Below are positions 1-64,000 of a stretch of 64,000 nt of DNA, one piece after another. The first letter of the stretch is position 1. Every line of letters starts with the position of its first letter. Source of the stretch: Lantana camara (lineage: Eukaryota > Streptophyta > Magnoliopsida > Lamiales > Verbenaceae); the NCBI GenBank assembly GCA_037501455.1, contig CM074865.1:40344501-40408500 (forward strand), given 5' to 3'. The notes beneath the pieces were generated by a model, which did no database searches, was not told the DNA's origin, and worked only from the letters and a program-made list of their open reading frames with translations. The position numbers and the translations under genes were made by a program.

Positions 1-2796
1 CAAACATAAGGTAGGGTTCATAAATAAAAGGAAAGGGGTCATACGTTTGAAATCATTTACCCGAAATGACTCGATATAAATATATATACGATTTTGGCTT
101 AAAACTTTGCACATAAGGAATATATAAGGTTGTTTTAACTAATAGAAGAAAAACCCACCTTTACCAAAGCGAAAGAAAGGTACAAGCGCCTCAAGGCTCG
201 CCCTCGTCTCTGACCAAACCCGAATCTTGCAAAAGAAAAAGGTATGAGACTCACTGACCACATATGACGCTCGGCAATGACGTGAATATGACATGAATGC
301 ATAAATGATCATATCATATCATAAAATGTTCATATGCACTATTAATAAGTTTAAAACATATAATCATTCATTCGTTCATTTAATTCATTCACTTTCATAA
401 GTTCATAAATTCATATAAATTTCATAAACTCTTTCATAAATTCATAACATTCATAATATTCGTAAATTCATAAATTCATAATTCATATCAATTAATCTAA
501 TATTCAATTAATAAGCATAACACATATAATATTCATATTCATATTTAGGAATAAAATAAATAAAACGTTCAATCAATAGTCAGTAAAATAAATACGCGAA
601 ATAGAATTCAATTAATTTCAATAATTAAATTAAATCAATTAATAATTAAAATATATAATAAATATATATAATACATATATATATATATAATATACATATA
701 ATAATATTTAATCATAGGTATATATAATATATATACACATGCACGTACAAACACACACACACATGCATGCATAAATACTATATATTATATACATATCCCA
801 TGCATGCAAAATATATATACACTCATGCATAATATATATACTATATATATTATATACATGCATGTAAAACACCACACAAATCTGCACAAAAACGCAGCAA
901 AAGCAGCAACAGGAAGACGCCGGAAAACGAAGCAAGAACTCAAGCAAAACGGGGTGACACCCCCGTGTCACCCACCAAGCCTGGACCGAGACACCCCCGT
1001 GTCTCGGTACAGCAAGATCAGCCCACACAGCACCCCCGTGCCTCGTCGGAAAAGCAGAAATCGACACCCCCGTGTCGCACAGCAGAATCATACTCTGTTT
1101 TTAACAGAAAATTGCAGCAACAACTACAGCCATGAACGAGCAAGAAAGGCAACAAAATCATGCATGAAAAGCTGTAAAAGACTCAGTTAAACACACCCAA
1201 GAATCCATGAAAGAAACAACAAAAAGGAAGAAGGAAATCTCAGCAAATTGACAGCAAATTTCTGCGTGAAAAACAGGGCCAAACGTGAGGAAAAACAGGG
1301 CAGGCTTGAGCTCAAACAATCCGATTTCAATCAGGTCCAAAAGTCCATCAAATTTGCAGCAAAATATCATATATTCAACAAGGAAATCAGTTCCAACAGT
1401 GATCAATCAAGGAAGCAACCATACGTGACGTTCGTGTGGGATTTTCTGAAAATTGTCATAAATGATATATCATAAATACCTCAATAACCACGAAATCAAT
1501 GACCATAAATGATATGAGGATGTGAAAACAATCAATCTCAAGCTTGGAATCAATCAAAATCATTGAGAAACGAAGAAGATCAAGAATTTGCCCAAAAACC
1601 ATCATTTTCGGAAATTGCCCAGAAAATCGAGAAACCATGCTTAAAAATCATGAATGAAAAGATGAAAATTCTCAGAATTAGTCATATTATACAACCCTAA
1701 GCTTACCTTGATGATTGGTTGAAGTTTGGATGAGATTTGAGCTCCAAAATCTCCAAGGTTTGAAGGGTTACGGGACTGGAGAGAAAAACAGTAGCTTTGG
1801 CTGAGTTTTGGGGCTTGTGTGAGGATAATCTCGGTTAGGGCTGGTTATTTCATGATAGAGGGTTGAGTTAGGGTTTCAAAGAATCAAACCATGGTTAATT
1901 TGGTTATGGTTTGGCCAAGATATGGCTGATTTAGTGCAACAAGGTCAAGTTGGTCTCCGTTTCGTTTTTCGGTTGGATTTCGGAGTTCCAAATGAATTAG
2001 GAAAATTGTAAGGCTAAGTTTACTAAACTTGAATTTTCGTTACGAGTTCAGCGGAGTTGACGGAACTCGAATCCGAGTTCCCGAGCTCAAGATATTAAAT
2101 TCGGAACAAAGGGTACGCTAAGTGCTCGTTAGCTCCCGTTTTGGTTCCTCAATTAAAATTAAATTCGTTAACATAACAAATGAATTCAAAAACATAAATT
2201 GAACATAAAATCATGTTCATAACACATATATGTACAACATATTACAAAATCGTAGCAATTTGATATCATATCATATAAGAACGAAGCACAAAATAAACGA
2301 ACAAACTTAATCATGAAATTCATGCATAATGTATAAAATTCCCATGCACAATTATGATTTGCATGCATGCATATTTAATATTCTCCATGCATAATTCATT
2401 CAGAAATATTAATCCCATGCAAAAAAATGAAATTCATGCATAATTTAAAAAAATTCCCATGCACAAATAATAATCTCCATGCATGCATATTAATTCCACG
2501 TTTAATATATGTATAAATAAGTAATTAATTAAAACATGATTAACTAATATAACATATAATTAGTATAATCGTTAAATTAGTAATAAAATAATTAAACATA
2601 TATATATATATATATATAATACGAAATATATATATATATATAATTAATAATATTAGAATAAAATATTATAATATAATATAATAAAATAATAACAATTATA
2701 ATAAGATTAAATATAAAACACGTAAAAACAATTAATTCGCGTAAATTAGTAAACACATACATCGTACCTTTACATCCGAGAAATCGGGGCGTTACA
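1..2796 (-). mobile_element. Minus-strand chromovirus-type LTR (array A family), cut by the window edge
   Basis: This is an LTR read on the minus strand. Its right edge at 2796 is the reverse complement of the U3 start TGTAACGCCCCG, and the family boundary sequence AAAGGTACGATG follows inside. The left part lies outside the window: the first bases match the interior of the LTR at 14012-14139 and 17138-17467. In the minus sense it holds an AT-rich U3 (about 2796-1900), a C/T-rich leader, a candidate splice donor CATCAAG|GTAAGC with GT at 1706-1705, and a palindrome cluster at 952-1077. The sequence right of 2796 is not a polypurine tract, so 2796 looks like an outer edge rather than an internal junction. 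AT repeats lie at about 2600-2645. No protein is encoded. Confidence 0.8.
952..1077 (-). repeat. LTR palindrome/hairpin cluster A (GACAC word)
   Basis: Four inverted repeats share a CCCC centre, which reads GGGG in the element's sense. They are 952-973 (9-bp arms GGGTGACAC/GTGTCACCC), 985-1008 (10-bp arms ACCGAGACAC/GTGTCTCGGT), 1030-1041 (GCAC/GTGC) and 1062-1077 (CGACAC/GTGTCG). The inner GACAC is kept while the outer bases differ in matched pairs. Confidence 0.85.
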
Positions 2797-3661
2797 GTGT
2801 GGATGTTCCTCAAGATTATTCCGAAGCCGCATATGGGCTCTATGGCCTAGGAGTTTTCGATAGGGACTTTGTGGGGATGAAGTTGAGAAGGCGTTGAGTA
2901 TGCCGGTTGCACGCGAGGTGCTTGTGATTCGGGGCAGTGATTTTGAGGACTATGACACTACTAATTGAACGGAGTGCACGCCGTGATATCTTGTGGCCGA
3001 TAAGTCGAAGAATCGAGTCCCCGCTTTGTGGGAGTGCGTACTCAGAGGGAGTGTGCACCAAACTGAGTTTGAATGTTCCTTTAAGGAATCCCGAGGCCGG
3101 TCGTTGAGATGTTTAGGGACTTTCCGGGTGGAACAACTTTGGAAGTGTGGTATACCGTGCTTGCTCGTTGGATGGGCTTGTACGTTGTTGGGGATGCGGG
3201 TGTTCTTTAAGGGGATTTGGAAACCATATTATGGGCTCTGTGGTGAAAGAGTTTCCAAGAAGGGCATTCGTAGTGTTGGTCGGGATGCGCCTTCACACCG
3301 CATACGACTTTCGGCCGAGAGGCCTAGTTGTCCGAGTGTTATCGGGGCGGCAACGACTCGAGTGGGGAAGGATGTGGCCCGCGACACAGTCCGTCTACCC
3401 AATCTTTGCACACTGAGCTGTGGAGGAGCCAGTGTTTGTGCCTGGGCGTGGAGTCAATTTGTACCTGAGGGTACCGTGTAGCGTGTACGAATGGCGGAAT
3501 GACCGTTATGGGGTCACAGCACACTTGACTGCGAGCCGATTGATCACTGGGCAGTCCTTGAGTGGTGTTTGACGTTTGCGGGTATGCTAACCAAGGGTGG
3601 TTGCACTAAGAAGTCCCGGTCGTCCTGTGCAATCCTAGGTGGATTTGCCTTTGCTTCCTTC

Positions 3662-3890
3662 GGGGTCCATGGTGGACGCCCGCAGCACTTATTTTCCGGG
3701 GTCCTCGGTGGACGCCCGCAGCAGCTATTCTCCGGGGTCCTTGGTGGACGCCCGTAACGGGTTTTTTTTTTTTTTTTTTTCAGGGTCCGCGGTGGACGCC
3801 CGTAACAGCTATTCTCCGGGGTCCGTGGTGGACGCCCGCAGCAGTGGATTCTCCGGGGTCCTTGGTGGACGTCCGCAGTGGTGAATATTG
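3662..3890 (+). repeat. 36-bp minisatellite, six copies
   Basis: Units starting at GGGGTCC (3662, 3698, 3734, 3782, 3818, 3855) repeat at 36, 36, 48, 36 and 37 bp. The shared core is TGGTGGACGCCCGCAGCAG. The 48-bp step is explained by a 19-base poly-T run at 3762-3780. Subrepeats of this kind upstream of a Pol I promoter are typical of plant rDNA spacers. Confidence 0.9.
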
Positions 3891-4830
3891 GTGGAAGTGA
3901 AGGTCCCTTCAACGGTGTTGTCCCTCTAAAGCACTCCATAGGTGTGGGCGTGATTGCGACGTACAGTGGGTGTACATAAGTGGTTAGGCGGACGTAGCGA
4001 GCAGGAAGCCGCTACTAGCCGAATGGCGTCCGTAAGGCAGAAGTTTGGCGAGTGAGCTGAGCCAAGCTTCCAACGAGCGGTACAAAAGGTGCCTTGGAAT
4101 TACTGTTCTGGAGATACTCCGTCCGGTGCTACAGTGAGTTGGCACGGCGCACTTTTATGATAGGTGCGTGTTAACGAGGACGTCAACGGATCGAGTGGGG
4201 GAGGATGTTATGGGTCGCACTTGGAGTACAAGGTTGCGGCCATAACTTGGAGCCGTTGGTTGCGGGCGATTCGGAATATCGTCCCGCTGGTGTGGTGGAG
4301 ATGAAGGCCTTAACGAAGTGGGATCGGAATACCATTTGATATGTGTATTCCTTGATGTATGAGGATGGTATCCACCAAGTTTGGGGTCATTCCGAGCCCG
4401 TTAGGGCTTTGGAGTTGTGGTGCGACCGGGAGGCAGTCGGCAGCGCGGGGTTGGCAACAGTACTCTCAGCAGGTGGATCAAACGAAGGAATTTCCTAAAG
4501 ATATATTATGGGGAGCTTCCTCCATGTGTTGGGATGCTCTCTATAAAGTTTCAAGTCATTTGGACACCGTTTGAGCTAGGAACAAGCCTTGACAATAATA
4601 TGCTGTCACTAAGGGACAGTTTCGGAAATTCAGCATATTCCGAGGGCAATTCCCGAACGATGGAGTCTCAGACGGGGCCGAAAGTCAGTAGTATGAATAT
4701 TGAAGTCAAGGGCTTCGTTTGAGCGAAAACGGCGGGCTATTTGGAGGTCGGATGCGGGATTTATGGAAATTTACGCTGCTCGGCTAGCACGAATGTCTAG
4801 TGGCGGGACAAAGGAAATTTTTTTTAAGAG

Positions 4831-4849
4831 TACTATAAGGGGGGCATGC
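4831..4849 (+). promoter_or_regulatory. RNA polymerase I promoter-like motif
   Basis: TACTATAAGGGGGGCATGC matches the plant rRNA gene start consensus TATA(R)TA(N)GGGG. It lies downstream of the subrepeats and upstream of the ETS-like segment. A nested inverted repeat (AATATGCTG 4597-4605 with CAGCATATT 4631-4639) lies about 200 bp upstream. If the rDNA reading is right, transcription would start near 4838-4842. Confidence 0.5.
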
Positions 4850-5595
4850 ATTGGTGAGCATCGGCCAACCCTCACCGTGCTGTGATGGCACTAAGCGAGC
4901 ACCATACCGGTAAGGGCTGCTAGCATGGGCCAGCACTAGGAACCTAAAAGACAAACTTAGTGTTCTCGGCCGGTTTGGGAACCAAACGAGCGACGTGGGT
5001 TGTGGGTTGATAGCAAGTTGCCTATGAGTTTGAATGCAAGTCCTAAGCTTCGTGCGGGACAATTGTGGGTTGATGGCAAGTTGAATTAGCCTTGGACTTA
5101 CGAGTTGCCCTACTCGGGCGAGAAGCAAGCGAAGGCGCCGAGGCACACCTAAGACCGAAGCGTCCCGATCGAGCGACGAGCACGAGGATTACGTGTTGGG
5201 TGCGCTAGCGACCCTTCATGCCGAGACGGAGCACGTATGCTCCCGTGCCATCAATAGATGCATTGTTGGGACCCGAGATTGTGGGATGTATGACAAGCAT
5301 GCTAGCTTGTACAACATGAATGGGCGAGTACCGAACACGAAGTGCGGTACGAGTAAGCATTCGGAATCTATCGCTAGTGTGCAAATGGTGCTAAGAAGAG
5401 CAAGGGTCATCATAAAGACTCGAGGATGGAAGGCGGACCGAAGGTTTTGGAGAACCTGAGGGAGCCTCACGGGCGAAAAATTGTTCCGCTGCACAAGTAA
5501 AAGAGTCCGCCCATGACACGGCAGTAGCCGACCACTGTTCCGACGGCTCTGGTGTCGGTGTTCTGGCGGCCTTCGTATAGGTTTCCATTCATTAA
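4850..5595 (+). other. 5' ETS-like segment
   Basis: About 745 bp of GC-rich sequence after the Pol I-like motif. Several short strings match Asteraceae 5' ETS as I recall it: GGGTTGATGGCAAGTTG (near 5070), GCGACCCTTCATG (near 5210), GATGCATTGTTGGGACCC (near 5255) and ACAACATGAATGGGCGAG (near 5313). It ends near TTTCCATTCATTAATCGG at 5582-5599, after which AT-rich LTR sequence follows and no 18S is seen. Confidence 0.5.
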
Positions 5596-7032
5596 TCGGA
5601 CACTCGGTTTATTTGTTATAAATTATTTTATGTACTTGTGATTAATTGATTTAATTGTTTAAATGTAATTTAATTGCTAATTACTTGATTCCTCGATCAA
5701 AATGTACTCCAATATATACGAATTCATGAATTAAATGAATTATGAAATATATTGATGCTTTGATTTGCAAATTCAATCCTGGTATGTCGAATTTGTGCTA
5801 TTTGCTTAAGTTAGAAGGGGTGTATATGTAATTTTTCTAAACATTGTAAGTTCTATGACTTGAATTAATTAAACCTTGATGATTGGTAAACAAGCATGCT
5901 AACCTTGGCTACTTAAAAATGAGATACCATGCTACGAATGATTTAATTGGAGACTTTTGCATCTTGAAATTTAATTACCTGCGTGAAAATGAACCGATTA
6001 TGTAATGTGTGAAATTATATGAAACTTTATGTGATTGAATGAATTAATTACCTTTATTTATGCATTTATGACTAAGTAAGAGTTGGGTATATAACTTCTT
6101 AATCTTGAATGTAGTTAGACTTGACGTTATGTCGTTAAATACTTGATTAGGAGACTTTATGCCTATGAATTAAATGTTGAATTCGTTCCTTACTTGCACA
6201 CATGAATAATTGCCTAAGAATGATCAAGTGATGGTGTAATATAATAATTTTCTCGTATTCTTTGAATTGGTATACTCTTGATATGAGTAGTTTTGTTGAT
6301 TTGCTTGGTTATTTTATGAAATGGTATACATGTAATGTTTGGAAACTATATGAATAGCCTAAGGAATTGTTTATGTCAAGTTGTTAGAAACGATAGGGGT
6401 TGTAAATGTAATATTCTCAAATCTTGTGAATCATCTAAGGGAGTGTTTGTGTAATATTTATGAAACCAGGAATGTATACAATATTTGAACTTGTATTCAA
6501 AGTATGTTATGAAATTGTAAAATATGTACAACAACTTTACTTACGGTTATCCATGATTAAGATTAGAACTTTTTATGCATAATTTGGATACTCTAACTGC
6601 CTAAATTGATCTTGAATGTTTTAGATATAGGTTGCTTGAGCTTTAGTGGATTGTACTTGAATACTCACTATGATTATTCGAATTCCCTTTATAAGTATGT
6701 TTGGACGTATTGCTTGTAAATGTGGCCTTGTTGAGCATGAATATATGTTGGTTGACCACGACACCACACTAAAAGCACAACATGGACACTTATGCATATC
6801 CACAATCTTGTTGAGCATTGCCGTGCATCTTTATGGTTCATTTTTTAGTCTAAGTCTTTTATTTTGTACTCAGTTTGGTACAGGTGCACCCGGGGTGGTG
6901 ACAAGTGGGTCTTGTGGGTTCTGGGGTGAACCGTTTGCTTTGTCTTAGATCCGTTTGATGTCAGGTGAGGTTTTCTTTCTTTTAGTTAGTATGACCTACA
7001 ACCCTAAGTGAATTTTGAGCCCGCATACGACC

Positions 7033-7067
<35 letters not shown>

Positions 7068-8439
7068 TTATGTAAATATGTGTTTGATTAGTATTTTGTG
7101 GGAATTGGCCCGTTTTGTTATGAATCTTTGAAAAACACTTTTATATATATACGTAAACTATATTTTCGTTTGTTTGATTTGAAAGGGGTTGGTGCGTGTG
7201 ATTTTTGAACTAGCGAGCTTTGGACTTTGGAATATGAGTCCGTAAAATTCAGAAATTTTGAAAATTTAGATCTTTTTTGACTTATGAATTTATGAACTGG
7301 GCCCCAAAGAAGTGGTATGTGATCTCGGGTCGGCCGTGGGGTCACCCAGCTCTCTCATCAACACAACTCCAATTATGTAGAGAGATTCGCCCAACCTCGG
7401 GAGGTCGAAGGGAAGGCAATCTCTTGAGAACCAACGGTAACCCCGTCGGTAGATCAGGTAGGATCCCACGACTCCAACCTTATGACCAGAGAACCGGGTT
7501 TGAGGATACGTATCCTCACCCCCACCCGGAGAAGGAGGTTTGATTTAGAATTTTGTTTGTATTTCTACTTCAAATTTACTTATGAAAGGAGTTAGGTTGG
7601 TTAGAAAATCGTGCTCGCCGAGTTATTTCGATTTTGATTATGAATATTGTTCGCGAAATGGGAGTGGACTTCTAATTTATAAAATTGGTTGTTTTTTGCC
7701 TTCGGCCTTAAACCCTTTTTCCTTATATATAGATCACCGGATAAAATGATTTGGAATGGAAAAACCATGCCCCGGTTCATGAACACTTTAATTTGAATAT
7801 GCTATGCTCTTATGTATATGTACGTGTGCGTGTGTTAGCCCCCTCACCAGTCGTTAGGACTGGCCCCTCTTCGTTGTTTCTTTTTTCCCCTTTTCTCTGT
7901 TGAGTTGCAGGTTTGCTTTTGGAGTTCGTTGGAGCTAGGTAGTTGAGTCGAGTCTTTCGTTTTGTCCGAGTTGAATTTGGTCTTTTTATTTGTATATTTC
8001 TTGCATATATTTGAATTATAACATCGTTATACATTGTAATTTGTATCTGTTTATTTTATTCGTTATGTTATTTTATACGGGATAGGTTAGGATAGGTTCT
8101 GACTAGTTGAACCCGTTTTTGTTGTATATTATTCGGGACAGGTTAGGCCAGGTTTCTTTGAATTAGTTGAACCCGTATAGTTGATGCTGATTTATTATAT
8201 GGATTGTATCAATTATGTTTGATGCATGAAGTTTTTGAATGTTCGTATTTTGCATCGCTTCCGTATTCAAGTTTTGCATCTTTACTGTTGTACAGGGTTT
8301 AGGTACCGCCTGGCTTAGGTTGGTTTTTTTTTGTTTGTCTCCCTTTCGCTAGGACTTGGTGCATGTACGGACTTTCCATGTCATGCACGTGTCGGGTCCT
8401 AGTGCGGGGGATGTGGTGCCTCACGTGCGGGGTGCTACA
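5596..8439 (+). mobile_element. 5'-truncated plus-strand LTR
   Basis: This ends at 8439 with the family terminus GGGGTGCTACA after GCGGGGGATGTGGTGCC. It corresponds to the downstream half of the solo LTR at 9471-14006: both share GTGAGGTTTTnTTCTTTTAGTTA (here near 6965), the Y-rich CCCCTCACCAGTC block (here near 7840), and GTTTAG...CGCC(T)(A/G)GCTTAGG before the end. The LTR start, leader, donor and palindrome cluster are missing; sequence begins abruptly near 5596 against the rDNA-like block. An AT microsatellite lies at 7037-7065. No coding capacity. Confidence 0.7.
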
Positions 8440-8514
8440 CGTACGACTTAGACTTAGTCAACACGATATGAGAGCCTTGGTTTTGCAACCCTAGGCTCAG
8501 ATAGCACTTAAGGA
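8440..8514 (-). mobile_element. Leader and decayed primer site of a minus-strand element
   Basis: This matches the leader next to the 5' LTR at 54840-54914. The primer site, 8506-8494 on the minus strand, reads TGCTATCTGAGCC, a decayed form of the tRNA-iMet site TGGTATCAGAGCC. The plus LTR ending at 8439 cuts the leader here; the rest of this element's interior is not to the left, so it has been lost. Confidence 0.65.
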
Positions 8515-9470
8515 TGTAGCACCCGAGCGCAAGGCACCACATCCCCCGTACCGAGACCCGTCCCGTATATGAAATGGATAGTCCATACACATGCCAAATC
8601 ACGGCGAACGGCGACACAACAACACGCTATGCTAGGCGGGAGCTAACCCTTAAACCATTCAAGAACGAGATATAATAAAATCAGAGTATGGACATCAAAG
8701 CGGAAGCATATCATATCATAGATCATGTACAATGAGCATCCAAGCTCCAAAAATCAAGTATATACAAATGTTCATGTATCAACGGCCTTCATGGCCTACA
8801 AAATCCATAAACGCCCAACATGATCATAGTTCTAATACAAAATAACAATAATAAGAATGTATGAGTGTAAAAGAAAGTTCTAGACCTAAATGCAAGACCT
8901 AGACGACTCGTATTCCCGCCTAGCACTCCCCAACCTACACAACACAATTGAAAACAAACGGGGTTCAATCTAAAAGGGACTGGTAGGTATAAAAGAGGGC
9001 ATAATATATAATATCACGGAATGTAAACATATACATGCAAGTCATAATCCCGTGTGAAGTTTTGCAACAATTTCCCAAGTGGTTAAAACAAAGAGAAACA
9101 TGAACTGGATTACAACTATTATATTCATTCATTTATACATAGGGATTTTCATGGCCCGGCGAGTGGACGTGCATAATCTCCAACCTACACCTTGTGTAAC
9201 CATCAGTATTAATTATTAGATTATCACACATATAATCTTACGTGCGCATTCATACGATTGTTTATAATCATACATATACACCTTTTTCCTGAAGTGAGGG
9301 TACATGAATCCCCCAAAAAACTCAGCTCCCATTCCCCGCTAATCTCCTAGCGAGGGTCGGTATCACCGTAGTTTGGTTGGAACTAGTGCAAGGGATCACC
9401 ATTGGCCCTTGCCTCCCCAGATAGCCACTTACACTAAGTTCCCGACCCCATATAATACGTGTAATCATGT
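8515..9470 (-). mobile_element. 5' LTR of a minus-strand chromovirus-type element, part 1
   Basis: This begins TGTAGCACCCGAGCGC (reverse complement of an LTR terminus) right after the primer site, so it is the 5' LTR. It is interrupted at 9471 by a solo LTR with TSD CATGT, continues at 14012-14139, is interrupted again, and continues at 17138-17467. Parts 2 and 3 align with the start of this window (for example ACATAAGGTAGGG at 14031 and at 5), so the LTR at 1-2796 is the same family. Confidence 0.75.
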
Positions 9471-11775
9471 TGCAACATCCCGCACTTCCTGCCCTACAGG
9501 TACGTTGTAACGAGAGTGTTATTTGCGTTTTAATTAATTAATTAAGCAATGGTGTGTTATTTTAATTATTACGTAATTATATGAAACTACTTGAATTATT
9601 TGATTTAAATGCCAAAATGTGCCTAAGTGTTTAAATTATTTGAAATCTTGTAATATGTGAATTTATATTATATGAATTTATTTCCCGAGCATGCTAATTT
9701 CGTGAATTATGTGATATACGTGATTTAAGGATGTAATTGTGTAATTTTATAATATGTGGACTTAATTGAAATTTGGTTCTTGGACTTAATTGTAACTTTT
9801 TGAAAGTTTTGGGACTCATTTGAAAAATGAGCCTTTTTAGTATACTTGTGTACATTTTAATTCGTATCTTGAGCTACGGCACTCGGATTCGAGTCCCGTC
9901 TTTGGTGTTCAACTCTTTTCGACGATCCGGAAGCAATGGAATAAGTTTCGTAATTTTTCGATGCCGTTTAGACCTCCGACGATGCGAATTTCAGCCCCTC
10001 GTGCCCTATTACACACCTATGACCTATATTTTGAGCTATGGGACCCATCCTTCACCAATTCTTTGAATTTTAAGCCATTTTCTAGCGACATATTTCTCTC
10101 ATTTCTTCCTCCCTCTCACGCTATTTAGCAGCCAAGAGCAAGGAAGAGGGAATTTCACTATTCATCATCTTCAAGCTCAAGATTTGCTCAAGATCTTCTA
10201 GCTTTCTTTGATCTTCAATAATCTGAGGTAAGATCCGTAATCCTTATGATTTGTGCTTCAATATATGCTCCATTTTGTGTCTCATACTTGAGGTTTTATG
10301 CATGATTTAAGAAAGGCATGAATAGTTAGGTTTTCTTCAAAACTTTGATTACATGCTCATATGTGTTTGTTATGAGTTCTAAGCTAGAGAATGAGTTCAT
10401 TTATATCCCTTTATCTCGTTTCTTTGCATTAAATACATGGTGGTTATGTGTATTAACTTCTACCATTAATGAACTTGAGCTTCTGAAAGAAAAATGGGGG
10501 ATTTTGGGCTCAAAACCGAACTGCTGTCACAACTAGTAGTTGCTGTCAATATGCTACTGTTTTAATGAAGTTTTGCATGAATTTTGAGCATGAAATGCAT
10601 GGTAAATGATCAGATTTCGTGGTGCTCTGTTACATGATGTTGTTGCCCTGCTTTAACCTTCATTTTAGATGCATTATGGTTGAGTTTGAGCATAAAATGA
10701 ACTGCTGCACGCTACTACTTGTTCTTACCTATTTGCTGTTAGTTTTGTGATGTTTTGAGCATGAATCTTGCATGATTTGAGGCATAACTTGCATGCAAAG
10801 CTCCAGCCTTGTTTTATGATCATGTTGCATGCATTTAACCTTCATTTAGATGCAAATTGATTGAGTTTTAGGCTTGAAAAATGAACTGCATACTTGCTGT
10901 CAATTTGCTGTCAGTTTTATGTTTTTGAGCATGAAATTTGCATGGTTTTAACTTGAATTTCGTTTCTTAACTGCTGCCCCTGTTATGCTATATTAATGCC
11001 TACATTTAACCATCATTTTAGCTGCAAATGGATGAGTTTTATGCATGAAAAGTGACTGGAAAATCTGCTCCTTTCTTACCGAGTTGCTGTCAGGATTTTG
11101 TGCCTTGTTTGTTAATTCTTTGAGCTCCATTTCATGTGAAATTGCCTGGTTATGAAGTATTTGAATTGCCTTACATGTTAGCTTTGTTTTCCTAAGTTTT
11201 TAACTCTTATTTCAACTTCAAACTTGATGAATTGGTTGCTTGAATTCATGCCCTTCTTTGCTCCAATTTTCTTGCACGTTTGAAGTGATCTTTGTTGCTC
11301 CAAGTTATGGCTTGAAAATATAATGTATTAATGTTCATTCCATGCATGATCTATGTGTTATTTGGCATGAAAATGTTCCCTTGAAGCTGCCACCGCTGCT
11401 GCTACGAGTTTCCTTCAAAAGAAAATGGCATGACACGGCCATGTCAAGATTTGAACTAAAATGGACATGGCCGTGTTGCGTTCTCGGATTTGGAAAAATA
11501 AATCGGACACAGCCGTGTCCATTTTGAATTGAAAACCAACACGGCCGTGTCATGCACTTGAGATTTGATAATTGTTTTGGAATTTCAACAGCTTCGTGCA
11601 TGCATGCATAGTATGTATTAAAATGTGAATTTTTGGGCTTGGCGTGTTCACGTGTGGGAGGGGCTGCATGTATTTATTCTTCCCATGCATGAAATGATAT
11701 TGAGTGCATGTGTACAATTATATATATATGTTACTTTAATAATGCATGTGTTGTGTATATAAATAATGATATGCA

Positions 11776-11824
<49 letters not shown>

Positions 11825-14006
11825 TAGTTATTAATGCATGGAAAATATTATGGTATAGGTGCCTGTGTGTGAACGTGAGTGTGGTGGCATGCGTGTGTAG
11901 TGTATTGTTACGTGCATGTGCATGTAAATAAATATTAAGCTAAATTTGTTTATTAATTTGTATGATATGCTATGAACCTTAGTTTAATTTATGTATTTAT
12001 TTTAAAAGAGTGATATGTGCTAACCTTATTTAATTTTATGAATCGATTTGTTTATAATATTAACTTGTTATATGATATGTTAAAATTCTTGGTTGCATTT
12101 TATGAATTTAATTTAATATGAGTTGCATGTGATACCTTGCATAATTTGAAATTTAGATTTAATTTAGATGCTCGAATATGTACGATTTCACGTTCCTTTA
12201 AATGACTTAAGTATTTTTCTATGAGCATGAATGAGTTAGAACTTTGTCTATTTGATTAATATGTCAATCCCTTGTCTCTTTTATGACTTGTATGCTAAAG
12301 TGAATATGTTAAGTGTCTTATATTGACTTCATGAATTTATTTGATACGAGATATGATCTTGAGTGGCTTAAGTGGTACATTTAACGTTTTCTTGCATTTC
12401 TTACTCTCTTTATAAACTCGAACTTGTGAATGCTTGAGATAAGCCATAATATAGTATTTTATGAGTTTATTTGATAAGTAGTGAATTTAATTCTTGAATT
12501 ATTTGTATGATATTTCCTTAATTGCCTCGAGATGCCTAAGTATGAGCTTATTTTAAGTACATCGCATCATATGCACCCATATGCATCGCCGACCTTCTAA
12601 TTGGTCCATATTGAGTCTAAGGTTGTTTTTGTTATTTGTTTTGTCCAGTGGTTCGTCTCGGGGGTGACGATGTGGTTCCGTGAGCATCCTTTTGCTCTTT
12701 TTTTGTCCCTGCTTCGTCATGAAGGTGAGGTTTTGTTCTTTTAGTTAATATGACCTACAACTCTAATTTGTATTTTGAACCTGCATGCGATGTATATATA
12801 TATATGTAATTAGATACGTGTTTAATACGTATTTTGTGGGATATGTCCCGTTTTGTCACGAGTCCTTGAAAACGCTTTTATACGTATATACACTCTATTT
12901 TTGTTGCTCTCTTGAAAAGGTTTGATAAGAGTGTGTGTGTGAGTGAGTGAGATAATCTTCGTGATAAGTATAAGTGTAAGTTTGGGTCCAACAGTAGTGG
13001 TATGTGATCTCGGGTCGACCATGGGGTCGCCGGGCTCTCTCATCAACACAACTCCACAAAAGGGCGACTTAGCCCATCCTCGGGAGGTCGAGGGGAAGGC
13101 AGGTCTTCTTGAGCCGACGGTGTGCTACGTGACCCGTCGAAGGAGCGCGCGGATCCCCCGTCTCATTCAGTTTATAAGTGGGGTTTGAGGGGTAGCGTCT
13201 CTCTCCCCAAACGGTGTAAAGGTGGGATTGATTTATGTACTTTGCTTTTGTTTATGTTATGGAGTAAGTGGGTTAGAACTCGTACTCGCCGAGTTATTAT
13301 GCTTTGTTTATGTTTATGGAACGGGAGTGGATTTCTAAACTTTAAAACTTTGTTGATTTTGGCCTTTGGCCTTAAACCCCTTTTTCCTTATACGTAGTAT
13401 CACGGGTCAAAATGTTTTAGATTGCAAAAACCACACCCGGTTCATGAACCCCCCTTCAGCTTTGATTATGCTTTGTTCTTATATATGTATGAGTGCGTGT
13501 GTTAGCCCCCTCACCAGTCTTTAGGACTGACCCTCGTTGTTGTTTTCCCCTTTTTCCCCTTTTTGAGTAGTAGGTGCTTGGAGATTTGAGCTAGGCGGTT
13601 GTCTTGTGTCGTGGTTGTGGATAGCTCGAGTCCCATGCATTGTATTTTGTTTCCTTACGCATTTTGCTAGTTTGAAATATGTATAAACTAATCCTTTAGA
13701 ATTTTGGATTTTGGATAATTGTATGACTTAACTTAGCCCGGGTTGGGCATGACATGTATAATTGTTTTATTTGCCCCTAGTTGGAAAGCATGTATGTTTG
13801 GTTATTTGAGCTCTTGGTGCTTCCGCATTCGTTATTTATTTTTTTTTTTTGCGCACTCTGAGTAGGGTTTAGACCGTCTAGCTTAGGTTGTGTTTTTGTT
13901 TGTTACCCCTTCGCCATGGCTTGATGCGTGGGTGGAGTCCCCATTTCGTTTTACGTGTCAGACTATGGAGCGGGGGATGTGGTGCCCTTCACTCCGGGGT
14001 GTTACA
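9471..14006 (+). mobile_element. Solo LTR, 4.5 kb, with perfect 5-bp target duplication
   Basis: It starts TGCAACATCCCG at 9471, ends GGGGTGTTACA at 14006, and is flanked by CATGT at 9466-9470 and 14007-14011. No primer site, polypurine tract or coding region lies between, so this is a solo LTR left by LTR-LTR recombination. In order it shows a U3-edge motif TACAGGTACG, an AT-rich U3, a C/T-rich leader near 10080-10225, a candidate splice donor CTGAG|GTAAGA (GT at 10228-10229), palindrome cluster B, a (TA)n run at 11778-11821, and the family 3' half (CCCCTCACCAGTC near 13509). At 4536 bp it is long for an LTR; the 10.2-11.4 kb part is repetitive AT-rich sequence (TTTGAGCATGAAAT-like segments) that may have expanded locally. 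Confidence 0.88.
11431..11550 (+). repeat. LTR palindrome cluster B (GACACGGCCGTGTC word)
   Basis: Four inverted repeats around a GGCC centre: 11431-11446 (TGACACGGCCATGTCA), 11464-11477 (GACATGGCCGTGTT), 11505-11520 (GGACACAGCCGTGTCC) and 11539-11550 (ACACGGCCGTGT). They lie about 1.2 kb downstream of the donor-like site. Several mismatches fit C-to-T decay. Confidence 0.8.
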
Positions 14007-14139
14007 CATGTTCTCACCAAAACATAAGGTAGGGATACATAAAAGAAGGGTATACGTTTGAAATCATTTACCCTAAAAGACCCGATATATATAAATATAC
14101 TATTTTGGCTCAAAACTTTCACATAAGGGATATTTTGTG
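14007..14139 (-). mobile_element. 5' LTR of the minus-strand element, part 2
   Basis: This is the continuation of 8515-9470 after the CATGT duplication. It aligns with positions 1-125 of the window (CATAAGGTAGGG, TTTGAAATCATTTACCC, ATTTTGGCT..AAAACTTT). It ends where the next solo LTR begins. Confidence 0.75.
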
Positions 14140-17137
14140 TGATGCCCAACACGATCGTCCGTACAGGTACAACGTCACGAGAGTATTTCTTTATGCATTT
14201 ATGTGATTTAATTCCTTAATATGTGCTTAATTCGAACTTTAACTAAATTATTTGATTTAATTGACTCAATTGCGTAATTGTAAAATATGGATTCTTGCAT
14301 GGCAACTTGTAATTATATGAATTAAGGTGATTTATGACTCGTATGAATTGAAATTTTAATTTTTAGAGTTGGACTTAAAATAGGACTTGGGCCTATTTGC
14401 ACTTTTTGGAAGTTTTGGGCCTAATCTAAATTAGGTAACTTTTGGTGTGCTTGGAACCGATATGAGATCGGGAACTTGAATTCGAATTCCGACACCACCA
14501 TTGGACTCGATTCGGTGATTCGGATCCAATGAGATTGATTTCTTATTTTTCGAAAACCGTTTGCACATTAAACCTTTTAAATATGACCTATTGGGCCGGA
14601 AGTCACTTATTCGGTCCCAAACCCTAGTGAAACCTTTAGACACCATATATATACCTTGAAACCTAACCTAGCTTTCCCTTTCTCATTTCACTTCAAACCT
14701 CAAAATAACCTCATTGTGACAGCCATGGAGAAGCTTCAAGAGAAGACCAAGTTTTGAACCCTCCTTTGCATTCAAGAGCTCATATCTTCCTCGTTTCTTC
14801 ATCATTTCAAGAGCCAAGGTAAGCTACGATTTTCTCATGATGTGTATTTCATTTCTATCCATGAATCTTAGCATGAAATTGAATGTATGAGCTTGTATAA
14901 AGAAGTCTTGTGAAAATGGTAATTTATGTCCAACTTGAAGAATATAGCCTATATGATGAATCCTTGAGTTCTTGAGCATGAATATGTGTTGCTCCATGTT
15001 GAATATGTGCTATAGTTACTGATGGTATGATAGGGAGTGAGTTTGAATGCATCTTCCCATAGTTGAAGCTTGATTTTCAAGAAAATGGGTTATATGAGTT
15101 TTGGCGAAAATCACCCTTGTTCTTCAGCTAAATTGATATTTATGTCATAAGCATGATTTATGTGATAATATATATGATTTTCGTGGAAATTTTATGGTTT
15201 AATTGGTGTGAAATCGGCCATTTTCGGCTATGGTTGTCTTCTTCCAGAAGCTGTGAAGTTTCTGCAAACGCAACACCAGTTCTTGGCCGGAACGGCCGTT
15301 CCCAGTTTAGCCTTGAGGCCGAAACGACCCTTCCCATCGAGGGCTGAAGTCAGCAAGCGAGAACGGGAAGGGCCATTCCCATTTTTACCTTGCTCTGGGA
15401 ACGGCCGTTGCCAGGGTTGCTGATGTGTTGTGGGAAGGACCGTTCCCACGCTATGCTTTGCGTGGGAATGGCCGTTCCCAACCCCTTGTTCCCCTTTTAT
15501 GCATGTCTTTTTGTGTTTACTTGATCCTTTTGACTCGTTATATGAATTATAGGTTATGATATGACTTAAATTGCATTCTTAGATGATAGTACTTCATTTA
15601 ATTGAATGAGTTCATGTGAATACTTGTTTATTCCGTGTTTGATTGATCCGTTTGAGTTGCCTTACGAATTATATGCTATGATATGACTTTAATTGCATTT
15701 CTAATCTTTGAATACCTCATTTAATTGCATGATTTATATGAATACTTGAATTATGCTATGTGACCTACTTGATGCACATCATTCCATAATGCATTCCACT
15801 CATGCTTATGTTCACCGTGCATCTTAACTGGTCCATATAAAGTCTAAGTCATGGGCTTTTGTACGTTTTGTTTCAGAGTTTGTTGCCGGTGGTGAGCCCG
15901 AGGCTTAGGGGTGTCGGTTTTCCCACACTCTTTCCTTCCAGCACCAGGTGAGGTTTAGGATTTTGTATAGTTAAGCGACCTATGACCCTAATATGATGCG
16001 TTCAATCCCCGCATGCGATTATATATTATATATACAATTAAATATGTGTTTGTTATGATATGATTAGGATCTTATGATACAACGTCAGTTTCGAAAATTA
16101 AGTATGAAGGCATATGTAAGCTATTTCGAAAAATTCAGTTATGCTATGATTATATAGCGAGATTGCCATGAAAGATTGGCATATGTTATGTTCTGTTCTG
16201 GGGCCCTGGAGCTACGGGTAAGGAGCCCCCGGGATTGTATCGGGTCGTCGGGGTTTAACCTGTGTGTAGCCTCCATATATATGAAGAGGATGCACTGGGA
16301 CCCGCCAGGAGGTTTGGTTGGGAAACGGAGTCTTGAGGGTTTGAGTAGCATTAACACTCCCCTCGTCTATTTGGATGGTTACGGTCGCGCAACCCTACCA
16401 TCACCCGGAGTTGAAGTTGGTATGTTATGACTCTGTATTTCTGTTTTGTTAAGATATGAGAAGTTGAAGTTGGAAGCTTGAACTCGCCGAGCGTATGATA
16501 TGATATGTTATGGGAATCATGAATCAGAATATAGTTTCTGAAAACGTTTTCCATGTATATATATATATGGGTTTTGTTTTGAAATGTTTTGGTATACAAC
16601 ACCTATTCCTGGTTCATGAGCCCCCCTTCTGATATGTGCTATGCTCTATATATATATTGTGGGTGTGCGTTAGCCCCTCACGCAGTCAGTTGACTGACCC
16701 CTCATTTTATCTTTTAGTTTGTAGGCTTTACTTTGCAGTTCGGGCTAGGCAGCGTGAGTCTGTCTTTGTGTTCAGTTGTTGGGTCGAGTCTGTTGTCTTC
16801 GTTTAAGGTTGCTTTACATTCGGATTTGGACAAGTTATGTATGAATGTTTAATTCTAGATCATATCATTTATTAATATGGACTTTTCGGGATAGGCTTCT
16901 AGGGATAGTTGAACCCGTCACCTGCTTTGCATGTTTTGTTTTAAATGCTTCCGCTATCTAATGTTGTTGGGTTTATTTGCTTCCGCACTTTGAGTCGTTG
17001 AGTTAGCTCCGCCTAGCATTATGTGTGAGTTGGTCTCCCATTCGCTATGATTCAGATTCGGGTACGGACATCCCATTTCGTAACCGGATTTGGGTTATAG
17101 TGCGGGGGATGTGGCGCCTCCCGTTTGGGGTGCTACA
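14140..17137 (+). mobile_element. Solo LTR, 3.0 kb (array C family)
   Basis: It starts TGATGCCCAACACGATCG, carries the family U3-edge motif CCGTACAGGTACAACGTCACGAG split by few changes, and ends GGGGTGCTACA at 17137. Flanking 5-mers are TTGTG and TTCCG, so the target duplication is decayed or the edge is off by a base or two. Inside: TATATATA near 14647, a leader, a strong candidate donor GCCAAG|GTAAGC (GT at 14819-14820), palindrome cluster C, and the 3' half with CCCTCACGCAGTC near 16675. There is no primer site or coding sequence. The host LTR resumes on the far side at 17138, which supports insertion. Confidence 0.8.
15289..15482 (+). repeat. LTR palindrome cluster C (GGGAACGGCCGTTCCC word)
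   Basis: At least five units: GGAACGGCCGTTCC (15289-15302), GGGAAGGGCCATTCCC (15365-15380), CTGGGAACGGCCGTTGCCAG (about 15395-15414), GTGGGAAGGACCGTTCCCAC (about 15430-15449) and GTGGGAATGGCCGTTCCCAA (about 15462-15481). Arms are 6-8 bp around GGCC. The cluster begins about 470 bp after the donor-like site. Confidence 0.85.
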
Positions 17138-17467
17138 TTCCGGGTCATCATAGCTAGTAGAAGATAAACCCACCTTAAAAGAGCAAAAGAGAAGCACAAG
17201 AGTGTCAAAGCTTGCCCTCGTCTCCGACCGGACCCAAATCTGTGCAAAAGAGGTAGTGTGAGACTCAAAATGACCATAGTCGACGTAAAGCATGCTATGC
17301 ACATGATATGAGATGCATAAGAAGTAAAAATCAAGTTATGATATCATATAACCAAGTAATTCATTCAATTCGTTCCATACTGGAAGGTTTCACGTTCAAA
17401 CATTTCATAACTTTCGTGATTCACCTTAAAGCGGGCCATAAGTTTAATACATTGATCATACATGTAT
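17138..17467 (-). mobile_element. 5' LTR of the minus-strand element, part 3
   Basis: This continues from 14139 and aligns with window positions near 130-330 (for example AACCCACCTT and CTTGCCCTCGTCTC). It is cut at 17468 by the next insertion; the remaining part of this LTR is not found in the window. Confidence 0.7.
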
Positions 17468-20104
17468 TGTAGCACCCCTACACGTGGAGATACTACACCC
17501 CCGCACTATAGGCCGATCCACATACGAAATGGACTATCCGTACATGAACTAACCTATAGCGAACGGGTGACAAACAAAAGAACAATCTAGCTAGGCGGGA
17601 CTATACCCCAAAGTAATACGAATCCATGACATAAAAGTTAAAAGCGGAAGCATAGTATCAATATTACATATAGGTACCATATTTACAATAAAAGCATAGA
17701 TACTAATAGGTACCAACATGTATCAATACATTATCATCTCTAATCCTTACACAAATAAAAGTCTCCAGATACTAGTAAGAACCATAACCTACCAACTCCA
17801 AAATATCAATATCAATAACGTGAAAGTGCGTGAAGTGCTAGACTCAATTGGACGACAGGACACGACTCTGACTCCCGCCCAGCACACGACCGCGACAACC
17901 TGAAAGGTGGGGTGTCAGTCCATGGAAGACTGAGTGAGGGGCATAAATATATATTAGCGCAATTAACATGCAAGTCATAACCTCGAGTAAGATTTTATAA
18001 TTAAAAGTAATATAAGTTCATAATAATAGAGAACTCGCCCTAGATTACAACTATCAATATTAAATACTTGAATCATTTTTATGCATTCAATACGTGCAAT
18101 ACGTGGCCCGGCGAGTGAGGGCATTTCTCCAACCTTACTCCAACTGTGTACAATACATGCATGCTTTGTTAATCAATACATGATCATACAATTCCCATAT
18201 CGTGCAATCGTGCAGGTGTATTCAGGCGATGTAGTCAATACATGCAATCATGACAATAACCCGAGGACAATCGGTGGTGCCGGACCCGTCCCCAGTCTCC
18301 TTCTTCCTCCGGTGATGGTGGGATTGCAAGGCCCCACCATCCAATCTCGTTGAGCAGAGGGTACATGAATCCCTAAGCCCGGAGCTCCTTCCTCCACTAA
18401 TCTCCTAGCGGATTCAAGGGTGACCCCAAATGTGGTGAGGATAGTGTTCGAGTTACCCGTCAGCCCATGCTTTCCCGGTTGGCTCAAACCACTACCGTCG
18501 GGCCCAACGCGACATGCTTTACTCGCCAAAACACGATCAATCACTCAATCATGATACCTGACTTGCTTGCAATTACGCATAAGTTTAGAAATAAGCATAT
18601 AAATATATACCTTTTGGACGAAAGTTCACATGAGGATATGCGGGTTCTATATAGCTAGCAATTAAACCTCACCTTTACCGACAAGAGACAATAGGATACG
18701 GTCTACGGGCCTTGCTCCTCGTCCCTACGAAGCTGGTCTGTGCAAAATAGACGTGTACACGTGAGACTTGACCTAAAATGGACCAAATATGACGAATGGC
18801 GGAAATGTAACGAGATGTCAAGGAAAATGCAATGTGGCATGATAACATGTTGTTTCAGTACATATTAGTTCATATTATATCAATTCGGGGTCAAGGAAGT
18901 CGTCGGATCGAGGGGCTATTTTCGTAATTTTATGCAGAAACTTTTGTTCTGCAATCCAGGTGGGAACGGCCGTTCTGGACCCCCTATGTAAATGGGAACG
19001 GTCGTTCCCATAAATCCCCAAAATGCGCCAACGCTTTCAAGTTTTAAAATGCGCTGAAGCTGGGAACGGCCCTTCCGGCACGCAGGCCGAAATGGGAACG
19101 GCCGTTCCCAGTCTCGGCCGTCTGTTTCATTTGAAAAGGTGGGAATGCACGTTCCCACAAAGCCTTGAGGCTGGGAACGGTCGTTCCCAGTTTCTGCAAC
19201 TGAAAAGGAACAGAGGAAACAGAGCATGGCTACGGGGAGAAACAAAGCAAGCAACAAATTCCAATTTTGATCAACACAAGCCAATATTTCTGGAAATAAG
19301 ATACACATAGCTTCGAAGAATGATAAAAACACACTTAAGCAGCTAAGGCATGAAATATTATCAAGAAATTAAAATTTCATGCTTATGCTCATATTGATCA
19401 ACCAAGCTCAAATTTCCACTAATTTCATGAAGGAATCATGCCATAATTCATGCTATGATCACATAATCATGCTTCCAACTCCAATTAATTCATCTAGCAC
19501 ATATTTCCTAAACCCTAGCTCAATCAAATATGATCAACAACTATGAATTCATGCAAAACACCCACCTTGAAATTAAAGACAAGAAGAAGGAAGAAGATAA
19601 TGATGATCAAGCTTCAAGTTTCAAATATTCCTTGGAGATCCTTGAAGAAAATTGCTTAAAATCTCTTCCCCTTTTCTTGACTGGACTGAGAGCATGAGAG
19701 GAAGCAAATATGTTGATGGTTTTTGAGATAAAATGACTGAAGAAGCTTGAGGAAGCTTTGTACGTGAATCACCATCCTTGATTTTTGGGAAACAATCAAA
19801 TTGCGATTTAATCCCTCAAATATTCAAGTCATGCAACTAAGGGTGAAAAGCTTTGGGAATTAATCAATTGAATCCTTGGAAGAGTCATGCAATTTGGTCC
19901 TTGAATTTTGGAGAAAGATCATCCAAGGACAAGTTGGAAATTTAATCATATTTGACAATTCTTTCATGAAAAAAATATTTTCAAGTTATGAAATAATTCC
20001 AAGTTTAATATGAATTCATAAAATTCCATGAAAGTATTATAAATTATAATTTGTAAAATTATAATAAACATAAATATGTAATTAATGAAATTCGGGGCGT
20101 TACA
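17468..20104 (-). mobile_element. 3' LTR of a minus-strand TR-GAG-like element
   Basis: It begins TGTAGCACCCC at 17468 and ends CGGGGCGTTACA at 20104, so U3 starts on the right. The next bases are a C-rich run, the reverse complement of a polypurine tract, which makes this the 3' LTR. In the minus sense the donor-like site is CAAG|GTGGGT (GT at 19565-19564, weaker than in sister LTRs), followed by palindrome cluster D. The flank 17463-17467 is TGTAT; the partner duplication is not seen because the 5' end of the element is lost. Confidence 0.82.
18961..19190 (-). repeat. LTR palindrome cluster D (GGGAACGGNCGTTCCC word)
   Basis: Six units. The clearest are ATGGGAACGGTCGTTCCCAT (18992-19011), GTGGGAATGCACGTTCCCAC (19139-19158) and CTGGGAACGGTCGTTCCCAG (19171-19190). 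The outermost pairs change together: AT/AT, GT/AC, CT/AG. This is the same word as cluster C but in an LTR of opposite orientation with different flanks. Confidence 0.88.
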
Positions 20105-20146
20105 ATTCCCCCCCCCCCCCCCTAAAAGGACCTGGTCCCCAGTTCC
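20105..20146 (-). promoter_or_regulatory. Polypurine tract and adjoining hairpin
   Basis: A C run at about 20108-20122 reads as a G-rich polypurine tract in the element's sense, directly before the U3 start. Upstream of it is a hairpin at 20128-20146, GGACCTGG / CCAGTTCC with a 3-base loop and one mismatch. The same arrangement is at 39926-39943, 50429-50447 and 63595-63612. Confidence 0.8.
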
Positions 20147-20178
20147 ACTGTCAAGTTTGGAAATAATACACAAGCCAT

Positions 20179-20310
20179 GAGAGAACCCTGTCTCTTGAGC
20201 AAGAATGAAAGAACCCCATCTTTCCGCAAAATGAGAAAACCCCGTTTCTCCACCAGGAGTGAGAGAACCCCGTCTCTCAACAAGAAAGGAGAGAGAGACC
20301 CCCGTCTCTC
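20179..20310 (-). repeat. 3'-end stem-loop array, five units (TR-GAG-like element)
   Basis: Units (plus-strand reading; 6-bp arms, 6-base loop): 20179-20196 GAGAGA/TCTCTT, 20207-20224 GAAAGA/TCTTTC, 20233-20250 GAGAAA/TTTCTC, 20261-20278 GAGAGA/TCTCTC and 20293-20310 GAGAGA/TCTCTC. Loops are ACCCCG-like; in the element's sense the usual loop is CGGGGT. Arm changes are compensated, and the single exception in unit 1 can still pair as G.U in RNA. Confidence 0.92.
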
Positions 20311-20498
20311 AACATGCATGAAAGTAATTCAAGGAGCAGATTGAAACAACAATGGCAGGAATGTTATAAAACCAAATAAAATCATATTAATTTCATAAAT
20401 ATCATGTAAACAAATAAAACCATTTAATCACATACTTACCAGTCATAATTAACTAATTTGCACGAACAAGAAATTAAATACAATAACAGTAAGATTCG

Positions 20499-20545
20499 TG
20501 ATGCATGTGATATGCATGATTAAATGTACCGTTCACCGTTGGTGG
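20499..20545 (-). repeat. Box 1 of a direct-repeat pair flanking gag
   Basis: It contains GATGCATGTGATATGCATGA and then GTACCGTTCACCG. It is the counterpart of 40661-40716 and 49952-49998. It is also related to box 2 at 21463-21513 in the same orientation, so the two boxes bracket the gag remnant. Confidence 0.6.
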
Positions 20546-20681
20546 TGTCGTGCATATAATTAATACCTTCTTCTTCCCTAACCGGATTCTCATTTCCATT
20601 TTGCACCCTCCTCACAAGAACATCATCCCTGGCTCGAACAAGCAGTCTTCTACCCCCGGTAGATTTTCCTCATAGCTTTGA

Positions 20682-21308
20682 GCAATTGTCTATTTGATGC
20701 TCACCACTCCCACAGTAGAGACACAATCCCAACCGTCTCCTACAGCCATCATAAGTGTGGTTATCACGTCCACAATAATTGCAAAGAAGTTTCCCGAAAG
20801 ATGTTATTGAAGCTGGGGCACGTGAAGCTCCCGAACTCGATCCAAGTGATTGTTTCTTTTTCTTGCGAGATCTTTCTTGGGGTGCCGGAGTAGGATAAGA
20901 GATAGGCCGCTTTCCTTTGTTGAGAGTTTGTCATGATCTTGAGCTTAAGGTCTGCCCGGGTTGAGGATTAGACCTTCTTGCCTCCAACGAGGTGGTGCCT
21001 CGGACCTTCTCTTGGGAGCCACTTGGAGTTAGTTCCCACAGTCTTTTGATTTTCTTGAGTTGTGACCCGGTGGAATCCTTATTTCCTTCAAAGGATCTTG
21101 AGGATGGTTGGTTCTGAAATTCCCTAAATGCTATCGAAATTTGGCCCGGCTGTGATGATAAGACTCGTGGCGCTGAGGAAACATACTCTTTTATCCTCTG
21201 ATCCACTAAATGAACCAAGGACTCGAAAAACTCCTGAGGTTGAACCGGAGGGGGTAAACGCTGGGAAACTCTAGGCACTCGTTCATGATAAGGGCGATCT
21301 TGAGACAT
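20682..21308 (-). pseudogene. Degenerate Ty3/gypsy gag (TR-GAG-like element)
   Basis: A gag capsid/nucleocapsid remnant. The open stretch from ATG at 21308 to 20931 (125 codons) resembles the N-terminal gag of the intact element at 59139 (FREFQNQ versus FKEFRNN; ELTPSGSQEK versus [10 protein letters not shown]). After stops, the same frame contains two CCHC zinc knuckles with correct spacing: first Cys codon at 20783-20781, last at 20684-20682. Protease, RT and integrase are absent; only about 2.1 kb separates the polypurine tract from the next junction. The ATG is preceded by ATTACAG|G, an acceptor-like site also seen before the other gag starts. The best description is a TR-GAG, a non-autonomous element carrying only gag. 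It cannot make full-length Gag as it stands. Confidence 0.75.
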
Positions 21309-21462
21309 CCTGTAATCAAGACACTAGATATGCATGTTGAATTAATATGCCAATGCAAGTAACACACTTGAAATAATAAAATCAACATATTGGAGCAATT
21401 AAGTTCAAACTAAAAAAAAAACACACATAAATATAGAAATTTAAATTTAAAATTTTAAGTAG

Positions 21463-21513
21463 CGTATGATGCACGTGCTTATGAATGCATTGAACCTGTC
21501 ACCGGAGTAATGG
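21463..21513 (-). repeat. Box 2 of a direct-repeat pair flanking gag
   Basis: It contains GTATGATGCACGTGCTTATG, AATGCATTGAACC and TGTCACCGGAGTAATGG. It is nearly identical to 41741-41790 and matches 48476-48524. It shares the skeleton (C/A)ATG..A...ACCnnTCACCG with box 1. Confidence 0.65.
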
Positions 21514-22250
21514 AAAGATTTATCTCGGTACAGAATTCCTTGTTTATTGAATTATAAGCTTGTCTTGAACTGGTATTCATTTCCTGTTCTCCCACGGTCT
21601 TCTAAATCTTTAAAATTTTCTGATATTAACTTGGACATTTCCACAACTTGAGATTACAATTGCTTGAACCCGAAGTCCATTACACTCACGGAATTAGTAT
21701 CCTGCCTATTCTTTAATAATCACTTCCCCAATTGTTGCTTTAATCTTCTTCATGATCGTTACTTTGATCCAAACTTCCCGGTTTACTCTTTAGGAGCTCG
21801 AATAATTAACTGAATTCCCTTTCCATTATTTATACTTGATCGCCCGATATCTACCTAGCAACTCCTTGCCTTTATTTATCGTTTCCATTTGTTACTTCAT
21901 GTCCCTCAATGTAATCCACAACACGATAATTCAGCTTGGATCTGGAAAATGTTCAAACCGGATAAACCTTTAACAAAATTTTCTTCTCTAACTTATTCCC
22001 ACCACGACGCTCAACTTCCTTTACCGTGGCTTGATTGAAATCCCAAGTCAGATCGTCCTCCATATTTTCCCCTTGCTTCATTTCGACGAAGGTTACCCTT
22101 TATTTTCTTTTCCCTACATACCTCATTGATCCAACTTCTTGCGTTAACTCGTGTAATTGTATGATCCCCAAACAGAAACTCTTGAATTAAATTTCCGCTC
22201 CACTTATGGAATTAACTTCCTGACTTCCTTGAATAAATCCAAAACCCACA
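21514..22250 (-). mobile_element. Non-coding leader of the TR-GAG-like element
   Basis: AT/TC-rich sequence alignable with 41790-42450 of the minus LARD (for example CCCACGGTCTTC here near 21590 and at 41862). No ORF. It stops near 22250, where LTR-like sequence of another family begins, so the primer site and 5' LTR of this element are missing. Confidence 0.65.
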
Positions 22251-22546
22251 CAGACAAGTTTGAAAACGTAAAATGAGCATATAGACATGTTCATAACACA
22301 TATAACTACAACATATCAAATTTACACAAAAATCAGAATTCAAATCATATAAGAACGACACTCGATCATATGACCTAAGGGAATAACGTTAAGAAAAATT
22401 CATATAAATTCAAATTCAAATAATATAAACAAATAAAAGAATCAAATATATAAAATAAAATATATATATATATATATAAATTTAAATTGTGTAATTTGGT
22501 AAACACATACGTCATACCTGTATGGCCAAAAAGTCGGGCCATTACA
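22251..22546 (-). mobile_element. LTR stub (U3 edge only), minus strand
   Basis: This ends CGGGCCATTACA at 22546, the reverse complement of TGTAATGGCCCG, followed inside by the family motif CCATACAGGTATGACGTATG. It resembles 2190-2796 (GTTCATAACACATAT, ATAAGAACGA, AAACACATACRTC) and so belongs to the array A family. It differs from the adjacent 17468-20104 LTR. Its other end is missing at the junction near 22250. It sits inside the plus pol remnant that follows. Confidence 0.65.
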
Positions 22547-23356
22547 TGCGTTGAGTAGAAAGGCGGGTGTAGCTAATCTGGAAGTTGGTTCTTCGAGATT
22601 GGGTTCAGAGATTCTGGTGTCAGAAACGTGGTTGGCTAATCTCACAGTTATGTCCGATTTGAAGCAATAGTTGTTGGAGGCTCATACTTCGGATACAGAG
22701 ATTCAGAAGTTGGTTGCTTGATCCAGAGATGATCCGAATTCCAAGTTCAGTTTAGATGATTCGGGTTTGTTAAGGTTTGATGCGAGAGTATGTGTCCCAA
22801 AAGAGCTCAAGAGGCTTATACTTGAGGAGGCACATCGCTCAAGGTACTCGATCCATCCGGGAGGTACAAGATGTATCAAGATTTGAGATAGTAATTCTGG
22901 TGGAGTGCCATGAAAAGGGATGTCACGAACTTTGTGAAGCGATGTCTAACATGCCAAAGGGTGAAGGCAGAGCACCAGAAGCCGGGAGGAACTCTCTAAC
23001 TGCTTCCTATTCCCGAATGGAAGTGGGAGCAAGTGACAATGGACTTCGTGTCCGGCTTGCCTAGAGTTAAAGGAGTGTTTGATGGAATATAGGTAATTAT
23101 TGACAAATTCACTAAGTCAGCCCATTTCCTCAAGGTTCGGATGTCCGACAAGGTACCAAAACTAGCCGAGTTGTACTGCAAAGAGATCGTCAGGTTACAT
23201 GGGGTTCCGGCTAGTATTGTTTCAGACCGAGATCCGAGGTTTACTTCGATCTTTTAGCAGAATCTTCAGAAGGGTTTGGGCACCCGGCTCATGTTTAGCA
23301 CCGCTTCGCATCCTCAGACCGATGGAAAATCTGAAAGGTTAATTCAATATCTCGAG
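22547..23356 (+). pseudogene. Chromovirus RNase H tail / integrase remnant
   Basis: A decayed plus-strand pol fragment. It begins within the end-of-RNase H motif ALSRK. It then follows the intact element's integrase: a zinc-finger region (PKELKRLILEEAH..), then, in shifted frames, counterparts of the [38 protein letters not shown] and [12 protein letters not shown] segments. Several stops and frameshifts are present. The upstream pol is cut off by the LTR stub at 22251-22546, the downstream part by the LTR at 23357 (candidate target duplication TCGAG at 23352-23356). This is probably the oldest layer of this nest; it is not functional. Confidence 0.8.
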
Positions 23357-25911
23357 TGTAGCACCCCGAGCGTAGGGCACCACATCCCCCGCACTAGAGC
23401 CCAACGCGTGTAGAGGAATAGAGGATCCGTACACGTATTGAACAATAGCGAACGGGTGACAGATAAAATGCACACTCTAGCTAGGCAGCCTAACCCTCAA
23501 TCAGAGTGCAAATTAATTCATATAATAGCGGAAGCGATAAATAATTCATTCCAAATTCCCAAGATCAACATAGATACATCAAAGTAGATCCAACTAACAT
23601 GATAGATTTATAAAATCTACAATGCCCAACCCGGGCCAAAATAAGTCTAAGTATCAAAGTATTCAAAGTACATAGCTTCAGAATTCATAGATATTAAACA
23701 TAACCACTGCAAATGTAGATATGAACACTCGAGCTATGAAACAAGTAAGACTCAAAAGACAAACTTGCCGCCTAGCTCGACTCCCACGGTACCTGCAACT
23801 CAAAGAAGGGGAAAAAGGGAAAAAACAACGAGGGTTAGTCCTAGTGACTAGTGAGGGAGGGTTAACACACGCACCCATAATACATATAGAGCAAAGAACA
23901 TAATCAAATCATAAAGAGATCCATAAACTGGGATTGGTTTTTGCAAGCTAAAGCATTTTTCCCGTGGTAGAATATATATATATTTAGATAATTAGAAATC
24001 CATCCCCGTTTTATAGATCGTACAAATTCACACGACTCGGCGAGTACAAGTCAATCCTCTAACTCCCACAAACAAAGACATAATCAAAACCAAATTCATA
24101 AACCATCCTTTCTCCAGGTGATAGAAGGGTTGACAGCCCTAAGTATCGATCAAATTCACACGAGACAAGGTTTAATCACTTCCTTGAAACCTTCGGCGGT
24201 TACTTCCACCGGCTCAAGAGAAATGCCTTTCCTTAACCTCCCAAGGTTAGGCGAGACTCTCAAAGGAAAATGTTGATGGAAGAGCTCGGTGACCCCTCTG
24301 CCATCCCGAGATACCATACCATTCTCCGGGTCCAAATCATAGTTCAAAAAAATGATATTTTCCGACAAAGCTTATCTTTCAAAGCCAAAGCTCGCTTACA
24401 CACACACACACGTATCAAAGATTTTCAAATTAAACATAAATAGCTTATATACATATACAAACGGTTTTCAAAGTCTTATAACAAATGGAACGAGTCCCCA
24501 AAGTACATATCATACATGTTTTAGGTTATTATATCTAAAAGAATAAAAACCTCACTTTCCGAACGTGTAGTGGTGACAAAAGAAAGAGAACCGGACGCCT
24601 AAGGAGGAACCTCGTCGTCAATAGGAGGGTCAACTGGACAAAACAAACAAGAACGGATACTCTTAGACTCAAAATGTACCATATAGACGCTCGGCAAATG
24701 TGTATGCATGTATATGATGCAAATGAAATGAAATGAATTCATATTTAAATCATACAAGGTCAACTTTTGCATATTAGGTCATATTTCACAAACGAGGGCA
24801 TATATCAAACTATAAATTCATAAAATAAAGCTTAACACATAATATATCATATTAACATAATATATAAGTCATAAACGAACCACATAAAGCGAGCAAACAT
24901 AGGAAAAATGAAGAAAGCAAACATGCAAACATGCAGGGGTGGTCGAGGCCCCTATCCAAACTCTTCAATGTTTGGTAGCGGTCGCGACCAAAAAGTCAAG
25001 AACGGGGCCAAAAATGGTCGCGGCCACTACCTCAAAACAATGTATTGGAGGTCTCGGTCACGATCTGAAGCCTGCACAACTAGAAACTCAACCAAAAACG
25101 GGTCACGGCCCCTACCCAAATTACACTAAAAATGATTACGGCCATGACCTCCTGCGATAGCAGGGGAAAAACGAATATTCAAACCAAAAACTGTACCAAA
25201 ACTCACATGAATCCAAGCTATATCCAACTTAACACATATTAGGATGAAAATATATAAAGAATTCATCAATTTCATGCAATTTCTAAGCCTAAACACGAAG
25301 ATATAGGTGAAAGAAATGCAAGAGATACATCAATGGTCAAATCTTTCATGAAAACTTCAAAACCCTTAAATGAAAGCCAATGATTCGTTTATTCTCATAC
25401 AAAATCAGTTCATACACATATTTTAGGATTCCTTAAGATCAATTAGGATGCATAAAGTCGAACAAATCCCCAAGTGATCACCCAAATTCATCCCAAAGTA
25501 TGAAACCCTCACTATTCACAAAATTCTTCATATCATTATCAATTCTCCACCAAATTCAGAAAATAAGGGATCTAAACAAAGAGGAGAAGATGTACTAACC
25601 AATTCCAAGCTTACCTTTTGAATTTGGAGCGATTTGATGAAGATTTGAGCTCAAAAGGGTGAAAAGTGAATAGTATATTTTTGCCTCTTCTTGTATCTCG
25701 GTTTTGGCAGCAATTTTCTCTCTTTTTCCTTAAGCTTGGACAAAATGGAGGGCTAAGAGCTGAAAGGGGATTAAGTTGGGAGAGTGTGGGGCAAAGTTTC
25801 ACATTATTTGGTTAAGTATAGCTTGAGTTATGAATAAAAGAGTGCTTAAGGGTCGAAATTGCTCGCGAGGCTCGTTTTGGTCAAACTTCCTAGAGATATG
25901 TGATATTTTGG
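23357..25911 (-). mobile_element. Minus-strand chromovirus LTR, probably the 3' LTR paired with 54915-56079
   Basis: It begins TGTAGCACCCCGAGCGTAGG, as does the LTR at 54915, and the two stay alignable over the roughly 1.16 kb available, by eye around 90% or better. In the minus sense it has a candidate donor CAAAAG|GTAAGC (GT at 25614-25613), then palindrome cluster E (24936-25156). It is cut at 25911, where sequence switches within a base or two to the interior of an Athila LTR, so its U3 edge is missing. Confidence 0.75.
24936..25156 (-). repeat. LTR palindrome cluster E (decayed GGTCGCGGCCGCGACC word)
   Basis: Six decayed units including GGTAGCGGTCGCGACC (24974-24989), GGTCGCGGCCACTACC (25016-25031), GGTCTCGGTCACGATC (25050-25065) and GGTCACGGCCCCTACC (25101-25116). 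All are a few steps from GGTCGCGGCCGCGACC, and many of the differences are C-to-T or G-to-A at CpG. Confidence 0.75.
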
Positions 25912-26087
25912 TCCCAACTTCTTCACGCAACTACTCGAATTTTGCACTTCTTTGAGCCTTTCCTCCTCTTTCCTACAATTGAACCAATTGATTTATTAAG
26001 CTACAAAATTCAGCACAAAAGGGGTAGGAATAGTAATATAAGTCCTATTAAAATCACCAATAGAAACATGAAAATCCGGACTTATCA
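25912..26087 (-). repeat. Athila 3' LTR remnant (176 of about 1312 bp)
   Basis: Only the U3 edge survives, ending ACTTATCA (reverse complement of TGATAAGT). It matches 36161-36336. About 1.1 kb of the LTR is missing on the left. Confidence 0.88.
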
Positions 26088-26101
26088 ACTCCCCCAAACT
26101 T
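26088..26101 (-). promoter_or_regulatory. Athila polypurine tract
   Basis: ACTCCCCCAAACTT reads AAGTTTGGGGGAGT on the minus strand, directly against the 3' LTR start TGATAAG. This is the expected plus-strand DNA primer. Confidence 0.9.
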
Positions 26102-26113
26102 ACTCATTGCTCG

Positions 26114-27555
26114 CCCTCGAGCAAGAATTAACAACACCACAAAATAAAAACAAGGGGAGAAACCACTACCCAACACATATGCCTTGAAGTAGAATATACT
26201 TAAGTTTAATCCTTTTCCGATTCTCAGCTTGCAATTCATGAAGCCACAAATTGGTTCAATGCACATACATTCACATCTCGTGCACAATTCAAAACACATA
26301 TTACCATTACCGTATTCTCGTGTTGTGTGTGTATGAAGTATGAGTAACAATTGATGATAATTCAGATCAACTTAGCAACATACACAAGATGCATTCAAGA
26401 ATTCTATCAGTTGGTTTTTCTCCCCTATCTCCACTATTATAAACAAATGTCAACTCAGAGTCGGTAGGGCTTTTCTAGGCTTGTAACGTAAGGCTTGGGT
26501 AAGGGTAGGATATTTTTGGTAAACAATAGCTCAAACACCCAAGATTTACTTGTGTTAGATTAAGTTGGAGAATTCAAACATAGAGATAACTTGACACAAC
26601 TTCCCCCAAACTTATTCAGCCCAATACTTTTTCTTTTTTTTTTTTTTTCTTCTCTTTTTGCCTTTTCTTTTTTTCCTGAGCCTTGCAATCATTCCTTTTC
26701 TTATTCTGTTCTTTTCTTTTCTTGCCTTTTTTTTTCTTTTCTATATTTTCCCTTTTGCTTCTTTTTCTCTTTTTTTTTTTTTTTTCATCACATCACACCC
26801 CTCCAAATTTTTCATGACAATCCTTTCTCCACCAATTTGATCAAATGCGTCAAAACACAAGCTCTAAGGTGCAAAATTGGTAGGATTTCAAAACATTGTG
26901 CCTTGGGCTAGTTTATGTGGCTAATGAAAAGAACAAGCACAATGTGGCTAAAAAGGGGCCAATGGGTATGATTTACAACAAAAAGGCAAATAAGGCTCCA
27001 AAATAATGCAAAAGATGGCCTACGTCATTCTCTTAATTTCACATTATCTATAGTTCACTTCAATAAGGGATCAAACCACTTCTAGTATTTCGAATGAACC
27101 TATGCATCCACCATGTTTTTCCAAATCATCAACAATTATCACTCATACTTTGTGCTCAGATTTTTTAGAATACAAATAACAACAACAATGCCTCAAAAGC
27201 ACACTTAATGATCATGCATGAACAAATTCCCAATTAATTTCATCACTCCAAGCATAATATCATCATAGAATCAAGATTTAACTCAAGCATACTTATTCCA
27301 CAAAAGGATATTCTATCAATTTGGGTAGATACACTGCACATTCTCACACATTCATCTAACTCAACTTAACTTTGCCAAAAGATCAGAAATTCAGAAATTC
27401 CAGAAATTCCCCCCAAACTTAATTTCTATTTTGTCCTCAAAATATCAGCATCCTAACAACCCAAAACGCAATGAAGTAAAATAAAATAACAGTCCTACAA
27501 CAACTAAAGACATGAAAGTAAAGCAGGAAGTAAGAGCTAAGGAAAGAAAGCACCC
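26114..27555 (-). mobile_element. Athila 3' non-coding region with two further polypurine tracts
   Basis: About 1.4 kb without a plausible ORF. AAGTTTGGGGGAA recurs at 26613-26601 and AAGTTTGGGGGGAA at 27420-27407, so there are three copies of the tract between the env-position ORF and the LTR. A T-rich tract (T9-T20 runs) spans 26630-26790. The plus ORF at 26591-26911 is a translation of that tract and is not a gene. Confidence 0.75.
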
Positions 27556-28641
27556 TTAGTTTTGATCATCATCGTCCTCCTCCTGCTCTACTTCCGGCGG
27601 ACAGACTGGAGCTGTTGACGAGTTGCCCATAGCATAAAACTCCGGTGGGAGTGGAACGTACTCTGCAGTTGGGATATTCAAGCTCGCAGCAAATTTTTCA
27701 TTCCATTGCCTATTGTAATTCCATTGGGCCTGCAGGTTTTGCTCCAATCTATCAATTCGCCGTGCTGTGGATGTATAGGATGGTTTCGGTGCTAGGGGCC
27801 TCGCTGTGGTTGCAGTGGCTCGTAGGGATTCCGGTGTAATGAAGGAATCAGGTGGAATCTTGATTTCATTCCCGTTAGGTCTCACGCCCGCGTCATAGGC
27901 CAAACTAGTTATTAATTGCTGGAAAACTAGTCCCTCTCTCATGCCACCGAGTGAACATCGTCTGATTTCGGAGTTCAATAAATAACCAATATTCACCCGG
28001 CTTCCCGCACAAATCCCATACATTAAAACGACTCTGTCGCGGTGTACATCACTAACATGAATGCTTGGCATCAATCGAGCCGACACGAATTTAAACAAAC
28101 AACGTGCCTCATCTGTGAGCTCGCGGGGAGGAAAGCTCTTCACACGACTATACAGTCCACTACAGAACTCTACCGGGCGACCACACAACCGAGTAGTGAC
28201 CTGATCCATTGTTATCTATCTGTCATGAATATATAGTACATCTCTCCATTGGTAAGTTTCGGGGTCATTTATCGCTGCCTCTTCTTCCGGAATAGCATAA
28301 AAGTTGTTGATAGTGTCGGGGTCAAACGGGACTTGCTTTCCTCGCACGAACACGGTGTCTTCTGATGTAAATTTCAAATTCGCATAAAATTCTCTCACAA
28401 TTTCTTGTACCCCCGGTCGTGGAGTTTCCAAAAAGAAAGGCCAATACCTTGATTCTGAATCAAACCCAATCGGTTGCATTCCTCTTTCCTTGATGAAGGG
28501 CCTCTTAATCACATTTTCATTGTAGAACTCTTCAGCCTCATAGCAAATAAACCGATTGCTGTCAAATGGCATCCCATTATATTCTTCTGATGGTTCGTTG
28601 ACAACCGGCACTTTCTTGGCTCTACCCATTATACACAGCAA
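27556..28641 (-). pseudogene. Env-position ORF of Athila (putative plant transposon protein type)
   Basis: One 361-codon frame with a single internal TAG at 28218-28216. The first part (141 codons) opens MLCIMGRAKK and has the motifs RFICYEAEEFY and KGQVPFDPDTINNFYAI-like (RGKQVPFDPDTIN). The second (217 codons from the next ATG at 28209) has VKSFPPRELTDEARCLFKFV, a predicted helical stretch RRIDRLEQNLQAQWNYNR, and an acidic tail EVEQEEDDDDQN. This arrangement and the FPPxELTxEAxxxFxFV pattern are typical of the ORF found downstream of pol in Athila relatives, often labelled env-like or putative plant transposon protein. I see no signal peptide or transmembrane segment, so an envelope role is not supported by sequence. 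Biochemical function is unknown. Confidence 0.8.
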
Positions 28642-29459
28642 TCCAGAAGTCTAGCCACAAAAATTCTATACCCTAACTTCAATTGACCCCCAAAAAATTT
28701 TGCACAATAATTCCAGAAATTAGGCCAAAATCAGATGAATTCCTCACAAGTTCGTAGCCTTAACCGTAAATTACATGTAATCCTGAACAATTTCTGACTT
28801 AAGAACACATACCCTCCTTTCACGAGATAATCTTCAAACTCTTGAGGTCGGAACTGTAGTGTACGGTGATGGGTTTGTTGCTCGCGGCTGAATTTTCAGA
28901 AAATGGCGGTCGTCGATCGTCGGAGGGAGGGTGCCGTACGGGGGTTGTTGGTGTTTGTTGGTGGAGGAGACGAAGGTAGATCTGCTTGTATAGTGGCGGT
29001 GCGGTGGGAATGGCGGTGGAAGGTGGTTTGTGGTGGTTATTGTCGAAGGGTGAGAGAATGGCAAGAGAGTGGCTGCGAGGGTTATGTCGTGCTTTTGGAG
29101 GAAAAGAATTTGGGGCTAGGGTTGGGCTTTTAATTAAAAGCCAATTTTTCTTAAAAAAGTTTGGGTAGGTACTCTAAATACTCAGAATCCAATACTTAAA
29201 AGTACAGGCCCCTTTTTTTTTTAGCTTCTCGTCAAGAGTTTGAGTAGATGCCCAAAATACTTGACTTCTCATATGTAAAAGTACAGGGATTTTCTCGAGA
29301 ATTTCCTCCCTTAGCCTCTTCCTTTAGGTAAATACTCAATTCATTTCAGTCTGATACTTAAACTCTCAGACCCTTATATCCTCCATCCAAGCCTGATCTC
29401 CATCTGCACAAACAACCAAACAACAAATAAGGGCAATTACTCAAGAACTTCACAAATCA
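28642..29459 (-). mobile_element. Athila spacer between pol and the env-position ORF
   Basis: Non-coding. It contains a GC-rich patch at 28850-29110 and two copies of TAAAAGTACAGG (29197-29208, 29276-29287), which also occurs twice in the Athila LTR (36037-36048, 36117-36128). Part of the spacer is therefore probably LTR-derived. The small minus ORF 28834-29064 is low-complexity (proline, threonine, histidine) and I do not call it a gene. Confidence 0.6.
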
Positions 29460-32400
29460 TCACTTAATACACAAAACACAAACAACGAAAGCAATAAAGC
29501 TTTGGGTTGCCACCCAAAAAGCGCTTCCTTTATAGTCATCAACCGGACTCTGGAAAATGGACCAAGGGTTGCTCAATGGAATTGAGGTGTGCTCTCGATC
29601 AATGTCACCACCCCAATAATGCTTCAATCGCTGCCCGTTAACCATAAACGATCCATTTATCTTGTTATCAATCAGCTCGACAGCTCCATGTGACAGAACT
29701 TTTCCCACAATGAAAGGTCCGGACCAACGAGACTTAAGTTTTCCCGGAAATAACTTTAATCACGAATTGAACAAAAGAACCTGTTGGCCTGGCTCAAATT
29801 GTCTTCCCACAATTCTCTTATCATGCCATTGTTTCGTCTTTTCCTTGTAAAGCTTTGCATTCTCATAAGCATTTAGGCGAAACTCATCAATCTCGTTTAG
29901 TTGCAAGCATCTTTTTTTTCCTGCCACTTGTGCATCCATGTTGAGTTGCTTGAGAGCCCAATATGCCTTGTGTTCTAACTCCAATGGAAGATGGCATGGT
30001 TTTCCAAAAACTAGACGATACGGTGACATCCCAATAGGAGTTTTGTAGGCGGTACGGTAAGCCCACAAAGTATCATCCAATTTCTTTGACCAATCCTTGC
30101 GAGAAGCATTCACCGTTTTCTCCAGGACTTGCTTCACTTCTCGATTGGAGATTTCCACTTGTCCGCTTGTTTGGGGGTGGTACGGAGTTGCCACTTTATG
30201 CTTGATTCCGTATTTGCTTAAGAGTGATTCCATCAATCTGTTACAAAAGTGAGTGCCTCCATCACTTATAATTGCCCTCGGGGTACCAAAGCGTGCAAAG
30301 ATATTCTTCTTTACCAAATTCACAACCACTTTTGCATCGTTTCGGACACAGGCAATTGCTTCCACCCATTTGGACACATAATCCACTGCAACTAAAATAT
30401 ATGAATTTCCAAAGGACGGAACAAAAGGGCCCATAAAATCAATCCCCCACACATCGAATAACTCCACTTCAAGGATATTAGTAAGTGCCATTTCTTGACA
30501 TCTCCCTATATTTCCTGTTCTTTGGCACCTATCACAATGAAAAACAAATACATGAGCATCCTTGAATAAATTAGGCCAATAAAAACCTGATTGAAGCACT
30601 TTCGCAGCTGTTCGATCTCCTGCGAAATGGCCTCCGTACGGTAAAGAATGACACTTTTCAAGAATTTCTTGCATTTCACCCTCCGGAACACAACGGCGTA
30701 CCACCTGATCTGAACAGGACTTAAAAAGAAATGGATCATCCCATAAATATGATTTAACATCATGAAAGAATTTCTTTTTCTTTTGATAATCAAAGTCATG
30801 AGGAACAACTCCACTCACAAGATAATTCACAATATCAGGAAACCACGGCACTTTCCCATCAAGTAAAAATAATTTTTCGTCCGGGAATTGATCATTTATT
30901 AAGGTTGTATTTTGGTTAGAAATAGGATTTTCCAACCTTGGTAGATGATCTGCTATTTGATTTTCTGATCCTTTTCTATCCCGAATCACTAGATCAAATT
31001 CTTGAAGGAGAAGAACCCAACGAATCAAGCGTGGTTTTGAATCCTTCTTCTCGATCAAGTATTTGATTGCAGAGTGATCAGTATATACTATTACCTTTGT
31101 TCCCACAAGATACCTTCGAAACTTATCAAAGGCAAAGACCACAACCAATAGTTCCTTCTCCGTAGTTGTGTAGTTTAATTGTGCTCCTTTTAAGGTCTTG
31201 CTAGCATAATAAATAGAGTGAAAGACCTTGTTCCTTCTTTGACCCAAAACTGCTCAAATAGCAAAATCACTCGCATCACACATCAATTCAAACGACACTT
31301 CCCAATCTGGTACAACAATAATAGGGGCTGACACCAATCTTGATCTTAATTCCTTGAATGCCTCCAAACATCTTTCATCAAATTGAAACTGGGCATCTTT
31401 CTCTAACAAATTGCATAAAGGCTTAGCAATTTTAGAGAAATCTTTAATGAACCTTCGATAGAACCCCGCATGCCCAAGAAAACTTCTCACGCCTTTTACG
31501 GAAGAAGGTGGAGGTAGCTTTTCAATGGTTTCAATCTTTGCTTTATCCACTTCTATGCCTTTGCTTGATACTTTGTGTCCGAGAACTATGCCTTCTTGAA
31601 CCATAAAGTGACACTTCTCCCAATTTAACACTAAGTTTGTCTTTTCGCATCTCTTAAGTACCGCTGCAAGATTTTTTAGGCACTCATCAAATGAATTCCC
31701 AAAAACCGAAAAGTCGTCCATGAATACTTCCAAGAAATCCTCCACCATATCCGTGAAAATCGCCATCATACATCTTTGAAATGTTGCCGGTGCGTTACAT
31801 AATCCAAATGGCATTCGACGGAATGCAAAAGTGCCAAATGGACAAGTAAAGACCGTCTTCTCTTGATCCTCGGGCGCGATAACGATCTGGTTATACCCCG
31901 ATTAGCCGTCAAGGAAACAATAGTATTCTTTTCCCGTTAGCCTATCAAGCATCTGATCGATAAATGGCAACGGAAAATGATCCTTCCTTGTAGCCTTGTT
32001 TAACTTTCTGTAATCCATACAAACACGCCAACCCGTAACGGTTCTTGTTGGAATGAGTTCATTAGCATCATTTGTAATAACTGTCATTCCTCCCTTCTTT
32101 GGTACACATTGAACCGGGCTAACAAACCGACTATCGGATATTGGATATATGATTCCGGCATCCAACCACTTGATGATCTCTTTCTTCACCACTTCTTTCA
32201 TAATCAGATTTAGCCGACGTTGATGCTCAATAGAAGTTGCCTTTTCATCTTCCAAAAGAATCTTGTGCATACAAAATGATGGGCTAATTCCCTTGATATC
32301 TGCAATTGTCCATCCTAGAGCTCCTTTGTGTTCACGCAGCACTCTAAGCAATTTCTCAACCTGCAATTCAGAAAGAGAGGTCGAAATTATGACAGGCAAT

Positions 32401-34898
32401 GTAGAATCTCTTCCTAAATATGCATACCTGAGGTGACTAGGAAGTGGTTTCAACTCTAAAGTAGGTGGTTTTTCAATAGATGGTTTAAGTGACCTTACCA
32501 TTTCCTGAGTTCTATCAATCACCTCAAATTTCTCACCACCCTTCCTAAACACTGCTTGAGCTTCGAAGATACTTCAAATATGTTGACATTCCTCATCTTC
32601 ATTTTCTAAATTAGTTGACATGAGAGCTTTCAAAGGATCATTAGGATACCTTGCTGCATAAAACACATTAGCACAATCCTCTATAATATTCACTCTAAAA
32701 CACTCTTCAGATTCATCAGGAAGCTTCATAGCCTTAAAAACATTAAATGTTACCTGTTCATCTTGAACCCTCATTGTCAGCTCTCCTTTTTGCACATCAA
32801 TCAAAGTTCGACCTGTAGCAAGAAATGGTCTACCAAGGATGATAGGCATATCCCTATCTTCTTCATAATCCAAAACAATAAAATCAGCAGGGAATATAAA
32901 CTTATCAACCTTAACCAAAACATCTTCAATAACACCTTTAGGATAAGTTAAAGACCTATCAGCTAGTTGCAAAGTAACAGTTGTAGGCCTAGCTTCACCT
33001 AACCCAAGTTTCTTAAAAACAGAGTAAGGCATCAAATTTATGCTTGCACCTAAATCACAAAGGGCCTTACCAAACGATTTGTTACCTATAGTACATGGAA
33101 TGGTGAAGCTTCCAGGATCCTTCAACTTTGGTGGCAGCTTGTTTTGCAAGATGGCACTACACTCTTCGGAGAGTGCAACGGTCTCGAACTCATTCAACCT
33201 TCTCTTTTTTGAGAACACTTCCTTTATGAATTTAGCATAATTAGGCATTTGCTCCAAAGCTTCTACCAATGGGATGTTGATGTGAACTTGTCTCAGAATA
33301 TCAAGGAACTTGGAGAATTGTTTATCATGCTTGAACTTTTGAAGTCTTTGTGGGTAAGGGGGTGGAGGTCGGATTGCAGGGTTGTCCACAACCTCTTCTT
33401 GCTTTTCGGCTTCTTTCTCCACTTGAACTTCATTAGTGTTCGTCTTCTTTGCCACCATTTCAGCATCTAGATCTCTTCCATTCCTTAATGATACAGCCTT
33501 ACAATGCTCTTTTCCATCTCTTCTCGGGTTAGGCTCGGTATCACTTGGTAAGGTACCAAGAGGTCTATTGTTCAATGCACTTGCCAATTGCCCCACTTGT
33601 GTTTCTAAATTCCCCAATGTTACAGCCTGACTCTGAATAATAGAATCCGTTTTTCCCATAAATTGAGTCAAAACATCTTCCAAAGACCGCTTTTTCTACG
33701 GAGCTTGCACTCTTGGCTGATTTTGGAATCCTTGTTGTTGTTGAAATCCGGGAGGATGAGTTGGTCTAGGAGCAGAAGTTGAAGCTTGTTGATTGCTCCA
33801 TGAGAAACCGGGATGATTACGCCAACCGGGATTGTACGTGTTCGAATATGGATTATTCACATTCCGGTTGCTATTTCCCAAATAATTTATTGACTCCGGA
33901 TTAGACGGGCATTGAATACCTAAATGGCCATTTCCACCACAACTTTCACAAATGATTAGTGCACTATCAATGTTTGCACAAGATTGCACTCCCATGGTGT
34001 CAACTTTCTTTGTAAGAGCTGCAATTTGTGCTGACAATGCTGTAATTGCATCCACTTCATGTACCCCGGCTACCTTCTTAGTCTTTGCTCTCTCGACGGG
34101 CCATTGACAATTGTTGGAAGCCATTTTGTCAAGTAATTCATATCCTTCCTCAACCGACTTCCTCATCAACGCTCCACCTGCTGTAGCATCAATTGTCATC
34201 CGAGTTTGATCAATCAACCCATTGTAGAATGTCTGCAATTCCATCCATTTTGGAAGACCGTGGTGTGGATACCTTCTCAATAGCTCTTTAAACCGTTCCC
34301 AAGCTTCACAAACTGATTCTCCATCTCCTTGCCGGAAAGTGAAGATGTTATTCCTTAGCTCAGCGGACTTTGCAGGAGGAAAATACCGAGATAGGAACTT
34401 TTGAGCGAGCTCTTGCCATGTTGTAATTGACTGCGCCGGCAGAGAGTTAAGCCACAACTTTGCTCGATCTCGTAGAGAAAATGGGAACAACCTCAACCAA
34501 ATAGCATCACTTGTTACTCCGACTTGCTTAAACGTATCACATATCTCTAGGAAGTTTGAGATATGCAAATTTGGGTCCTCTGTTGGTGATCCGGAAAATT
34601 GTCCCATTGGTTGCCACATTTGAATCATTGATGGTTTAAGCTCAAAGTTGTTAGCTTGTACTCTCGGCCTCCGAATACTTGAATGTAGCTCATCCAAAAC
34701 CGGCATAGCATAATCTTGTATGGAGCGATATTCTTGCTCTTCACCATGTCCATCCCCATGAACATTAAGTGGTAGATTCTGATTATCATCCATTCTTCCA
34801 ACCAATCTGTTAATTCGTGCTACTTCACGACGAACACGGAAAGTCCTTTCAATTTCAGGATCAATTGGTACTAGCTTGTCTTCACGTTTTCTTGGCAT
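29460..34898 (-). pseudogene. Athila gag-pol polyprotein, one frame with five internal stops
   Basis: 1813 codons in a single frame from ATG at 34898 (MPRKRED; the longer upstream start at 34982 adds a non-conserved stretch) to a stop at 29462-29460. In order: capsid-type gag (LRLFPFSLRDRAKLWLNSLP, TTWQELAQKFLSRYFPP), one CCHC knuckle near 33950-33910, aspartic protease with DLGAS near 33057-33043, RT with FMDDFSVFG (Asp-Asp codons 31718-31713), RNase H from about 31300, and integrase with HCDRC zinc-finger end, GIDFMG, IISDGG and QVEISNRE (the D, D, E residues), then a C-terminal tail. Internal stops are at 33698-33696 (TAG), 32576-32574 (TGA), 31904-31902 (TAA), 31256-31254 (TGA) and 29762-29760 (TGA). 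I find no frameshift. Function in life: virus-like particle formation, reverse transcription and integration. This copy cannot make full-length Pol. Confidence 0.92.
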
Positions 34899-35000
34899 GC
34901 ACAAATACCAATTTAGCCTGCAACAAACAATAAAAACAAAAGTTAGATCTACAACTAGATAAAATAGAGTTAATTTTAGCACAAATATAATTTAAAATAG

Positions 35001-35018
35001 TCCCCGGCAACGGCGCCA
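35001..35018 (-). promoter_or_regulatory. Athila primer-binding site (tRNA-Asp type)
   Basis: On the minus strand TGGCGCCGTTGCCGGGGA, the site complementary to the 3' end of plant tRNA-Asp used by Athila relatives. It lies six bases from the 5' LTR end at 35025. Confidence 0.9.
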
Positions 35019-35024
35019 AAAACT

Positions 35025-36336
35025 TGTTCGCTAAAATAATAGACAACAACACGCAAGTGCACGTGTGACGATTGTAAACTAAGCAAGCAAGTGTCGTATC
35101 CACAGAGACTACTAAATTATCATGCTAAACACCAACATAATTTCTCTAATTGAATTCTAACCAAAGAATTAATTGAGTGGCGATAACTAAGCTAAATTAT
35201 CAAAGCAATAACACGAAAATACAACAATAATGAGCTGATTGGATCACAACTTCACTCGACTCACACCTAACTCTCGTTCACCCTATTCAATCCTCGTGTT
35301 GGGTTTGAAAGACTAGAGAACAATAATATGTATAAGCTTCTGTCGAAGTCATATAAACCTATAATTAGCTAATGATTCCTATATGTCTATGGTAATCAAT
35401 TAACCAATTATGCATTTAATTCCTGCTCCTACGTCAATACATGGCTAGTAAGTATATATCTATCTTCCTAGCAAATCAATTAAGCTATTCCTAGTTAATT
35501 AAACATGTATTGTTTAATTCTCATCCGACATTAACCTTTCTTCGTCAATAATCAGTTAATCATCTCTCAAAACAATTGATGGCCAGTCAATTATAACAAC
35601 AAACCCAAATTAAACAATCAAACAACACGATTCATAAATACGGCAATTGAAATTCAAGTTACGAGTCAAGATCCATTGTAATCCAAAAGAAAACTTAACT
35701 AAACATACTAAATAAGCTAAAATCCATCAAGAAGATTGAATTCATTGCTACAGCGAAATAAGAAAAGAAGAGAGAAAGGAAAACTCTTGATGCGTGATGC
35801 TTCCGAATTGATCTTCGTCTTCCTCTCAAATCTTGCTCTAATGATTCCTTCAAGTTTTAGATGAAAAGCATAGAGAAATCTATCTCCGAAAACGAGTAAA
35901 AAGTGATGAATCCCTGTTTAGATCTGAGTCCCCCTTTAAAAGACGTGTATGCCCCCCTTAGAACCGCTCACGTAACTTCTCTTTTAATTGAAAACCGTCA
36001 GTTGAGTAGGTACTCAAGATTCTTTGTGCAGGTACGTAAAAGTACAGGGAATTTAGGGCATTTTCTGGACGCTTGTTTCTTTTGAGTAGATACTTCAAAT
36101 TCCTTGAGTAGATACGTAAAAGTACAGGGGATTTCTCCAAATTCCACTTCTTGAGTATCTTCCCAACTTCTTCACGCAACTACTCGAATTTTGCACTTCT
36201 TTGAGCCTTTCCTCCTCTTTCCTATAATTGAACCAATTGATTTATTAAGCTACAAAATTCAGCACAAAAGGGTTAGGAATAGTAATATAAGTCCTATTAA
36301 AATCACCAATAGAAACATGAAAATCCGGACTTATCA
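35025..36336 (-). repeat. Athila 5' LTR, 1312 bp
   Basis: On the minus strand it begins TGATAAGTCCGG and ends GCGAACA. It contains two copies of a motif GAGTAGRTACT...TACGTAAAAGTACAGGG at about 36004-36050 and 36083-36130. The flank at 36337-36341 (CATAT) would be the target duplication, but the partner was lost with the left end. Confidence 0.9.
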
Positions 36337-36422
36337 CATATTTCAAGTATTAATGATATTTATCGTACACGGTTGGAGTTTGGTTGGAGATGATGCACGC
36401 TCACTCACCGAGCCTTTATGTT
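36337..36422 (+). mobile_element. Fragment of the plus LARD 5' LTR
   Basis: 86 bp matching the intact 3' LTR from CATATTTCAAGTATTAATG at 53177. It is trapped between the Athila element and the minus LARD. The last five bases ATGTT are the left target duplication of the LARD. Confidence 0.88.
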
Positions 36423-39400
36423 TGTAGCACCCACCACGATAGGCGCCACAACCCCCGCACTACAAGTCTAGCCCACACAAGAAATGGATAGTTCAAGCAT
36501 GGACCGGACTCATAGCGAACGGGTGACAAACAAAATATCCTGGCTAGGCGGAATCTAACCCTGAACCAAATTAAATCAGAATACCAAAGCATATTGCGGA
36601 AGCATCAGAGCCAAACATGAATTTCAATAATGGCTATAATCCCAATACATATCATGAACGTAAATTAAATCAGACATACAACCTAACAACGGGTTCAACT
36701 AAACACGCAACCTGTCCCGAATCAAATCCAATAATCAAAATTGGCACCGAGGCCTAAATTCATAAAGAGATACAATTAAATTCATAATAATGTGAAATGT
36801 GACTCAAGTGAACAAGTGACTCGAACAAACATGATAAGACTCGACTCCCGCCTAGCTAAACCTGCAAGAGCTGAGAGAGTGAAAAGAGGGATCAGTCTCT
36901 AGAAGACTGAGTGAGCAGGGGCTATACATATAATATAGAAACATGCGCATGCAAGCCATAAATCCCGAGCAAAGTTTTATTTGAAGTTAGTTCCCTCGAA
37001 GGGCTAGAAATTAAGTAAGCAATGCTCGAACTTTACGACTAATTCATATTAAATTCATTAAGTTCATAATTCATACATAAACATCAAGGCTCGGCGAGTG
37101 AGCGTGCATTATCTCCAACCAAACTCCGACCGTGTACGACAAATATCATTAATACATTAAATAGGTGGTCATGCAATATATCATAATACACACAAATCAT
37201 ATATCATATCCTAAATCATATTCGTTTGGGCAATCCGTGTCCCGGCCTTCCCGCACGGTGCCTATCAATCATAACATATTCATAATCATAATCGTAATCA
37301 TAAAATGAGTTCCAAAATTCTTCCTCCGGTTGGTGGACAGGTTAGCTAGACCTGAACACCGGTTCATACATAGGCACAATGAGGGTACATGAATCCCTCA
37401 AAGGTACTCGGCTCCCATTCCCAGCCAAATCCCTAGCGAGGTCCGGAGTCGCCGTTAGTTTGGTGGAACTAGTACACGGGATCACCGTCGGCCCTTGCCT
37501 CCCCGGATCACCACATGCACTAAGTCCCGGGGCCCGTGTGGTTCATAATCATATCATGCATTCGCCAAAACATTTTAATTAATAAGAAACATAATACATA
37601 TCGATTCATTAGAAAATAATTTACTCTATTAAAACATTTACTCGATGACTCCATTTTGAAACGATATATATATATATATATATATTATATATAATTTTGG
37701 GCTAAAACTTATCACATAAAGGTTGTAGGGTTTGATATGTAACTAGAACAAAAACACCCTCACCTGGAATACCACGAGACAAGAAACATGAGCAATACGG
37801 GTGCCTATTCAATTTGGAAGTCTCCGCCCTGGAAACAAACTGTACAAGAGAAGGAACAATGTGTACTCGTGAGAATTGACTCAATATCAAACCACATAGA
37901 CGCACGACAATGCTAAACACATGATATGAGATGTATAAGAAGTAAAATGATGTTATGGAGTTACATAATCAAGTAATTCGTTCAAGTACATTCCACACAT
38001 GAGGGTTTCAAGCCCAATCATTTCATATCTTTCATAATTCATAGCAAATCAAGTCATGAATTTCATATAACATTTATAATTCAAGTATATCAAGTTTACA
38101 ATTGTAAAATAGATAAATAGAGACATTCAAATCATTAAAATATCACAAAATCACATACCAATTCTAACTATATCAATTTTATATAATTCATACATGGCAT
38201 ACTCAATTCATATATCACTAAACGGATTCAATTAACAAGGTTACCTAATTAAATCAAACATTTTTCATATTGTTTACAAAATTACACATACATCCCTCCT
38301 ATAAGTGTTATATTCATTTTAATGGCATGAAACGAAACTAATATCCACAACATGAATTCATACATTCATAATTTATTACATGTTTTCAAATGCCATACAA
38401 CGCATATTCATTAATTATCAAGCAAGCAAGAACAAATTACATTTTAAAACAATTAACAATTAATACAAATTCGGCATAACGGGATTCAAATTGCAAATCA
38501 AAGCATCAACATATATCATAGTTAATTTAATACATGCTTTCGTACACATTGGAATTCATTTCGATCGACAATTCAAGCAATTAACAATTTATCGCATTTA
38601 AAACAATTAATTTCAAATAAATAGAAATACACAAAATAAATCACAACAAATCAATCGGGCATCCAATTGATGAAGGGAAAGTGGCGTTGGACTCACCACA
38701 ACGAAAGGAACCTTCTGTCCGAAGGTCACCGGAATGCCGCTACTGGAGCCGCCGGAACCGTCACCGGCTGCCACCGGAATACCGCCTCCGGTGGTCGGAA
38801 AAATCCCCAGAAGGACAGAAACGTGCGTCTCGGCCTGCTCAACAAAAGCCCTCAATCAATTTCAGAAAATACCAAACACACCGGACTTCGTTGACGAAAA
38901 ACCGAACTAAATTCCAACGACGAAAACTGAAATTAAATACAAACCGCTAAACGAAAATAAAATCCGGATATACCGTTTGGAAATCTTGTAACGAGCCCTA
39001 CGAAAGTCCCAAGTCAAATCGCCGGAAAAATAATCGGAAAATCAGACCACCGGTCCAGCCCCGGTTCACCACCAGTTCACCGCCGCCGACCGGTTCTCAT
39101 GCCGCCACCACCACGAATAGCTCGGGCTCGTCATCAGGAATAACTTTTGTGAAGCGACTACCACCAAAACCGGCCGGAAAATGGCCGAACCGCCGCCCCA
39201 AAGTCGCGCCGCTGCGTCACCGCCGGAACCACCACTTGCGGTGGTTTTCGTGCTGAACGGAGGCCGAAAATGGAACGGGAAGGTCCAAAAACGTAGGGTA
39301 GGGTCAAGCTCCGCTCGCGAAACTCGCCGGAACGCCGGCGCCGAAGTGGTGGCGCCACCCGCCACCGTCAGGCCGTCGATGCGCCGCCGTCGGTCTTCGG

Positions 39401-39907
39401 TTGGCCACGAAATTGGTACGGTTGTGACGGGCTCGTCGAGCTGATGAATTTCCACTATTGATTCGTCGAATTCCGTCGAGAAACGAGGGAGAAGGAGCAT
39501 GTGTGTGAAAATACACCTCGAGTGCATGAACAGTGATGCTGCGCGAGGAAGACGATGCGGCTGGAGCTACTGAAATGGCACGCAAAACGAGGATTCGGGG
39601 TATATATCTCGGGTCCTCGTACGCAAAAAGGGTCGGAAGAACAGGCTAACGAAGTCAGAATTGGGCAAACTTAGAGTCTACGGACTCGTTTCGCTGCCCC
39701 GGACGCGTTAAAGGGATCAAAGAAGTCAAAATCTCTACCGAACGAGAAGTGACCGAAAAAACCCCTTAAAAGGAGAAAATTACAAAAAGGGCCCTAAACT
39801 CTAAAAGAGTTCAAAAGAGGGCCACACAACGCACCAATCACATAATTAAACACATAAAAATCTTCAAAGGTGACGTACCTTATTTATCGGATGAGCGGGG
39901 CGTTACA
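36423..39907 (-). repeat. LARD 3' LTR, 3485 bp
   Basis: TGTAGCACCC at 36423, GCGGGGCGTTACA at 39907. By eye it is about 97-98% identical to 42720-46230. On the minus strand: an edge motif ATAAGGTACGTCACC, a TATATA at about 39608-39600, and a GC-rich block at 38690-39600 rich in CCGG and ACCGGT, including the inverted repeat CCACCGGA/TCCGGTGG at about 38779-38802. Long minus and plus ORFs in that block (up to 153 codons) have no known domain. An AT repeat is at 37661-37692. Confidence 0.88.
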
Positions 39908-39925
39908 ATCTTCCCTCCTTCAAAA

Positions 39926-39943
39926 GGACCTGTCCTCAGGTCC
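39926..39943 (-). promoter_or_regulatory. PPT-proximal hairpin of the LARD
   Basis: GGACCTG / CAGGTCC with a 4-base loop, followed in the minus sense by CTTTTGAAGGAGGGAAGAT, the polypurine tract next to the 3' LTR. It is the same hairpin as at 63595-63612 in the intact chromovirus. Confidence 0.85.
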
Positions 39944-40193
39944 TACTGTTGGACCTAAAAGTTTCAAACTGAAATGTATCGATCTATTTCCCGAAATTGC
40001 GTAGCATCTTAGCCCTGGTTGTGAAGTTTATTCCCCTTATTTGTATCAACCCCTCCAGAGTCTGGTAGTCACAAAGATCTGCTCGAACACTTGGCCGCTA
40101 ATCACTTAAAAACTCGTTCGACTGCTACTAGTCCATTGCCTCGTCACTTGTTAACCGTTGTCTGTCCAGGCGTAACGCAAATACGACAAACAA

Positions 40194-40559
40194 GAGAGAA
40201 TCTCATCTCTCAACACACAAGTGAGGAAACCCCGTCCCTCAGCACACATAAAAGAGAGAACCCCATCTCTCGGGCACAGAATTGAGAGAACCCCGTCCCT
40301 CAAACACAGAATTGAGAGAACCCCGTCTCCCAGCCTAAGTCTGTCAGATTCCACATCCTTCCAGACATTCTAGTTTGAGAAAATCCAGCATTTCTCAAAC
40401 TCCTAAATCCAAGAGAATCCAACATCCCTCGAATACCTAAGTACAAGAGAATCCAGCATCTCTCGTGCATAGAAAACAGAAAGAATCCAGCATCTTTCTA
40501 TCACATAAACAGGGAGAATCCACATCTTCCTGGCACGTAATCAGAGATAATCAAATCTC
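40194..40559 (-). repeat. 3'-end stem-loop array of the LARD, at least eleven units in two loop classes
   Basis: Class 1 (plus-strand loops mostly ACCCCG): 40194-40211, 40223-40240, 40254-40271, 40284-40301, 40314-40331. Class 2 (loop ATCCAGCA): 40373-40400 with 10-bp arms GTTTGAGAAA/TTTCTCAAAC, 40410-40431, 40441-40468 with 10-bp arms GTACAAGAGA/TCTCTCGTGC (one A.C mismatch), 40478-40499 AGAAAGA/TCTTTCT, 40510-40532 CAGGGAGA/TCTTCCTG. A last short one is 40544-40559. Loops are conserved while stems vary with compensation. Confidence 0.93.
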
Positions 40560-40660
40560 CCTTTCACTCAAGCACACAAGCAGAAGCAAGGTTCACAATA
40601 ATTAACACACATCCCATTGGGTCAGGGTATCACAAAATAACAAAAATTTAATTAAGTAAA

Positions 40661-40716
40661 CGATGCACGTATGCTCGTACCATGGATGCTTAGTGTACCG
40701 TTCACCGTAGTAATGG
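40661..40716 (-). repeat. Box 1, LARD copy
   Basis: CGATGCACGTATGCTCGTAC, CATGGATGCTTAGTGTACCG, TTCACCGTAGTAATGG. Direct repeat partner of 41741-41790. Confidence 0.7.
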
Positions 40717-41740
40717 AATTGATGTTGTGACTTTACTCCACGATTTGGATAGTCTGATCTCTAGCTGGCTTGATTCTCAACTTGTCTTTCATATCTTTAG
40801 TAGGTGTTTGACTGAGAAAGTCAAACCCTTGGTTGATCCTATTCTCGATTCCATTCGGATCCTTACTCACAGTTATCTTCTGCAATTAACCAAGCACTAG
40901 TTTATTCCATCTACGATCAGAACATTTATCTTTGTACCAGGTTCATTATATTATCTTTGGCCGTACAAGAATCTTAAATTTTAACTCCCACTCCATGCAT
41001 TGTCACCAACTCGTTTAATTCTTCGTTGAAGATTTGGTCATCTGAAACTAGTTAACATCCTTCTTAAAGGTGATAAATTTTGACCAATTTTCCTTTCTTG
41101 AAACTAATTTAGGAATCCATCAGAAGTTCCCTGATAATATCATCATCCTCGCTGTCTGAATCACGTACTTATAAATTTCCAAACGAACCACTCTCTTCGA
41201 TGCCTAATGAAGATCTTCATCCTGGGTATATTAACTTAACTCCCACTTTGAAGGTTTAAACTGATAAAGCCGCCTTATTCTTTTCCTGTCACTATCATTA
41301 GGTCATTCAGGTTCGTCATGGCTTGCATTTTTCTCTGCGATGAGAAGTAACTTCCTCGATATAAGTGGTTCTAATCACGCCACTTGTCTAGTGATATTTC
41401 TCATATTTCCTTTGCAGCAATTAGTAGGAATGACAACCCGCTTCTTACGTTCCCACTTTCGATTCTATTTTCCCAAACTTCGAAATTTTCCATTTCCTTT
41501 TTAACCAACCAATGCAACCCAAAATTTCTTCTTTTCTTGATTCCAACAAGAATCAGTCGGAGTATCGCTTGATAAATAAGATGTGGGGAATTCCTATCAA
41601 GTAAACACTAAAATGCATGTCGGGTTAGGGTGCCAATGCAGTATCACACTTGTAAACAATTAAAGATGCAACACATTGGAACAATTATACAAATTAGAGA
41701 TGCGCATATAAATAGAGAAATTTAAATAATTAAAGAGATG

Positions 41741-41790
41741 TATGATGCACGTGCTTATGAATGCATAGAACCTGTCACCGTAGTTGTAAA
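41741..41790 (-). repeat. Box 2, LARD copy
   Basis: TATGATGCACGTGCTTATGA, ATGCATAGAACCTGTCACCG, TAGTTGTAA. Same orientation and skeleton as box 1; nearly identical to box 2 of the TR-GAG-like element at 21463-21513. Confidence 0.7.
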
Positions 41791-42698
41791 CTTTAACTTG
41801 GCATATTTCTTTGTTTCTCAAATTGCAGGTTTGTCTTAAATTAGTTGTTCACCTCTTCTTTACCCACGGTCTTCCAAATCTTCAAAGTTCCCGTGTATCA
41901 ACTTTCATCTCATCTCAATTCTGAAGTATGTGAATTCCCTCCTCGTAGTCTCTTCATCCTTTTTCATCGATCTAAATCCCAAGCTATATTATTCTTCATA
42001 TTTTCTTTCGCCTCTTTCTCAAGTTAGATGATCTTTACTGCTTCTCAACCACGAACCTACTTTACTTTAATTCTCTTGAAGGTCCTCGCCTCCATGTTGA
42101 TAGAAACCTCGAGTCTAAAACATCTTCTAGATTTCTCTTCTTTGGAATCTGGTTGACAAATCTTCGTAGTGTAAATAAACATGTTGATCTTGTGAAACCA
42201 AATCATTACACACCACAAATCCCGTCTCATTATGGATTCACCATCAGTAATAGAGCTTGCAAACTTCTCCTTCGAACTGACCTCTTATTCTGGACTCTGT
42301 CACTCGAGTCCTAACCTCATTTTAGAAAAGGTTTGACTCTTAAATTTCTGTAGAAATCCCCAAGGCATTCCTTACAGCTTTCGAGCTAGAGAGAAGAGCT
42401 TGTAGTAGCCTGTTGTTGTCGTAAAGATTGGCCGTGGTTTGATATTATCTTCATATCCTATGAATCACAACTCATTTTGAAAATAAATGCATGCGATTAG
42501 TATATGCTCATGCCACATAATTAACACCAAAAGAATGGATTCAATGCAAAATGCAACAAATAATCTAATAAAGTTTGAAAAAAAAAATCACAATTCACTT
42601 TTCAAGAATGATGCAATGCACACATTGACAATTAGTTCCTATGCCGTGCAACCTATACTCGAGACAACACGACCCAGAGCACCGGTTCTGAACCGGGT

Positions 42699-42711
42699 AG
42701 CTCTGATACCA
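42699..42711 (-). promoter_or_regulatory. LARD primer-binding site
   Basis: On the minus strand TGGTATCAGAGCT, complementary to the 3' end of initiator tRNA-Met, eight bases from the 5' LTR end. Confidence 0.88.
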
Positions 42712-42719
42712 CTTAAGGA

Positions 42720-43959
42720 TATAGCACCCACCACGATAGGCGCCACAACCCCCACACTACAAGTCTAGCCCACACAAGAAATGGATAGTTCAAGCATGGA
42801 CCGGACTCATAGCGAACGGGTGACAAACAAAATATCCTGGCTAGGCGGAATCTAACCCTGAACCAAATTAAATCAGAATACCAAAGCATATTGTGGAAGC
42901 ATCAGAGCCAAACATGAATTTCAATAATGGGTACAAGTCCAATACATATCATGAACGTAAATTAAATCAGACATGCAACCTAACAACGGGTTCAACTAAA
43001 CACGCAACCTGTCCCGAATCAAATCCAATAATCAAAATTGGCACCGAGGCCTAAATTCATAAAGAGATACAATTAAATTCATAATAATGTGAAATGTGAC
43101 TCAAGTGAACAAGTGACTCGAACAAACATGATAAGACTCGACTCCCGCCTAGCTAAACCTGCAAGAGCTGAGAGAGTGAAAAGAGGGATCAGTCTCTAGA
43201 AGACTGAGTGAGCAGGGGCTATATATATAATATAGAAACATGCGCATGCAAGCCATAAATCCCGAGCAAAGTTTTATTTGAAGTTAGTTCCCTCGAAGGG
43301 CTAGAAATTAAGTAAGCAATGCTCGAACTTTACGACTAATTCATATTAAATTCATTAAGTTCATAATTCATACATAAACATCAAGGCTCGGCGAGTGAGC
43401 GTGCATTATCTCCAACCAAACTCCGACCGTGTACGACAAATATCATCAATACATTAAATAGGTGATCATGCAATATATCATAATACACACAAATCATATA
43501 TCATATCCTAAATCATATTCGTTTGGGCAATCCGTGTCCCAGCCTTCCCGCACGGTGCCTATCAATCATAACATATTCATAATCATAATCATAATCATAA
43601 AATGAGTTCCAACCTTCTTCCTTCGGTTGATGGACAGGTTAGCTAGACCTGAACACCGGTTCATACATAGGCACAATGAGGGTACATGAATCCCTCAAGG
43701 GCACTCGGCTCCCATTCCCAGCCAAATCTCCTAGCGAGGTCCGGAGTCGCCGTTAGTTTGGTGGAACTAGTACACGGGATCACCGTCGGCCCTTGCCTCC
43801 CTGGATCACCACATGCACTAAGTCCCGGGGCCCGTGTGGTTCATAATCATATCATGCATTCGCCAAAACATTTTAATTCATAAGAAACATAATACATATC
43901 GATTCATTAGAAAATAATTTACTCTATTAAAACATTTACTCGATGACTCCATTTTAAAA

Positions 43960-44007
<48 letters not shown>

Positions 44008-46230
44008 CTATAGGGTTTTGGGCTAACACTTATCACATAAAGGTTGTAGGGTTTGATATGTAACTAGAACGAAAACACCCTCACCTGGAATACCACGAGA
44101 CAAGAAACATGAGCAATACGGGTGCCTATTCAATTTGGAAGTCTCCGCCCTGGAAACAAACTGTACAAGAGAAGGAACAATGTGCACTCGTGAGAATTGA
44201 CTCAATATGAAACCACATAGACGCACGACAATGCTAAACACATGATATGAGATGTATAAGAAGTAAAATGACGTTATGGAGTTACATAATCAAGTAATTC
44301 GTTCAAGTACATTCCACACATGAGGGTTTCAAGCCCAATCATTTCATATCTTTCATAATTCATAGCAAATCAAGTCATGAATTTCATATAACATTTATAA
44401 TTCAAGTATATCAAGTTTACAATTGTAAAATAGATAAATAGAGACATTCAAATCATTAAAATATCACAAAATCACATACCAATTCTAACTATATCAATTT
44501 TATATAATTCATACATGGCATACTCAATTCATATATCACTAAATGGATTCAATTAACAAGGTTACCTAATTAAATCAAACATTATTCATATTGTTTACAA
44601 AATTACACATACATCCCTCTTATAAGTGCTATATTCATTTTAATGGCATGAAACGAAACTAATATCCACAACAACATGAATTCATACATTCATAATTTAT
44701 TACATGTTTTCAAATGCCATACAACGCATATTCATTAATTATCAAGCAAGCAAGAACAAATTACATTTTAAAACGATTAACAATTAATACAATTTCGGCA
44801 TAACGGGATTCAAATTGCAAATCAAAGCATCAACATATATCATAGTTCATTTAATACATGCTTTCGTACACATTGGAATTCATTTCGATCAACAATTCAA
44901 GCAATTAACAATTTATCGCAATTAAAACAATTAATTTCAAATAAATAGAAATACACAAAATAAATCACAACAAATCAATCGGGCATCCGATTGACGAACG
45001 GAAAGTGGCGTTGGACTCACCACAACGAAAGGAACCTTCTGTCCGAAGGTCACCGGAATGCCGTTACCGGAGCCGCCGGAACAGTCACCGGCCGCCACCG
45101 GGATACCGTCTCCGGTGGTCGGAAAAATCCCCGGAAGGACAGAAACGTGCATCTCGGCCTGCTCAACAAAAGCCCTCAATCAATTTCAGAAAATACCAAA
45201 CACACCGGACTTCGTTGACAAAAAACCGAACTAAATTCCAACGACGAAAACTGAAATTAAATACAAACCGCTACACGAAAATAAAATCCGGATATACCGT
45301 TGGAAAGCTTGTAAAGAGCCCTACGAAAGCCCCAAGTCAAATCGCCGGAAAAATCATCGAAAAATCGGACCACCGGTCCAGCCCCAGTTCGCCACCGGTT
45401 CACCGCCGGCGACCGGTTCTCGTGCCGCCACCACCACGACTAGCTCGGGCTCGTCGTCAGGAATAACTTTTGTGAAGCGACCACCACCAAAACCGGCCGG
45501 AAAATGGCCGAACCGCCGCCCCAAAGTCGCGCCGCTGCGTCACCGCCGGAACCACCACTTGCGGTGGTTTTCGTGCTGAACGGAGGCCGGAAATGGAACG
45601 GGAAGGTCCAAAAACGTAGGGTAGGGTCAAGCTCCGCTCGCGAAACTCGCCGGAACGCCGGCGGCGAAGTGGTGGCGCCACCCGCCACCTTCAGGCCGTC
45701 GATGCGCCACCGTCGGTCTTCAGTTGGCCACGAAATTGGTACGGTTGTGACGGGCTCGTCGAGCTGATGAATTTCCACTATTGATTCGTCGAATTCCGTC
45801 GAGAAACGAGGGAGAACGAGCATGTGTGTGAAAACACACCTCGAGTGCGTGAACAGTGATGCTGCGCGAGGAAGACGATGCGGCTGGAGCTGCTGAAATG
45901 GCACGCAAAACGAGGATTCGGGGTATATATCTCGGGTCCTCGTACGCAAAAAGGGTCGGAAGAACAGGCTAACGAAGTCAGAATTAGGCAAACTTAAAGT
46001 CTACAGACTCGTTTCGCTGCCCCGGACGCGTTAAAGGGATCAAAGAAGTCAAAATCTCTACCGAACGAGAAGTGACCGAAAAAACCCCTTAAAAGGAGAA
46101 AATTACAAAAAGGGCCCTAAACTCTAAAAGAGTTCAAAAGAGGGCCACACAACGCACCAATCACATAATTAAACACATAAAAATGTTGAAAGGTGACGTA
46201 CCTTATTTATCGGATGAGCGGGGCATTACA
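42720..46230 (-). repeat. LARD 5' LTR, 3511 bp
   Basis: The outer edge GGGGCATTACA at 46230 abuts TSD ATGTT. The inner edge reads TATAGCACCC where the other LTR has TGTAGCACCC, a point change in the terminal dinucleotide after insertion. An expanded AT microsatellite (43963-44002) is the main length difference from the 3' LTR. The GC-rich block is at about 45010-45920. Confidence 0.88.
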
Positions 46231-46902
46231 ATGTTTATGTATGAATTATGAACCTAATGAATTTAATATGATTAGTCGTAAAATCCGAGTATTGCCCAGC
46301 TATTCTCTTGCCCTTTTTGGTAACTAACTCTAAATAAAACCTTACTCGGGATTTATGACTTGTATGCGCATGTTTTTCTATATATGTATTGCTCCTGCTC
46401 ACTCAGTCTTCTAGAGACTAACCCCTCTTTCCCACCTTTCAGTTGCTTATAGGTTTTGCTAGGCGGAAGTCAAGTTTTAATCTCTTTTCGAGTCACTTGT
46501 ACGCTCGAGTCACATTTTACATTCTTTTATTATTTAATTGTATTTCCGTTATGTATTGGGCCTGTGTGCCAATTATCATTATTGTTGGATATTGAATTCG
46601 GGACAGGTTGTCTGTCTAGTTGAATCCGTTGTTAGGATGCTTGGTGGATTTACATTATGTATTGGAATTGTTGGGTGTGTAACCATTGTTGAAAATTATG
46701 AATTATACGTTATTGCTTCCGCTTTACATTCTAGGTATTCTTGATTTTTTTTTGGTACAGGGTTAGATTCCGCCTAGCTAAGATATCTTTTATTTTGGTC
46801 TCCCGTTCGCTATGAGTCCGGTTCATGCTTGGATTATCCATTTCACGTGTGGACTAGACTTGTAGTGCGGGGGATATGGCGCCTGTCGTCCCGGGTGCTA
46901 CA
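46231..46902 (+). repeat. Plus LARD 5' LTR, last part
   Basis: It continues from 36422 after the ATGTT duplication and ends CCGGGTGCTACA at 46902. It matches 53260-53925 with few differences. Together with 36337-36422 only the last 750 bp or so of this LTR remain; about 2.7 kb upstream is missing. Confidence 0.88.
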
Positions 46903-48475
46903 TCCTTAAGTGGTATCAGAGCCCCAGGTTGCAAAATCGGGGTTCCTTGTGTCGTGTCATGTCAAGTATAGGTCGAGCGGCTTAGGAACAATGTGTCAAC
47001 GTATGCACCGCATTGATCACGAGCATTATTATTGAAATTTGATATGGAAGATATTATTAATTATGTTTAACTTAAATTTTGTTAATTTACGTGTTGCATT
47101 TTGCATTAATGCGTGCTTTTGATGCTAATTATGTTCCATATACATTTACTAACCGGCATGCATTATATTTGAGTTGAGTTGTGAATTGTAGGATTTCACT
47201 ATAATATCAAACCACGACCAATCCCTACGATTACAACCACTTAGCACAAGTTCCTCTTTCAACTATGGGCGATTTGAAGAAGAGCCTATGAATTTAGAAG
47301 GCTTTGGGTTATTTGGTGATTTTTACGACTAGGGTATAGGTTGAGAGTTCGAGTTCAAGAAGGAATTAAATTTTGGGTGAAAATTTGGAGTGGAGGAAGC
47401 AATAGTACGAGAGTGTGATGTTTATATCAACGAAATAAACACATACCTCTCTATATCGTGAAAGGGAGTCAATCAACCAGGCGTGCGATTCGTTTAATTT
47501 AAGAAGAAGGCGAAAGAAAATTTGAAGGTACTAAAGGCTCAACATTCGGGTTTAGAAGACTAAAGAAGAAAACCTTTAGTTAAAAGAAATGGTCCGAATT
47601 GAAGCTAAGGACTGAGGAGCTTAATTATGGAAAAAAGGAAATTTATAATTTTCAAATAAGAAGTAAGTTGGAGAAAAGAAACATGTCGAGATACTTCAGG
47701 TTTTGGAATGAGACTAGTGTTAGTTGGAAGAAAACTAAAAACCGTTCCACTCTCGGAATTTTAAAGAGGACGCCCAAGATATTTTACTTAACTATTAAAT
47801 TCATTAAATTTGGCTCGGAATGGAGAAATTTTGCAAAGTTGTAAAGTTGCTCGACTGTGGAAAATCTTCAAGGTTAGAGCGAGCCGAATCGACAAAGCAG
47901 AACTTCTGAATAAATCAAGACTTAGAAACCGAGTTCGGGAAGAAGCTGGATTTAAAAATAGTTAAAGAAAATCAATCCAACAAGGCGAATTCAAACCTAT
48001 GGGAGAATGCTAACGATTTTATCTTCAGCCGGATAGGAGTTTAACTTCCAAATCCAAGATGAATTGTCGTATTGTGAGGTTGAATTGGAAGATATGGAAT
48101 AGAAAATGGAAACGGTAAAGAAAGGCAAAGAGTTTTTTTTTTTTGGGGGAAATCAGGTTTAAGCAATTGGAGGATGAATTCATTTCACCAATCTGAACTC
48201 ATAAAGTATAAGTCAAGGGAACGTTGATCAAGGTGAAGATTCGGATAACTTTTGGAAATCGATACTTGGGAATAATTCGAGATGCCGATTCCACGGTTGT
48301 AGAAGACTTTGGTTCAAAGAGATTGCAATCTCGAGCTATGGAGACACATAAATTGATATAAGGAAAACTTATGAAGATTTTGAAGACCTTGGGAAAAACG
48401 AGAGAATTATCAACAAACTCAAACCAAATCCGAAATTAGGGACATGAAGAACAAGTTCCCAAGCTAAAGCTTACC

Positions 48476-48524
48476 ACTACGGTGACAGGTGTATTGCATT
48501 CATGGCACGTTCATCATACGTCAT
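48476..48524 (+). repeat. Box 2, plus LARD copy
   Basis: CACTACGGTGACAGGTGTAT, TGCATTCATGGCACGTTCAT, CATACGTCAT. Same skeleton as box 1 at 49952-49998, about 1.45 kb apart in direct orientation. Confidence 0.65.
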
Positions 48525-49951
48525 ATTAAATTATTTAACCTCCCTTATTTACATGTATGCGTGCATTTATACTTGATAATTGCTCCAATACGCAGCATCT
48601 TTAATTGATATAAGTGTTTCAACATGTTGTATCTTTAATTGCTTGCATGGGTGATATGTGCATCGGCATCTTAACCCCACATGCATTTTAGGTGTTTTAT
48701 TGATAGGAACTCTCCCCACTTTACGTATCAAGCATTACTCCAACCAAGACATAATCAAATCATGATAAGGAAAGGAAAATAATTGGATTGCAAAGTGTGG
48801 ATCAAAAGGGAAAGAACAATTAAGAGGTCGAGAGAAGTAGCCGGGAATTGGAATTGAAGGAATGGTCACTACTCCTACCAGTCGCTTCAAAGTAAACGTG
48901 AGGAAAAGTTACGAATAGTTCATGAGATTGAAACCGTTTATATCGAGGAAGCTAAATTGAAGAGGTCGAGAATCTTTGATTCGAGAGGCGCTAGAACAAG
49001 TTCAAAGAGTTAGAATTGAAATTCTTAAGGGGAAAAGCAGACACGGGAGAGGATTTCAAATCAAGGTTATGCTCGAACAGGCCACATCAAAAGGATCAAC
49101 GAAAATGCAAGAATCAGCAAATAACGAAATCCTACAAAGCAATGCCACGGGATGAATTGAGAGATTTTAACACCCGATGGACCTCGAGACCAAGGTGAGA
49201 TAAAACTTTGGGAATAATATGAAAGGGACACTACTCCAATAAATGAAGAGATGTATCCAAAGAGTAATTGGGAGTCAATAGCAAGAAAGGGAAAAAGTTT
49301 GATTGATAATAATTTAGAGTGAAAAGGCAACACCATTAGTATTCTTACTACAAGACATGCTCGAACTCAAATCTCTAAGATCGGAAGGATTGTATATATC
49401 TCGTGCATACCTTGAAGATGATAGGACCGTGTAGGAATTTCAAGAATTGGCAAGGAAAGTATTGGGTAAAAGGAAAGCCAATTGGATCATCATATTCCGT
49501 GTTGGACAAAAAGAGAGTTAATTAAACCGAGCGTTGGAAAAGGAATACTTAGAAGGGGAATACACAATACGAAAAGATGGGTTACCATTTCGTCGGGCAT
49601 TTTCCATGATTAACCGAGGAAGTTATTAGGATTGGAGAATGGAAATTAAGCTACTAAAGATTAGCTCAAGTATTCAAGTTGGAGGTTAGAACTTAAGTAA
49701 TTTAAAGGCTACCTTGAACAACTAAGAAGGTCGAATACTAATCGACGTGGACAACGAGCTAATTGGGTTAAGATCAAGTGCACAATAAAAATTAGAGCTT
49801 CGGACTATGGTGTTTAGAGAAGATAAGAGAAAAGATTATATGATGAAGATCGGGTGGTTATTTATGTATTGAATACATCGGGGATTGCAATGCCTGACAC
49901 TATGGAAGGAATCAAGTGTTGAATCGGATCACTACAATATAAGATTCTTGA

Positions 49952-49998
49952 GCATTGGTGAACGGTACATCTAGCATCCATGGCATATACATACATGT
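49952..49998 (+). repeat. Box 1, plus LARD copy
   Basis: GCATTGGTGAACGGTACATC, TAGCATCCATGGCATATACA. Shares GGTGAnnGGTnnA and GCATYCATGGCA with box 2. Confidence 0.65.
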
Positions 49999-50163
49999 AA
50001 TTTTAGTTCGAATAATTTTATGATGCTAAGTGCTTGGATTATTTGTTGTATTAATTATTTTTGTATAATTAATTCTCGATGTATTTAATATCTCCTACTT
50101 GTTTCTTGTGTGTATATGTGCTTGTTCGTTTATTCTTTTTCTTGGGTTGATTATTTTGTTGTT

Positions 50164-50267
50164 GAGAGACGGGGTTCCCTCGTTGTTGTTTGAGAGACGG
50201 GGTTCTCTCGTTTTTGCTTGTGAGAGACGGGGTTCTCTCCTTGTTGTTCGAAAGATGGGGTTCTTTC
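50164..50267 (+). repeat. 3'-end stem-loop array of the plus LARD, four units
   Basis: 50164-50181 GAGAGA/TCCCTC, 50192-50209 GAGAGA/TCTCTC, 50222-50239 GAGAGA/TCTCTC, 50250-50267 GAAAGA/TCTTTC. Loops are CGGGGT (three) and TGGGGT. The last unit is fully compensated relative to the others. It lies about 200 bp before the 3' LTR. Confidence 0.92.
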
Positions 50268-50428
50268 GTTATCTGCTAGGCTTTGGTGAGTTAAGGGTCG
50301 TGACTTAATAGCAAGTGAAGATCTATTGTTGGTTGAAGACCTTTTCCGAACTAATTCCTGACGGGGAGTTGCTATCCCGCGTAGGATGAACACGGGAGAG
50401 TTGCGCAGAGTCCAGAACTCGAGGCAGT

Positions 50429-50447
50429 GGACCTGGGGACCAGGTCC
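50429..50447 (+). promoter_or_regulatory. PPT-proximal hairpin of the plus LARD
   Basis: GGACCTGG / CCAGGTCC, 8-bp perfect arms with loop GGA, five bases before the polypurine tract. Confidence 0.85.
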
Positions 50448-50464
50448 TCTTAAGGGGGAGAGGT

Positions 50465-53400
50465 TGTAACGCCCCGACATTTTGGCCGTACAGGTATGAC
50501 ATCACGAGTGGGTTAGAACGAGTGTTATGTGATTTTATTTATGCTTTAATTGCTAAGTGATTGTTTAATTTAATAATTTCATGAACTAATTTCTATTATG
50601 TGACTTTTATATGATTTAAGTGCTACGGATGTCTAATACATTTCACTGTCATGAATTAGTTGTTATTATGTGATCTAGATAATTTATGTGATCCTTGACT
50701 ATGTTATTTAAATTTAGCTGCTACTTATGTATTCTTTAATTAATATTTTGTTTCGATTATGTACTTATTTGATCTTTTATGAAATCCTTGGATTCAATTG
50801 AACTTTTAATCGGACCATAATTGATCATCTACCAAACGTTGGGGCCTTAATCGAATCACTTAAATTCCTAAAGGGCCAAAGTGCAATTTTCCCTCTTTTC
50901 TCCACCCATTTACACGTGTATACATATATGTATACTCTTACATTCCTTTCTTCTTCATTTCTCACATAAGAACAAGAGATATTCACCCCTCATTTCTTTC
51001 CTCCATGATCGGCACTTCAAGCAAGCAAGGAGACAAGGGATTTCTCCAAGCTTTGGTCCAAGAATTTAAGCTTCAACCGTTTCTTCCTTCATCTCCTTTC
51101 TTCTCCAAGGTATATATGTATATCTACATATATGTGTGTGGATATGTTGGGTAATAACTAGGGTTGTATGATTCTTGATTAATAACTTGAATTTTGGGTT
51201 GTATATGCATAGATACATGATAATCTATGAATTTTATATTTGAATGTTTGAATTTTTGGAGCAAGAATGTGTATATATGTTGTATGTATATATATGTGTG
51301 TATATGAATGTGGGTTATGAAATTTGATGATTTGATTCATGATTTGATGAGTAATATGTATATATATGTTGTATTTGATTGTTGTTATGTGATTTTGGGT
51401 GATTTGGGAGTTCCATTGACATTCTTGAAGCCATTTTTTGCCTCTACCCTGTTTTCCCGTCGCCAATCGCAGCTGCTAGAATTCGGGGTCGCGCCCGCGA
51501 CCGTTTTGTGACCATTTTTGGTCGCGGCCGCGACCAACAATTCGAAACTTGGCTAATTTTCAGTCGCGGCCGCGACTGATTTTCAGTACAATTTTCTCAC
51601 GGCCGCGACTCCCTCGTCCGAACTCGGAATGACCTGATTTTTGAACCCAAGGAAACCTCTTGAAGTCTAGAATGTTCTAAAATTGGAATCACTTCAATAT
51701 CTTTTCCCATTTGTGAGATATTATCAATTCTTTTTGGTGTCGCTACATTTTCGACAATCTGCGATTACCCAACTTCAGGCCTACGCTATTTTCACCTCGT
51801 TTTGAACCATGACTTGTGCCATATATCCTTGAAAATCTCTCCGTGTCTAGTTTTATATCCAGCAAGAAAAACTTAATTTCAATTTCTAAAACTCAAGATA
51901 TTCCCATTTTCCTACAGCTTGTTCATTTCCGAAATATGTAACTTTTGCTAAATCTTACCAAAACTCCTCTTCTTGCTTTCCTTTCACCCTCTTGGCTCCC
52001 ATATGTGAACTATATAACTTGTATGCTTGATTAATTGAGGATATATGATATAATTTGATATGATTATGGATTTTATGCTATCAATTTAATGTGTGAACGT
52101 TTAAGTACTTTAATATGATCTCCTTTGAAATTATTGTTTCCTTTATGAACTTAATGGATTCCTTTCACCTTAAAATGATTCTTAAATATGGTTAACATGT
52201 ATTATAAAGTCTTATGAATATGTTGTATTATGGGGATGACTTTTGCTATGAAAAATTGATAAGGACATGAGTTATGCGTACATGATTGCAATTCTTAATC
52301 GCATTCTCTTTGTGCTTAATAACTTCCAATTGATTCATATGCATTGTTAATATGTATTGTCTTGTATTATGAATTAAATGATTGATCATGTATGCACCGC
52401 TCCATAATATTTTAGGATTTATTCTCTATCATATCATCCCATAACATATCATACCACTTCAAGAGGATTGCCGTGCGTCTATGTGGTTTCAAATTGAGTC
52501 ATTTCTCACGAGTACACATTGTTCCTTCTCTTGTACAGTTCGTTTCCAGGGCGGAGACTTCCAAGTTGAACAGGCACCCGCATTAATTATGCTTTATGTC
52601 TCGTGGTATTCCAGGTGAGGGTGTTTTCGTTCTAGTTACATACTAAACCCTACAACCTTATGTGACAAATTTGGCCAAAATCTTATGTGTATATATATAT
52701 ATGTTATTTTCAAGTGGAGTCATCGAGTAACCTTTTCTCCAAAATTATGGAATATGTTATGTATCTTATGAATTCAAATGTTTTGGCGAGATTATGTATG
52801 TATGTTATGATTGTACGGGCCCAGGGACTTAGTGCAAGTGGCTATCCGGGGAGGCAAGGGCCGACGGTGATCCCTTGTACTAGTCCCACCACATTTACGG
52901 TGATACCGGCCCTCGCTAGGAGGTTTAGTGGGGAATGGGAACTGAGTGCCCTTGGGGGATTCATGTACCCCTATTGGCCTATGTATGGACCGGTGGTCGG
53001 GTCTTGCTAACCCGTCCACCACCCGGAGGAAGAAGGTTGGAACTTATTTTAAGATTATGATTATGTTATGATTGTTATGCACCGTGCGGGAAGGCCGGGA
53101 CACGGATTGCCCAAACGACTATGTCTTATGTTATGTTATATGATTTGTATGTATTATAATATATTGCATGATCACATATTTCAAGTATTAATGATATTTG
53201 TCGTACACGGTCGGAGTTTGGTTGGAGATGATGCACGCTCACTCGCCGAGCCTTTATGTTTATGTATGAATTATGAACCTAATGAATTTAATATGATTAG
53301 TCGTAAAATCCGAGTATTGCCCAGCTATTCTCTTGCCCTTTTGGGGAGCTAACTCTAAATAAAACCTTACTTGGGATTTATGACTTGCATGCGCATGTTT

Positions 53401-53925
53401 CTCTATATATGTATAGCTCCTGCTCACTCAGTCTTCTAGAGACTGACCCCTCTTTCCCACCTTTCAGTTGCTTACAGGTTTTGCTAGGCGGAAGTCAAGT
53501 TTTAATCTCCTGTCGAGTCACTTGTACACTCGAGTCACATTTTACATTCTTTTATGATTTAATTGTATTTCCGTTATGTATTGGGCCTGTATGCCAATTA
53601 TCATTATTGTTGGATGTTGAATTCGGGACAGGTTGCCTGCCTAGTTGAATCCGTTGTTAGGATGCTTGGTGGATTTAAATTATGTATTGGAATTGTTGGG
53701 TGTGTAACCATTGTTGAAAATTATGAATTATACGTTATTGCTTCCGCTTTACATCCTAGGTATTCTTGATTTTTTTGGTACAGGGTTAGATTCCGCCTAG
53801 CTAGGATATCTTTTATTTTGGTCTCCCGTTCTCTATGAGTCCGGTTCATGCTTGGATTATCCATTTCACGTGTGGACTAGAGTTGTAGTGCGGGGGATAT
53901 GGCGCCTGTCGTCCCGGGTGCTACA
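50465..53925 (+). repeat. Plus LARD 3' LTR, 3461 bp
   Basis: It starts TGTAACGCCCCGACATTTTG, with the edge motif CCGTACAGGTATGACATCACG, and ends CCGGGTGCTACA. TATA-like ATATATGTATA near 50925, a leader 50940-51109, a donor-like CCAAG|GTATAT (GT at 51110-51111), palindrome cluster F, and the family 3' half (CTCACTCAGTCTTCTAGAGAC near 53423). The right flank begins CCCAC inside a minus-strand gag, so the element interrupted that gene. Confidence 0.9.
51487..51613 (+). repeat. LTR palindrome cluster F (GGTCGCGGCCGCGACC word)
   Basis: Units: GGTCGCGCCCGCGACC (51487-51502), TTGGTCGCGGCCGCGACCAA (51518-51537, perfect 20-bp palindrome), TCAGTCGCGGCCGCGACTGA (51560-51579, perfect 20-bp palindrome) and a decayed unit ending at about 51609. 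The two perfect ones differ at three arm positions, each compensated on the other side. Confidence 0.95.
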
Positions 53926-54705
53926 CCCACCTTGAGAAATTGGCCTCTTACCCAAATAAGAGCTAGAACCCGAACCCTGCCCTAAAGGAAAAACCGGGGG
54001 CTTCAACCTTAATATCTGAGCTTCAACTGTCAAATCCTTCCTAGTAGGTTTCTCCCAAGTATCCACGGTGGTGGCTTGTAAAGCTTCTTGAATCTCCCTT
54101 CTCAAACCATGAATAAAACTCCAAGCTTTAAAGGACTGAACATCAGTAATATGTGTTGCAAAGGGAGCCAATCTCTCGTACTCAAGAACGTATTCTTCAA
54201 TTGTTTTGGTTCCTTGCTTTAAATCAGAAAATTCTTGAAGCCTTCTTTCACGAGCACATGGAGGGATATATTTGTTGTGGAATTCCCTCACGAAATTCTC
54301 CCAATTAAATTCCTCTCCGTTTCTTTCCAACCTAGACCTCATTGTTTTCAACCATCTCGCCGCCGGACCTCGGATAAATCGACCGGTACGTATTTCCTTT
54401 TCATGAGAAGGAGCAGGACAAATTTCCCAAATTCCAGTAATTTTTTATAGCCACTCCTCTACTTTAATATTATCTCCCCCAAACCACTTAGGAGGATTGT
54501 TGTTTCGAAATTCACGATAGGCCAGTGTGACTTGCCCTTTTTGTACATCTACCTGTGAATTTTGATCCTGTTGGTTCTGTTGGAGTTGGTTCAGAATAAC
54601 CTGAACAATGTTTTTGGCATTCAGTGGTGGAGGTGGTGGTGCTTGTGGAGGAGGTTGCTTAAGATCTGGGGTTTGTTCCCTATCCATTCTCCTTCGTGGA
54701 GGTAT
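53926..54705 (-). pseudogene. Chromovirus gag, N-terminal part, interrupted
   Basis: Minus-strand gag closely related to the intact copy at 59139 ([30 protein letters not shown], then [18 protein letters not shown] and ARERRLQEF). The usual first codon is ATA at 54705-54703 instead of ATG; the next ATG is seven codons on, at 54687. One in-frame TAA follows EEWL near 54444. At 53926 the gene is cut by the plus LARD, so the knuckles and all of pol are missing. The acceptor-like CAG|G before the start is kept (CAG at 54709-54707). Confidence 0.88.
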
Positions 54706-54709
54706 CCTG

Positions 54710-54914
54710 AAAATTCACAAATCAAGAAAATATTGATGCATGGGGTTCAGTGTATGTTCATGGAAGCAATTAATACAAATTTAAACAAATAGGTCACATA
54801 AAGGTATAGATGAATGCAAATATTCACATAACCCTAAGCCGAACGACCTAGACAGACCCGACACGACTCTAGAGCTTCGGTTTTACAACCGAGAGCTCTG
54901 ATACCACTTAAGAA
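54710..54914 (-). mobile_element. Leader and primer site of the minus chromovirus
   Basis: On the minus strand the tRNA-iMet site TGGTATCAGAGCT is at 54906-54894, eight bases from the LTR. The leader ends in TTTGTGAATTTTCAG just before the gag start, a pyrimidine-rich acceptor context. Confidence 0.82.
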
Positions 54915-56079
54915 TGTAGCACCCCGAGCGTAGGGCACCACATCCCCTGCACTAGAGCCCAACACGTATAGATGAATGTAGGATCCGTACACGTAATGAA
55001 CAATAGCGAACGGGTGACAAACAAAATCTACACTCTAGCTAGGAGGCCTAACCCTCAATCAGAGTGCAAATTAATTCATATAATAGCGGAAGCGCTAAAT
55101 AATTCATTCCAAATTCCCAAGATCAACATATATACATCAAAGTAGATCCAACTAACATGATAGATTCATAAAATGTACAATGCCCAACCCGGGCCAAAAT
55201 AAGGCTAAGTATCAAAATATTCAGAATACGTAGCTTCAGAATTCATAGATATTAAACATAACCACTACAAATGTAGATATGAAGACTCGAGCTATGAAAC
55301 AAGTAAGACTCAAAAGATTAACTTGCTGCCTAGCTCGACTCATACGGTACCTGCAACTCAAAGAATGGGAAAAGGGGAAAAACAACGAGGTTTAGTCCTA
55401 ATAACTAGTGAGGGGGGTTAACACACACACCTATAATACGTATAGAGCAAAGCACATGATCAAAACAAAAAGAGATCCATAAACCGGGATTGGTCTTTGC
55501 AAGCTAAAATATTTTTCCCGTGGTAGAATATGTATATATTTAGATATTTAGAAATCCATCCCCGTTTTATAGATCGTACAAATTCACATGACTCTGCGAG
55601 TACAAGTCAATCCTCCAACTCCCACAAACAAAGACATAATCAAAACCAAATTCATAAGCCATCCTTTCTCCGGATGATTGAAGGGTTGACGGCCCTAACT
55701 ATCGATCAAATTCACATGAGACAAGGTTTAATCACTTCCTTGAAACCTTCGGCGGTTACTTCCACCGGCTCAACAGAAACGACCTTCCTCAACCTCCTAA
55801 GGTTAGGCGAGACTCTCAAAGGAAAATGTTGATGGAAGAGCTCGATGATCCCTCGGCCGTCCAGAGATACCAACCATTCTCCGGGCCCAAATCATAGTTC
55901 AAAAAAATCATATTTTCCAACAAAGCTTATCTTTCAAAGCCAAAGATCGCGTACACACACACACACGTATCAAAGATTTTCAAATTAAATATAAAATAGC
56001 TTATATACATATACAAACGGTTGTCAAAGTCTTATAACAAATGGAACGAGTCCCCAAAGTACATACCTTACACGTATTT
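54915..56079 (-). mobile_element. 5' LTR of the minus chromovirus, interrupted
   Basis: It begins TGTAGCACCCCGAGCGTAGG next to the primer site. It aligns with 23357-24510 and is cut at 56080 by the intact chromovirus. The rest should lie beyond the right end of the window. Confidence 0.85.
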
Positions 56080-56821
56080 TGTAACATCCCGACTGATCAG
56101 ACTTTTCAGGTAACCTCTTATGTGCGCTATTTAATTAGTTCTTTAAGTGATTATGTGATATTAACTGTCAACGTGGATCATTTGAAGTTATTTGAACTTA
56201 TTTGCTTTGATATGAATTTGGTTACCCTTGATCGTTTAACTTTTCTTGTTTGGTATTTTATTCGTTTCGGGTTCGTATTTAATTCTAATTTTGTGAATTT
56301 GTGATATTTGTTAATTATATGTTTTATGAACTCGTTTATGTGCTCGTTATATGTTTTGGTTGCTTTTTGGGTTCGTTTTGGAGACGGGACCTAAAGGAGG
56401 CTAAAGAGCACTTAGCGCTCCTTGGGTTCCGGAACGCGTATCTTGAGCTCGGGAATTCGGATTCGAATTCCGTCACCTCCATTGAACTCGTTTCGACGAT
56501 TCGGGTTCGATGGGACAAGCCTCATATTTTTCTAAGCTCGTTAAGACCTCCGTATTTCACCCGTAACGAGCCCCTTAAGCTTGGAAGCTACCTTTTGACC
56601 TCATGAGACCTTGTGGACCCCACCTTAACCTTATCTAGCCCTTAACCATGAGATATAACTTGAGTTAAGCTCTCCCTCAGCTTTTTCCCAAGAGAAACCG
56701 AGCCAATCCTTCTCTCTTTCACCCATTTCGATCAGCAACCAAGGAAGCAAGGAAGAAGAAGAAAACCTTTGTCCAATCTTGTGTTTTCAAGCTCAAATCT
56801 TCATCTAAACTTCTCCAAATT

Positions 56822-56832
56822 GAAAGGTAAGT
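56822..56832 (+). promoter_or_regulatory. Candidate 5' splice site in the LTR
   Basis: GAAAG|GTAAGT with GT at 56827-56828, a full consensus match, at the end of a leader about 145 bases long counted from about 56680. Comparable sites sit in the same place in the LTRs at 1706, 10228, 14819, 25614 and 51110. With the acceptor at 59136-59137 it would define a 2.31-kb intron containing cluster G, the rest of the LTR and the primer site. Confidence 0.6.
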
Positions 56833-57117
56833 TCATGGTTGTCTTCTTCACTCTCTCTTCTATCTTTTATGTGTTCTTGAGTTCAATTCTTTGGTTGAAT
56901 CATGAGTTTGAGCAAGCATGTGAATAGTAGTAGTTGGGAGATTGGTTTGATTCTTGCTCCTTACTTGTTTCCTTGAGTTTTGTTGTTGTTTTTTTATGTT
57001 TCTAAGACTTGTTTCCTAGCATTTATTGCTTTTCCTTGCATGGTAGTTGGAGCATGAATGTTTGGTTTTGGTTTTGGAGTTGCTAAGTTACTGTAGTGCC
57101 GTCTGTGTGTTTTCTGT

Positions 57118-57337
57118 ACCGTGACACGGGCGTGTCACGGTTTGCTTTTTTTGGTGACACGGGCGTGTCACCTTTAATTTTTCGTTTTCGTTTTTCTGTA
57201 CCGTGACACGGGGGTGTCACGGTTTACTCTTTGTTGGTGACACGGGCGTGTCACCTTTTGGTTTCGTTTTCGTTTTTCTGTACTGAGACACGGGGGTGTC
57301 TCAGCTTGCCTTTCCCGGGGGACACGGGCGTGTCTCC
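57118..57337 (+). repeat. LTR palindrome/hairpin cluster G (GACAC word), six units
   Basis: 57118-57141 arms ACCGTGACAC/GTGTCACGGT; 57153-57172 GGTGACAC/GTGTCACC; 57200-57223 ACCGTGACAC/GTGTCACGGT; 57236-57255 GGTGACAC/GTGTCACC; 57283-57304 CTGAGACAC/GTGTCTCAG; 57318-57337 GGGGACAC/GTGTCTCC (one G.T pair). Loops are GGGC or GGGG. Spacing is 28-59 bases. Arms vary outside the GACAC core in compensated pairs. Confidence 0.96.
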
Positions 57338-58937
57338 TAGGAACTCTAGTTTCGTTCGTTTGTTTCCTTTCGGTTGTTCTTGTTGATTATTCTTGCCTCG
57401 TATGATATATGCTCTTATATGAATTATTTGCTTGTAATTGGCCTTAATGTGAATTCATTTCATATCATTTGCATCATAAGCATACATATTCATGTACCGA
57501 GCGTCAATGTGGTTCATATTGAGTCTAAGAGTGTTCCTTTGTTGTTTGTCTTGTTCAGAGGATCTTCCTGTAGAGGACGAGCTTGCTCCGTAGGTGTCTG
57601 GTTTCCTCTTTTGACTCCACTTCGTTCGTTGCTAAGGTGAGGTTTTGTTCTTTTAGTTATTCGACCTATAACCCTACTTGATTTGAAACCTCGCATGTGG
57701 ATATGTATAATATATGGTAAATAAGTGTATGATACTTATGTTGCGGGATTTATCCCATTTGTTATAAGAGTTTGAAAACGTTTGTATAAGTATATAAGCT
57801 ATTTTGCTTTCGTTTACAAAGGTTTAGTTTTGAGCAAGTGTGTGTGTGTAAGCGAGATGTGGCTTTGAAAGATAAGCTTTGAGGTATGTTTGTGTGACTT
57901 TCGTGATATGTTTGGGCCCCGGAGTGTGGTATGGTAATCTCGGGACGGCCGAGGGGTCGCCGAGCTCTTCCATCAACACCTCCATTTGAGAGTCTCGCCC
58001 AACCTTAGGAGATTGAGGAAGGGTGTTTCTCTTGAGCCGGCGGAGGCAACCGCCGAAGGTTTCAAGGTAGTAATTAAACCTTGTCTCGTTTGTGTCTGTG
58101 GATAGTTAGGGCCGATCAACCCTTCTATCAACCGGTGTTGGGGATGGATTCTGATTTGCTTTGCTTTGCTTTGTTCTTCGTATTTGGAAGTTGGGGATGT
58201 GTGTGACTCGTACTCGCCGAGTTGGTTTAGCTTTGTATGATCTGTGAAACGAGAGTGGATTTCTAAGTACTTAAAATTTGGCAATTTCTCCTTTTGACTT
58301 CTTTTACTTTATGTATATATATATATCACGGGAATTAATTTGGCTTGCAAAACCCACTCTCGGTTCAAGGGTCCTTCCGTTTTGATTAAATGCTTTGCTC
58401 TATATATATATCGGGTGTGTGAGTTAGCCCCCTCACTAGTCGCTAGGACTAACCCTCGTTGTTGTTTTCCCCTTTTTCCTTTCTTTTGAGTTTGCAGGTT
58501 CTTCCGAGTCAAGCTAGGCGGCAAGTGTCTTTTGGGGGTTTACTTGTGGTTTAGCTTGAGTCTCCATGCATTCGTAGTGGATTACTTCTACCCTTACTGT
58601 TGTATTTTGGATTACATATTTATGATTACACTTTCGTTTTGGGCCTTGTTGGCATTGTATATTCTGTATTTGATTGGCGTGAATGGTTGACCTTTCCCCA
58701 TTTTTGAAATGTATATGTGATCTTGGGAGATATGTTAATCATAAATTGCTTCCGCTACTCTGATTTTAATTCTTGCAGTTCTTGAGGGTCTAGGCCGCCT
58801 AGCAAGGGTGTGAGTTTTGTGTGTCTCCCGTTCGCTATGGTCTGATGCGGGTGCGGACTTCCATTTCGCTACTCGTGTTAGACCTTAGTGCGGGGGGGAT
58901 GGGGCACCCTTCGCTCTGGGGGTGTTACATCCTGGCG

Positions 58938-58950
58938 TGGTATCAGAGCT
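58938..58950 (+). promoter_or_regulatory. Primer-binding site (initiator tRNA-Met)
   Basis: TGGTATCAGAGCT, complementary to the 3' end of tRNA-iMet, eight bases after the 5' LTR end. Confidence 0.92.
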
Positions 58951-59117
58951 CTCGGTTGCAAAACCAGAGCTCTGGAGTCGTGTTGGGTCTGTCTAAGTCG
59001 TTCGGTATAGGAGTATGTGATTATTTGCATTCATCCACATCTCTACGTGACTTATTTGTTTAAATTAGTGATAATTGACTTCATGATCATGAACTGAACT
59101 CCATGCATCGATATCTT

Positions 59118-59138
59118 CTTGATTTGTTCATTTTCAGG
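59118..59138 (+). promoter_or_regulatory. Candidate 3' splice site before gag
   Basis: TTGATTTGTTCATTTTCAG|G (AG at 59136-59137) is a pyrimidine-rich acceptor ending one base before the gag ATG. The same CAG|G(ATG) arrangement precedes the gag starts at 54705 and 21308. It argues for ATG 59139 as the true start rather than the in-frame ATG at 59103. Confidence 0.6.
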
Positions 59139-62100
59139 ATGCCTCCAAGAAGGAGAGCAGATAGGGAGCAGACTCCTGATCTCAATCAACCCCCTCCACA
59201 AGCACCTCCACCTCATCCGATGAATGCTGAGAATATTGTGCAGGCCCTTCTGAACCAGCTTCAACAGAACCAAAGGAATAATCCACATTGGGAAGGACAA
59301 GGTGGGCAAGTAACTCCGGCCTTTAAGGAGTTCAGAAACAACAATCTACCTAAGTGGTATGGAAGAGATGACATCCAAGCCGAGGAGTGGTTGTCGGAAG
59401 TTGCGGGAATTTGGGAAATTTGCCCCGCTCCTTCGCATGAGAAAGCTGTTTGTACGGCCCGGTTTGTTCAAGGTCCCGCGTCCAATTGGCTCAAAGCTAT
59501 GAGAGCTCGATTGGAGAGGAATGGAGAGGAATTTGATTGGGAAAGCTTTGTGAGAGAGTTTCGTCATAAGTACGTTCCGTCAAGTGCTCGTGAGAGGAGA
59601 TTGCAACAATTTACAGAACTGAGACAAGGGAACCGTTCGGTTGAAGAGTATATCATGGAATTTGAGAGACTTGCACCGTATGCTCCGCACATCACCAATG
59701 ATGATACCCAGAAGGCCCGGAACTTTATTCATGGTTTAAGATATGAAGTTCAGGATGCTCTTAAGGCAGCTACCGTGGATACATGGGAGAAGGCTACGAG
59801 GAAGGCAATTAAGGTGGAAGCCAACAACAAGAGATTGAGGCCGACTTACTCTTCGGGCCAAGGTTCGAGCTCTAATTTGGGGAAGAGGCCTGCATTCTAT
59901 GGTGGGCCTCCGGTTTTCAAACCCCAAGGTCCTACTACTTCAGTTAAGAAAGCTCGACCTTCGGTCCCCGCGGTACCAGCTTTACCGGCTCCGATTCAAT
60001 GTGGCTATTGCAAGGGTCCCAATCACACCGAGGAGAATTGCCGGAAGAAATTGAGAAGATGCTATAAGTGTGGAGAGCCCGGTCATATGATCAGTACTTG
60101 TCCTCAAGTGAGAACACCTCAGCCTCGAGCTCCTCAGCCGTTGAATGTGATGCCTCCGAGAGCACCGATCCAAGCAAGAGCCTATGCTTTGGAAGGCGAG
60201 GAAGAGAATGTAGAGGTGGATGCCAACGCCGTTGTTGAAGGTACCATCCACATTCATGGCATTCCATTGCATGCATTGTTTGATCCGGGAGCAACGCATT
60301 CATTTATTGCTTCCCGGCTTGTTGCTACTCTTCCATTGCCTGTTGCTTGTCTAGATGATTCTTTTATTGTTTCTTCTCCCCTTGGTGCTACTTTGTCTAC
60401 GAATTGTGTGTACCGAGGTTGTCCAGTGGTTGTGGAAGATCATGAGTATCCGGCAGATCTGATCAGGATGCCTATCAGGAAGTATGGGGTAATTCTGGGA
60501 ATGGACTGGTTGTACCGTTACCGAGCCCTGATGGATTGTTTTGCTAAGAGGGTGACTTTGGGTTCTACGGTCTTTGCGGGTCAGAGGTTGAAGACCTGCC
60601 CGTTTATTTCCTTCATGGAAGCAAGTAGATTGTTCCGGGACGGTACGACGGGCTATGTGGCCTACCTTTTGAATAAGCCAAAGGATCAGGCCAAGCTCGA
60701 AGAGACGGAGATCGTGAAGGAATTCCCCGATGTGTTTCCGGAGAACTTGGGATCTTTACCTCCGGATCGGGACGTCGAGTTTGTAATAGATCTCTATCCC
60801 GGAGCAGAACCGTATGCGAAATCTCCCTATAGGATGGCTCCAGCTGAGTTGAAGGAGTTGAAGACGCAATTGGACGAGCTCTTAGAGTGTGGTTACATTC
60901 GCCCGAGCACTTCTCCGTGGGGTGCTCCGGTCCTGTTTGTAAAGAAGAAAGACGGGACTTTGCGAATGTGTATTGACTACCGTGAGCTGAACCGGTTAAC
61001 GGTTAAGAACAAATACCCGCTCCCTCACATTGAAGAGTTGTTCGACCTCCTGCAAGGTTCGAGAGTTTATTCCAAGTTGGACTTAAGGCAAGGGTATTAC
61101 CAGTTGCGTATCCGGGAGGGAGATATACCGAAGACGGGTTTCAACACGAGATATGGGCATTTTGAGTTTGTGGTCATGCCTTTTGGTCTGACCAATGCCC
61201 CAGCCGCGTTTATGGATATGATGCACCGAATATTCCGGCCTTACCTCGATAAATTCGTGGTCATCTTTATAGATGATATTCTGGTGTATTCAAGGTCCGA
61301 AGAAGAGCACGCGCGGCATTTAAGCATTGTTTTGTCTACACTTCGGGAGCACAGATTGTTCGCCAAGTTCAGTAAGTGCGAGTTCTGGTTGGATCGAGTT
61401 TCCTTTTTGGGTCACTTCATTTCGGGGAATGGTATAGAAGTGGATCCAGCGAAGATCGAAACGGTGATGCTTTGGAAGCCACCGAAGAATGCCTCGGAAG
61501 TGAGAAGTTTTCTCGGGTTGGCAGGGTACTATAGGCGCTTTGTGAAAGATTTCTCGAGGATTGCTTCCCCGTTGACCCGGTTAACTAAGAAAGAAGTGAA
61601 ATTCGAGTGGGATGAGGCGTGTGAGAAGAGTTTCCAAACCCTTAAGGAGAGGTTGACTACTGCACCGGTTTTAACCCTACCCGAAGGTTCGGAAGGCTAC
61701 TCAGTTTATTCCGATGCTTCGAAGGAAGGTCTCGGTTGTGTGTTAATGCAGAATGGTAAGGTTGTAGCCTACGCCTCAAGGAAGTTAAAGGATCATGAGA
61801 AGAACTATCCCACTCATGACTTGGAACTTGCCGCAGTGGTGTTTGCTTTGATGAAATGGCGGCATTACCTTTATGGAATCACTTTTGAAGTGTTCACCGA
61901 CCACCAGAGTCTTAAGTATCTGTTTACCCAGAAAGATTTGAACGTGAGACAGAGGAGATGGATGGAGACACTCGAGGACTATGATTGTAAGATTCAGTAC
62001 CATCCGGGTAAAGCCAACGTGGTGGCGGATGCTTTGAGTAGGAAAGTGAATGTTTCAGGTTTGGAAGCAGGTTCTAGTAGACAGGCTTCAGTAGTTCTGG

Positions 62101-63602
62101 TTTCAGAGGCTCGATTGGCTAATATTTCGGTTCAGCCGGTTTTGAAGCAGAGATTGATAGAAGCTCAATCTGTGGATCCGGAGATTCAGAAATTAGTAAC
62201 TAAGTCAAGGATTGATCCTGAAACCAAGTTTGGATTTGATGATTCGGGATTGTTTCGATTTAAGGCTCGGGTTTGTGTTCCGGAAGGATTTAAGCAGTTG
62301 GTACTTGATGAAGCCCACAAGTCAGCGTATGCAGTACATCCCGGTACCACCAAAATGTACAAGGATCTAAGGACTTTATACTGGTGGAACGGCATGAAGA
62401 GAGACGTTGCTAACTATGTTAGAAGATGTCAAACATGCCAAGTGGTGAAAGCAGAACACCAGAAACCGGGAGGAACTCTCCAACCACTTCCAATACCCGA
62501 GTGGAAGTGGGAGCAAGTGACAATGGACTTTGTGTCCGGCTTGCCAAGGACCAAAGGAGGTTCTGACGGGATTTGGGTGATTATTGATAGGTTGACGAAG
62601 TCGGCGCACTTTCTTAAAATGAAGATGTCTGATAAGGTTCCTAAGTTGGCCCGGTTATATCGAAAAGAGATTGTCCGATTACATGGTTGCCCGGTTAGCA
62701 TTGTTTCAGATAGAGATCCTCGGTTTACGTCCAGTTTTTGGCAGGAATTGCAGAAATGTTTGGGGACGAAGCTCCACTTCAGTACTGCATTTCACCCACA
62801 GACGGATGGCCAGTCAGAAAGGCTAATAAGGTATCTCGAGGACATGCTTCGTGCTTGTGCCTTAGATTATCAGGATTCGTGGGATGAACAGTTGGATTTG
62901 ATTGAGTATGCCTACAACAACAGCTTTCAGTCTTCTATTGGGATGGCACCGTATGAGGCGTTATATGGAAGAAAGTGCCGATCCCCTCTCTTTTGGGATA
63001 TTGATGAGTGGAGATGGACCAAAGATGGAAAGCTCGAAAGGGCTAAGAAATCTAAGGAAATTCAGGATACCATCGAGAGGGTGAAAGTGATTAAACAGAG
63101 GTTGAAAGTGGCTCAAGACCGACAGAAAAGTTATGCAGATAAGAGAAGACGACCCTTAGAGTTCGAGAAAGGAGATAAGGTCTTTTTAAAGGCATCTCCT
63201 AGAAAAGGGTACGCTCGAATTGGTAAAGGCGGGAAGCTTAACCCACGCTACTTAGGCCCCTTTGAGATCCTTGATCGAGTTGGGGAAGTGGCTTACAGAC
63301 TTGAATTACCGCCGAGTTTGACCGGGATTCACAATGTGTTCCATGTTTCACAGCTTCGGAAACATTATCCCGATGAGTCTTCTATTCTTCCGGTTGAGAA
63401 AGTTCAGTTAGAGCCGGATTTGACCTTTAAGAAGTATCCAGTTCAGGTGTTGGATCGGAAGATGCAAGAATTGAGGAATAGACAGATCCCTCTTGTGAAA
63501 GTCTTGTGGCGTGATCAAGAATCCGAAAAAGCTACTTGGGAGACCGAGGATAAGATGAAACAGTTGTATCCGGATCTTTTCAAGACCTCGCCTCGGACCT
63601 GA
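59139..63602 (+). CDS. Chromovirus Gag-Pol polyprotein, 1487 aa, intact
   Basis: Structural and replication polyprotein acting in cytoplasmic particles and, for integrase, in the nucleus. Start chosen at ATG 59139 ([11 protein letters not shown]), conserved in the relative at 54705; ATG 59103 adds 12 residues that would be intronic. In order: capsid-type gag (about 60-260), two CCHC knuckles (Cys288-Cys301, Cys308-Cys321), aspartic protease with DPGATHSF (Asp382; Pro in place of Ser/Thr is common in this group), RT with FIDD (Asp712, Asp713), RNase H (SDASKEGLG to ADALSRK), integrase with an H..H..CQTC finger and DFVSG, SDRDPRF, QSERLIR (D, D, E), GPFEIL and VFHVSQL motifs, and a C-terminal chromodomain-like segment ([14 protein letters not shown]). 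Chromodomains are thought to steer chromovirus integration to heterochromatin. Gag and Pol are in one frame without a stop, so processing by the protease is expected. No broken motif seen. Confidence 0.95.
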
Positions 63603-63630
63603 GGACAGGTCCTTTTGAAGGAGGGAGGGT
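63595..63630 (+). promoter_or_regulatory. PPT-proximal hairpin overlapping the stop codon, and polypurine tract
   Basis: Hairpin GGACCTG (63595-63601) / CAGGTCC (63606-63612) with loop AGGA; the gag-pol TGA is 63600-63602, within the hairpin. The polypurine tract GAAGGAGGGAGGGT follows at 63617-63630 and abuts the 3' LTR. Confidence 0.85.
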
Positions 63631-64000
63631 TGTAACATCCCGACTGATCAGACTTTTCAGGTAACCTCTTATGTGCGCTATTTAATTAGTTCTTTAAGTG
63701 ATTATGTGATATTAACTGTCAACGTGGATCATTTGAAGTTATTTGAACTTATTTGCTTTGATATGAATTTGGTTACCCTTGATCGTTTAACTTTTCTTGT
63801 TTGGTATTTTATTCGTTTCGGGTTCGTATTTAATTCTAATTTTGTGAATTTGTGATATTTGTTAATTATATGTTTTATGAACTCGTTTATGTGCTCGTTA
63901 TATGTTTTGGTTGCTTTTTGGGTTCGTTTTGGAGATGGGACCTAAAGGAGGCTAAAGAGCACTTAGCGCTCCTTGGGTTCCGGAACGCGTATCTTGAGCT
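63631..64000 (+). repeat. 3' LTR, first 370 bp
   Basis: It begins TGTAACATCCCGACTGATCAG and matches 56080-56449 with one substitution. The rest lies beyond the window. Confidence 0.95.

What the first reader, a model, noticed from the sequence alone, without database searches (positions are those of the whole stretch)
40194..40559. Array of at least 11 stem-loops with conserved loops and compensated stem changes upstream of the LARD 3' LTR
Seen directly: two loop classes (ACCCCG-like and ATCCAGCA, plus-strand reading) are repeated, while stems differ between units and remain paired: GAGAGA/TCTCTC, AGAAAGA/TCTTTCT, GTTTGAGAAA/TTTCTCAAAC, CAGGGAGA/TCTTCCTG. Matched substitutions on both arms are what is expected if pairing itself is kept, as RNA hairpins or as symmetric protein sites. 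The non-palindromic loop has a fixed sense relative to the element, which favours RNA. Possible roles: packaging or dimerisation of non-coding genomes, export, or a partner-recognition tag. I know of no described equivalent.
Basis: partly seen in the sequence, partly recalled or inferred. Interest (0 to 1): 0.87.

Follow-up and report, generated by a model that had tools for sequence, protein, structure and literature searches.

The report
Retrotransposon 3' hairpin arrays
In this genome, mobile elements that lack their own copying enzyme carry rows of short self-complementary repeats with near-constant loops just before their 3' end, which the four enzyme-encoding relatives examined lack; the rows are predicted to fold as RNA hairpins and likely act as tags that let these elements borrow a helper's proteins.

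Summary
Element E1 (minus strand; LTRs 36425-39912 and 42722-46235, 97% identical) has 11 clear hairpins at 40194-40560, between a non-coding interior and its polypurine tract (PPT). Two more elements in the window have homologous arrays (50162-50268, 20179-20312). The genome holds 20,669 exact copies of one 18-nt hairpin against 0 for the reversed control. Loops CGGGGU and UGCUGGAU recur while stems change on both arms: in 13 E1-type arrays 96.9% of stem cells pair and 11 cells change on both sides, against 3.7 in shuffles. The alternative register, across neighbouring units, shows no such excess.

New here: arrays occur in LARD-like and gag-only elements but not at four pol-bearing 3' ends. 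Array-bearing gag-only Gags group together; two CCHC knuckles are intact in six, and one pair gives dN/dS about 0.12. A separate PPT-adjacent hairpin occurs at 30 of 30 PPT sites, fully paired in 25, pol-bearing ones included.

Best explanation (inferred): a multivalent Gag-binding RNA tag for packaging non-autonomous genomes. Binding, folding in the cell and other species are untested; phylogeny-corrected covariation was not run.

The parts
36425..39907 (-). 3' LTR of element E1 (the LTR match runs to 39912)
   Evidence: LTR pair 36425-39912 / 42722-46235, 97.0% over 3515 columns
39909..39921 (-). Polypurine tract of E1, directly before LTR start TGTAACGCCCC
   Evidence: GAAGGAGGGAAGA then TTGTAACGCCC
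39926..39943 (-). PPT-adjacent hairpin GGACCT-GAGGAC-AGGTCC
   Evidence: Such a hairpin at 30 of 30 PPT sites read, fully paired in 25; position
40194..40560 (-). Hairpin array of E1: 11 clear units, loops UGCUGGAU-like (5' half in the element sense) and CGGGGU-like (3' half)
40194..40211 (-). Unit GAGAGA-TGAGAT-TCTCTC
40222..40241 (-). Unit TGAGGGA-CGGGGT-TTCCTCA
40254..40271 (-). Unit GAGAGA-TGGGGT-TCTCTC
40282..40303 (-). Unit TTGAGGGA-CGGGGT-TCTCTCAA
40313..40332 (-). Unit TGGGAGA-CGGGGT-TCTCTCA
40339..40366 (-). Weak unit, GTCTG/CAGAC outer pairs only
   Evidence: left out of the pair count
40372..40401 (-). Unit AGTTTGAGAAA-TGCTGGAT-TTTCTCAAACT (11 bp)
40408..40433 (-). Unit TTCGAGGGA-TGTTGGAT-TCTCTTGGA
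40444..40465 (-). Unit CGAGAGA-TGCTGGAT-TCTCTTG
40478..40499 (-). Unit AGAAAGA-TGCTGGAT-TCTTTCT
40510..40532 (-). Unit CAGGAAGA-TGTGGAT-TCTCCCTG; relatives have TAGGGAGA/TCTCCCTA and TAGAGAGA/TCTCTCTA
40543..40560 (-). Unit GGAGAT-TTGATT-ATCTCT
   Evidence: not in the pair count
40663..40708 (-). Block ACGGTGAACGGTAC..: end of gag in gag-only relatives, kept in E1 although no gag homology was found there
42700..42711 (-). Primer-binding site TGGTATCAGAGC
42722..46235 (-). 5' LTR of E1
50162..50268 (+). Array of element E2: 4 hairpins, loop CGGGGT or TGGGGT
50429..50447 (+). PPT-adjacent hairpin of E2 (GGACCTG-GGGAC-CAGGTCC); PPT follows at 50452
20179..20312 (-). Array of element E3 (gag remnant with two CCHC knuckles): 5 hairpins, four with CGGGG or TGGGG in the loop and one with CAGGG
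20128..20146 (-). PPT-adjacent hairpin of E3 (5 of 6 pairs); PPT follows at 20123
59079..63599 (+). Gag-pol frame of an autonomous-type relative; no array; the pol stop lies inside the PPT-adjacent hairpin (63595-63612)

Best explanation
The array is a row of self-complementary units near the 3' end of non-autonomous LTR retrotransposons (LARD-like and gag-only) that is predicted to fold in their RNA and would likely serve as a many-site landing pad for the zinc knuckles of a Gag protein, so that these RNAs would be packaged although they lack the copying enzymes. Shown: position between the gag-end block and the PPT, conserved loops, matched stem changes in that loop register only, presence in gag-only and LARD-like elements, absence from four pol-bearing 3' ends, and array-bearing gag-only Gags that group together, with intact knuckles in six. 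Inferred: RNA folding in the cell, Gag binding through the unpaired G-rich loops, packaging, and a gain over autonomous RNA from having many sites where pol-bearing elements show only the single PPT-adjacent G-loop hairpin.
For: Covariation: 13 arrays: 96.9% of cells paired, 11 cells changed on both sides against 3.7, 0/500 shuffles; sliding drops pairing to 41-66%; 44 hand-picked units of 74: 28 cells against 11.3, 0/500; 137 distinct units of 226: Watson-Crick 68.5% against 59.6% shuffled for class A, 74.1% against 55.0% for class B; Fisher p 3.5e-6 and 1.3e-5 at class A pairs 3 and 5. Register control: in 66 neighbouring unit pairs, arms within a unit pair at 80.9% against 71.1% shuffled (0/1000), while the 3' arm with the next unit's 5' arm pairs at 69.4% against 71.7% (974/1000 at least as high). 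Whole-genome counts of the hairpin and its doubly changed form. Layout: in 17 of the 20 stretches L031-L050 the order gag-end block, array, PPT was found. Gag-only elements with array: L015 (PBS, gag, array, PPT; LTR stretches 99.9% identical over 2379 nt), L039+L051 and L043+L052 (PBS, gag, array, PPT). Gag grouping. Constraint on Gag, L015 against L039: dN 0.155, dS 1.30. Knuckles. Absence at pol-bearing ends. PPT-adjacent G-loop hairpin shared by both kinds. That CCHC knuckles of nucleocapsid proteins prefer unpaired G in hairpin loops is recalled knowledge (HIV-1 and murine leukaemia virus packaging hairpins).
Against: No binding, packaging or expression data. L020, a pol-bearing element whose Gag is 67% identical to that of L015, has no array, so elements with Gag of this type exist without one. 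Packaging signals usually lie 5' (recalled), whereas this lies 3'. Folding of the E1 array is less extreme in sense than in antisense, and the sense fold includes pairing between units. Of the 94 loop-blind hairpins about 10 use a spacer as loop, between arms of neighbouring units. Class A pairs 2, 4 and 6 and class B pairs 2, 5 and 6 show no significant G/A-C/T covariation. The shuffle controls do not correct for phylogeny. Only four pol-bearing 3' ends were read, and only two of them (window, L020) with gag and pol both in view and uninterrupted by a large insert.
Confidence: 0.4

Rival explanations
1. RNA export or stability element, working like the constitutive transport element of simple retroviruses: a host RNA-binding protein reads the repeated G-loops and carries the unspliced non-coding genome to the cytoplasm.
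For: Position just upstream of PPT and 3' LTR, as for the MPMV CTE and the IAP transport element (recalled); repeated loops; a leader intron that can be read in L015 (donor GTAAGT, acceptor CAG before the gag ATG; sequence).
Against: A similar leader intron can be read in L020, which has no array. The CTE receptor NXF1 is not known in plants (recalled).
Confidence: 0.2
2. Binding platform for another host protein that acts on RNA (splicing, poly(A) or silencing escape), or a G-quadruplex formed from several GGGG loops.
For: At least three GGGG-loop units in each of the 28 array loci evaluated.
Against: Class B loops UGCUGGAU have no GGGG run; the pol-bearing relatives do without it.
Confidence: 0.15
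3. No function: tandem duplication of a quasi-palindrome near the PPT, with stems kept matched by hairpin-templated correction during reverse transcription or repair, and loops similar by shared descent.
For: Tandem repeats between pol and 3' LTR are common in plant LTR elements (PMC11963269, abstract and passages); units are mostly 26-35 nt apart; antisense folds well too.
Against: CGGGG loops recur in loop-blind hairpins of elements whose gag synonymous sites are near saturation; G.U and A.C intermediates remain at several positions, so correction is not complete. Register specificity fits this rival as well as selection.
Confidence: 0.2
4. DNA-level feature: symmetric protein sites or recombination hot spots.
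For: Palindromic stems; copies of E1 at 6.9-7.3-kb steps on C1 and C5.
Against: Arms vary and loops are kept, the reverse of a palindromic protein site; loop sense is fixed.
Confidence: 0.05

Closest known systems
LARD elements (barley Sukkula; Kalendar 2004, recalled; PMC7215508, passages)
   Same: Long LTRs (3.5 kb), non-coding interior; [quoted passage not shown]
   Different: No loop-conserved hairpin array was named in the passages read; here it is shared with gag-only elements
TR-GAG elements (PMC9784723, passages)
   Same: Two LTRs around a single gag ORF
   Different: Hairpin, stem-loop and secondary structure have 0 occurrences in PMC9784723; here the gag-only elements were found through or with an array
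Tandem repeats between pol and 3' LTR (Retand, PMC11963269, abstract and passages)
   Same: Short tandem units in the same position; about half of recently active Retand elements carry such arrays (abstract)
   Different: Retand repeats are described as family-specific, and hairpin, stem and secondary structure have 0 occurrences; here unit loops are shared across families and stems covary; Retand is non-chromovirus, whereas the relative here has a weak chromodomain match
Retroviral packaging hairpins and CTE or RTE (recalled)
   Same: Exposed G-rich loops; the CTE lies 3', before PPT and LTR
   Different: Packaging signals lie mostly 5' and in few copies; here an array of about 3 to 12 sites, 3', seen only in elements without full pol

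Membership tests
LARD | Long LTRs around a non-coding interior with PBS and PPT | tested here: met
   E1: LTRs about 3.5 kb, interior 2.8 kb, longest sense stop-to-stop frames 72 and 75 aa, no match to the gag, RT or integrase queries
LARD | Repeated, near-identical family members | tested here: met
   The 40 scored array copies (of 4746 candidates) are 97-100% identical
TR-GAG | LTR-flanked element with gag only, no pol | tested here: met
   L015: LTR stretches 1-2379 / 4209-6587 at 99.9%, PBS 2387, gag 2619-3743, PPT 4098. L039+L051 and L043+L052: PBS, gag, array, PPT; their LTR pairs were not compared. E1 itself is not TR-GAG
Chromovirus gag-pol (autonomous-type relative) | Integrase with C-terminal chromodomain | tested here: inconclusive
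   Pfam Chromo E 1.9e-4, 21.7 bits, below cut-off 25.1
Known Rfam RNA family | Match at gathering score | tested here: not met
   One match up to E 0.1 in 36400-46300, mir-1277 at 43957 (28.7 bits against a gathering score of 81), outside the array
Retroviral packaging signal | Gag or NC binds it and it directs encapsidation | not testable with these tools
   Needs protein and particles
Constitutive transport element | Exports unspliced RNA | not testable with these tools
   Needs a reporter assay
Structured RNA | Compensated stem changes above shuffles | tested here: met
   not phylogeny-corrected

The most novel reading that the evidence does not exclude
Non-autonomous retrotransposons multiplied a G-loop RNA hairpin, of which enzyme-bearing relatives keep one beside the PPT, into arrays of up to 12 that capture Gag by avidity: a parasite of a parasite winning by copy number of a cis-acting RNA tag, seen as tens of thousands of units in one genome.
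Probability: 0.28. Interest if true: 0.87.

Novelty: new variant of a known kind. Interest (0 to 1): 0.72.

Why it matters
How LARDs and gag-only elements recruit the proteins of other elements is an open question. A shared, countable RNA motif present in the non-autonomous kinds and absent from the pol-bearing ends read here gives a direct, testable candidate for the recognition signal. It also gives a motif by which such elements could be found and classed without coding sequence.

Tried and rejected
Protein repeat: E1's array reads as RDGVLS repeats in one frame, but unit spacings are multiples of three in only 43 of 122 cases and E2 reads differently; rejected. Kissing-loop dimerisation: neither loop class is self-complementary or complementary to the other; set aside. 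Small-RNA precursor: the stems counted are 6-11 bp; set aside on recalled knowledge. Pairing between neighbouring units instead of within units: no excess over shuffles; rejected as the kept register. Strand test by G.U against A.C: 24 against 10 pair columns in A1, and 42 against 28 (class A) and 28 against 6 (class B) cells in distinct units, but the T/G-rich unpaired sequence confounds it, and at class A pairs 2 and 4 A.C is at least as common as G.U. Genome-wide two-by-two count of pair 3: the two single-change patterns did not complete, so only the original (20,669) and the double change (1,307) are known. Other species: one exact 18-mer scan of viral contigs had no match; no plant genome collection was at hand; protein searches with two Gags gave 2 and 6 hits and did not name the host. 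Rows dropped: one search left out L001 (the window's own copy) and kept L002-L008 and the units of the other repeat (L012 plus strand, window near 1000); one search's unit tables and one search left both out; searches left out L001-L008; A2 is 44 of 74 distinct class A units, chosen by hand without shifted loops; one search dropped L021 (102 positions). Of L031-L050, L035 had fewer than three units, L047 has integrase sequence between array and PPT, and L050 showed no PPT.

Papers: the searches listed 12 of 12, 19 of 19, 0, 10 of 19, 15 of 37, 15 of 101, 12 of 66 and 8 of 99 papers; none of the listed titles or abstract starts describes such an array. Read: PMC11963269 abstract and passages; PMC9784723 and PMC7215508 passages; the rest only as listings. 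Kalendar 2004 and the retroviral signals are recalled.

Full report
OBSERVATION. The window stretch 40194-40560 lies in an LTR element on the minus strand, called E1 here. Its LTRs match at 97.0% (36425-39912 and 42722-46235). PBS TGGTATCAGAGC is at 42711(-) and the PPT GAAGGAGGGAAGA at 39921-39909, directly before TGTAACGCCCC. The interior (2.8 kb) has no sense stop-to-stop frame over 75 aa and no match to gag, RT or integrase queries, so E1 is LARD-like. Between the interior and the PPT lie 11 clear hairpins and one weak one (positions). In the element sense the first half has UGCUGGAU-like loops (class B) and the second half CGGGGU-like loops (class A).

NOT ONLY E1. Two other elements in the window, E2 (plus strand, array 50162-50268) and E3 (minus strand, array 20179-20312), have arrays with the CGGGGU-type loop, again just before a PPT. 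The 18-mer GAGAGACGGGGTTCTCTC occurs 20,669 times in the 1.27-Gb genome and its reversed form 0 times. In 20 random 10-kb stretches (drawn from C1-C11, for seven of which I knew only a lower bound of the length) a covariance model of 44 units found four arrays of this kind: L012, L015 twice, and L019. A PPT was read for the first two; the third runs off the locus and L019 showed none. Over 264 kb including the window the model gave 18 matches, all in these arrays, in E1-E3, or in a different repeat (L012 8870 and window 980).

PAIRING IS KEPT. (1) Orthologous units of 13 E1-type arrays: 96.9% of 1006 cells pair; 6 pairs and 11 cells change on both sides (11 against a shuffled mean of 3.7; 0 of 500 shuffles reach it); sliding the 3' arm by 1-3 columns drops pairing to 41-66%. 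(2) Across units found by loop alone: 226 units, 137 distinct; Watson-Crick pairing over seven positions 68.5% against 59.6% (sd 1.0) shuffled for class A and 74.1% against 55.0% (sd 2.5) for class B. (3) By position, G-C/A-U association is significant at class A pairs 1, 3 and 5 (Fisher p 0.0019, 3.5e-6, 1.3e-5) and class B pairs 1, 3 and 4 (0.00012, 0.024, 0.0013). It is not at class A pairs 2, 4 and 6 (0.099, 1, 0.33) nor class B pairs 2, 5 and 6 (0.21, 0.48, 1). (4) A2 is a hand-picked 44 of 74; 28 cells change on both sides against 11.3, but 'further pair types' is not above shuffles (462 of 500), and neither (146 of 500). (5) A search blind to the loop in 18 intervals found 94 hairpins of at least 7 bp against 29.6 in crude block shuffles; 35 have CGGGG in the loop; the antisense strand gave 83. 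About 10 of the 94 join arms of neighbouring units around a spacer. (6) To decide between these registers, one search took 66 neighbouring unit pairs: arms within a unit pair at 80.9% against 71.1% shuffled (0 of 1000), whereas the 3' arm with the next 5' arm pairs at 69.4% against 71.7% (974 of 1000 at least as high). The kept register puts CGGGG or UGCUGGAU in the loop. None of these tests is phylogeny-corrected.

STRAND. In 26 of 28 array loci checked, a PPT was found downstream on the strand that reads CGGGG; in two (L006, L050) none was found. G.U states occur in 24 of 79 pair columns and A.C states in 10, as expected for sense RNA, but the unpaired sequence is T/G-rich, so this is weak. 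Single-sequence folding of E1 gives z -3.3 in sense and -7.0 in antisense, probably because arms of different units can cross-pair through G.U in sense. I therefore call RNA likely, not shown.

WHO HAS IT. Twenty further array stretches were taken in the order of the listed pattern hits on contig C1. In 17 of 20 the order is gag-end block ACGGTGAACGGTAC, array, PPT, LTR start; exceptions are L035, L047 and L050. Five of 20 keep gag homology directly upstream. L015 runs PBS, short leader, gag, array, PPT, with LTR stretches 99.9% identical over 2379 nt: the layout called TR-GAG, and young. L039+L051 and L043+L052 have PBS, leader, gag, array and PPT with no pol match; their LTR pairs were not compared. 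Four pol-bearing 3' ends have their pol stop inside or a few bases before the PPT-adjacent hairpin and no array: window 63599 (gag-pol frame intact), L020 (gag, RT and integrase pieces), L016 (RT and integrase, with a large insert) and L017 (only integrase within the locus). Loci L011, L018, L022 and L024 hold distant pol pieces only (24-50% identity), and in L027 pol runs off the end; these were not counted. L047 has an array followed by an integrase tail and PPT, probably a chimera.

GAG. In an unrooted tree of 15 Gag rows the array-bearing gag-only Gags (L015, L039, L043, L042, L031, L038, E3) group with L016's second gag (type unknown, locus ends) at support 0.888; L020 is the next relative. 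L015 against L039: dN 0.155, dS 1.30 over 238 codons; other pairs have larger, near-saturated dS. Both CCHC knuckles are intact in L015, L031, L038, L039, L042 and E3; L043 did not match the pattern. So, on one clean comparison, a gag without pol has been kept by selection in elements that also keep the array.

A SECOND HAIRPIN. Directly before the PPT all 30 sites found by the PPT pattern, pol-bearing included, have a small hairpin with loop GAGGAC, GGGAC or a near variant. Stems change in step: GGACCT/AGGTCC, GGACTT/AAGTCC, GAATCT/AGATTC, GAATCC/GGATTC, GGATCT/AGATCC, GAACCT/AGGTTC, AAGTCT/AGATTT. In the script's fixed frame 25 of 30 pair at 6 of 6; the rest are E3, L036 and L045 at 5, L016 at 4, and L043 at 3, whose loop is one base longer. 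Of 14 distinct forms 76 of 84 cells pair, shuffled mean 68.0, 0 of 2000. This gives a single G-loop hairpin in pol-bearing elements and that hairpin plus an array in the others.

MECHANISM. I commit to Gag recruitment for packaging. CCHC knuckles that favour unpaired G in loops are the recalled precedent. The array would give many sites; LARDs, which make no Gag, would use the same tag to be packaged by Gag of gag-only or gag-pol elements, with pol supplied in trans. Steps shown: sequence, position, covariation, register, distribution among the loci read, constraint on Gag in one comparison. Steps inferred: folding in vivo, binding, packaging, competitive gain. Export by a host protein and non-functional quasi-palindrome duplication are the main rivals; the register result fits the latter too.

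KNOWN KINDS. LARD and TR-GAG are known element kinds and are met here. Tandem repeats between pol and 3' LTR are known in Retand (PMC11963269, abstract and passages; hairpin, stem and secondary structure 0 occurrences). That LARDs and TRIMs have conserved RNA secondary structure is stated in PMC7215508 (passages). No Rfam family matches the array up to E 0.1. In the searches, several of which listed only part of their hits, no listed title or abstract start describes a loop-conserved array; subscription papers were not searchable.

Noticed in passing
window 980-1110 (-); L012 8830-8935 (+): A different repeat (79% identical over 2.1 kb between the two places) has three to four hairpins with CGGGGG in the loop and unlike stems (ACCGAGAC/GTCTCGGT, GGGTGAC/GTCACCC, GCGAC/GTCG); no PPT was recognised beside them.
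   Followed up: partly
window 41783 and 40708 (-), 21507 and 20539 (-), 48477 (+): Two similar blocks, CTACGGTGACAGGTTCTATGCATTCAT.. and ACGGTGAACGGTACACTAAGCATCCAT.., flank the interior or gag of these elements; the second is the gag end in gag-only elements and persists in LARD-like copies without gag.
   Followed up: partly
G000 C1:86869374-86883535 and C5:72389452-72417845: E1 arrays recur at 6.9-7.3-kb steps (3 copies on C1, 5 on C5), as if whole elements stand in tandem.
   Followed up: no
window 59079-63599: Unbroken 1507-aa gag-pol frame with LTR pieces 99.7% identical over 371 nt (56079-56449 / 63630-64000): a young element beside the LARD-like ones.
   Followed up: partly
window 36335-36423 and 37079-37167: Inverted 89-nt copy of LTR-internal sequence at the 3' LTR end of E1 (91%), possibly from a nested related element.
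   Followed up: no
window 29616-34991 (-): A different gypsy-type gag-pol, in several frames separated by stops, next to E1.
   Followed up: no
L047 844-1533: Array followed by an integrase tail and PPT: a likely recombinant between an array-bearing and a pol-bearing element.
   Followed up: no
L015 2430-2630; L020 9540-9330 (-): A leader intron can be read (donor GTAAGT or GTTAGT, acceptor CAG just before the gag ATG) in both a gag-only and a pol-bearing element (sequence).
   Followed up: no
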